Shown in pieces: positions 1 to 40,794 of a stretch of 40,794 nt of DNA. The notes beneath the pieces are model-generated. The model ran no database searches, was not told the DNA's origin, and was given only the letters and a program-made list of their open reading frames with translations. The position numbers and the translations under genes are program-made. Within the stretch, counting starts at the first letter, position 1. Each line of letters starts with the position of its first letter. The stretch is from Bacillota bacterium. Its GTDB lineage: Bacteria > Bacillota > Clostridia > Peptostreptococcales > Anaerovoracaceae. The stretch spans positions 1 through 40,794 of the forward strand of contig JAFRVY010000012.1 in the NCBI GenBank assembly GCA_017438285.1, written 5' to 3'.

Positions 1-835
1 AGTGTTCAAGTACGTAGCTGATGATGTACTTGATCATCTCCTCGGCGATGTCCATGTTGCCATTAAGATCACAGAACGCCATCTCAGGCTCCATCATCCA
101 GAACTCGGAAGCGTGTCTCGCGGTGTTTGAGTTCTCTGCGCGGAATGTCGGTCCGAACGTATAGATGTTGCGGAACGCGAGCGCCATGATCTCTCCCTCA
201 AGCTGTCCCGATACACTCAGGTTTGCCTTCTTGCCGAAGAAGTCCTTGCTGTAGTCGATGTTTCCTTCAGCGTCTCTCGGCAGGTTGTCGAGGTCGAGTG
301 TCGTTACCTGGAACATCTCGCCGGCGCCTTCAGCATCACTGCATGTGATCTCAGGCGAGTGCACGTAGATGAAGTTTTTCTCCTGGAAGAACTTGTGGAT
401 CGCGTATGCCGCGACGCTCCTTACTCTGAATACCGCGGAGAAAGTGTTGCTGCGCGGTCTCAGGTGAGCGATCTCCCTGAGGAACTCCATCGTGTGGCGT
501 TTCTTCTGGAGCGGATAGTCCGGGTCGGAATCCGCTATTAGAGCGATCTCATCTGCCTTGATCTCAAACGGCTGCTTGGCCTCAGGTGTAAGCACCAGCG
601 TACCTTTGACCTCTACGCCCGCGCTCAGTCTGAACTTCGCTACCTCGCTGAAGTTGGCAAGCTTGTCCGCCTCATAGACCACCTGTACAGGTGTGAAGAA
701 CGAGCCGTCGTTTACCGAGAGGAATCCGAACTGGTTACTGCTTCTGTTTCCCCTCACCCATCCGTATACCGTTATCTCTTTGCCGGCATATGCTTCTGTG
801 TTTCTGAATAATTCTCTGATTTCGATATCTTTCAT
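1..835 (-). CDS. asnS: Asparagine--tRNA ligase, N-terminal part (cut by window start)
   Basis: Charges tRNA-Asn with asparagine in the cytoplasm (class II aminoacyl-tRNA synthetase). The gene starts at the ATG read at 835-833 and runs off the left edge, so about 278 residues are seen of a family usually near 430-460. The N-terminal OB-fold anticodon-binding domain is visible ([20 protein letters not shown]). It is followed by the catalytic core with HLRPR and by motif 2, [20 protein letters not shown], which is typical of AsnRS rather than AspRS or LysRS. A consensus-like promoter lies about 50 bases upstream. The leader is too short for a T-box. It is divergent from deoD. The identity is secure; only the C-terminal half is out of view. 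Confidence 0.95.
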
Positions 836-888
836 CAATAAAGTCCCTTTGATTTTTTGTCTGCCGTGCTGTCCGCACTAGCCGTAAG

Positions 889-918
889 ATTATATCACAG
901 TCGCTGACGGGATGTCAT
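889..918 (-). promoter_or_regulatory. Sigma-A type promoter of asnS
   Basis: On the minus strand a -35 box ATGACA (918-913) is separated by 18 bases from a -10 box TATAAT (894-889). The -10 box is extended by an upstream TG (TGATATAAT). The predicted leader before the asnS start is about 45 bases. Confidence 0.6.
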
Positions 919-997
919 CAAAATTCTATTGAAAAATGGGACATTTAGAGCTCCGCCCGAAACATCGAAAGAGCAGTTCTATATGCGTCTCCGTTTA

Positions 998-1006
998 TGG
1001 TAAAAT
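998..1006 (+). promoter_or_regulatory. Extended -10 element, possible deoD promoter
   Basis: TGGTAAAAT fits the extended -10 pattern TGnTATAAT. There is only a weak -35 match (TTCTAT near 977). A second AT-rich box (TAATAT, 1014-1019) is an alternative. It lies about 50 bases before the deoD start. Confidence 0.4.
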
Positions 1007-1055
1007 TGGCTTGTAATATAAAAGACAATACACAATGCAGAGAAAGGAGAATATC

Positions 1056-1763
1056 ATGTCAATCCCTACTCCTCATATAAACGCTAAGGCAGGCGATTTT
1101 GCCGAAACAGTGCTGATGCCGGGCGATCCGCTCCGCAGCAAATTCATAGCCGAGACATTCCTTGAGAACCCTGTGCTCGTGAACAACGTACGCGGTGTCC
1201 AGGGCTACACAGGCACATACAAAGGCAAGAGAGTTTCAGTCATGGCATCCGGAATGGGCCAGCCTGCGATCGGAATCTATTCGTACGAGCTCTTCGCGTT
1301 CTATGATGTGAAGAACATCATCCGTATCGGATCCTGCGGTTCGATCGACCCTGAACTGCACGTCCGCGACATCATCATCGCTCAGGGAGCCTGCACCAAC
1401 GGCAGCTACGCAAATCAGTATGAGCTTCCGGGTACATTCTGCCCTATCGCTTCTTTCGAACTGCTTGAGAAAGCAGTAGCGGCCACAAGAAAAGCCGGCG
1501 CCAGGTTCAAGGTCGGCAACATCCTTTCTTCGGATATGTTCTACGATGACGCCGCTTCAGCAATGAGATGGTCCAAGATGGGCGTTCTCGGAGTCGAGAT
1601 GGAATCCGCCGCGCTTTACTGCAACGCGGCAAGGCTCGGCAAGAACGGCCTCTGCATCTGCACGGTATCCGACTCCTTCAACTATCCTGAAGAAAACACG
1701 ACAGCAGAAGAGCGCCAGAACTCCTTCACAAAGATGATGGAGATCGCACTCGAGATCGCATAA
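1056..1763 (+). CDS. deoD: Purine-nucleoside phosphorylase, DeoD type
   Basis: Phosphorolytic cleavage of purine (deoxy)nucleosides to the free base and (deoxy)ribose 1-phosphate, in cytoplasmic purine salvage. The 235-residue length fits the hexameric DeoD family. Visible landmarks from the chosen start are the N-terminal TPHINA with the active-site His, GDPLRSK for phosphate binding, RIGSCGSI, GVEMESAALY with the ribose-binding Glu-Met-Glu, and VSDSF with the catalytic Asp. An upstream in-frame ATG at 1035 would add seven residues. I choose 1056 because AAAGGAG sits at the right distance before it and the protein then begins like its relatives. It is a single gene, divergent from asnS and convergent with cyuA across a shared hairpin. 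Confidence 0.95.
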   Translation: MSIPTPHINAKAGDFAETVLMPGDPLRSKFIAETFLENPVLVNNVRGVQGYTGTYKGKRVSVMASGMGQPAIGIYSYELFAFYDVKNIIRIGSCGSIDPELHVRDIIIAQGACTNGSYANQYELPGTFCPIASFELLEKAVAATRKAGARFKVGNILSSDMFYDDAASAMRWSKMGVLGVEMESAALYCNAARLGKNGLCICTVSDSFNYPEENTTAEERQNSFTKMMEIALEIA

Positions 1764-1784
1764 CTGTTTAAGATAATTAAAAAT

Positions 1785-1812
1785 CCGGCGCCTCCGTGGC
1801 GCCGGTTTTTTT
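1785..1812. terminator. Bidirectional intrinsic terminator between deoD and cyuA
   Basis: A perfect 8-bp stem CCGGCGCC/GGCGCCGG (1785-1792 and 1798-1805) with loop TCCGT is followed by seven T on the plus strand. An A-rich stretch precedes it (1775-1783) and serves as the T-tract for the minus-strand gene. It lies between two convergent stop codons. Confidence 0.85.
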
Positions 1813-1813
1813 C

Positions 1814-3091
1814 TTAATCCTCAAGCATCAGGCGGATGATTTCCTCGTCCGTCTCCTTCATGCCGAATCTGGCCAGTTTTCCGACTGCGTCTATGGTGCT
1901 TTCAACACCGTTCTTGACGAGGCCGTCGCCTCCGAAGAACTGGTTGCCTTTATTGTACATCGAAAGACCCATCAGGCCCGCCTCTACGGATACAGCAATC
2001 TTTGCCGCGCAGCTTGCCTTAGCCCCGTCGCATACTATTCCGGAATTGACCGCCAGAGCGTTTACGACCGTGTGCGCTACGCCATCGACTCCCTTCTCCT
2101 GCAGATAGGCCAGGCCTGCGCCGGCTCCGCAGCCCGCGCTTACGGCTCCGCAGTACGCGGAGAGAGTCCCGATGCCTGTCTTGAGGTGGATGGTCACCAG
2201 ATTTGACACGCAGAGGGCTTTGAAAAGATCTTCAGTCGATTTGTTCTTGGCTCTCGCGTATACGATGACAGGGACACTGTTTGTTATGCCCTGGTTGCCG
2301 CTTCCGGAATTGATGACTACCGGGAGTTCGCAGCCGTTCATACGCGCGTCGCTTGCCGCGGCCGCGTATCCTCTCATCACGTATTTGAGGTCATATTCAT
2401 GGCCCAGCATGATGGTGCTGCCTATGTTGGCGCCGTAGTCTCCTGCCAAGCCTTCTTCAGCTATCGCCATGTTGTACCTGATCTGTCTGTCAAGGATCTC
2501 CCGGACTTCCTCTACATCCACAGCATCTGCGAATTCGACTATGCCTTCTATGGTAAGGCAGCTCCTGTCAGTCTTGCCGCCGGACTTTGGCTCGTTCACA
2601 TCCTTGCTGAGGATGATGCTGTCGTTCAGGCGGATGGTCACGATGTTTGTGTGATGATCGACTATCCTTACATACGCGGAGTCTTCTCCCCTGAAGGCCC
2701 TCACGGCAATGTCGAAGATATGGCCGTTGTCCACGTGTTTTACCGTGATCTCAGCCTCTTCAAGATACTTGCCTATCTCCTTTATCTGATCCGGTGTCAC
2801 ATTGGAGATGACCTCGAGCTCTGCTGAAGCGTCCCCGGCCACGGCTCCCGCAGCCGCTGCCGCCTGTATGCCTCTGAGGCCGCCCGTATGCGGCACCACT
2901 ACGCTTTTCACGTTCTTGATGATATTGCCGCTCACCTCAGCAACCAGTCTGTCAGGCCTGGTCCCGAGTACTTCCGTAGCCTTTGCCGCCGCGTAGGCGA
3001 TGGCGATAGGCTCTGTACATCCCATCGCGGGTACGAGTTCCTCTTTGAGGATCTGAATATAAGCCGCATAACGGCTGTCAGTTCTTTCCAT
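1814..3091 (-). CDS. cyuA: L-cysteine desulfidase / UPF0597 family (CyuA, formerly YhaM)
   Basis: Predicted oxygen-sensitive [4Fe-4S] enzyme of the serine dehydratase alpha-like superfamily. Family members break L-cysteine down to pyruvate, ammonia and sulfide. The 425 residues match the family length. PAMGCTEP holds Cys25, and the C-terminal half has conserved cysteines at 314 and 321 (SAYCGAVSAGCGAG) and at 354 and 361 (IVCDGAKASC), the expected cluster ligands. SGNIIKNVKSV and NSGSGNQG are also typical. The ATG at 3091 has AAGGAG five bases upstream. It is last in the minus-strand series, 92 bases after rarA, and may have its own promoter. The substrate is inferred from the family; some UPF0597 members are uncharacterised. 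Confidence 0.85.
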   Translation of the reverse strand: MERTDSRYAAYIQILKEELVPAMGCTEPIAIAYAAAKATEVLGTRPDRLVAEVSGNIIKNVKSVVVPHTGGLRGIQAAAAAGAVAGDASAELEVISNVTPDQIKEIGKYLEEAEITVKHVDNGHIFDIAVRAFRGEDSAYVRIVDHHTNIVTIRLNDSIILSKDVNEPKSGGKTDRSCLTIEGIVEFADAVDVEEVREILDRQIRYNMAIAEEGLAGDYGANIGSTIMLGHEYDLKYVMRGYAAAASDARMNGCELPVVINSGSGNQGITNSVPVIVYARAKNKSTEDLFKALCVSNLVTIHLKTGIGTLSAYCGAVSAGCGAGAGLAYLQEKGVDGVAHTVVNALAVNSGIVCDGAKASCAAKIAVSVEAGLMGLSMYNKGNQFFGGDGLVKNGVESTIDAVGKLARFGMKETDEEIIRLMLED

Positions 3092-3183
3092 TTCTGCTCC
3101 TTTTCCCCTCAGGGTTTTTTCTTGAGATAGTGCTGTTTCTTAAGGTGCAGTTAACATATGGTGCAATTGATATATTTAGTTGT

Positions 3184-4530
3184 TTATTTCTTTTTATGGT
3201 CGCGGCGCCACTTTTTGATGGCCTCGTAGCGCTCCCTGAAGCGAGGCTCAAAGCCCTGGTCACCCGGGTGATAGTACTCTCTGCCGCGCAGATTGTCAGG
3301 CATGCACTCCATGTCGGCTATCTTGTCCTCGGTATCGTGGGCGTATACATAACCCTTTCCGTAGTCAAGCTCCTTCATCAGTTTTGTAGGGGCGTTTCTG
3401 ATCTGGAGCGGAACAGGTTCGGCTATGTGCTCATTGGCGTCGCGGGCGGCCTCCATGTAGGCCACGTCCATGGCGTTGGACTTAGGCGCGAGCGCGTTGT
3501 ATATGACGGCCTCGGTGAGGTGCACGCTGCACTCCGGCATTCCTATCAGATGGCAGGCCTGGAATGCCGCGACCGAGAGCTCCAGGGCTCTCGGATCGGC
3601 GAGGCCGACGTCCTCTGCCGCGAAGCGCGTTACGCGCCTTGCGATGTAGATAGGATCCTCGCCCGACTCCAGCATGCGCGCCAGCCAGTAGACCGCAGCG
3701 TCCGCGTCTGAGTTCCTCATCGATTTATGCAGAGCGGAGATAAGGTTGTAGTGCTCCTCGCCCTGCTTGTCATACAGCAGCGACTTACGGGAAGTGCATT
3801 GCTCAAAATCTTCTGTAGTGACTGTGATCACCTCATGCCCGTCAGCCGGGTCATTCGAGTGGTCCGCGTTCAGCACCATCATCTCGAGAGTCGAGAGCGC
3901 TGTCCTGGCATCACCGTTTGCGAAAGAGGCGAGCGCGCTGATGACGTCATCGCTGATCCTGAGATCCTGGTCGCCGAATCCCCTCGGGTCCCTGATCGCG
4001 TTTCTTATAAGCTGCGCGATATCCTCAGGACTAAGCTGGTGCAACACAAATACCTTGCACCTTGACAGCAAAGCGCCGTTCACCTCGAATGAAGGATTCT
4101 CTGTCGTAGCGCCTATCAGGATGATGCTGCCCTTCTCCACGAAAGGCAGAAACGCGTCCTGCTGCGCCTTGTTGAACCTGTGGATCTCATCCACGAAAAC
4201 GATGGTGCGCGCGCCTATGGCGGTCATCTTGTCCGCCTGCTGCATCACCGTCTTGATATCCTTTATGCCGCTCGTTACCGCGCTGAACGTGATGAACTGA
4301 GCGTCAGTCTTCGCGGCGATTATCTGAGCCAGGGTCGTCTTTCCCACGCCCGGAGGCCCCCAGAATATCATGGAAGAGACGCTGTCGCGTTCAATAAGAT
4401 TGCGGAGCACCTTGCCCTCTCCCACCAGATGCTGCTGACCGACGAACTCATCGAAGTTCCTCGGGCGCATCCTTGCCGCGAGCGGCTGATTATCGTTTTT
4501 AGCGTTGTCAAAAATACTTATCTGACTCAT
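3184..4530 (-). CDS. rarA: Replication-associated recombination protein A (RarA/MgsA AAA+ ATPase)
   Basis: Clamp-loader-like AAA+ ATPase acting at stalled replication forks. The 448 residues match the family. Domains in order are an N-terminal segment with LAARMRPRNFDEFVGQ, Walker A GPPGVGKTT (58-66), Walker B IVFVDEIHRF (about 110-119), sensor 1 GATTENPSFEV, and an arginine-finger SRCKVF near 156-161. The C-terminal helical tetramerisation region contains EDVGLADPRAL and GKGYVYAHD, both usual in RarA. The start ATG follows directly on the stop codon of the upstream acetyltransferase gene (stop at 4531-4533, start at 4530), so it is co-transcribed and probably translationally coupled. Identity is secure. 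Confidence 0.95.
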   Translation of the reverse strand: MSQISIFDNAKNDNQPLAARMRPRNFDEFVGQQHLVGEGKVLRNLIERDSVSSMIFWGPPGVGKTTLAQIIAAKTDAQFITFSAVTSGIKDIKTVMQQADKMTAIGARTIVFVDEIHRFNKAQQDAFLPFVEKGSIILIGATTENPSFEVNGALLSRCKVFVLHQLSPEDIAQLIRNAIRDPRGFGDQDLRISDDVISALASFANGDARTALSTLEMMVLNADHSNDPADGHEVITVTTEDFEQCTSRKSLLYDKQGEEHYNLISALHKSMRNSDADAAVYWLARMLESGEDPIYIARRVTRFAAEDVGLADPRALELSVAAFQACHLIGMPECSVHLTEAVIYNALAPKSNAMDVAYMEAARDANEHIAEPVPLQIRNAPTKLMKELDYGKGYVYAHDTEDKIADMECMPDNLRGREYYHPGDQGFEPRFRERYEAIKKWRRDHKKK

Positions 4531-5064
4531 CTATATCTTTTTCTCCATCAGCACCAGATCCACTCCGGCGATGCCGTTGAATACCGTCGGTACTATGTCA
4601 GTCTCGGTGTAACCGAGCTTCGCGTACATCTTCCGTGCAGCAGCATTCCTCGCATTGGTGTCTATCCTCAGCACCTCGCAGTCCCATTCTCCGGCGAGCT
4701 TCTCATAGAACCTCACAAAGGCCGGCCCTATGCCAAAGCCTCTCGCGTCCGGATCGACTGCCAGAGTATGAAGCACGCACACCTTGTCATCCGGCGCCTT
4801 GTACTCCCAGTCGCAGTCCAGATATACGTTTACCTGGATCTTATTGATGATCCCTGTCGCAGCCACCACACCGTCGTGTTCGGCAACATACATGTCGCCG
4901 CGTACCAGTGACGCCTCGGCCACTTCCCTTACCGGATAGATCCCCCTGACCCATCCGGTCGTCGTGAGCCCGGCCTCTTCCACGTCGTGCGTACGCTCGT
5001 ATATCCGCTCTATTGCGTCCAGGTCATCCCCTGTCGCCTTTCTGAATCTCAGTGCCCCGTCCAT
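4531..5064 (-). CDS. GNAT family N-acetyltransferase
   Basis: Predicted acetyl-CoA dependent acetyltransferase of 177 residues; the substrate cannot be told from the sequence. The GNAT core is clear. Beta-4/alpha-3 motif A reads VLHTLAVDPDARGFGIG (about 97-113) with the pyrophosphate-binding R-G-x-G-x-G pattern. Motif B is NARNAAARKMYAKLGY (137-152). It lies one base after the stop of the ABC-GNAT fusion gene and directly before rarA, so it shares their transcript. The ribosome-binding site is weak, which fits coupling to the upstream stop. The two neighbouring GNAT domains are not close copies of each other. Confidence 0.85.
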   Translation of the reverse strand: MDGALRFRKATGDDLDAIERIYERTHDVEEAGLTTTGWVRGIYPVREVAEASLVRGDMYVAEHDGVVAATGIINKIQVNVYLDCDWEYKAPDDKVCVLHTLAVDPDARGFGIGPAFVRFYEKLAGEWDCEVLRIDTNARNAAARKMYAKLGYTETDIVPTVFNGIAGVDLVLMEKKI

Positions 5065-5065
5065 T

Positions 5066-7438
5066 CTAAATATCTCTGTCCATCACGTAGACTTCATATC
5101 CGTCCGTGCTGACAGACTCCTTTTTTACCTTAAAGCCCTGATCCTTCCAGAATTTTAGGGCCTCTTCATTCTCTTTCACCACAGCGAGCGCCATGTAATC
5201 GTAGCCCGCTGCCTTCATGGCAGCTCTCACGTCTGCGAAGATGCCTGATCCTATGCCTCTTCCCTGCATCTCACCGTCGACCATCAGCCAGCCGATGAAC
5301 GCATCATCGCTCTCCGGGTACCCCGTAATAAGGTCCATGACCGCCACGAGAACATCGTCTTCATTATAGAATCCCACGAAATGCTTGCAGCTTCGCGATA
5401 CTCCTTCCGGTACCTCAGAGATGATTTCCGTAAGGCTCTCTCTTGTAGGGATCCTTCCCAGATACCTGTAGTATCTTCTGTTTGACTTAGCCAGTCTGTA
5501 TACCGCCGATATGTCAGACTCTGTGATCTTCCTGACCCCGAACTGTGTCGACAGAGTCGCGATGTCCAGACCATCGCTTTCCCCGGCCGCCTCAGCATTG
5601 CTCCTCGCAGCCTCGCTGTCGATCGCCTGGCGGAACTGTGTCTCATACAGCTCCTTATATGTGCCGCCCTTCTCCAGCAACTCTTCATGTGTACCCTGCT
5701 CGGCGATGACACCGTCCTTCACAACAAGTATGCGGTCGGCCTTCAGTATCGTAGAAAGCCTGTGGGCTATTACGATGCTTGTGCGCCCCACCATCATCTG
5801 CTCCAGAGCGTCCTGTATCGAATTCTCGGATATTGAGTCAAGAGCGGATGTCGCCTCATCAAGGATCAGTATCTTAGGGTCTTTCAGTATGACTCTGGCA
5901 AGCGACAGTCTCTGCTTCTCGCCGCCTGAGAGCTTCAGTCCGCGGTTGCCTACCTGTGTATCATAACCGTCAGGCTGATTGCTTATAAATTCATGGATGT
6001 TGGCGATGCGGCAGGCTTCTTCTATTCCCTCCATCGTCGCGTCGTTCTTAGCATACCTGAGGTTCTCAAGTATGGTGCCATTGAAGAGATACGACTCCTG
6101 AGTCACCACGCCTATCTGCTCTCTCAGATATGTGAGGTCGAAATCGCGCACATCCACCCCGGCGATCTTCACAGATCCTCCGCATACATCATAAAGCCTC
6201 GGTATGAGGTTCACCACGGTCGATTTGCCGGAGCCTGAAGGCCCCACGATCGCGTACATGCTGCCGCCCGGCACCTCGAAGTCAACATCCGTGAGAATAG
6301 GGTTCTCCGGATTGTAGCTGAACGCGACATGCTCGTAAGTGATCGGCTTGTTGTCGACATCAGGTTTTTGCCCGTTCTCCGGCGAAACGATGGTGTTTTC
6401 CCTGTCAAAGTAGTCAAATATGCGGGTGAACAGCGCCAGAGATCTTGTGAAATCTACAGAGATGTTCATCAGCTGCTCGATAGGCCTGTACAGCCTGTTT
6501 ATGAGCGCCACGGTCGCCGTGATGACACCGACAGTCAGCGAAGTATCTATCTGTCTGATAATGAAATATCCGCCCGCGAAGTAGATCAGCAGCGGTCCCA
6601 GCTGAGTGAACATTCCCATCACCACGCGGAAGAGCTGGCCGGATCTCTGTTCCTTCAGGTTGAGATCGGTGACCTCCTTGTTGACCTTTACGAAGTCGTC
6701 ATATTCCTTCTGCTCGCGGGTGAATATCTTTACCAGCATAGAGCCGCTGACCGAAAGCGTCTCATCGATCTTCTGGTTTAGCTCATCGCTCTTGGCCTGG
6801 CTCTGCGTCAGGTATTTCCAGCGCGTGCGGCCGGCTGTCCTTGTAGGAAGCACCAAAAGCGGGATGACAGCGATTCCCACCAGCGCCAGAGGAGCGCTCA
6901 TGCTGAAGAGCGCCACCAGAGTCGTGATGACTGTCGCTACATTGCTGACGATATTGGAAAGCGTGCCGCTGATGACAGAACTGACGCCGCTTATATCCGT
7001 GTTCATGCGCGTGATGATGTCGCCCTGCTTCTCAGTCGTGAAGAACGAATGCGGCATGTACTGCAGGTGTTTATACATCTGATTGCGCATGTCAAAGATG
7101 ATGCGCTGCGAGATCCACGCGTTGATGTAGTTCTCAAGCACACCAACAAGCTGGCTCACGGTGAGCGCTGCGAACGCGGCAAGGAGCAGCTTTATGAGAA
7201 GCTCCATGTTCTTTCCCACCAGCGCCTCGTCCACGATGCGGCCTGTGATGATCGACGGAAAGAGCCCGACGGTCGCCGACAGCAGTATCGCTATGAACAC
7301 GAAGATGAACTGCAGCCAGTATGGTTTGAGATAGCTCATTATCCTGGCCAGAAGTTCCTTCGTCACCTTCGGCATATTCTGTTTTTCTTCCTCAGTGAGG
7401 AAGTGCATCGGGCCCATGCGGCCGCCCGGTCCTGCCAT
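5066..7438 (-). CDS. ABC exporter (fused permease and ATPase) with a C-terminal GNAT acetyltransferase domain
   Basis: A 790-residue multidomain membrane protein. Residues 1-340 form a six-helix type IV exporter membrane domain, with the MGPMHF-type N-terminus often seen in Firmicutes drug/lipid half-transporters. Residues 365-600 are the nucleotide-binding domain: Walker A GPSGSGKST (399-407), Q-loop Gln447, signature LSGGE (503-507), Walker B ILILDE (523-528) and H-loop His559. A normal exporter would end near residue 605. Instead a short linker leads into a complete GNAT domain (635-790) with EMQGRGIGSGIF and NEEALKFWKDQGF. No frameshift or stop separates them. The start has AGGGG upstream. 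Substrate unknown. It is normally expected as a homodimer or a heterodimer, but no partner half-transporter gene is adjacent. Confidence 0.88.
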   Translation of the reverse strand: MAGPGGRMGPMHFLTEEEKQNMPKVTKELLARIMSYLKPYWLQFIFVFIAILLSATVGLFPSIITGRIVDEALVGKNMELLIKLLLAAFAALTVSQLVGVLENYINAWISQRIIFDMRNQMYKHLQYMPHSFFTTEKQGDIITRMNTDISGVSSVISGTLSNIVSNVATVITTLVALFSMSAPLALVGIAVIPLLVLPTRTAGRTRWKYLTQSQAKSDELNQKIDETLSVSGSMLVKIFTREQKEYDDFVKVNKEVTDLNLKEQRSGQLFRVVMGMFTQLGPLLIYFAGGYFIIRQIDTSLTVGVITATVALINRLYRPIEQLMNISVDFTRSLALFTRIFDYFDRENTIVSPENGQKPDVDNKPITYEHVAFSYNPENPILTDVDFEVPGGSMYAIVGPSGSGKSTVVNLIPRLYDVCGGSVKIAGVDVRDFDLTYLREQIGVVTQESYLFNGTILENLRYAKNDATMEGIEEACRIANIHEFISNQPDGYDTQVGNRGLKLSGGEKQRLSLARVILKDPKILILDEATSALDSISENSIQDALEQMMVGRTSIVIAHRLSTILKADRILVVKDGVIAEQGTHEELLEKGGTYKELYETQFRQAIDSEAARSNAEAAGESDGLDIATLSTQFGVRKITESDISAVYRLAKSNRRYYRYLGRIPTRESLTEIISEVPEGVSRSCKHFVGFYNEDDVLVAVMDLITGYPESDDAFIGWLMVDGEMQGRGIGSGIFADVRAAMKAAGYDYMALAVVKENEEALKFWKDQGFKVKKESVSTDGYEVYVMDRDI

Positions 7439-7463
7439 CTATACCCCTTTTATCTTTATCTGC

Positions 7464-8858
7464 TTACGGTCTGAGTACTCCATCCGGCTTGCTGCCTTCG
7501 AAGTAGAGATGATCTGTATAAACATCTTCAAATTTATCCTTCGATACACCGTAATCGAAATATGCATTCTTATACTTTGTAGTCCTTGTGCCGTCGGCAG
7601 CGATCGTGATGATGGTAGCTCCTCTCTGCAGACCGGAATTGTCGATCTCCGTATACGCGAGGTTGTCGATCGAATAACCGTAAAGCAGGTCGACGCCCTT
7701 GTAGTTGACCCATGCGTTGTTCACGTGGTCGTGTCCGCAGTAGCAGGCCTCCAGCACGTTCATGCCGTCTGGTCCAAGCGTCTCAAAGAACCTGTCGATA
7801 TCCGCGAGAGGTCCTTCCTTCGTGATGCCTCCGTGCCAGATGCGGCTGCCCGTCGTTCCGTCGAGGAGCTCATCCCAGACTCCGGAGATGTATTTAGTGT
7901 TTTCGGTATCCTTCCAGCCGTTAGCGTCGAGCTCTTCGTATGCGATCCTGAACTCGCTGGTCGGGATGTGGAAGAACGCCACAGTCTTAGGGTTTCCGAG
8001 AGCCTTTATCGACTCAGCCGCCCAGTCTACAGTACCATCCCTGATGATATCGTAATTCCAGTCGAGAACGGCCTTGATCGAATTGTCCACGTAAGCGTTG
8101 CTGTCCACCAGCAGAAGCGCCTTGGTGGTCTCTCCCTTGGTGTTTTTCACCAGGATTATCTGGTTGGTGACAGTCGGCAGATCGCCGCCGTCTGTGTAGT
8201 TCTGATCGAATATGCAGTACTCGAACCTGTCCTTCATGTACAGTTCGCCCAGTTTCTGCCTGCCGGTATAATCAAACACTTCAGTGTCGTGATTGCCGAA
8301 TACGGTCGAGAAGTACACTCCCTCATGGTTGAAGATCTGTATCACGTCGCGCGCGGCCATGTAGTTGTTAAGCGTTCCGCCGCCATTGTAAATAGGGCCA
8401 GGCACCGCGAAGGTGTTGTCGCCGTCCAGTATGACCAGATCCGGCTTCTCCTTCTGCAGCATCGTAATGATCTCATATACCGTCTTGCGGTCTTTCTCGG
8501 CACTCCAGAAGCCTCCGCCCAGATGGATGTCGGTGAGCATCATTATCTTCAGCTCCCTGTCAGTCGTGAAGGTGTAATACCCTGTCTCCGGATCGATCTC
8601 AGGCACCAGCCTGTCCGCATCGTTATATTCGACCGGATCGAAGCTGTTGATGTAGTGCCTCAGGTGAAGCGAGAATCCGAGGTTCACCGCCAGCGCGGAT
8701 ACGACACAGAAAACGGCAATGATGACGATCCACATAGGGATCTTCCACCATAATCCGCGTTTTTTTGTCTTCTCCTTCTTCTCTTTTTTCTTCTTTTCCG
8801 GTTCAGGAGCCATATGCTTGTTGGCTCTCTTCTCTCTGCTCATGTATTCTTCGCTCAT
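7464..8858 (-). CDS. Membrane-tethered calcineurin-like metallophosphoesterase
   Basis: Predicted dinuclear-metal phosphoesterase of about 464 residues. A lysine/glutamate-rich cytoplasmic N-terminus (15-36) precedes one membrane helix (about 38-62), so the catalytic domain should lie outside the cell. Metal-binding motifs occur in order: LTDIHLG (D-x-H, near 110), LDGDNTF (146-150), GNHD (near 190), a single His in FFHIP (near 298) and CGHDHV (near 376). The substrate is unknown; lipid, nucleotide or wall-polymer phosphate esters are possible. An overlapping GTG at 8861 is an alternative start. I choose the ATG at 8858 because AGAGGA lies seven bases before it. It sits 25 bases upstream of the ABC-GNAT gene. 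Confidence 0.85.
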   Translation of the reverse strand: MSEEYMSREKRANKHMAPEPEKKKKEKKEKTKKRGLWWKIPMWIVIIAVFCVVSALAVNLGFSLHLRHYINSFDPVEYNDADRLVPEIDPETGYYTFTTDRELKIMMLTDIHLGGGFWSAEKDRKTVYEIITMLQKEKPDLVILDGDNTFAVPGPIYNGGGTLNNYMAARDVIQIFNHEGVYFSTVFGNHDTEVFDYTGRQKLGELYMKDRFEYCIFDQNYTDGGDLPTVTNQIILVKNTKGETTKALLLVDSNAYVDNSIKAVLDWNYDIIRDGTVDWAAESIKALGNPKTVAFFHIPTSEFRIAYEELDANGWKDTENTKYISGVWDELLDGTTGSRIWHGGITKEGPLADIDRFFETLGPDGMNVLEACYCGHDHVNNAWVNYKGVDLLYGYSIDNLAYTEIDNSGLQRGATIITIAADGTRTTKYKNAYFDYGVSKDKFEDVYTDHLYFEGSKPDGVLRP

Positions 8859-8879
8859 CACAGTGTCCTCTCGTTATCC

Positions 8880-9740
8880 TTAAAGCTCGACCGGCACAGG
8901 TTTGCTGATCGGCTCATTCATCACATCAGGATGCTCCAGCATGTATTTGGCTATGCGCAGCGACTTGGCGAAGTAGAATCCGTCAGCTATCCTCTCATCG
9001 AGAGTCAGCGTCATGTCTATCACGTCGCGCTCCTGCCATGTGCCGTCGTACATCTGCTTCATCTCCTTGTGCAAAGTACCTATAGTTATCATGATGGAAC
9101 ATGTACCATAGTTGCTCAGGTGATGATATGGCGCGCCGGCCTTGATCGAGCCGAGGTTGGCCAGAAGCACCGTCGAATAGTTAGGATCGTCCGCAGTAAG
9201 AGCGGCAGGCATCATGCCGTGGTACTCAAGCACCTTCAGCACTCCGAAGAATCCCTCCAGCACGAATCTCGGCATGCTTCCCACGAGTTTCATCAGCTTG
9301 TCAAGGTCATTGCCGTCGCTTGACTTTCGCACCTTGTCAACGTCGCCGATTATCATCTTCGAGATGGAATCGAGGTTCATGTCAGGCTCTACCTTGAGGA
9401 ACATCAGCGACTCCTCGGCCTCGTCATCGAATTGTCTCTTGACCACGAACGAGAGAGTGATGTCCTTTCTCTGGTAATACGTGCGGCCCGAGATGAAGAT
9501 GTTGAGCTTTGGCCTGTGGTAAATGGTGCGCGCCACTGCCGTGCATATCGCGTGGAATATCTTGAGCTGAGTGCCCTCGTTCTTGTTGCGCTCCGCCATC
9601 CATGCGACCAGATCGGTCACGTCGAACTGCTCCGTCATGGAGACCTCGGCCTCCGTCCTCTTTGGCATGATGTAAGGCACTATCGAATGGAATCCGTCTA
9701 CATCCTTTATCCTTACTCCGTCTCTTCTCTTGTTTCTCAT
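8880..9740 (-). CDS. Chloramphenicol acetyltransferase / E2-acyltransferase fold protein, catalytic His replaced
   Basis: The 286 residues resemble the catalytic domain of 2-oxo acid dehydrogenase E2 and CAT-like proteins, without a lipoyl or peripheral-subunit domain. Support comes from a fold-typical layout with NIFISGRTYYQRKDITLSF, a central segment, TVLLANLGSI and a C-terminal motif LTLDERIADGFYFA (about 245-258). In active members this motif is D-H-R-x-x-D-G with a catalytic His. Here position 249 is Glu, so ordinary acyl transfer is doubtful. The start ATG follows AGAGAGG. It pairs with the Cys-rich membrane protein gene 12 bases upstream; the two may work together. Function is not established. 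Confidence 0.7.
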   Translation of the reverse strand: MRNKRRDGVRIKDVDGFHSIVPYIMPKRTEAEVSMTEQFDVTDLVAWMAERNKNEGTQLKIFHAICTAVARTIYHRPKLNIFISGRTYYQRKDITLSFVVKRQFDDEAEESLMFLKVEPDMNLDSISKMIIGDVDKVRKSSDGNDLDKLMKLVGSMPRFVLEGFFGVLKVLEYHGMMPAALTADDPNYSTVLLANLGSIKAGAPYHHLSNYGTCSIMITIGTLHKEMKQMYDGTWQERDVIDMTLTLDERIADGFYFAKSLRIAKYMLEHPDVMNEPISKPVPVEL

Positions 9741-9752
9741 ATGAACCTCTCT

Positions 9753-10535
9753 TTATTTGATCTCAAGCTGTTTCAATCTTCTTTCAGTGTATTCTTCTAT
9801 CTGTTTCCAGAGCTTGTGGAGCTGCTTCTTATGCACGCAGAGCTTTTCCGTGCAGTTGCTGCATTTCAGATAAGCGTTGGTGTGTTCCGAGAACCTCTCG
9901 GGATGCCTGTAGAACGTGATCTCCCATCTCACCAGCAGAGCTACCGACAGCACCAGTAGGCTCCATGTGTATGTCTTCTCAACGAAGAACAGCGGAGTGA
10001 ACATCATCGCGAAGTCCCAGTTGTAGATGCGGCACGCGCTGCAGCATTTGTTCTTCAGGAACCATGACTGGAACGGGCAGAAGAACATGATACATATCAT
10101 GTCGCATACCGAATACGCTCCGCAGAGCAGTATCATGATTCCGTCGTCGATCACTCCCAGCATGTGAAGCGCTCCGAATATGCCGTTGAACACAATCCAT
10201 ATGAGCGCCACCAGCATCGTGGCATTGTTGTCGTGAACGATCACATCAGTTTCGCCTGTCTTTATGTAATTCTTCGCAAACTGTTTCTGGCAGCCCGGGC
10301 TCTCTATCTTAGCCGGAAAGAAGCGGAATATCATCTCTATAACATATACAGTCCATACGAAGATGATGATAGCCGGCATCTTCTCTATGCCCATGATGAA
10401 CGGCTTATGGTAGACGAACCTGAACCTGATGTATGAATATACCAGAAGCAGGAACAGTATCGACCTGTATATCAGCCGCGTCCAGTGCCATACCCCTACG
10501 GGTGTCAGTTTTATCTTCTTCTTTGAAGTCCCCAT
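9753..10535 (-). CDS. Uncharacterised multi-pass membrane protein with cysteine clusters
   Basis: I do not recognise this 260-residue protein. It has about five to six hydrophobic segments (roughly 22-40, 53-72, 107-127, 130-152, 175-205). Two cysteine groups stand out. One is in a loop near 152-170, containing FFCPFQSWFLKNKCCSACRI. The other, CSNCTEKLC, is near 224-232, followed by a basic helical tail. The groups could bind metal or an Fe-S centre, or form disulfides. It sits 12 bases before the acyltransferase-like gene and is likely co-transcribed with it. The ribosome-binding site is weak. Confidence 0.65.
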   Translation of the reverse strand: MGTSKKKIKLTPVGVWHWTRLIYRSILFLLLVYSYIRFRFVYHKPFIMGIEKMPAIIIFVWTVYVIEMIFRFFPAKIESPGCQKQFAKNYIKTGETDVIVHDNNATMLVALIWIVFNGIFGALHMLGVIDDGIMILLCGAYSVCDMICIMFFCPFQSWFLKNKCCSACRIYNWDFAMMFTPLFFVEKTYTWSLLVLSVALLVRWEITFYRHPERFSEHTNAYLKCSNCTEKLCVHKKQLHKLWKQIEEYTERRLKQLEIK

Positions 10536-10558
10536 CTTTTATAAACCCAATTCTTTCC

Positions 10559-11317
10559 TTAGCGCTTAAGGCTCTCAAGTTCATCCGGTGTTATCTGCTC
10601 AAATATCGGGATGCATCCCGTGCTTAACGCCGCCTTGTATTCATCTACAGTCTTTATTGTCCATACTACAGGCACGATGCCTTTCTTTCCGAGCCATCTC
10701 TTCCAGGCTCCCCACTTCCTGTCCTGAAATCTGTACGCCAGGAAGTCCGGCTGAACGAATCTGTTGAACGCGAGATTCGTGAGCAGAGCCGCCTGGTAAA
10801 GAGGAACTCCGTCAGGGGTCTTGTAAAAATCCTGCACCAGCTGTCCCCTCGTCCATTCAGGTCTCATCTTCTTCACGACCATCAGGGCCCTTGGATCGAA
10901 GCTCTCTACGGCAAACGGTCCTTTGTATCTTTCCAGCCGTCTGACTACTGCCTCGGCCAGTTTGTAATGATTGCCTCCCGCAGGCTTTATCTCAACCATC
11001 AGCGGGAGTCCCGTATCTTCGAACAGGTCCAGCAATTCATCAAAGGTCGGTATCATCTCGTCCGTGCCGGACAGCCTCAGTTTCCTTAAATTCGTTATGT
11101 CGTAATCTTCTATCTGTCCTTTGACCCCGGTCATCCTTTCCAGCTCGTCATCGTGGAAAATGACCAGACTGCCGTCAGCTATCATGTGTACGTCGAATTC
11201 AACGCCCACACCGTGCTCTACCGCGCGGCGGAAGGCTGCCATAGAGTTTTCAGGGATCAGAGGCGGATCGTAATAGCCTCTGTGAGCGTAAGTTTTACCT
11301 AATATGAGTTCTTTCAT
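10559..11317 (-). CDS. Glycerophosphodiester phosphodiesterase family protein
   Basis: Hydrolyses glycerophosphodiesters to sn-glycerol 3-phosphate and an alcohol. At 252 residues it is a typical cytoplasmic short form with no signal peptide. The GDPD TIM-barrel signature is complete: AHRGY (His12-Arg13), PENSMAAF (Glu23), EFDVHMIADG (Glu40, Asp42, His44) and IFHDD (His55, Asp56), followed by PLMVEIKP. Its ATG overlaps the stop of the upstream transporter gene by one base, with GGAGG just upstream, so translation is probably coupled. The pairing suggests uptake and breakdown of a phosphodiester or related solute, but the transporter substrate is unproven. Confidence 0.9.
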   Translation of the reverse strand: MKELILGKTYAHRGYYDPPLIPENSMAAFRRAVEHGVGVEFDVHMIADGSLVIFHDDELERMTGVKGQIEDYDITNLRKLRLSGTDEMIPTFDELLDLFEDTGLPLMVEIKPAGGNHYKLAEAVVRRLERYKGPFAVESFDPRALMVVKKMRPEWTRGQLVQDFYKTPDGVPLYQAALLTNLAFNRFVQPDFLAYRFQDRKWGAWKRWLGKKGIVPVVWTIKTVDEYKAALSTGCIPIFEQITPDELESLKR

Positions 11318-12651
11318 CAGTCCTCCATATCCTCGAATGCCTCGAGTCCTTTTTTGACCTCAGGAGCCGCGTCACCATGTTTCACCTGAGTCATTGTCAG
11401 GAAACTGAAGAACACGAAGATCGCAGCGTATGGGAAGAGCACCTTATAGCTGATGCTCCTCATAAGAGTACCGGCGAGGATAGGTGTCACGACTTGCGCC
11501 GCCATGGACGCGGTATAGTAATAACCTGTAAATTTACCTATGTCCGAGCCTCTGCACATCTCGACCACCATAGGCAGCGAGTTGACGTTGATGGCCGCCC
11601 ATGCGAATCCGACCAGCGCAAACACGATGAACATTATGGCGTTGATGCTGTGGAATGCCGTCGTCAGGAAGAATCCCGAGAGGAAGCATGCCGATAGCAA
11701 AATGACGCCTATCATTATGGTCTTCTTGCGGCCTATCTTATGCGCAAGGCTTCCGATAGGTATGTATGAAACGATGGCGCCGCCCGTAGCGATAAGCAGG
11801 CATGTGGATGCCCCGCCGAGGCCCTGCCCCATCACCTTGTCTACGTATGTGGTGAACCATGTGGTGATCCCGTTGTAGCCTATGAACCAGAGAGCTATGG
11901 ATGCCAGCAGGAATCCCAGGCTTCTCTTTACGTTGGCCGGCAGTACTTCGTTGCCGCTCCCGTCATCCTGAGCAAGATTCCACTCAGGATGCTCCGCCTC
12001 CAGTGCCTGATTCTCCGCGGCCAGCTTAGGCTCGTTGATGGTCAGGCGCAGCGCTATTATGGCGACCGCCATGATAGCGGAAACTACTATGAACAGCGGC
12101 GCGTAGTTGACGTGCTCGAGTCCCAGCACCTTCGAATTAGGATAGAGCACAGCCGCTACAGCCAGATATATGATGCCGCCGACAGCTCCCATCAGATTGA
12201 TGATGGCGTTTGCGCGCGAGCGGAGCGGCTTAGGTGTGACGTCAGGCATCAGCGCGACCGCAGGCGACCTGTATGTGCCCATCGATACCAGCAGCAGACC
12301 CAGCACGATGACAAATGCGACCATCTTTCCCCTGCTTGCTGCCGCATAATATGAATTGTCGAGTACCGGCAGTATGTTGAGCAGTATGATGGCGGCTATG
12401 GTTCCAGCCAAAATATATGGTGTCCTCTTTCCCAGCCTGGTATTCGTCCTGTCTGACAACGTCCCGAAGAACGGCAACAGGAAGAGCGCCAGCACATTGT
12501 CGGCTGCCATGATAGCGCCCGAGAACGTCTCATTCATGTGGAACGTCTTGGTCAGGATCAGCGGAATGACGTTGTCGTACATCTGCCAGAAAGAGCAGAT
12601 CGACAGGAACGCGAGTCCTACAAGGACCGTCCTCTTGTTGTTGAGTTTCAT
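11317..12651 (-). CDS. Major facilitator superfamily transporter (GPH/SLC45-like)
   Basis: 444 residues with about twelve membrane helices and a charged central loop near 215-240. The loop between helices 2 and 3 reads GTLSDRTNTRLGKRTPYIL. This resembles the D-R-x-x-x-R-x-G-R-R-x-P pattern of sugar/cation symporters (glycoside-pentoside-hexuronide and sucrose transporter groups). The second half repeats a basic motif, HKIGRKKTIMIG. The substrate is not known. It sits between the HAD phosphatase gene (15-base gap) and the GDPD gene (one-base overlap). A sugar or glycerophospho-compound is a reasonable guess but only an inference. Confidence 0.8.
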   Translation of the reverse strand: MKLNNKRTVLVGLAFLSICSFWQMYDNVIPLILTKTFHMNETFSGAIMAADNVLALFLLPFFGTLSDRTNTRLGKRTPYILAGTIAAIILLNILPVLDNSYYAAASRGKMVAFVIVLGLLLVSMGTYRSPAVALMPDVTPKPLRSRANAIINLMGAVGGIIYLAVAAVLYPNSKVLGLEHVNYAPLFIVVSAIMAVAIIALRLTINEPKLAAENQALEAEHPEWNLAQDDGSGNEVLPANVKRSLGFLLASIALWFIGYNGITTWFTTYVDKVMGQGLGGASTCLLIATGGAIVSYIPIGSLAHKIGRKKTIMIGVILLSACFLSGFFLTTAFHSINAIMFIVFALVGFAWAAINVNSLPMVVEMCRGSDIGKFTGYYYTASMAAQVVTPILAGTLMRSISYKVLFPYAAIFVFFSFLTMTQVKHGDAAPEVKKGLEAFEDMED

Positions 12652-12666
12652 TTCAGGATGTTCTCC

Positions 12667-13302
12667 TTATAAATATCCCAGTTCCTTCAGCACAGCCGGA
12701 AGATCGGAGAAAGTTTCGATAGTGCCCTCCGCGTCGGTGATATCGCCAAAGCCGTAAGCCGCGTCGATACATGGAACACCCGCCTCATGAGCGGAATCCG
12801 AGTCCTTCTGGATGTCTCCTACATAGATGCCCTTGTCTTCATTGTTGCGGTCCATCACCAGCCTGATATTCTCCGCCTTGGACAGGTGCGTGCGTCCCCA
12901 CTCCTCGTAATCGACGAAATACTTCCACATATCCTTCGAGTCCAGGAATGCCTTGATGTATCCTTCCTGACAATTGCTCACGACCGCCATTTTTACGCCC
13001 ATGTCCTTCAGCTTCGCGAGAGTCTCTTCGACGCCGTCAAAGAGCGTGCCGCTCTTTTCCTCTACAAGGTACTCATTCTCGAAGACCTCGCACTTGTGAG
13101 CCAGGTCATAGCGCTCATCCGGCGGCAGATACCCGAACAGTTTGTCCGCGATCACATCCATTGTAAGGCCCTGAATGCTCATGATCATCTCCGGGGTAAG
13201 CCCCTCATCGCGGCCTGTTTCACGCTTTACAAGCATGTTCCATGATTCTGTTATCGGTACCGTCGCATTCCAGAGAGTGCCGTCCAGATCAAAAATAACC
13301 AT
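12667..13302 (-). CDS. HAD family hydrolase (phosphoglycolate-phosphatase-like)
   Basis: Cytoplasmic phosphatase of the haloacid dehalogenase superfamily, about 211 residues. Motif I FDLDGTL gives the nucleophile and acid Asp pair near the N-terminus. Motif II is AVVSNCQ. The conserved Lys is in HLSKAENI. Motif IV is YVGDIQKDSDSAHEAG. The helical cap between motifs I and II fits subclass I (Gph/PGMB-like). An in-frame GTG at 13314 would add four residues. I choose the ATG at 13302 because GGAG lies six bases before it. It is the first gene of the minus-strand series and lies next to a long non-coding stretch. The physiological substrate is unknown. Confidence 0.85.
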   Translation of the reverse strand: MVIFDLDGTLWNATVPITESWNMLVKRETGRDEGLTPEMIMSIQGLTMDVIADKLFGYLPPDERYDLAHKCEVFENEYLVEEKSGTLFDGVEETLAKLKDMGVKMAVVSNCQEGYIKAFLDSKDMWKYFVDYEEWGRTHLSKAENIRLVMDRNNEDKGIYVGDIQKDSDSAHEAGVPCIDAAYGFGDITDAEGTIETFSDLPAVLKELGYL

Positions 13303-13536
13303 ACAGTTCTCCACTTCTGCTTTTATATACTTTTATATAACATAATCATAATAAGTCATATGTATCCAATCATAATAAGTATACCATTTTCCGCACACTT
13401 AATTGGTCCATTTTCGCAATTAGTCCATTTTGGAATCTGTCTATTTTCGCAATTAGTATGAAAGCTCCGCTCTTTCTGAGGCAATGAATAAACACACAAG
13501 CGATGCCTTGGTGCCCCTGCCCCCAATTCGCACTTG

Positions 13537-13588
13537 AAGCACCAACAAATTGGTGCTTGATCCCCCTTTTCGACCATTTGTGCACCAA
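13537..13588. repeat. TTGGTGC/GCACCAA module, copy 1
   Basis: An inverted repeat AAGCACCAA-CAAA-TTGGTGCTT (13537-13558) is followed 25 bases later by a half-site in TTGTGCACCAACA (gcaccaa at 13582-13588). A further lone half-site ttggtgc is at 13508-13514. The layout matches copy 2. It could be an operator or a small hairpin element. Confidence 0.55.
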
Positions 13589-13776
13589 CACTTACCTCAA
13601 GAATACGGAGTTGCCCGGCGAAAAAAGGCTATGTTTAATGCATTAATCCGGGCCTGATGTTTCAATCTCTCATTTCAGACGCATGATCATTCGTCGTGTT
13701 TAATAAGTATGCGGAATTGGTCTTTTATGAATGTTTTGTCAGATCCTCATTGGTACACAAAACGGCAAATCAGGAC

Positions 13777-13830
13777 TTTGTGCACCAAATAATTGGTGCC
13801 TGCTTTGTCAAATAGCTTTTTGTGCACCAA
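13777..13830. repeat. TTGGTGC/GCACCAA module, copy 2
   Basis: An inverted repeat GCACCAA-ATAA-TTGGTGC (13782-13799) is followed 24 bases later by a half-site in TTTGTGCACCAACG (13824-13830). It has the same arm sequence, the same four-base loop and almost the same spacing as copy 1, although the sequence between is not conserved. Confidence 0.55.
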
Positions 13831-14207
13831 CGCCTCTGCTAAAAAAGCATCCGGAAAGCGATGAGAGGCATGCAAGATATCAGTTTTGTGCCATGTGTCC
13901 TGGCTGCCCCGGAAAGCCCGCGCTGTACCGTGGGAACTACTACGCCCGCGGGACAGCTATAGGGCGAGGCTTGCCGGTTGGCAGCCACCGCGAGCCAGAG
14001 GAGGCGAGCGGTATTTCAGAAAAATGCAGACAACTAAGCTTTTCTTTAGCGGCCTCCAAACAAAGTGCTTTTAATGTTGAAAAGAGTGCTATTTTTGTTT
14101 GCTGTTTTTCCGGGATGACTGTAGAATCGTATCCCCTGAAAAAACGAAATTGCCTAACTATGAAACGTCAAGGGTGATCGGCTTTGAATCAGCGAAGGTA
14201 ACAGGTA

Positions 14208-15053
14208 ATGAATTTGATGGACGCGGAACTGAATCACAGACTTAATTACGAAATGGAGATGCTGGAGCGTGTGAGGAAAGAATACTCCGCACGTCTTGAG
14301 CGTCTCGATGATTGCAGGGATGCTTTTCTTCGCCGGACAGTGCGCAGCAACGGAAAGCACTATTACTATGTAAAAAAGCAGGACAAAAGGTATCGTTATC
14401 TTGGCGATCAGGATGACCGGACAGTGCGGCGTATACGCGAAGCCCGTTTTATGAAGGAAGCGATCCGGCGTATCGATCATGACATTGATCTTATAAATGC
14501 TCTTCAGAATGGTTTCGAGTCTTATGAACCGGTATTTATCAACGAAGGCCTTCCCGAAGTATATCGATGCAACATGTATCCTGTATCGGAAGCATATAAG
14601 CGCAAGAGCACTGAGTGGCTGTCGTGCAAGCTGGATTACCAGAAGACATTTCCGGAAAACTATCCGCAGAACAAGAGGCACCGGACATCCGACGGAGTCA
14701 TGGTCAAGACGATAAGCGAGCTCACTATATATGAGAGGTTCAGGGCTGCCGGCTTAGCCCAGGTTTACGAACTGCCACTACCAATGAAAGACTACGGGCC
14801 TCCTTTATATCCCGACTTCACCCTTTTGTCCCCGGTCGATATGACGACAGAAATAATCGTAGAGTTTGTGGGACGTCTTGATCAGCGCGGATACCGCGAG
14901 GACTTTGCCAGAAAAGTCGGGAGATATATCGCGAGCGGCTATATCCCCGGGGTCAATCTCTTTTTTATTTACAGCGACAGTGAAGGCAATATAGATTCCA
15001 TGCAGATCACAAAAGTGATTGCCGATATCCTCGGATCAAAGAGCGTATTATAG
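14208..15053 (+). CDS. Orphan protein with a predicted PD-(D/E)XK nuclease-like C-terminal domain
   Basis: 281 residues. The N-terminal 100 residues are highly charged and probably coiled-coil, with a HYYYVKKQDKRYRYLG segment like those of gut Clostridia accessory proteins. The C-terminal part has the order SELTIYERF (Glu171), YELPLP, YPDFTLL (Asp203) and IIVEFVGRLD (Glu219), then ARKVGRYIASG and NLFFIYS. This resembles PD-(D/E)XK domains of the PDF...(W/V)EH type, which are often found alone or in mobile regions. A weak AAGG precedes the ATG. It stands alone between the repeat-rich gap and yedF. Nuclease activity is inferred; no toxin, phage or defence partner is visible. Confidence 0.6.
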   Translation: MNLMDAELNHRLNYEMEMLERVRKEYSARLERLDDCRDAFLRRTVRSNGKHYYYVKKQDKRYRYLGDQDDRTVRRIREARFMKEAIRRIDHDIDLINALQNGFESYEPVFINEGLPEVYRCNMYPVSEAYKRKSTEWLSCKLDYQKTFPENYPQNKRHRTSDGVMVKTISELTIYERFRAAGLAQVYELPLPMKDYGPPLYPDFTLLSPVDMTTEIIVEFVGRLDQRGYREDFARKVGRYIASGYIPGVNLFFIYSDSEGNIDSMQITKVIADILGSKSVL

Positions 15054-15120
15054 ATTTTATCTATAGTTCAGCGCATTAAAAACGGAGTATATTAATTGTG
15101 TATGGTCATTGCATATTGCA

Positions 15121-15149
15121 TTGACAGACATCTTTAACAGCGATATACA
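15121..15149 (+). promoter_or_regulatory. Sigma-A promoter of yedF
   Basis: A perfect -35 box TTGACA (15121-15126) has a 17-base spacer to a -10 box TATACA (15144-15149). The start of transcription is expected near 15156, giving a leader of about 50 bases before yedF. Confidence 0.75.
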
Positions 15150-15150
15150 A

Positions 15151-15174
15151 TTGCTGCACACTATCCTGCAGCAA
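15151..15174 (+). promoter_or_regulatory. Hairpin in the yedF leader
   Basis: A perfect 8-bp inverted repeat TTGCTGCA/TGCAGCAA (15151-15158 and 15167-15174) has an eight-base loop. It lies directly after the -10 box and overlaps the expected transcription start. There is no T-tract, so it is not a terminator. It could be an operator or an mRNA 5'-end structure. Confidence 0.5.
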
Positions 15175-15207
15175 CACTGTCAGAAACAGCACAACGGAGG
15201 TAATACA

Positions 15208-15783
15208 ATGAGAATCGACGCAGGCGGCAAGCAGTGCCCTATCCCTGTAATTATGGCAAAGAAGGAGCTCGAAGCTGGCGAGCAGGATGTAGAGATCATC
15301 GTTGACGGCCCTACTCAGGTAGGAAACCTCGAGAGACTCGGAGACGCTCTCGGAAGACCGGCAACAAGCGAGCCATTCGGCGACAAGTTCCTCGTCAAGT
15401 TTGCTAACGGCGAGACCGTCAAAGGCGCAAGCGTGGAATGTGCTGACACATACGCGGTCTTCTTCAACACAAACGCTATCGGAACAAACAACAGCGAGCT
15501 GGGCGGCAACCTTGCCAAGATGGCCATCTTCACACTCAGCGAGTCCGAGAAGATCCCGGCTTACGTGCTCTTCATGAACGAAGGCGTAAAACTGCCGGCA
15601 GGCGATGAGCCGCAGATCATTGAGAATCTGCAGACCCTCATCGACAAGGGCAGCCAGGTCCTGGTATGCGGCACATGCCTCAACTTCTACGGCATCAAGG
15701 ATGACCTGAAGGTTGGCACAGTCAGCAACATGTATGATATACTCGGCGCAATGCAGGAAGTCAGCAAGGTTATCAAGCTGTAA
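15208..15783 (+). CDS. yedF: YedF: sulfurtransferase-like selenium metabolism protein
   Basis: 191 residues in two domains. A TusA/SirA-like domain (1-75) carries the CPIP motif (GGKQCPIPVIMAKKEL). A DsrE-like domain follows (about 95-191) with a cysteine-bearing segment, VLVCGTCLNFYGI. YedF proteins occur in selenium-using bacteria and are thought to carry or handle selenium or sulfur; the exact reaction is unsettled. The start at 15208 is fixed by GGAGG seven bases upstream and by the family N-terminus. An upstream in-frame ATG at 15109 would precede the promoter, so it is excluded. It is followed by the DUF3343 gene. No in-frame TGA selenocysteine codon is seen. Confidence 0.88.
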   Translation: MRIDAGGKQCPIPVIMAKKELEAGEQDVEIIVDGPTQVGNLERLGDALGRPATSEPFGDKFLVKFANGETVKGASVECADTYAVFFNTNAIGTNNSELGGNLAKMAIFTLSESEKIPAYVLFMNEGVKLPAGDEPQIIENLQTLIDKGSQVLVCGTCLNFYGIKDDLKVGTVSNMYDILGAMQEVSKVIKL

Positions 15784-15805
15784 GCGCAACTCAAGTCAAC
15801 TGTAA

Positions 15806-16078
15806 ATGAACGAATATTATCTTCTCACTTTTGAATCCACACACGCGGCCATCTCAACTGAAAAGCTGTTGAAGCCGGCCGGAGTCACAATAATGCCGGT
15901 ACCGAGGTTCATCTCGGCAAGCTGCGGCATTTCTGTGCGCATAAGTCCGGATAGGAGGAACACAGCCGAGAAGATATTCCGCGAAAGCAGTAACCTGACG
16001 CCGGATGAATACGCTTACTATCACATAAATACAGGCGGAAGCGAAACGGTCTGTGACAGATTGGAAGATATCAAGTAG
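15806..16078 (+). CDS. DUF3343 protein, putative Se/S carrier
   Basis: 90 residues beginning like the family (YYLLTFESTHAAISTEKLLK) and containing MPVPRFISASCGISVRI, whose single Cys is the presumed carrier residue. DUF3343 proteins are small, and their genes sit next to yedF and other selenium genes in anaerobes. A role in moving selenium or sulfur is proposed for the family but not proven. It starts 22 bases after yedF and has almost no Shine-Dalgarno sequence, so its translation probably depends on yedF. The end is followed by the shared hairpin at 16114. Confidence 0.8.
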   Translation: MNEYYLLTFESTHAAISTEKLLKPAGVTIMPVPRFISASCGISVRISPDRRNTAEKIFRESSNLTPDEYAYYHINTGGSETVCDRLEDIK

Positions 16079-16113
16079 CAGAAGCAGGCGGGATAAGCGG
16101 ACGAAACAAAACT

Positions 16114-16145
16114 AAAGGAGACAGCGATCATTCGCTGTCTCCTTT
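16114..16145. terminator. Hairpin terminator between DUF3343 and the giant surface-protein gene
   Basis: A perfect 14-bp stem AAAGGAGACAGCGA/TCGCTGTCTCCTTT (16114-16127 and 16132-16145) has a four-base loop. The T-rich tail (AGTTTTGTTT) is on the minus-strand side, so it mainly serves the giant gene. Both convergent units end here. Confidence 0.8.
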
Positions 16146-16183
16146 CATTATGGCCCGGATATTCGGTCCGGCCCTTGCATTAA

Positions 16184-19100
16184 TCAGTACGCGCCTTCCT
16201 CTTCAGTTTTCTCGTCACTGTCCTTTTTGCCATTGATGATGAACACTATAGCGGCTATCAGCATGACTGCCATCAGCAATGTGTACTTGTCGAACAGTGC
16301 CGGCGTGTTGGTCAGGTCTTCAGTTATGAAGAATACTACCGGGGCTATGATCGCAAGCGCGACAGTTACTATTACTGAAAGCCCTCTCTTGCGGCGTCTG
16401 TTCTGTTCAGTATCATCGGCTGCCGCATCCTGTCCTTCATAATCGTCGGAGTCGTCGTCCTCATCCCTGTACCTTCTGAAGATCATATAGAGGCCTCCAA
16501 GGACGTTCGCGATCATCATGATCAGGTTGAGGATAGCCCAGTAGCCCGAAGGAGCCGCTGCGACAGGTACTCCGTTCTCGATGATCGTGTCGATATCAAG
16601 TCCGGAACCGGTCGTGCCTGCACCGGAGCCGCTGCCGCCGCTTCCGTCAGGACCGCTGCCAGGGTTGCCGCTATCGCCCGTAGGCGTCTCACCACTTTCG
16701 ACTGCGGTGATCGTGAGCGATCCGCTCTCGTAGGATACTGCGAATTGCTCGGTCACATCGTTGCCGCCTGCATCGCTGACCTTAGCTGTGCCGTTTATAT
16801 CTGTCGAGTAGACGCCCGCTTCGGTTCCCCTAGCCTCTGCTTCGACATCCTCTACAGTGTACTTGCTGCCTTCGACCTCGAACTCGTTCTTTTCGAATCC
16901 GTTGACGCTGTGCTCTTCGCCGTCGTATTCAACGGTGTCGCTGTTGGCCTTCATCCTGATCTCATACTGTGCCTCGCGGTTCACAATGCTCAGGAGTCCG
17001 TATGCGGTCTCAACATTGTAGTTGCCTGCCTTAGTACCTGCGCTGAATGACCAGTCGAAGGTGTTCGGTGTTGCTCCTACCAGAGTCCTGCTGGCTGTCG
17101 GTGTAATGACCACTCCGTCATTGCCGGCGAAGCCGTCGCCCTCTACCGTGATCTTGCCGCTGCCCGTATGAGCTTTTCCGTCGTACTCGGCGCTTTCATC
17201 AGCCGATCTCAACAGCACAGATCTTGGTGTGATCGTAAGTGTCGCATTTTCAGAGACTACCGAGAACTGATCTGTGACGTCGTTGCCGTCTTTGTCCTTG
17301 ACGACCGCGGTGCCTGTGACGCTGACATCGTATGTGCCTGCATCCGTTCCCGCCGCGCCGGCCGTGAGTCCGCTGATCTCATATGTCTCGCCTTCCACCA
17401 CAGCCTTGGTGCTGATGAATCCGCTCACCGAGTGCTCCTCGCCGTCGTACATCTCAGTAGCGAAGTTAGGGCTCATCGTGAGCACGTACTTGGCATCACG
17501 GTTGGTGACGTTCAGCTTGCCGTAGACCTTGCTGATATCATAGTTGCCTGCGAGTGTTCCGTCATTGAGCGTGTACTCAAATGTGTTGTCAGCGACGCCC
17601 ACAAGGGTCTTTGTTCCGGTGAACTCGTATGCTGCTCCTTCGCCGTCAGCGAAGCCGTCGCCCGTCACAGTCATGTCGCTGTTTGTGAGAGGCTTGCCGT
17701 TGTATGCGTGTGTCGCCGAACCGGATGTCATGATCACGCTGCGCTTTCCTATATTCAGGGTGCCAGGGACCATCTTGACCATGAATTCGGACGAGACATC
17801 GTTGCCGCCCTCGTCGGATACGACCGGTGTTCCCGTGATGCCGACCTTGTAGCTGCCGGCATTCGTGGCTGACGCCGATGCGCTCAGACCGCTGACAGTA
17901 TACTTATGGCCGTTGACCATGACTTCTATGCTGTCTGTTACGGTCTTGCCGCTTATGCCGTCTATGAGTCCGCTCACGCTGTGCTCTGATCCGTCATACA
18001 CGGCCGAGCCGCTCGCTGCCTTTACCTTCACCTCATACTTCGCATCATCAGGTCTGTTTGTGACCGTCAGTGTTCCGAATACGGTGCCGATATCGTAATC
18101 GCCTTCCGCTGTGCCTTCATTCAGCGCATATGTGAATGTGTTGAATGATGCGCCAGGGAGGATCCTGCTTCCGCTGACCGTATAGCTCGCGCCTTCACCC
18201 TCAGCGAAGCCGTCGCCGCTGACTGTTACCTCAGTGGCTGTGAGCGCCGATCCGTCATAAGCCTTCTCAGCGTCTGCGGATGTAAGTGTCACAGAGCGCT
18301 TTCCTATCGAGAGGTTCGCGGCCATCGAAGTCACCTCGAACTGGCTCGTCACGTCGTTGCCCGCCGCATCGCGGACTACAGCATTGCCTGTAACATTGAC
18401 AGGGTATGTGCCTGCGTGCGTCGCTGTTCTTTCCGCGCTCACGCCTTCTACTGTGTATACGCTGCCGTCAACAGTGAAGCTGAGGCTCTCGAAGCCGGAG
18501 ACTGTCTTCTCAGCGCCGTCGTACATGGTCTCCATGCCGGACGGTCTGAGAACGATGCTGTATCTGGCATCTCTCGATGTGACTGTCAGCTGGCCTTCAA
18601 CCGTTTCAAAATTGTAGTTGTTTTCAGACGTTCCCTCGTTGAGTGTGTAGCTGAACGTATTCGGACTCATTCCAGGTATCGTCTGGCTGCCTGTTACGTT
18701 GTAGCTCGCGCCTTCGCCGCTTGCGAATCCGTTGCCCGTTACTTCAACGTTGCTGTTCGTGAGAGGCTTGCCGTTGTATTTCTGCGTCGCCGAGCCTGAT
18801 GTCATGATCACGCTGCGCTTGCTTATCTCGAGGCTTCCCGGGATCGGTTTGACGATGAATTCTGATGTGACATCATTGCCGTTCTCGTCTTTCACGACCG
18901 CCTTGCCGGTTACGCCGACCGTGTAGCTGCCCGCGTCTGTTGCCGATGCTGAAGCTTCGAGTCCGCTGACAGTATACTTATGGCCGCCGGCTTTGACGCC
19001 GATGTTTCCTGTCACGATCTCACCGCTGATACCGTCGACGAATCCGTTCACGCTGTGCTCCGATCCGTCATACAGGGCCTTTCCGCTCGCTGCCTGCACC

Positions 19101-22100
19101 GTCACCTCGAACTTCGCGTCATCAGGTCTGCTTGTGACCGTCAGCATTCCAAGCGCTGTGGTGATGATGTAGTTGTCCGCGCTGACACCCTGAGCGAGTG
19201 TGTAAGCGAACTCGTTACGGCTTGCTCCCGGTACAGTCTGGCTGCCGGTGAAGCTGTACATCGCGCCCTCGCCATCGGCGAAGCCGTCGCCCGTCACGCT
19301 TATCTCATGCTTTGTGAGCGGGATGCCGTCGTAGACTTTCTCGCCCGACTCGGAGTTTATCGACAGCGATCTCTTTCCGATCTGCAGGGTGCCGTCGTTG
19401 ATCACGAACGCGACATTGGTGAAGTTCTTGCTCGTATTCGTGAAGTCTTCAGGCTTCAGCTCCATGTCGTAGCTGCCTGCCGAGGTACCGCTTACGGTAT
19501 CGTTGCCGCTGAATCCGAAGTCGCCTGCCATGTACAGAGCGTTGTCGGCTGCCGCGTCGTAACCCTTCACGGTCTTGATCGATCCGTCATACTTCTCGCT
19601 TCCAGAATGCTCAGTGACTGTTACCGTCACCTTGTCGTTTATGGCCGTGACCGTGAGCGTTCCCTCAGCCGTTGTGACTTCATAGTTGTCAGCCTTTGTT
19701 CCGCCGTCCAGGATGTAGGTGAACGCGTTCGCGCTGCTGCCTGCGTCTTTCTGTGAACCCGTCACGCTGAACGAAGCTCCTTCGCCGGATGCAAACCCGT
19801 CGCCGCCTGTCACTACGCTGTTGTTTATGAGCGCTGTGCCGTCATAGACCTTCTCATCATCAGCAGATGTGAATGTTACCTTTCTCTTGCTGACCGTCAG
19901 TGTTCCGTCAGCCGTTTTCACGTTCGTGAAGAAGGCTGTCCTGTTCACGCTGCCGGAGTCAAGGATCGCATAACCTTCGTTGACTGTGCTTGCGCTTGAT
20001 CCCGCGTCTGTCTGGCTGCCGCTCGCGGTGGCCGCAACAGTAAATCCGTTTGGCAGACCGCTTGCAGTGACCTCACCGTCCGCGTTGAGCGGAGTTCCGT
20101 CATAAGCCTTTTCCGCGTTAGGCGCTGTGAGAACGATCTCGTCGTTATTGGCCGTCACTTCCAGAGTTCCGAGCTTCTCTTCGATCTGATAATTGTTTTC
20201 ATTCGTGAAGAGCCCGAAGATACCCCAGTCGATCGAGTAAGTGTTGCTGCTCGTTCCGACGTCTGTCTGCGATCCTGTCGCAGTGACCTTGGCGCGGTCA
20301 TTGCCGACCAGACCCTCGACGCTTGCCTCGCTGCTTGTGAGAGCAGTGCCGTCGTATGCCTTTTTACCGCTTCCTGTAGTGATCGTGAGCGGAGCCTTGG
20401 TTACTGTCAGAAGACCGTCAACCTTCTTTATGTTAGTGAAGTTGGACGTCTTGTTCTCGCCCGCAGCATTCTTGATAACGTAGTTGTCTTTTACCACATT
20501 GGCGCTCGCTCCGGCATCCTTCTGGCCGCCCTTTGCTGTCGCCTCTGCAGTGAAGCCTGCAGGCAGGCCTGTCACGTTGACCTTAGGGTTGGTCAGCTCG
20601 CTTCCGTCATAGACCTTTTCTCCGCTCTCAGCTGTCAGAGTTATCTCCGCGCCGCTCGTGGTAACGGTCAATGTGCCGATATTCTCTGCCACTGTGTAGT
20701 TGCCGGCCTTGGCAGTGTAGGCATTATCCTCACCTGCCCAGGTCATGCTGTAGCTGTTAGGCTCGCTGCCGACCTCAGTGACTGATCCTGTCGCTTCAAG
20801 CGTATATGTCTCGCCTGCGGCAAGACCTTCGATCCTTGCGTCAGCATTCGTCAGAGCAGTGCCGTCGTATGCCTTGCTCGCGTCTCCGGTAGTGATCGTG
20901 ACAGACTTAGGGTTGACTGTCAGAGTTCCGTCAACCTTCATCACGTTCTTGAAGTTGGATGTCTTGTCCTCGCCTGCCGCGTTCTTGATCACATAGCCGT
21001 CATTGACGACATTGGCGCTTGATCCGGCATCCGTCTGGCTGCCGCTTGCCGTCGCCTCGACCGTGAAGCCCTTAGGCAGTCCGGCTGCGATAACTTTATT
21101 GTTTTCATCAGTACCGTCAGCAGTCAGAGCCTGTCCGTCATATGTCTTGTGAGCGCTTGGCGCTGTCAGTGTGACCTCCACATTGCTGTCCGTGATGGTC
21201 AGCGTTCCGAGGTTCTCTGTGACAGTGTAGTTGGCCTTTTTGGCGCTGAACTCATTGCCGTTCGCAGCCCAAGTGATCTTATAGCTGTTCGGCTTGCTGC
21301 CCTTCTCCTTTATGGAGCCGGTAGCCTCAAGCCCGACAGTCTCTTCGCCGGCAAGACCTTCTATACTTACAACATCGCTTTTAAGAGGCTCACCGTCATA
21401 CGGCTTGCTTGCGCTGCCGGTCGAGATCGTGACCGCTTTAGGCGTGACTGTAAGTGTTCCGTCGGCCTTGGTCACGTTCGTGAAGAGCGATGTCTTGTCC
21501 TCGCCTGCAGCGTTCCTGATGACATAACCGTCATTGACAGTATTCTTGCTGTCGCCGGCATCCGTCTGCTCGCCGCTTGCCGTCGCCTCGGCTGTGAAGC
21601 CTTCAGGCAGTCCGCTCGCGATGACCTTCTTCTCTCCGCTGCCGTCCGCAGTCAGAGCTGCACCGTCATAGACCTTGCTGTCGCTTGGAGCTGTCAGTGT
21701 GACCTTAGCGCTGTTCTCTGTAACTGTCAGCGTTCCGAGGGCTTCTGTGATCGTGTAGTTATCCGCGTTCACGCTGCCCCATGTAATATCGTATGTGTTC
21801 GGCTCCGTGCCAGGCTCAGTGATCGTTCCGCTGGCTACAGCTGTTGCTGTCTCGCCTGTAACGAGTCCTTCGATGGCTGCCTCGGCATTCGTCAGAGCTG
21901 TACCGTCGTACTGCTTTGTGGCGCTGCCGGTCGTGACCTTGACTTCCTTAGGAGTGACTGTCAGTTCGCCGTTCACCGTCTTCACGTTGGTGAAGCATGC
22001 TGTCTTGTCAGCTCCGGCAGAATTCCTGATCGCATAGCCTTCGCCGATCGCGTTCACGGAAGTTCCCGCATCTGTCTGAGTACCTGTCGCGACTGCGTCG

Positions 22101-25100
22101 ACTACGAAGCCTTCTGGCAGTCCGCTTACAGCGATCTTCTTCTCGCCTGTGCCATCTGCCGTCAGTGCAGTGCCGTCATATACCTTGCTGTCGCTTGGTG
22201 CTGTGATCGTGACCTCAGCATCGTTCTCGGTTATGAGCAGTGTGCCGAGCACCTCGCTTACCGAGTAGTTGCCGGCCTTCGCGCTGCCCCATTCGATGCT
22301 GTATGTGTTGTCGCCGGATCCCGGTTCAGTCTGCGATCCTGTCGCTGTAACTGTTGCAGTCTCACCGTTCACAAGGCCTTCGATCGAAGCATCGCCGTTT
22401 GTAAGAGCTGTTCCGTCATATGCCTTGTTTGCGCTTCCTGTAGTTACCGTTACAGCAGCCTTACTGACTGTCAGGGTTCCCTCTGCCTTGATGACGTTCG
22501 TGAAGTTTGCAGTCCTGTCCTGACCGCCCGCGTTCCTGATCACATACTGATCATTCACGACGTTCGGGCTCGAACCGGCATCGGTCTGGCTTCCTGTTGC
22601 AGTCGCCTCGACTGTGAATCCTTCAGGCAGACCATCGGCTGTAACCTTCTTCTCTCCGCTGCCGTTTGCTGTCAGGGCGGTACCGTCATATACCTTGCTG
22701 TCGCTCGGCGCCGTCAGAGTGACCGCATTGTTGTTTGCCGTCACGGTCAGCGTTCCGAGGTTCTGTGTTACCTGATAGTTGTCAGGCTTCGCGGTTCCCC
22801 AGTTTATGTTCGCTGTGTTCTGACCCGTACCGACTTCTGTCTGCGATCCGGTCGGTGTGACTTCCGCAGTCTCATCGTTCACAAGACCTGTGATCGCTGC
22901 CTCATTGTCAGTGAGCGCGGATCCGTCATATGCCTTGCTTGCGCTTCCGGTCGTTACGGTGACAGGTGCCTTGTTGACCGTCAGAGTACCGTTGATCAGC
23001 GCTATGTTTTTGAAGTTTGAAGTCTTGTCTTCACCCGCAGCATTCCTGATCACGTAGCCTTTGTTGATGACATTGTCGCTTGTACCGGCGTCTGTACGGC
23101 TGCCCGAGGCAGTCGCTTCCACCGTGAAGCCTGCAGGCAGACCGCTTGCGGTCACCTTAGCATCGCCCGTGCCGTCTGCAGTCAGAGGAGCGCCGTCATA
23201 TGTCTTGCTTGCGCTAGGCGCTGTCAATGTTACCTCTGCGCTGTTCTCCGTGACTGTCAGTGTGCCAGGGGTCTCAGTAATATAGTAATTTGCTGCATTT
23301 GTATTGCCCCAGTCGATGCTGTACGTGTTGCTGCTGGAACCCGGATCAGTCTGCGATCCAGTCGCTGCAACTGCTGCAGTCTCGCCGTTTACAAGGCCTT
23401 CGATCTTAGCTTCGTCATTTGTAAGAGGCTTGCCGTCGTATGGCTTGCTGGCGCTGCCCGTCGTTATGTTAAGCGGCGCTCTGTTGACTGTCAGTGTGCC
23501 GTCGATCCTTTCGGTGACCGTGAACATATCCGTGACATCCTTGCCTTCAGCATTCCTGATGACATATGTCTCATCAACGACGTTGGCGCTCGATCCCGCG
23601 TCTGTCTGGCTGCCTGTTGCGCTTGCTTCCGCCTTGAAGCCCTCAGGCAGACCGCTTGCTGTGACTGCTGCGTTCGTCAGGGCTTTTCCGTCATAAGTCT
23701 TGCTGCCGCTGGCGGCTGTCAGTACCACCGCGCCAGGTGTGACTGTGAGTGTTCCAAGCTGCTCGCTTACTATATTGTAGTTGCCCGCAGCGACTGTTCC
23801 CCAGTCGATGCTGTATGTGTTCTTGCTGGATCCCGGCTCAGTCTGTGATCCGGTTCCCTTAGCAGAGACCTTTCCTTCGTCATCGGCTACAAGGCCTGTG
23901 ATGGAAGCGTCCTCCTGTGTGAGCGCCGTGCCATCGTATCCCTTTGAAGCGCTGCCTGTTGACACAGAAGCATCCTTAGGCAGGATATGCAGGCGTCCCG
24001 GACGGACGAACAGTCCAACGCTGTAGTTATCGTCTTCAGGGAGATCCGCAAGTGTCACGTCGATGCCGTACGAGTAGTCTCCGGCATTCTTCTCGGATAT
24101 GCCGTAGTACTTCAGTCCCTTTCCGTTCTCATCGTATGTCGCCTTTGCCGTGATGGCATCCCAGACTTTATCAAGATATGCCTCGCTGTATCCGGAGTGG
24201 CTTATGATCACGTAGTCTGCGGCTTTCTTATTAGGGTTCGTAAATCCTGCCCTGTACTCTTCTCCGGTATAAGCGGCTCCTGTCCAGCGGTCAGGCTCGA
24301 TACGGATCGTTACATTGATCTTCGATACTTCAAGCGTGCCGCTTATGTAGCGTATCGAGTAGTAGTCATCCGATGGAGCTCCCGCTATGACAGCATCCTT
24401 AGGAGTGACTGTGGCGATGCCGGCTGCAAGACGTCCGTCTCCGCTGTCAGCATCTGCATTCTCATATGTAAAGTCTATAGATCCCAGAGTATGGCCGTCC
24501 TTGAGTCCTTCTACTTTCACCTGCTCTTCAGGCAGCTTGAGTACTTTACCGTCATACTGCTTGCTCGCGCTGAGAGCTGTGATGGTAGCCTTCTTCTGAT
24601 AGAACAGAGTGAACTCGAGTCCGTTCGCCGTGGTCTCTTCAGTGATCTTATAGTCTGAACCTGCCTCATCGCCTGTGATGGCGTTGCCGCTCACGGCCTT
24701 GTAGAGATCCCAGCCCTCATTGACCGCGCGGTTCAATGTGAAGGTCTTGCCTACCTTGAGTTTCTCCACGTGATCGGCTGCGATCTTGCTGCCGGCCATG
24801 TCGACATAATGTACTGTTACATCCGCATGCTTGAATCCTGAATAGTAGAACGTGAGCACGCTGCCTGCCGAATCAGCGCTGAGGACCAGTGTCTTCTGCG
24901 CTGCATCCGGATGGAATTCGATTCCGTCAAGAGCAGGAACTGCTGCGTACAGCTTGCCGTAATCTACCGCAGCCGCTGTCTCGATGACTGATGAAGTCTC
25001 GCCCGGAACATCGTCCACGATCTTCTCATCCGCTACAGCGACTTCGCTTCCGTATCCTTCTTCAGGATCGATCAGGTAGCGCACCTTGTAGCTTGTTACA

Positions 25101-28100
25101 TCGGACTTCGCGCTGTAAACGAATTCGATCACGTTGTTCTCGTCAGCGAGGACAAGAGTCTTGCTGCTTTCCGCAGGTCTGTATCCGGCGACCGCGACAG
25201 GGAGCTCAGTTACCGTCTGACCTGTCACGAGGTTCGGATTTGAGACTTCCTTGTCCGAAGCCAGAGCGTTGCCTTCCTCATCCACATAACGAACAATGTA
25301 CTTGAGGTTCTTTCTTACCCAGCAGGCATATACCGTAGTATCCTTTGTGATCTGGGTGTTCCAGTCAAACAGAGTATTGCCGTCAGCATCCGCGTACCAT
25401 CCGTCGAACGCGTAACCGCTCTTGGCAGGATTCGCAGGCTTTTCAGCCTTTTTATACTTCTCGACAGTCTGGCTCTTAGCCGGCTGCAGTGAAGCATCGT
25501 CGGCATCCACAAAGCTTACTGTGTATGTCGGTGCTGTCCACTTCGCATAGAGCGCCAGATTGCTCGCCGGCATCCTGTCAAAGCTGTACGGATCACCCTG
25601 GCAACTTGGATTGTCATACCATCCGGCAAAGGTGTAATCGTTGTCCACATCGCACTGAGCAGCTGACGGAGTCCAGTTGAGTGTGCTGATGTGAGCATCA
25701 AACTTGACATCGCTGTTGGTTTTCAGCAGGTTGCCTCCAAAGAAATAGTCGACTTTATACGTATCTCTGTTGTAATAGAAATTGTATGTATTGCCCTGCT
25801 GAGTATTCTTGGACTCGACGTTCGTGTAGCCCTTTATGGTTTTTGCAGAAAAGCTTGCATTGCTCTGCGCATTCAGTGTCTGGCTGTATTCCGAAGAGAG
25901 CGTGTAGTCATTGTTATCTGCATTCTGAAGGTAATAGTTGATCGTATATGTCGTTGTCTTTGACTGCCAGTTTGCATAGTACGTCTTTGAGGTGCCGCTT
26001 GTAGGCAGCAGATCACTTGTAACAAATGTCTGCTTGGTTACATAAGTCGTACCGCTGCTGCTTGCCGTCCTCCATCCTACAAAGCTGTAGCCGCTGCGGC
26101 TGAACGTCGCATTGTCTGTCGTCGGCCACAGGCCGTCCAGGCTCTGGCCAAGTTTGACTGAGATGGAATATCTGGTGCTGGAATTACCCTTGTAGGTAGT
26201 CCCGTCTTTTTTCATGGTCGTACTGCTGCTGTTATTATTAAGGTTATAATCCAGCTTGTACTCCTTCAGTTTATAGTAAACCCTGAGCACAGATGATCCG
26301 TCGGCGGCTATGATGACATTTGATGCAGCGTTCTGCGCATTGTCAGCTTCATAATGTGCCTTACTGTATGCCGGAGCGGATGTCGCACTCACTGTGCTGC
26401 CTACAACAGCTTCTGCAGTCTTTGAATTGTCGTACACGAAGGATGAGGAAGTACCGTTATCGTTGTACTTCTCGCACATGTAGACTATGGTGTAGTTGAC
26501 GCTCCGGCCCGTCCACTTTGCGTAAAGTGTGGTGTCGCCGTTCAGCGTCACCGAGCCTGTCACTTTCTGCGACAATTCCGGATCGGCATACCATCCGGCG
26601 AATGTGTATCCTTCTCTTTCCGGATTTGCAGCAGGCAGGTTTTCTTCTGACCCGTAAGGCGCCGTCACTCCTGCAACATAGCTACCGCCGTTGGTCTCGA
26701 ATGTAAGCTGCACGTTCTTGCGTTCATAGAGTACCGGGACCTCCTGACCGGACGCCTTAGTGATCTTGGTGCTTTCGGCCAGCTCGAGTGTATAGTAATC
26801 ATATACCTTGACCGGAGGAGTCACGTAGCTGTTGAGAACGCCCTGTACTCCCTTTACTCTTTCGATCTCTGTATATCCATCGTCATTGAGGTTCTTCAGC
26901 TTGTATACAACGTCATATGTCGCTGTTCTCTTGACAAATTTGATCCTGACTGCAGCATGGCGGTTGCCGTCAAAGTCATTCTGATTCAGTGTGACCGAAG
27001 GTGTCTCCGGGAAGTAGACCGGAGAGCCGGATACCTGGCTCGGATCTGTCTGTATGGAAGCAGGAGCCGTCAAAGTATAAGGCAGCTGACTGCTCTCCAC
27101 CTGTATAAGGTCGGTGCTGAATGTGACCTCTTTTCCGCTGTCATTAACGTAGTAGTATTCAGATGTGACGCTGTATACGCCTACGTCACGGAAGGAAGCC
27201 ACAGCTGTGATGTTTCCGTTGACTATAGTTGCTGCAGTGATCTCTTCGCCTGTATCCTGGTTGACCCACTTGTCAAACACCTTTCCGGCAACGAACGGAT
27301 CCTGAGGCATTGTACCTATCTTCTGGCCGTCAGTCCTGAAGTACTGCGAAAGCCTCTCTGTATTGCCCTCGCCGTCATCGATCACGAAGACCACGCGGTA
27401 CTGATCAGTGAATGCCGCATCCAGAGTCAGGTCGGAAGTTACGTTTTCTCCTCCCTTGTATTCGGTGTCTCCGGAGAACCATCCGGCAAATGTGCGGCCC
27501 TCTGCTGCCGGTTCTGAAGGCAGGTCAAGCTTGTCGCCACTGAAATATGTATCTGTCCTGTAGGTCTCATCGCCTACCTTGAATGTAACTGTAAATACGT
27601 TCTGGTCGTACACGGCCCACACGCTCATGTCCTGCGTGACCTGCACGGAATTTGTGAAAGCTCCGCCGGAATATACCCATCTGCCTGCGTAGCCGTCTCT
27701 GGCAGGAGGCTGCGGGATGTCATTCAGGCAGTAGCTGGTATCTGCTGTTACCTTTTTCACGCCGCCTTCTATGACATTGCCGCCCTCACGATCATAGAAA
27801 GTGACCGTGCGTGTGACCTTGTCATAGTCAGGAACTATAACGGTATCTTCAGAAGGCGTAAATTTTCCGGTGATCCTGTTTCCGGTGACCTTTATCTCAT
27901 TGCCCTGGCCGCCCTGCACGATCTTTCCTATAGCCCAGTGAGCCTCGTAGTCCTCACGCGGAATAGCAGGCGGGATCTTGTCTCCGATAGCCTTGCCCTT
28001 CTCTACTTCGACCTTTTTGTAGAGTTCTGCGTCTCTGTCATAGAAAGACACGACCCGGAATTCCTCAGCCGGCTCTTCGGTCTCTTCAGCAGGCTTGCTT

Positions 28101-28474
28101 TCGATAACCAGTTCCTCATCAGCAGGCTGAGCCTGAGCCTCTCCGCCATTCTCTTCGGCTGCCTGCGCGGCACCGGAGTCGCCTCCCGTCTCACCGCCGG
28201 ATCCTTCGTCTGCATCCATGGATACTTCTACCGGAGCAGGCTCTTCCTTCTTCTCTTCCTGAGCAGGTGCAGGCGCCGGCGTCTCTACAGTTTTTGTTTC
28301 CGTGACCACGTTATCCTGCTGCATGTCTTCAGCAGTGATCTCCTCGGCTCTCAGAAGCCTGTCAGAAGAATAAGAAAGACCCACTCCCGCGACCAGCACG
28401 AATGCCAGTACCAGGGCCAGAGCCCTGCGAAGAATGCGTCTTGTCTTCATGTCTATCTTTCCTATTGGTTTCAT
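16184..28474 (-). CDS. Giant 4096-residue repeat surface protein (InlB-like, MucBP-like and YDG/MBG-like repeats) with three-helix membrane anchor
   Basis: A predicted adhesin or scaffold, exported and kept in the membrane. In order it has a signal peptide (about 1-43, RRALALVLAFVLVAGVG) and an acidic Pro/Glu stretch to about 140. InlB/Listeria-Bacteroides type repeats (about 141-1058) contain units such as FAGWYADPE...LYAKWT, and MucBP-like units (1058-1300) contain IVRYVDEEGNALA and VTVHYVDMAGSKIA. About 29 YDG/MBG-like units (1309-3900; 27 YDG, 2 YNG) follow. A Gly/Ser linker then leads to the anchor (about 3975-4096) with WAILNLI, a charged loop, FFITEDL and a third helix. There is no LPXTG. 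The ATG overlaps the stop of the 131-residue gene (ATGA), with GGAGG six bases upstream. An ATG eight codons in is the alternative start. Binding partner unknown. Confidence 0.88.
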   Translation of the reverse strand: MKPIGKIDMKTRRILRRALALVLAFVLVAGVGLSYSSDRLLRAEEITAEDMQQDNVVTETKTVETPAPAPAQEEKKEEPAPVEVSMDADEGSGGETGGDSGAAQAAEENGGEAQAQPADEELVIESKPAEETEEPAEEFRVVSFYDRDAELYKKVEVEKGKAIGDKIPPAIPREDYEAHWAIGKIVQGGQGNEIKVTGNRITGKFTPSEDTVIVPDYDKVTRTVTFYDREGGNVIEGGVKKVTADTSYCLNDIPQPPARDGYAGRWVYSGGAFTNSVQVTQDMSVWAVYDQNVFTVTFKVGDETYRTDTYFSGDKLDLPSEPAAEGRTFAGWFSGDTEYKGGENVTSDLTLDAAFTDQYRVVFVIDDGEGNTERLSQYFRTDGQKIGTMPQDPFVAGKVFDKWVNQDTGEEITAATIVNGNITAVASFRDVGVYSVTSEYYYVNDSGKEVTFSTDLIQVESSQLPYTLTAPASIQTDPSQVSGSPVYFPETPSVTLNQNDFDGNRHAAVRIKFVKRTATYDVVYKLKNLNDDGYTEIERVKGVQGVLNSYVTPPVKVYDYYTLELAESTKITKASGQEVPVLYERKNVQLTFETNGGSYVAGVTAPYGSEENLPAANPEREGYTFAGWYADPELSQKVTGSVTLNGDTTLYAKWTGRSVNYTIVYMCEKYNDNGTSSSFVYDNSKTAEAVVGSTVSATSAPAYSKAHYEADNAQNAASNVIIAADGSSVLRVYYKLKEYKLDYNLNNNSSSTTMKKDGTTYKGNSSTRYSISVKLGQSLDGLWPTTDNATFSRSGYSFVGWRTASSSGTTYVTKQTFVTSDLLPTSGTSKTYYANWQSKTTTYTINYYLQNADNNDYTLSSEYSQTLNAQSNASFSAKTIKGYTNVESKNTQQGNTYNFYYNRDTYKVDYFFGGNLLKTNSDVKFDAHISTLNWTPSAAQCDVDNDYTFAGWYDNPSCQGDPYSFDRMPASNLALYAKWTAPTYTVSFVDADDASLQPAKSQTVEKYKKAEKPANPAKSGYAFDGWYADADGNTLFDWNTQITKDTTVYACWVRKNLKYIVRYVDEEGNALASDKEVSNPNLVTGQTVTELPVAVAGYRPAESSKTLVLADENNVIEFVYSAKSDVTSYKVRYLIDPEEGYGSEVAVADEKIVDDVPGETSSVIETAAAVDYGKLYAAVPALDGIEFHPDAAQKTLVLSADSAGSVLTFYYSGFKHADVTVHYVDMAGSKIAADHVEKLKVGKTFTLNRAVNEGWDLYKAVSGNAITGDEAGSDYKITEETTANGLEFTLFYQKKATITALSASKQYDGKVLKLPEEQVKVEGLKDGHTLGSIDFTYENADADSGDGRLAAGIATVTPKDAVIAGAPSDDYYSIRYISGTLEVSKINVTIRIEPDRWTGAAYTGEEYRAGFTNPNKKAADYVIISHSGYSEAYLDKVWDAITAKATYDENGKGLKYYGISEKNAGDYSYGIDVTLADLPEDDNYSVGLFVRPGRLHILPKDASVSTGSASKGYDGTALTQEDASITGLVADDEGKVSAKGTGSQTEPGSSKNTYSIDWGTVAAGNYNIVSEQLGTLTVTPGAVVLTAASGSKTYDGKALTNAAVTASGLPEGFKAEASATGSQTDAGSSANVVDETYVIRNAEGKDVTDMFTVTERIDGTLTVNRAPLNITTGSASKPYDGKPLTNDEAKIEGLVNGETAAVAATGSQTDPGSSSNTYSIDWGNTNAANYYITETPGTLTVTENSAEVTLTAPSASKTYDGAPLTADGTGDAKVTASGLPAGFTVEATASGSRTDAGTSDNVINKGYVIRNAAGEDKTSNFKNIALINGTLTVNKAPVTVTTGSASKAYDGSALTDNEAAITGLVNDETAEVTPTGSQTEVGTGQNTANINWGTAKPDNYQVTQNLGTLTVTANNNAVTLTAPSDSKVYDGTALTANGSGEKKVTADGLPEGFTVEATATGSQTDAGSSPNVVNDQYVIRNAGGQDRTANFTNVIKAEGTLTVSKAAVTVTTGSANKAYDGTALTNGDASIEGLVNGETATVTATGSQTEPGSGDNTYSIEWGSAKAGNYSVSEVLGTLLITENDAEVTITAPSDSKVYDGTALTADGTGEKKIAVSGLPEGFVVDAVATGTQTDAGTSVNAIGEGYAIRNSAGADKTACFTNVKTVNGELTVTPKEVKVTTGSATKQYDGTALTNAEAAIEGLVTGETATAVASGTITEPGTEPNTYDITWGSVNADNYTITEALGTLTVTENSAKVTLTAPSDSKVYDGAALTADGSGEKKVIASGLPEGFTAEATASGEQTDAGDSKNTVNDGYVIRNAAGEDKTSLFTNVTKADGTLTVTPKAVTISTGSASKPYDGEPLKSDVVSIEGLAGEETVGLEATGSIKEKGSKPNSYKITWAANGNEFSAKKANYTVTENLGTLTITDSNVEVTLTAPSAHKTYDGQALTADGTDENNKVIAAGLPKGFTVEATASGSQTDAGSSANVVNDGYVIKNAAGEDKTSNFKNVMKVDGTLTVNPKSVTITTGDASKAYDGTALTNADARIEGLAAGETYTLEATGSVTEVGSEPNSYSMTWAGEDNAYTAKAGNYTVAENIGTLTVTTSGAEITLTAESGEKVYDGSELTNPKVNVTGLPAGFTAEATAKGGQKDAGASANVVKDNYVIKNAAGENKTSNFTNIKKVDGLLTVTKAPLTITTGSGKKAYDGTALTSSEASVEGLVGNDRAKVTATGSQTDVGTSSNTYSIDWGIFGLFTNENNYQIEEKLGTLEVTANNDEIVLTAPNAEKAYDGTPLNADGEVTASGLPNGFTVAATASGSQTDAGSSASTVNEGYAILDSGSVNRTAFFTNVKTADGTLTVSKRKVTFTSADDEKVYDGTALINNSVVTGGDGFASGEGASFSVTGSQKDAGSSANAFTYILDGGTKADNYEVTTAEGTLTVTAINDKVTVTVTEHSGSEKYDGSIKTVKGYDAAADNALYMAGDFGFSGNDTVSGTSAGSYDMELKPEDFTNTSKNFTNVAFVINDGTLQIGKRSLSINSESGEKVYDGIPLTKHEISVTGDGFADGEGAMYSFTGSQTVPGASRNEFAYTLAQGVSADNYIITTALGMLTVTSRPDDAKFEVTVQAASGKALYDGSEHSVNGFVDGISGEIVTGNIGVKAGGHKYTVSGLEASASATDAGSYTVGVTGKAVVKDENGNDVTSEFIVKPIPGSLEISKRSVIMTSGSATQKYNGKPLTNSNVEVTGNGFASGEGASYNVTGSQTIPGMSPNTFSYTLNEGTSENNYNFETVEGQLTVTSRDARYSIVLRPSGMETMYDGAEKTVSGFESLSFTVDGSVYTVEGVSAERTATHAGTYPVNVTGNAVVRDAAGNDVTSQFEVTSMAANLSIGKRSVTLTSADAEKAYDGSALTATEVTVSGDGFAEGEGASYTVSGSRILPGASFNTFTYALNEGTAEGDYDIGTVFGTLTVTNRPDDAKYEVKVKAASGSAVYDGSEHSVSGLIDGISGKTVTDSIEVMVNGHKYTVSGLSASASATNAGSYKVGITGTPVVSDEGGNDVSSEFMVKMVPGTLNIGKRSVIMTSGSATHAYNGKPLTNSDMTVTGDGFADGEGAAYEFTGTKTLVGVADNTFEYTLNDGTLAGNYDISKVYGKLNVTNRDAKYVLTMSPNFATEMYDGEEHSVSGFISTKAVVEGETYEISGLTAGAAGTDAGTYDVSVTGTAVVKDKDGNDVTDQFSVVSENATLTITPRSVLLRSADESAEYDGKAHTGSGKITVEGDGFAGNDGVVITPTASRTLVGATPNTFDWSFSAGTKAGNYNVETAYGLLSIVNREAQYEIRMKANSDTVEYDGEEHSVNGFEKNEFEVEGSKYTVEDVEAEARGTEAGVYSTDINGTAKVSDAGGNDVTEQFAVSYESGSLTITAVESGETPTGDSGNPGSGPDGSGGSGSGAGTTGSGLDIDTIIENGVPVAAAPSGYWAILNLIMMIANVLGGLYMIFRRYRDEDDDSDDYEGQDAAADDTEQNRRRKRGLSVIVTVALAIIAPVVFFITEDLTNTPALFDKYTLLMAVMLIAAIVFIINGKKDSDEKTEEEGAY
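16740..24610 (-). repeat. Array of about 29 YDG/MBG-like protein repeats
   Basis: Units average about 90 codons. Each has a core such as SASKAYDGTALT followed by TATGSQTDAGSS and a closing TLTVT strand. Two alternating forms are clear in the middle of the array; the C-terminal units are more divergent (YDGSEHSV form). Confidence 0.85.
21665..23705 (-). repeat. Higher-order tandem repeat with an exact 510-base period
   Basis: The codons for the YDG core (gtcata on the plus strand) recur at 21665, 22175, 22685 and 23195. That is exactly 510 bases (170 codons) apart, each period holding one long and one short unit. The next copy leftward (21137) is offset by 528 because of a six-codon insertion. 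The constant period points to recent expansion or homogenisation. Confidence 0.75.
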
Positions 28475-28866
28475 CGTTTGCCTCCCGCGGTATCACCGCT
28501 GCGGTCACCGGCCGTCCCGGCCTTCATTAGTCTGCGAGCTTTTCTGCGTCTCATTCCTGAAAGTACGAATATTGCATAGGCAATAACCACCACAGCCAAG
28601 GTCCATACCATGACCATGCGTCTTGTGTTGTCGAAAGCCTCAGAACCTACGGTAGCCGCGAGCGGCACCTCTGATTCCTCGATATCCGCTGCCGGTATGT
28701 CCTCAACAACCTCTATGGTGATATCCGGCTTATCGCCGTCATTTTCTTCGTCATTCTCCTCGGCAAGCGTAGTCTGTGCAGATAATGCCAAAACCATGAG
28801 CATCATTACGCCCGCCGCAAGCACAAGTGCAAGGAGTCTTCTGAATTTCAAATTGCGCGTGTCCAT
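28471..28866 (-). CDS. Small signal-peptide membrane protein coupled to the giant surface protein
   Basis: 131 residues, not recognised by family. It has an N-terminal signal peptide (about 1-35, RRLLALVLAAGVMMLMVLALSA) and a short acidic extracellular stretch (36-80). One membrane helix follows (about 85-104, VMVWTLAVVVIAYAIFVLSG), then a strongly basic cytoplasmic tail, RRRKARR. GGAGG sits seven bases before its ATG. Its TGA overlaps the ATG of the giant gene by the ATGA arrangement, so the two are translationally coupled. The signal peptide resembles that of the giant protein. It may be a chaperone, anchor partner or assembly factor; this is only inferred from position. It is preceded by its own TGACG-type promoter. 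Confidence 0.75.
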   Translation of the reverse strand: MDTRNLKFRRLLALVLAAGVMMLMVLALSAQTTLAEENDEENDGDKPDITIEVVEDIPAADIEESEVPLAATVGSEAFDNTRRMVMVWTLAVVVIAYAIFVLSGMRRRKARRLMKAGTAGDRSGDTAGGKR

Positions 28867-28909
28867 ACGCGTACCTCCAATGAGATCTATAATGTCTTCT
28901 TATATCTGG

Positions 28910-28942
28910 ATTATAAATGAAAAAGCGTCATTATTGCCGTCA
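28910..28942 (-). promoter_or_regulatory. TGACG direct-repeat promoter in front of the 131-residue gene and the giant gene
   Basis: On the minus strand TGACGG (28942-28937), six bases, TGACGC (28930-28925), nine bases, then a perfect -10 box TATAAT (28915-28910). It lies between the sigma-factor gene and the 131-residue gene and separates the regulatory genes from the structural ones. Confidence 0.7.
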
Positions 28943-28976
28943 ATCAAAGCGGCGAATGGCTTGAAATAAGGGCTTT

Positions 28977-30209
28977 TTAGTTGATTTTTACCGCTAAATG
29001 AAGCGTGTTCCCGATATGATCGGGTATATATATGTCCCATGATTCCTTCGGGTATTCAAAGAGCACACCGTCTTCACCGGCACTTACAGGATGGTACGTC
29101 TTACCGGAAGCCGATACAGCATATATATCTCTGTAGTCCACCCCGATGCCGGCATCAGATACCTTAAGAAGGAAACCGTCATTGAGAGTCTTGCTCTCCA
29201 GGAGTTGCGGTCCCTCAGAGTCCACGGCAGTTACGTCATAGCTGTTGCTCACTCTCTGATGATTGATCAGCTCTACGCAGATATCCAGGCTGCCGTTACG
29301 CGTCGGCTCAACGGTAAACTCTTTAGCCCCTGCTTCGTATACAGGCAGGCTGTGCTCCTTAATTGTGGCCAGCACCTTGCCCACAGGCAGGATAGAATCG
29401 ACTTCGACGGTATACACCGGAAGCCCGCGCTCGCCTGCTTCATCCACCTTTACCGTATAGCCCGGCAGCACGAACATAAGCGGGAGCATCATGAACACAA
29501 GCAGCGCCATAGCGATGATGACTCTCTGCAGCGTGAACCTTTCCTTCCTGTATACAGCATATGAAGAAATGGTATCCATAGGGACCGTGTTTGCGTCGCT
29601 TCCGCAGGTGCTGAAGACGTGGTCGAGTATCTCTGAAGTCTCAAGAGTCGTGAGTTCAGAGAACGATGCTGCCAGCCTGCTCTTTCGGGAAGAAGCCCTG
29701 CGGGCAGTTTTTGCTGCGCTTCCCGCCGCATGCTTCGCGAGATGCCGTCTTCCCATCCTTACGAATCTCGTGATGGTGCGCCTGCCGACGTTCATGAGTT
29801 CTGCTATTTCGCTGTCCGACAGTCCCTGTTCAAGGCTCATCAGCATGATCTGTGATTCCGCGAGAGGCAGATTCAGTATCTGCGACAGTGTGTAGTCCGA
29901 ATTTCCGACAGACCTCATCCCGGCCTTTCCCATGTATTTCAGAGCCGAGATACGGCATATCCACGGCATGAAAAGATCCGCCTTGGCAAGTGACGGGAGT
30001 GACCTGTGAACTGCCGTGAACACCTCAGGCAGGACCTCTATCGCTTCCTCCCTGCTTCCGAACAGGTGCGTCAGATAGCAGAGCTGACGGTCGGCAACGG
30101 ACGCAAAAAGCTCGGCAAAAGCATTGCTGTTGCCCTGCTTTGCCCTTGTCACCAGTCCGTTGAGGTAGGACTGGTCAAGCCTGTCGAATGTGCGTCCCGC
30201 TTTTTTCAT
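28977..30209 (-). CDS. Sigma-70/ECF-type factor fused to a transmembrane helix and an extracytoplasmic domain
   Basis: 410 residues. Residues 15-90 look like sigma region 2 (NAFAELFASVADRQLCYLTH, EVFTAVHRSLPSL, FMPWICRIS). Residues 105-162 look like region 4 with a helix-turn-helix, LSDSEIAELMNVGRRTITRF. A basic linker follows, then a single membrane helix (about 227-248, QRVIIAMALLVFMMLPLMFV). An outer domain of about 160 residues comes next (250-410) with VSDAGIGVDYRDIYAV and WDIYIPDHIGNTL, which suggests an Ig-like fold. The open frame is continuous. It starts two bases after the GGDEF gene stop. The likely role is a membrane-held transcription factor for surface genes, but its targets are inferred. 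It could need proteolysis to act. Confidence 0.8.
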   Translation of the reverse strand: MKKAGRTFDRLDQSYLNGLVTRAKQGNSNAFAELFASVADRQLCYLTHLFGSREEAIEVLPEVFTAVHRSLPSLAKADLFMPWICRISALKYMGKAGMRSVGNSDYTLSQILNLPLAESQIMLMSLEQGLSDSEIAELMNVGRRTITRFVRMGRRHLAKHAAGSAAKTARRASSRKSRLAASFSELTTLETSEILDHVFSTCGSDANTVPMDTISSYAVYRKERFTLQRVIIAMALLVFMMLPLMFVLPGYTVKVDEAGERGLPVYTVEVDSILPVGKVLATIKEHSLPVYEAGAKEFTVEPTRNGSLDICVELINHQRVSNSYDVTAVDSEGPQLLESKTLNDGFLLKVSDAGIGVDYRDIYAVSASGKTYHPVSAGEDGVLFEYPKESWDIYIPDHIGNTLHLAVKIN

Positions 30210-30211
30210 CC

Positions 30212-30907
30212 CTACTTACTGTTTGCCTGTCTTGCCCTTTTATCCGAAAGTGCAACGAGTTCTGTTACTGTTTTTATATCTTCACCTTCATTGAATGCCG
30301 TACCGGCGCTGTATCTGATACGCGCGTCTTCATGCAATGCGTTTCTCTCATCAGTCAGAGATTCCACCGAATCGAGGAACCTCTCCAGACGCGTCTCTGT
30401 GCAATCCCTGAATATGGCCACAAACTTATTGCCTCCATTTCTTCCGATGAAGCAGGCTCTGCCCGCGGCAGTCTGAAGTATGGACGCGAATTCCTGTATG
30501 GCCATATCGCCTCCGCTGTGGCCATGAGCCTTGTTTATCTCGCTGAGGTTCGTCATATCTATCGTCACGACACCCATATCCTCAGGCAGCGGTCTTCCGT
30601 GAAACTGCCCGATATACGCGTCCACGCTGTATCTGTTTGCTATGCCTGTCAGCGCATCCGAATAGACCGCGTTGTCCAGCTCGCTGTTCTCGCGCCTCAT
30701 GTCCGCGTATGAACTGAAGTCATAGAGCAGGAAAAGGAACGACAGCCCGAGCGTCAGCCACAGCAGAACGCTGATGGTCCTGGCCGCCATATTTGTCGCT
30801 ATGAGCGCATAGAGCTCGCTGTTACGCAGTATGACCACGAGCGAGGCCGCCGTGATCGCTATGAGCAGCAGGAGCTGTATCGTCTTTATTCTGTCAAATT
30901 TTTTCAT
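30212..30907 (-). CDS. Membrane protein with a degenerate GGDEF domain
   Basis: 231 residues. Two membrane helices (about 11-27 and 43-62) precede a GGDEF-like domain (75-225). Family landmarks are DALTGIANRYS, VTIDMTNLSEINKAHGHSGGD and FIGRNGGNKFVAIF. The signature GGDEF reads GGNKF (158-162), so the metal-binding Asp/Glu pair is lost and diguanylate cyclase activity is unlikely. It may bind c-di-GMP or GTP, or act as a protein partner. It lies three bases after the signal peptidase gene and two before the sigma-like gene, so all three share a transcript. Confidence 0.82.
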   Translation of the reverse strand: MKKFDRIKTIQLLLLIAITAASLVVILRNSELYALIATNMAARTISVLLWLTLGLSFLFLLYDFSSYADMRRENSELDNAVYSDALTGIANRYSVDAYIGQFHGRPLPEDMGVVTIDMTNLSEINKAHGHSGGDMAIQEFASILQTAAGRACFIGRNGGNKFVAIFRDCTETRLERFLDSVESLTDERNALHEDARIRYSAGTAFNEGEDIKTVTELVALSDKRARQANSK

Positions 30908-30910
30908 GTC

Positions 30911-31453
30911 TCAGAACCTCGTGATCCCGTCTCTGTTAATCTTAAGCACTACCTTGCCTTTTATCTGCCGCAGATTGACCTCGCCGAACATCCTAGAGTC
31001 CTTCGAGACCATCCTGTTGTCGCCAAGTACGAACACGTTGCCGTCGCGTACCTTGTACGGATATATGACAGCACCTGTCTCCTCTTCCGTGATTCCATTG
31101 GCGTGTTCATCAGCAATCTCCGTGCCGTCCACAAAGACCTTTCCGTCATATATGTCCACGCTGCTGCCTCCGGTCGCCATGACCCTTTTGATATAGAAGT
31201 CGCCTGACGGGACCCTCATGGAGACAATGTCTCCTTCCTTGTAGGTATGTGTCATTCTGTAATATACGACAAAATCCCCGTCCTTCAGAGTCGGATCCAT
31301 CGAGGCTCCGCTTACCACGGAAAACCCTATCACGAATCTGAATACGATAATGCACGCCACGATCGCCGCAACGAAAAACAGCGAGTCACGCAGCCAGCCA
31401 AGCTTGAGCCCGTCAAACTGGCCTAAAACCCTTCTGTCGCCTTTTTTACTCAT
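30911..31453 (-). CDS. lepB: Signal peptidase I
   Basis: Removes signal peptides from exported proteins at the outer face of the membrane. The 180 residues have one N-terminal membrane helix (about 22-44). The catalytic Ser51 is in SGASMDPTL, the Lys89 dyad partner is in DFYIKRVMATGG, and the box E motif GDNRMVSKDSR is present. All match the bacterial (P-type) enzyme, not the archaeal/SipW form. It is first in the unit with the degenerate GGDEF and sigma-like genes. This suggests a peptidase dedicated to the neighbouring surface proteins, though a general role cannot be excluded. No Shine-Dalgarno is seen before the ATG, and a TAATAT box lies just six bases upstream. Confidence 0.92.
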   Translation of the reverse strand: MSKKGDRRVLGQFDGLKLGWLRDSLFFVAAIVACIIVFRFVIGFSVVSGASMDPTLKDGDFVVYYRMTHTYKEGDIVSMRVPSGDFYIKRVMATGGSSVDIYDGKVFVDGTEIADEHANGITEEETGAVIYPYKVRDGNVFVLGDNRMVSKDSRMFGEVNLRQIKGKVVLKINRDGITRF

Positions 31454-31459
31454 ATATAT

Positions 31460-31465
31460 ATATTA
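31460..31465 (-). promoter_or_regulatory. Possible -10 box for the lepB unit
   Basis: TAATAT lies six bases before the lepB ATG inside a TA-rich run. The -35 region is weak (TTTTAA at a 17-base spacing). If used, the mRNA would begin at or very near the start codon. Confidence 0.3.
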
Positions 31466-31502
31466 GTCGATTACGGCCCTTTTTAAAATGTTTTTTAACG
31501 AA

Positions 31503-31544
31503 ACAAGAGACAGCGAATTACGCTGTCTCTTGTCTTTTTGTTTT
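31503..31544. terminator. Terminator after the 1847-residue surface-protein gene
   Basis: A perfect 13-bp stem ACAAGAGACAGCG/CGCTGTCTCTTGT (31503-31515 and 31521-31533) with loop AATTA. The minus-strand side continues with TTTCGTT and the plus-strand side with CTTTTTGTTTT. It separates the 1847-residue gene from the lepB unit. Confidence 0.8.
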
Positions 31545-31569
31545 AGTCAGGCGTTATGCCTTACATGTT

Positions 31570-31980
31570 TTAGTTAGCTGCTTCCTCAGCTGTTTCCTGA
31601 TCGTCTTCAGCTTCAGCTGCCTTCTTGTTGAAGACTGCTGCGACAATCTGTACTGCCAGCATTGCTACCATCAGTACTGTCCACTTGTCGATCATTGCCA
31701 TCGGCAGGCTCATGTCCTCAGTGAGGAAGAATGTGATCGGTGCAGCAACTCCTGCGAGTGCTCCGGCGATCTTAGCAGCGAGCATCTTCTTGCCCCTGTT
31801 ATCGTCTTCATCCTCTTCCTTATACATGTTGTCCTCGTCCTCGTCTTCATCCTCTTTCTTGCGGAAGAGTGCGATGACTGCGCCGAGTGCTGTAACGATT
31901 GCCGAGATCAGGTTGATCAGCGCCCATGTGCCTTCAGCCATAGGTGTAGGCTCATCAGGGATGATTGTCTCAGGCTCAGC
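31570..31980 (-). repeat. Near-identical anchor-coding segment, copy 1
   Basis: Aligns without gaps to 40310-40720 (constant offset 8740) over about 410 bases at very high identity. Identical runs exceed 50 bases around 31719-31790. It covers the anchor and part of the linker. Confidence 0.8.
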
Positions 31981-34900
31981 AGCAGGAACAGGTGCATCAG
32001 GAACAACTGCAGGTGTTACCGGTCCAGCAGGTGTTACAGCAGGACCACCAGGTGTCGGTGTAGGAGTCGGTGTTGGTGTAGGAGTCGGCTCATTCTGAGT
32101 CCAGCTTCCTGTAATCTCGACATCCGCATCCGGCATTTCAAATGATCCCGTTCTGCTCCAGCCACTGAAGGTGTAGCCGGTCATTGTAGGTGCGCTGGCA
32201 ACAGTTACGTTTGCACCTGTCGTATAGCTTGCAGGTGCAGGAACTGCCGGCGCGTTGGCCGGAATATTGCCTATGTATCTGTATGTAACAGTGTACTCGA
32301 CCGGCTTATCTTTGGACCATGTACCTGTGATCGTAACGTCTTCGTCAGGCATGCTGAATGATTCAGGCTTGTCCCAGCCTTCGAATGTGTAGCCTTCAAC
32401 TGCCTCAGGTGTAGGCGCTGCTTCTACTGTTGAGCCGTACTTAACATCCGTCTTCTCTGCAGGAGGGGTCGCTCCGCTCGGAACATCTCCTTCATAGACG
32501 TATGTTACTTTGTGCTTGTTGGCTGTCCATGTACCTGTGATTATGACGTCCTCGTCAGGCATCTCGAACGACTCGGCATTGTCCCAGCCTTCAAATGTGT
32601 AGCCTGTGACTGCCTCAGGTGTAGGCGCTGCTTCTACTGTTGAGCCGTACTTAACATCCGTCTTCTCTGCAGGAGGGTTAACTCCGCTCGGAACGTCTCC
32701 TTCATAGACGTATGTTACAGTGTGCTTGTTGGCAGACCATGTACCTGTGATCGTCACATCTTCATCAGGCATGCTGAACGATACAGCATTGTCCCAACCA
32801 TCGAATGTGTAGCCTTCAACTGCCGCAGGTGTCGGTGCAGCCTCTACTGTCTCACCGTACTCAACATCCGTCTTCGCTTCAGGAGGGTTAACTCCGCTCG
32901 GAACGTCTCCTTCATAGACGTATGTTACAGTGTGCTTGTTGAGCGACCATGTACCTGTGATCGTGACGTCCTCGTCAGGCATGCTGAACGATTCAGGCTC
33001 GTCCCATCCTTCGAATGTGTAGCCTTCAACTGCCTCAGGTGTAGGCGCCGCCTCTACTGTCTCACCGTACTCAACATCCGTCTTCGCTTCAGGAGGGTTA
33101 ACTCCGCTCGGAACATCTCCGTCATAGACGTATGTTACAGTGTGCTTGTTGGCTGTCCACTGTGCGTACAGGATATCATCACCATCTGTCAGTGTGTAGT
33201 CGTCACCCGGATCATATGATGTTCCTGATCCATCAATAGCGGTGTTCCATTCAACGAAGGTATATCCTTCTTTTTCGTACTCGTTGGCGCTGACCTCGAC
33301 ATCCTGTCCGGTCTTTCCGGATGTAGGATCCATCGGATCTCCTGTTCCGCCGTTGGCGTCGTAGTTCAGTTCGTCAAGCTTGCACCATACCGCGAACATC
33401 GCTTCATACTTTCTGTCGTTGTCCGCAGCTACTTCGGTTGCTTCCTTTGTGCAGGCTTCATCTGAGTAGAATGTGCCGTCCTTGTAGTAGATGAGAATGT
33501 CATCCTCATCGAGATCCTGCTCGAGTGCGAGGTCATCAGACTCCTCTACCTTTGCCCAGCCGAGGAATTCGTATCCTTCGCGCTCAGGAGCTGCCTGGAT
33601 AGGAACCGGTTCGTTGACCAGCAGCGTGCTATCCTCAACATCACCCGTTGGGACTTCAAGAGTATCGGTATGGAAGCACTCGCTGCCATCGTTCTTGAAC
33701 CAGCGGATATAAGTCTTCTCGAACGGGCCTTCATTAGTCTTGTTGTAGACTGCTACGACATGTATTTCTCCGGTCTTGGTAGCCTCAACATAGTTCTGGA
33801 TGAGGTCTTCCGTTATGTCGAACGTATTGCCAGGATAGTATACTGTGTCGAGAAGTGTTCCCTCACTGTCTTCAAGCTTCCATCCGACAAAGATGAATCC
33901 TTCGTTGACCGTTGGAGGCGCCGCGAGTACTACAGCTGAATCTGTAGCATACTTATAGTTGTCAGGCTGTTCATCGAGCGTTCCGCCTTCGCCCGCATCG
34001 TAGATGATGCTGACCTGTCCAGGCATACGCCACTTAGCGATCAGACTGACATCTGCCTCGATCTTTCCGAAGTCATATACGTTTCCTGCCGAGCCGTCTT
34101 CGTTCTTATAGAACCAACCTACAAGCTCATGCTTGTTATCGTAGCTGACATTCTGGAACAGGGAAGCTTTGTCGAGTACTGTATCCAGAGGAACATTGAA
34201 CTCTGCATCCTGTGTACCGCTGAGAGTACCGCCGTTCGGATCAAGGCTTACATGGTACTGCTTAGGTTCCCACTTAGCATATACCACCTTGTTAGCGGCA
34301 GGCATCTTTGAGCTCCAGTCAAACGGAGCTACTCCCTCAGGATCCTCGCACCAGCCTACGAAATTGTAGTGCTCTTTAGTAGGATCAGCGATCTTGTATC
34401 CTTCCAGAACATCCTCATACGGGATATTGGTCTTTGTGCCGACCGTCTCTCCTTCAGAAACGAATGTCAGAGTATACTTCTGCCTCTCGAACCTGATGCT
34501 CAAGTTGGTCGAGTTTACACGTGATCCTGCCTGTGTATTGGTCCAACCGGTTCCGTTGCTGTACGAAACAGCTTTGAAGCCTTCGTACTTCTCGGTGATC
34601 GTAAATGTACCGCCGGCTGTCGTCGTTACAGTATTAGTAGGAGTGCTCGGCCAGCTTCCGTCGATATTCTGCTTGTAGAATCTGATCGTATTGCTGCCTG
34701 AAGGGTTCGCGCCATACTGTGTAAGGACTGTATTGCCCTCAGATACACCACTCAGTCCCTCAAATTTGAACGCATCGAGGAACGTAAGATGTGTACCTCC
34801 GGCGTTCGGGTTCTGATACCACGCTCTGTCACTCGGCCATTCATAACCATTCGACTCGAGAGTCGAACCATAAAGACCGGTGTATTCAGCAACATCAGGC

Positions 34901-37113
34901 TCCTGCTCTGCTACGTATCTTGTTCCGGTATATTCCTTGTTTGTAGTGTAGAACCAGCCTTCATCATTGTGGCTTATTCCTACGACTGCTCCGTTAACGA
35001 CACCGTATCCGGAGTTGCCCTGGGCGCCCTCGAAATAACGAGTACCGTAATAACGCTGATTGCCATAACGCCACGCGCCGTTACGGTAAGTCAACTGAAC
35101 CATCTGCCCGTCGACAAAGCCATACTGTGTACCTGTAGTACCGGAAGCCTGTCTGTAGGTAGTCCCGGAGTATGCATTCGGTGCCTGATAATAATAGTGA
35201 TAATCAGGGTTCCAATAAGATCCCTCATTTTCACGGCTCAGGGAAATATACTCGCCATCTACAAGGCCATACTGCTGCCCAGAGTCTGATGTCGTCTCTT
35301 CATATACTGTATGCGTTCCGTCAACAAATCTGATGGTAAGCAGATTCCTGTCATAGTACACGTTTACAACTGTTGTTCCGTCAGCCCTTACAGTCTCAGG
35401 TTCGATCACGATCCTGTTGCCGTAATGGAAACCCGTGAAATTGTAAGTCGTATACGACGTAAAGGCATCCGCGCTCAGTTTCTCACCGGTGGTGCCGGTC
35501 AGCTGCTCACTTGTTTCAAAGTCGTATGTCTTTGCGCTATCAGCTGCGTCCTTAGCGTCAGTTACTTTCTGCTTCCAGATGATAACTGTGTATTTTGCCT
35601 CGCCAGGGACCCACTTCGCGTACAGCGTGATATCTTTCTCGAGGCCTGTTCCGGACCATGCGAACGCTTCCGTGCAATCCTCGTCTTTGTACCAGCCGCC
35701 GAAGCTGTATCCAGGTCTCGTCGGATCTGCCGGTTTCTTTGTGGACAGGTCGTCATTATTTTTTACGAATACAGGACCTGTATATGTAGCGTCGCTGTCA
35801 GATGTCTCCCAATCAATGTTTTCATCGAAATGGATCCAGTGAGCATCAACTACACTCGCGTACAGTTTCTTGTTTTCTGTAACCGTGATCGTTGTTTCGG
35901 TGATCAGTTCGCCGCCATCTGTTTCCGACCATCCCTCGAAAGCGCTTGTGTCAGCCTTTGGGATAACGGTCCTGGAAGAAATGTCCAGAGTTCCTTCTGT
36001 TCCCGGAGGGCCGTCAACGGTAACTGTATCTACAGCAACGATACCGCGCTCATCATTCAGCTTCTCGCCGAGGAATGTGACGTAGTAAGTTGTTTCGATC
36101 TTGGCTACAACCTTGATGGTCTCAGTCTTTGGAACCGTGCTCTTCACTCCGAATGTCAGCTTCTCTCCCGGTGTTTCGCCTGATATCGTCTGATCTTCAG
36201 CGACATACCAGCCCTTGAAAGTCGAAGCTGCTCCGTCTCCGGCACCGAGTGTTCCAGGATCAAGAAGAGTATCACCAGACTTTATGTTCTGGGTTCCCTT
36301 CAGCTCGTCACCGACATAGAACTCGTAAGTTGCTACCGCATTGATGTCAGCGCTTGGGTCTTCCTCTTCAACAACGATATAGACCGAGAACTCATCCGAT
36401 TTGAATGTAGCCTCTCCGTTGTTGACGTTCTGGGTAACTACAGACGCGTCACCGTTATCAGCAATGTGGACTACACTCTGATTTGCCTGATTGTCCATGC
36501 CGCTCGCATTCATGTGAACAGACACAGCCTTCTTAGGCTCGATCTCTTTGCCCTCATAGCTGAAACTGATGTCTACAGCCTTGATCTTTGCAGCCTCTCC
36601 GCCGATCGCCTCTTCGACCGCGTCCTTGACTTCATCTGCACTGACGGCCTTTACGGACATCTTTGTGCCTTCAGGAAGTGCGCCTTCAGGTGCGTCTACG
36701 GACACCGAAACACCACCTGCGCTGCCCGAAAAGCTTTTAGCAGGATACTTTGTCTCTTCCTCAGCCTCATCTTTGAGGCTTTCTTCCGGCCCTTCGACCG
36801 CTGCAGGCTCCTCAGCTACCGGATCTTCCGACTCTTCCGCCGAGGCCGGCTCCGTTGCTTCCGGGGCTTCCAGTTCTGCTGTTGTCTCAGCGTCTGTTGC
36901 CGGCTCCTCTGCTGCTGGAGCAGGTTCCGGTGCTGGTGCAGGCTCCGAGACCTTTTCGGGTGCAGGTGCCGGTGCAGGTTCTTCCTGTACAACCGCAACA
37001 TCATCACTACTTTCATCAGCAAATGCCATTCTAGGCGATGGCATATAAGTGATGATCATTGCCGCGCACAGAAGAAAAGCCAGGAATCGTTTAATAGATT
37101 TGTTGCTTTTCAT
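31570..37113 (-). CDS. Large InlB-repeat surface protein (about 1847 residues) with three-helix membrane anchor
   Basis: A predicted adhesin. It has a signal peptide ending near residue 32 (FLAFLLCAAMIITYMPSPRM, then AFA) and a Pro/Glu/Ala-rich stretch to about 125. A beta-rich domain (about 130-250) ends in FSVYIVVEE. Many InlB-type repeats (YTFEGW, LYAKW) follow, with an aromatic YGxVxG insert near 610-750 and four near-identical 70-residue units (1322-1601) plus a divergent fifth. A Thr-Pro linker leads to the anchor (about 1724-1847) with WALINLI, the charged loop RKKEDEDEDE, FFLTEDMS and a third helix. There is no LPXTG. An in-frame GTG at 37131 overlaps the ribosome-binding site AAGGAGA, so I choose the ATG at 37113. 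It is a single-gene unit with its own terminator. Confidence 0.9.
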   Translation of the reverse strand: MKSNKSIKRFLAFLLCAAMIITYMPSPRMAFADESSDDVAVVQEEPAPAPAPEKVSEPAPAPEPAPAAEEPATDAETTAELEAPEATEPASAEESEDPVAEEPAAVEGPEESLKDEAEEETKYPAKSFSGSAGGVSVSVDAPEGALPEGTKMSVKAVSADEVKDAVEEAIGGEAAKIKAVDISFSYEGKEIEPKKAVSVHMNASGMDNQANQSVVHIADNGDASVVTQNVNNGEATFKSDEFSVYIVVEEEDPSADINAVATYEFYVGDELKGTQNIKSGDTLLDPGTLGAGDGAASTFKGWYVAEDQTISGETPGEKLTFGVKSTVPKTETIKVVAKIETTYYVTFLGEKLNDERGIVAVDTVTVDGPPGTEGTLDISSRTVIPKADTSAFEGWSETDGGELITETTITVTENKKLYASVVDAHWIHFDENIDWETSDSDATYTGPVFVKNNDDLSTKKPADPTRPGYSFGGWYKDEDCTEAFAWSGTGLEKDITLYAKWVPGEAKYTVIIWKQKVTDAKDAADSAKTYDFETSEQLTGTTGEKLSADAFTSYTTYNFTGFHYGNRIVIEPETVRADGTTVVNVYYDRNLLTIRFVDGTHTVYEETTSDSGQQYGLVDGEYISLSRENEGSYWNPDYHYYYQAPNAYSGTTYRQASGTTGTQYGFVDGQMVQLTYRNGAWRYGNQRYYGTRYFEGAQGNSGYGVVNGAVVGISHNDEGWFYTTNKEYTGTRYVAEQEPDVAEYTGLYGSTLESNGYEWPSDRAWYQNPNAGGTHLTFLDAFKFEGLSGVSEGNTVLTQYGANPSGSNTIRFYKQNIDGSWPSTPTNTVTTTAGGTFTITEKYEGFKAVSYSNGTGWTNTQAGSRVNSTNLSIRFERQKYTLTFVSEGETVGTKTNIPYEDVLEGYKIADPTKEHYNFVGWCEDPEGVAPFDWSSKMPAANKVVYAKWEPKQYHVSLDPNGGTLSGTQDAEFNVPLDTVLDKASLFQNVSYDNKHELVGWFYKNEDGSAGNVYDFGKIEADVSLIAKWRMPGQVSIIYDAGEGGTLDEQPDNYKYATDSAVVLAAPPTVNEGFIFVGWKLEDSEGTLLDTVYYPGNTFDITEDLIQNYVEATKTGEIHVVAVYNKTNEGPFEKTYIRWFKNDGSECFHTDTLEVPTGDVEDSTLLVNEPVPIQAAPEREGYEFLGWAKVEESDDLALEQDLDEDDILIYYKDGTFYSDEACTKEATEVAADNDRKYEAMFAVWCKLDELNYDANGGTGDPMDPTSGKTGQDVEVSANEYEKEGYTFVEWNTAIDGSGTSYDPGDDYTLTDGDDILYAQWTANKHTVTYVYDGDVPSGVNPPEAKTDVEYGETVEAAPTPEAVEGYTFEGWDEPESFSMPDEDVTITGTWSLNKHTVTYVYEGDVPSGVNPPEAKTDVEYGETVEAAPTPAAVEGYTFDGWDNAVSFSMPDEDVTITGTWSANKHTVTYVYEGDVPSGVNPPAEKTDVKYGSTVEAAPTPEAVTGYTFEGWDNAESFEMPDEDVIITGTWTANKHKVTYVYEGDVPSGATPPAEKTDVKYGSTVEAAPTPEAVEGYTFEGWDKPESFSMPDEDVTITGTWSKDKPVEYTVTYRYIGNIPANAPAVPAPASYTTGANVTVASAPTMTGYTFSGWSRTGSFEMPDADVEITGSWTQNEPTPTPTPTPTPTPGGPAVTPAGPVTPAVVPDAPVPAAEPETIIPDEPTPMAEGTWALINLISAIVTALGAVIALFRKKEDEDEDEDNMYKEEDEDDNRGKKMLAAKIAGALAGVAAPITFFLTEDMSLPMAMIDKWTVLMVAMLAVQIVAAVFNKKAAEAEDDQETAEEAAN
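32311..33150 (-). repeat. Four tandem 210-base (70-residue) units
   Basis: Units begin with NKHTVTYVYEGDVPSG and end with MPDEDVTITGTW. The marker catagacg recurs at 32493, 32703, 32913 and 33123, exactly 210 bases apart. A fifth, divergent unit follows (about 32100-32310). Such arrays can gain or lose units by slippage or recombination. Confidence 0.85.
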
Positions 37114-37282
37114 ATTGCCCTTCTCCTTCACTTGATATAGTAAATTATTGTTATATTGAGTTAAAAAGTTAGCATTGTTAACTGCAATAGTGCAATTTTA
37201 CTTGGTATAAAATTCTATCACACAACCTACACAAAATGCTCGCCTTTTCTTAATATTTCTTTATTTTCTTCAATAATGTATG

Positions 37283-37315
37283 AGTTTTGTGTAGAAAGCG
37301 TCATTTTGTTCGTCA
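37283..37315 (-). promoter_or_regulatory. TGACG direct-repeat site A
   Basis: TGACGA (37315-37310), six bases, TGACGC (37303-37298). The -10 position seen in the other copies reads AAAACT here, a poor box. This copy may bind the regulator without being a promoter, or may use TACATT further downstream. Confidence 0.45.
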
Positions 37316-37373
37316 ACAATGTGTTGGTCCGGTGACTTGACAAAGTCTTTCCCATACTCCTTTAATTTACCAA

Positions 37374-37406
37374 ATACTATCACCAAAAGCGTCATTAGTT
37401 CCGTCA
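37374..37406 (-). promoter_or_regulatory. TGACG direct-repeat promoter B
   Basis: TGACGG (37406-37401), six bases, TGACGC (37394-37389), nine bases, then TAGTAT (37379-37374). Spacing is identical to that of the site at 28910. Confidence 0.6.
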
Positions 37407-37508
37407 GTATTTTCAAGGCTTTTTGGTTTTTTTGAGCTTTTTCAACGTTTTAAAAATGTGTATGACAAACCTGCTGAAGCCAATGGCTCCGCCTCTTCTC
37501 ACATATAC

Positions 37509-37554
37509 ACATTACATTACATGGCGTCATTTTATCCGTCATATTAAAGCGTCA
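37509..37554 (-). promoter_or_regulatory. TGACG triple-repeat promoter C
   Basis: TGACGC (37554-37549), seven bases, TGACGG (37541-37536), six bases, TGACGC (37529-37524), nine bases, then TAATGT (37514-37509). It lies about 400 bases before the 1847-residue gene. Confidence 0.55.
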
Positions 37555-37612
37555 TTGTGCTTTGACTTAATGTCAAAACCCAGGGTTTCCAGCATGTTTA
37601 TCAAAAAGCAAA

Positions 37613-37640
37613 AGTGAGGCGGCTTTTCAGCCGCCTCACT
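37613..37640 (-). terminator. Terminator of the 710-residue surface-protein gene
   Basis: A perfect 12-bp stem AGTGAGGCGGCT/AGCCGCCTCACT (37613-37624 and 37629-37640) with a four-base loop. On the minus strand it is followed by TTTTGCTTTTTG. It lies 20 bases after the stop codon. Confidence 0.88.
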
Positions 37641-37661
37641 GAGTGTTACTGTGCCCTATTC

Positions 37662-39794
37662 TTAGTTAGCTGCCTCCTCAGCTGTCTCCATGCCGTCCTC
37701 TTCGATTTCAGAAGCCTTCTTGTTGAGTGCTGCTGCCAGGATCTGGACCGCCAGCATGATTACCATCAGTACTGTCCACTTGTCGAACATTGCCATCGGC
37801 AGGCTCATGTCTTCTGTCAGGAAGAATGTGATCGGTGCTGCAACTCCCGCAAGAGCTCCTGTGATTTTGGCCGCGAGCATTTTCTTAGCTCTGTTGTCGT
37901 CCTCATCCTTAGCTCTGTACATATCATCTTCGTCTTCCTCTTCTTTTCTGCGAAGGATCGCGATCACTGCGCCGAGTGCTGTGACGATAGCTGCGATCAG
38001 GTTGACCAGTGCCCATGTACCCTCCGCGAGAGGAGTCTTGTCGTCTGCAATGTTGACCATTTCTGCTGTAGGTGCTGTTGTAGGTACAGTATCCTCAACG
38101 ATAGTTGTTTCCTCTGCAACTTTTGCTACAGTCTTAGTATTCTTGCCCTTGTCAGGTGTTGTCTTAGGGGCTTCCGGCTGCTCAACAACAGGCTCGTCCT
38201 TCTTGATTTCTGCGAATCCTGCGTAAAGGTTGATTACCTTCTGATCTACAGCATCTCTTGTGATGGCAGGTGCCTCATATTCCGTTCCCTCAGCTACTTT
38301 TTCAGAATCTTTCTCGCTGCCTGCATACCATCCTGTGAAGTCATAGCCTTCAATCTTTTCAGGCTCGAATCCGTATGCTGCGATCTTTTCATCAAAGCTC
38401 TCCTTGGACTCTACCAGCTCACCATTTACGAAGTAGTTGACTGTGACCGATGGCTGCCACCATGCGTGGAAGCTTACTTTTTTTATGCCCTCACCCGCAG
38501 TGATAGTGACCTTCTCGCCTGCATCGTACTGTGCCCCTGTATCGTCATCTTCCCAGTAGAGGAATATGTAGTGCTTCGAGAGTTCCGGAGATTTTACCGA
38601 CGGATCTCTGAACTCGTGCGTGAGCGATGTGAATGCGGAACGGATACCGTTTGCGTTCTTGTTGGACCATGATCCGGATCCTGTCGAAACGTTGTCTATG
38701 TAATTCAGATCAAGTCCCGGAAGTTCTGTGATCTCGTATATCGGTGAGAATGTGAATGTGAGATCCTTCTCGAGCTTATAATTGGTCCCTTCGGATCCGC
38801 CTGCTGCGGCCTTTATCGAAATACTTGTGGCGGAATCTACTGTGAAGCTGTTTCCGTTGCTGTCTTTTGCTTCCCACTCGCCGGTGTATACATAGCGCCT
38901 GCCGTTGTATGTGAAGTTGGCATACATCGAATTGCCTTTGACAACTCCCGTGCTGCTTTCAAGCTTCTTGAGTTTAATCGTGGAGCCGTTTCCCCAGCCG
39001 ACAGATGAAGTCGATTCCTTATCTGCAACTGCGCCAGTCGAGCTCATGATGTCCGAGTATCTGATGGTCAGATTTACCGAAGCCGGGTGGGATACATACT
39101 CAGCATAGAGGTTTACATCAACGTTCTTGCCGTCTTCTGTGATGCCGCCCGCTTCCTCGTAGCTCATTGTGAGCGGAAATGCCGGAGCATTTCCCTTTGC
39201 ATCTTTCCAGGTCTTTGCGAACTCGGTAACCATGTTGCCATCTCCGCTCAGCTTTGTGTTCTTAACATATGTGTTTGCTGTTGCGAGAGTGATGCTTGTA
39301 GTGCTGTTGCCGGATGTTACGCTTCTTTTGATGCTTCTTGCTTCTACATAGTTACCATCAGCATTCTTCTGATAGAAGTGATATGTAACATATATAGTCT
39401 TTGCCAGAGTCACAGCAGGCTTTACAGGCTCCTGTTCTACTGCAATTTCTTCTACGGCTTTCTCCTCTTCAGCCTCGTCCTTAGCTGCTTCAGCTTCGTT
39501 GACTGCAGCGGACTCTTCCTTTACGAGCTGCTGCATCTCAGCGGCCTCAAGCTTCTCTTCTGACTTGGTTTCTTCTTTCCTCTCAGGCTCTGCGACCTTT
39601 TCTTCTGTCTTAGCTGTTTCCTTGATATCTTCCTTCTTTTCTTCTACGATCTGCTCTGCCTGCTTCTCAGGCTCTGCAGCAGCTTCCTCACCATCCTGCG
39701 CAAATGCGTAGAATGAAGCCGGCATATATGACAGTGTCATTGCCATGCACATGAGGAATACTACGATTCTTCTAAGTAAGTTGTTGCTTTTCAT
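37662..39794 (-). CDS. Surface protein of 710 residues with InlB-like domains and three-helix membrane anchor
   Basis: Paralogue of the 1847-residue protein. The signal peptide (about 1-32, MKSNNLLRRIVVFLMCMAM, then YMPASFYAFA) shares the MKSN start and the YMP motif. A Glu/Lys/Ala-rich, probably helical stretch follows (33-128). A region of beta-rich repeats comes next (130-540) with YVTYHFYQKNADGNYVEA and FTGWYAGSEKDSE. A Pro/Thr linker leads to the anchor (about 590-710) with WALVNLI, FFLTEDMS and DKWTVLMV. No sorting signal is seen. The ATG at 39794 has AAGGAGA upstream. The gene is a single unit between TGACG-type promoters and its own terminator. The role is probably adhesion or surface display; the ligand is unknown. 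Confidence 0.87.
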   Translation of the reverse strand: MKSNNLLRRIVVFLMCMAMTLSYMPASFYAFAQDGEEAAAEPEKQAEQIVEEKKEDIKETAKTEEKVAEPERKEETKSEEKLEAAEMQQLVKEESAAVNEAEAAKDEAEEEKAVEEIAVEQEPVKPAVTLAKTIYVTYHFYQKNADGNYVEARSIKRSVTSGNSTTSITLATANTYVKNTKLSGDGNMVTEFAKTWKDAKGNAPAFPLTMSYEEAGGITEDGKNVDVNLYAEYVSHPASVNLTIRYSDIMSSTGAVADKESTSSVGWGNGSTIKLKKLESSTGVVKGNSMYANFTYNGRRYVYTGEWEAKDSNGNSFTVDSATSISIKAAAGGSEGTNYKLEKDLTFTFSPIYEITELPGLDLNYIDNVSTGSGSWSNKNANGIRSAFTSLTHEFRDPSVKSPELSKHYIFLYWEDDDTGAQYDAGEKVTITAGEGIKKVSFHAWWQPSVTVNYFVNGELVESKESFDEKIAAYGFEPEKIEGYDFTGWYAGSEKDSEKVAEGTEYEAPAITRDAVDQKVINLYAGFAEIKKDEPVVEQPEAPKTTPDKGKNTKTVAKVAEETTIVEDTVPTTAPTAEMVNIADDKTPLAEGTWALVNLIAAIVTALGAVIAILRRKEEEDEDDMYRAKDEDDNRAKKMLAAKITGALAGVAAPITFFLTEDMSLPMAMFDKWTVLMVIMLAVQILAAALNKKASEIEEDGMETAEEAAN

Positions 39795-39846
39795 TTTATT
39801 TCTCCTTCCAACTTTTATTATTTATCTCGCTTTTTCTTACAGTTTT

Positions 39847-39879
39847 AGTTTACGGTTTTAACCGTCATTTTGATCGTCA
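39847..39879 (-). promoter_or_regulatory. TGACG direct-repeat promoter D
   Basis: TGACGA (39879-39874), six bases, TGACGG (39867-39862), nine bases, then TAAACT (39852-39847). The predicted leader to the 710-residue gene is about 45 bases, a good distance for its main promoter. Confidence 0.6.
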
Positions 39880-40067
39880 TTTTGTTATCAGGCTTGCAAC
39901 TTGACAGATCCTTCGGACACGGTTTTCCGGCCCAGATGATCCTATTGCCACTGTTTTCTCAAACCCAGTGTTTCCAACGGGTTGGCTGTTATGACCACCC
40001 CTCTGTCAGTGGTGCTGAGCGCACTAATGCTGTCGAAACCGCATACTTTGCGCCTTCATCCATATAC

Positions 40068-40113
40068 ATATTAATTATCGAAGCGTCATTTTAACCGTCA
40101 TTTATAAGCGTCA
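40068..40113 (-). promoter_or_regulatory. TGACG triple-repeat promoter E
   Basis: TGACGC (40113-40108), seven bases, TGACGG (40100-40095), six bases, TGACGC (40088-40083), nine bases, then TAATAT (40073-40068). It has the same triple layout and spacing as site C. Confidence 0.6.
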
Positions 40114-40160
40114 TCTTGCTTTTATTGAAGGTCGTGAACAAGCTGTTTCAACGATTTTTC

Positions 40161-40197
40161 AAAAAGCAAAAAAGAGGCAGCCTTTCAGTCGCCTCTT
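40161..40197 (-). terminator. Second, imperfect terminator-like hairpin
   Basis: Arms AAGAGGC and GCCTCTT (40172-40178 and 40191-40197) enclose a partly paired middle. The minus-strand tail is CTTTTTTGCTTTTTG. Arms, loop and tail resemble the terminator at 37613, so it seems to be a diverged copy. Confidence 0.6.
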
Positions 40198-40239
40198 AGT
40201 TTTCTACTATAATAATATCGTTTTCGCACAACTAATAAA

Positions 40240-40270
40240 ACGGGAGATAGCCATTTAGGCTATCTCCCGT
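40240..40270 (-). terminator. Terminator of the partial surface-protein gene
   Basis: A perfect 13-bp stem ACGGGAGATAGCC/GGCTATCTCCCGT (40240-40252 and 40258-40270) with a five-base loop. A TTTTATTAGTT tail lies on the minus strand. It is 40 bases after the stop codon. Confidence 0.85.
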
Positions 40271-40309
40271 ATTGTTTGGTTTGGTTCAGCGATTAACGCT
40301 TATCCGTTT

Positions 40310-40720
40310 TTAGTTAGCTGCTTCCTCAGCTGTCTCCTCGTCGTCATCGAGTTCCGATGCCTTCTTGTTGAAGACCGCTGCGACAACCTGAACTGCCAGC
40401 ATAACCAGCATCAGGACTGTCCACTTATCGATCATAGCCATCGGCAGGCTCATGTCCTCGGTAAGGAAGAATGTGATCGGTGCAGCAACTCCTGCGAGTG
40501 CTCCGGCGATCTTAGCAGCGAGCATTTTCTTGCCCCTGTTGTCGTCTTCATCCTCTTCCTTGTACATGTTGTCCTCGTCCTCATCTTCATCCTCTTTCTT
40601 GCGGAAGAGTGCGATGACTGCGCCGAGTGCTGTGACGATTGCCGAGATCAAGTTGATCAGAGCCCATGTGCCTTCAGCCATAGGTGTCGGCTCATCAGGG
40701 ATGACTGTCTCAGGCTCAGC
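40310..40720 (-). repeat. Near-identical anchor-coding segment, copy 2
   Basis: Partner of 31570-31980. There are no gaps and only scattered substitutions, mostly in the last 30 codons and at third positions. Confidence 0.8.
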
Positions 40721-40794
40721 TGCCGGTGCCGGCTCATCAGGTACTACGGTCGGAGCTGCTGGAGTAACTCCAGGGCCAGGACCAGGGCCAGGGC
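40310..40794 (-). CDS. C-terminal part of a further surface protein with the same membrane anchor (cut by window end)
   Basis: The open frame continues past the window's right edge, so only about 160 C-terminal residues are seen. They comprise a Pro-Gly repeat, a Pro/Ala/Glu linker (VVPDEPAPAAEPETVIPDEP) and the complete anchor. The anchor has WALINLISAIVTALGA, the loop RKKEDEDEDE, FFLTEDMS, DKWTVLMLVM and the end EETAEEAAN. An internal ATG at 40681 is not a likely start, because the frame and the linker continue upstream of it. The anchor is nearly identical in DNA to that of the 1847-residue protein. What the missing N-terminal part holds cannot be said. Confidence 0.85.
   Translation of the reverse strand, partial: PGPGPGPGVTPAAPTVVPDEPAPAAEPETVIPDEPTPMAEGTWALINLISAIVTALGAVIALFRKKEDEDEDEDNMYKEEDEDDNRGKKMLAAKIAGALAGVAAPITFFLTEDMSLPMAMIDKWTVLMLVMLAVQVVAAVFNKKASELDDDEETAEEAAN

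Follow-up and report, generated by a model that had tools for sequence, protein, structure and literature searches.

A paired TGACG repeat before surface-protein genes in a genus of Clostridia, with a resemblance to a SARP-type operator

Results and discussion

The window, by which we mean the whole analysed stretch of 40,794 nt, carries in front of its surface-protein genes an element, TGACG-N7-TGACG-N10-TAnnnT, that recurs within the genus, lies before genes for secreted and GGDEF proteins, stands behind a SARP gene in relatives and co-occurs with that gene. The element is probably a promoter of the sigma-A type that depends on an activator, with a SARP/BTAD protein sitting on the repeats and recruiting polymerase to the surface-protein genes. 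The original prediction, made from the window's letters, had proposed a shared promoter element of surface-protein genes whose repeats, covering the -35 region, would be putative activator sites, and this proposal is supported by searches of the window's own genome and of the genus.

The paired element in the window

Eight TGACG-N7-TGACG pairs occur in the window against 0.07 expected, a number reached in none of 100 dinucleotide shuffles. The 12-bp period of these eight pairs on the minus strand stands out, since any other period from 5 to 25 gave at most two. Six of the eight lie upstream of surface-protein genes (Table 1), and these are the sites originally predicted, whose coordinates, strand and exact 12-bp spacing were all confirmed. 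The TAnnnT box said to begin ten bases past the second TGACG is present at five of the six (AAAACT at 37283 being the exception), the third TGACG 13 bp upstream was found as described at 37509 and 40068, and the metabolic half of the window is indeed free of TGACG-N7-TGACG pairs. Two extra pairs (28737-28753 and 30551-30567, minus strand), unmentioned in the prediction, fall within ORFs and have no TAnnnT at N10.

Table 1. The element, its putative target genes and the linked sigma-like gene in the window
Feature	Position	Strand	Description
Element 1	28910..28942	-	TGACG-N7-TGACG-N10-TATAAT; 44 nt upstream of 131-aa signal-peptide protein
Element 2	37283..37315	-	paired TGACG, AAAACT replacing TAnnnT; nearest gene, 1853-aa surface protein
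Element 3	37374..37406	-	full match, TAGTAT; about 243 nt upstream of 1853-aa ORF
Element 4	37509..37541	-	full match, TAATGT; third TGACG at 37550-37554; about 378 nt upstream of 1853-aa ORF
Element 5	39847..39879	-	full match, TAAACT; 53 nt upstream of 710-aa surface protein (37662-39794)
Element 6	40068..40100	-	full match, TAATAT; third TGACG at 40109-40113; 274 nt upstream of 710-aa gene
Target, 131-aa protein	28471..28866	-	first gene downstream of element 1; start resembles a signal peptide (by eye)
Target, 4096-aa surface protein	16184..28474	-	start overlapped by 131-aa gene; Listeria-Bacteroides repeats, YDG, MBG, MucBP
Target, 1853-aa surface protein	31570..37131	-	InlB-type (Listeria-Bacteroides) repeats; start probably the ATG at 37113, giving a signal peptide (by eye)
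Target, 710-aa protein	37662..39794	-	signal-peptide-like start (by eye)
Sigma-like protein, 410 aa	28977..30209	-	resembles ECF regions 2 and 4, followed by hydrophobic, transmembrane-like segment and further domain

The 710-aa protein gave no Pfam match at E 1e-4. Elsewhere in the window, the minus-strand gene at 5066-7438 encodes an ABC exporter with a fused C-terminal GNAT acetyltransferase domain. The gene at 30212-30907 (minus strand), flanked by those for signal peptidase I and the sigma-like protein, encodes an N-terminal hydrophobic part followed by a GGDEF domain with the active site GGNKF and without the preceding RxxD.

The element in the window's own genome

The assembly to which the window belongs (1.65 Mb, 126 contigs, 79.9% complete) contains the full element eight times. 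Besides the five window matches, contig C25 has two and contig C27 one; a reversed control gave none. As the original prediction had anticipated for a genome-wide scan, every one of the eight precedes a surface-protein gene or a signal-peptidase-like gene adjoining one, with signal peptides called by eye. Downstream of the two C25 matches come a signal-peptidase-like gene, which scores barely over the PF10502 cut-off, and then a surface protein of at least 2830 aa. The ORF behind the C27 match is at least 506 aa long, and its start resembles a signal peptide. The paired repeat alone, without the -10 box, gave 29 matches against 8 in the control, and the -10 box thus adds much of the specificity. 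When offsets were scanned at the ten noncoding pairs (six in the window and four on C25 and C27), TAnnnT followed at N10 in eight, and other offsets from N3 to N19 accounted for at most one.

Near-identical surroundings are shared by site 37374 with C25:15468 and by site 40068 with C25:15334, as would be expected if the repeats were non-regulatory copies spread by duplication of the regions upstream of surface-protein genes. We consider this highly improbable, since the N10 offset is kept at those eight of ten noncoding sites and since, in relatives, the element forms a short conserved block in otherwise variable spacers behind the SARP gene, with differing genes downstream.

Geometry of the proposed promoter

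With +1 taken as the A seven nt past the -10 box, an A being present there at 22 of 26 distinct sites, the repeats start at -39 and -27. The heptamer TGACGsT, the boundary of which is our own choice, ends 8 bp ahead of TAnnnT, and a would-be -35 hexamer 17 bp upstream of the -10 box matches TTGACA at no more than two of six positions at the ten sites. The -10 box TAnnnT (TAtAAT in relatives) without a -35 would suit a housekeeping, sigma-A-type promoter in need of an activator. Two, sometimes three, direct repeats (heptamer approximately TGACGsT, period 12 bp) would then replace the -35, and a side-by-side dimer of a SARP/BTAD-type activator could bind them and bring RNA polymerase to the large surface-protein genes and, in relatives, also to genes of c-di-GMP metabolism.

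Several features of SARP operators are found here, namely two or more direct repeats (eight window pairs, with a third repeat at two of the six upstream sites) and a 3' repeat 8 bp from the -10 box combined with a weak or absent -35. The period of 12 bp departs from the 11 or 22 bp of SARP operators, and for this reason the element is described as working like a SARP operator, which it resembles in architecture, rather than as a classical one. The earlier remark that no named regulator has this exact pattern holds, to our knowledge, for the letters; the architecture, however, does have a likeness, in the operators of the SARP family.

The element in related genomes

Exact matches were found in 15 of 61 genomes, comprising the window's own and 14 of 36 others of the same genus, several of whose hits are coding, and in none of 24 genomes of other families. 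In total, the 37 genomes of the genus gave 35 matches against 4 for the control, and the 24 other genomes gave 0 against 3. Twelve additional genus members were searched beyond this set. Whether a hit was coding was judged by eye from the covering ORFs, and hits in G004 (C18), G014 (C37), G027, G030, G034, G036, G061, G062, G069 and G064 (C2, with the same letters as G014 C37) were dropped as coding; G064 C87 was likewise treated as coding, and the ambiguous G021 site, within the first codons of a 366-aa ORF, was counted as noncoding. Allowing one mismatch gave, among the matches listed, 77 against 53 for the control summed over ten SARP genomes and 15 against 6 in the window's genome, and exact matches alone were used because these counts are barely above control. 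For G063, G064, G066, G067 and G068, the exact counts are the zero-mismatch matches among those listed in the one-mismatch search.

A SARP gene beside the element

Three matches situated between a BTAD-domain gene and a GGDEF gene provided the route to a candidate regulator. A SARP profile search over 49 genus genomes gave matches at E<1e-200 in nine and a contig-end fragment in G010, which together are called close SARPs here, and 19 of the 49 matched at E<=1e-8. Named relatives bearing a SARP are uncultured Clostridiales or Firmicutes genomes, two of them from goat ileum and jejunum and one being Firmicutes bacterium UBA1191; the SARP gene of one relative occupies L113:4946-6172 (record DBYH01000011.1). 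The RUG records are presumably from rumen, and we take the genus to be UBA1191 of Anaerovoracaceae.

In seven of the nine full-length cases, the element begins 5-9 nt past the SARP stop codon, six times exactly and once with a changed base (TGACA as second repeat). In the other two genomes, G008 and G014, the element is missing at this place and stands instead before a surface-protein gene within about 5 kb. When eight of the spacers behind the SARP gene were aligned, 18 of 19 invariant columns fell within the element, the downstream genes being different. Record L118 shows this arrangement too, its SARP gene being followed by the element and then by a gene for a surface-like protein of 1000 aa. 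L116 (SARP 58-59% identical) showed no element, its next ORF starting at the stop.

Across genomes, noncoding sites were present in nine of the ten with a close SARP against 5 of 38 others (Fisher p=1e-5; 48 genomes, G072 being left out for want of a listing of its exact matches), and, with the window's genome excluded, in nine of ten against 4 of 37 (p=5e-6). The 14 genomes with noncoding sites thus comprise nine with a close SARP, two (G011, G065) with a diverged one, and G021, G032 and the window's 80%-complete assembly, in which none was found; the tenth close-SARP genome, G010, has its contig-end fragment and no exact site. The lone plausible sites of G021 and G032 are in genomes without a BTAD match, and the gene 176 nt downstream of the G032 site is transporter-like rather than one for a surface protein. 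In G011 and G065, one element is placed directly upstream of the gene of the diverged protein itself (SARP2), and these sites were given no weight because their inner sequence differs and an inverted copy lies nearby. No such site was seen in the stretches inspected around the remaining SARP2 genes (G004 C15, G069).

Exact matches number 23 in the nine genomes that have a full close SARP, and two of these matches (G004 C18, G014 C37) are inside ORFs. Of the 21 noncoding matches, 12 are upstream of genes whose start resembles, by eye, a signal peptide, six lie between the SARP gene and a GGDEF-type gene (tested with Pfam in G007 and G018 and judged by eye in the rest), two (G018 C19) run off the contig end and one (G004 C7:50351) precedes a short ORF. 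Tandem elements 100-101 bp apart occur in G008, G018, G020 and G070, and a AGGGTCACAA-like stretch past the -10 box, around the expected start, is often common to the surface-gene sites of close-SARP genomes. The tandem copies in L148, L152 and L154 stand before one surface gene (in L149 the gene is off the contig), and past each tandem element an AGGGTCA- or AGGGCCA-like block falls where transcription would be expected to start.

The close SARP gene is situated directly behind a T2SSE ATPase gene (pilT-like, by our own reading) in ten of ten genomes, and the genes ahead of the latter resemble type IV pilus genes by eye. Past the SARP gene come GGDEF and response-regulator/EAL genes, with a hybrid histidine kinase and surface proteins nearby. 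In G009, G019, G024 and G062, a T2SSE gene likewise precedes that of a more distant SARP. Homologues in Lachnospiraceae (L120-L123, about 39-42% identical) sit behind genes for secreted surface-like proteins, and no TGACG element was found beside them. Diverged SARP genes in the genus and in Lachnospiraceae (L066, L067, L068, L075 and L120-L123) are followed by one for a protein of about 160 aa with a YxGxPxGxVxCVD-like start (ADE or CVD), and these loci adjoin secreted surface-like proteins.

Candidate readers of the element in the window's organism

The window's own assembly yielded no SARP or BTAD match with the SARP profile, PF03704 or a further query at E up to 10, and no pilT match. The T2SSE ATPase is above the family cut-off in 44 of 49 genus genomes, the window's assembly having only a sub-cut-off match and four others being likewise without. 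As the assembly has no above-cut-off match to an ATPase so common in the genus, missing contigs are a plausible reason for the absence of the SARP, and this absence is weak evidence. Since the searches of this 80%-complete assembly gave no SARP, it is from the relatives that we infer the same regulator for the window's organism, where it would bind the repeats and activate transcription.

Alternatively, another DNA-binding protein, either a response regulator of the OmpR type or a SARP that has diverged strongly, might read the element in this organism. Direct repeats adjoining the -10 box are recognised by OmpR-type regulators as well, the inner spacer is AAAA in the window against TTT-rich in the SARP genomes among its relatives, and, when the ten genomes closest to the window's own are chosen by a RarA paralogue, six of them, including the nearest three (G072, G001, G025), gave no SARP match, although nearness by this one paralogue is a poor measure of kinship. 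Of the other four, G065 and G069 have a diverged SARP, G036 a faint match and G010 alone the close type. The repeat, the 12-bp period, the 10-bp distance and the class of target are, on the other hand, all as in the SARP genomes, and missing contigs could account for the negative searches, so that a different reader appears unlikely, if deserving of some weight. The RarA/MgsA paralogue itself (3184-4530, minus strand) splits the genus, with 67-73% identity in ten other genomes and 37-41% for the form in the rest; both forms are present in G010, G012, G036, G065 and G072.

The sigma-like protein encoded beside the element had also been suggested as its reader, which would make the repeats the recognition site of a sigma factor fused to a membrane part and freed by a surface signal. 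Its similarity to ECF regions 2 and 4, the lack of a SARP in the window's assembly and the position of element 1, about 34 nt behind the sigma-like stop and so paralleling the place behind the SARP gene in relatives, speak for this. The expected co-occurrence was nevertheless absent, as noncoding elements occur in 4 of 15 genomes with a sigma-like relative and in 10 of 33 without (48 genomes, p=1), the ten being G004, G007, G008, G018, G020, G070, G071, G011, G021 and G065. Moreover, a sigma factor requires one -35, about 16-17 bp from the -10 box, and here two equal repeats stand 10 and 22 bp from a -10 box of the sigma-A type. The element being as common without the sigma-like protein as with it, this candidate was rejected for the relatives on its distribution; for the window we regard it as improbable, retaining a small probability because one site is directly behind the gene.

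Relatives of the sigma-like protein were detected in 15 of 49 genus genomes (the window's and 14 others). In 12 of the 14, the ECF-like domain and a membrane-anchored partner, fused in the window, are in separate neighbouring frames, and the matches in G013 and G033 carry a stop. In 8 of the 15, a T2SSE (pilT-like) gene is found no more than about 5 kb from the sigma-like gene.

The SARP protein and its GGDEF domain

Returning to the SARP as the preferred activator, all three of the relatives' proteins examined have PF03704 (BTAD) above cut-off. The fold of the N-terminal 250 or so residues matches 8k60, 8hvr and 2fez, with AfsR and EmbR best (EmbR over residues 10-263). Pfam gave no separate hit for an OmpR-type DNA-binding domain in these proteins, and the assignment of this domain therefore rests on the fold. 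At the C-terminus is a degenerate GGDEF domain, in which YGQGQY replaces YGGEEF, so that the active site is lost, while the RxxD of the I-site is kept. The retained I-site suggests, at the level of sequence, an activator responsive to c-di-GMP.

We tentatively entertain, as a possibility short of an even chance, that a c-di-GMP-responsive SARP, consisting of a SARP DNA-binding/BTAD part and a degenerate GGDEF domain with an intact I-site and usually encoded near type IV pilus-like genes, switches on giant surface adhesins and GGDEF/signalling genes through TGACG-N7-TGACG, thereby linking the pilus and the second messenger with the expression of adhesins in gut Clostridia. No c-di-GMP riboswitch appeared in seven stretches, the window included, in which none of 4227 Rfam families reached the gathering score. 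A search restricted to open-licence papers retrieved no SARP/BTAD regulator with GGDEF or c-di-GMP, and a review of c-di-GMP effectors has neither "SARP" nor "BTAD" in its text (PMC12564702).

Implications and comparison with known systems

If the proposed regulation is correct, it provides a readable promoter code for the large surface proteins of uncultured gut and rumen Clostridia, whose regulons would become predictable from sequence. SARP regulators are best known from antibiotic-making bacteria, and SARP-type activation would then reach beyond actinobacterial antibiotic control to the control of adhesins in Clostridia. Should the I-site bind c-di-GMP, the protein would represent a class of c-di-GMP transcription factor absent from the open-licence literature searched.

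The closest likeness is to AfsR and the afs box of afsS, for which the excerpted text of PMC10936776 gives a centre at -29.5, repeats from -40 and -29, 3' repeats of SARP operators 8 bp from the -10 box, and two SARP protomers contacting sigma region 4, the beta flap and the alpha CTD. Judged by this excerpt and that of PMC5930380, the present element shares direct repeats that replace the -35, the first near -40 and the second at about -28, as well as the 8-bp distance from heptamer to -10 box, the poor or absent -35 and, at some sites, a third repeat. For PimR, a SARP operator whose units are 10 bp long has been described (PMC5930380). The element differs from SARP operators in its period of 12 bp rather than 11 or 22, its TGACG sequence, its Clostridia host, its targets, which are surface proteins and c-di-GMP genes rather than antibiotic clusters, and in that searches of the window's own assembly, 80% complete, gave no regulator gene.

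The relatives' protein has the same N-terminal fold and BTAD domain as AfsR, EmbR and other SARP/BTAD regulators (PF03704), and differs from AfsR and EmbR in that a T2SSE (pilT-like) gene immediately precedes the gene of the close type. The C-terminal part of EmbR is FHA. The relatives' SARP instead ends in a degenerate GGDEF domain, where AfsR, according to the excerpt of PMC10936776, has NOD/TPR. With degenerate GGDEF receptors of c-di-GMP, the relatives' SARP shares the lost active site and the kept RxxD, whereas here the domain is fused to a SARP transcription activator, with putative binding of c-di-GMP.
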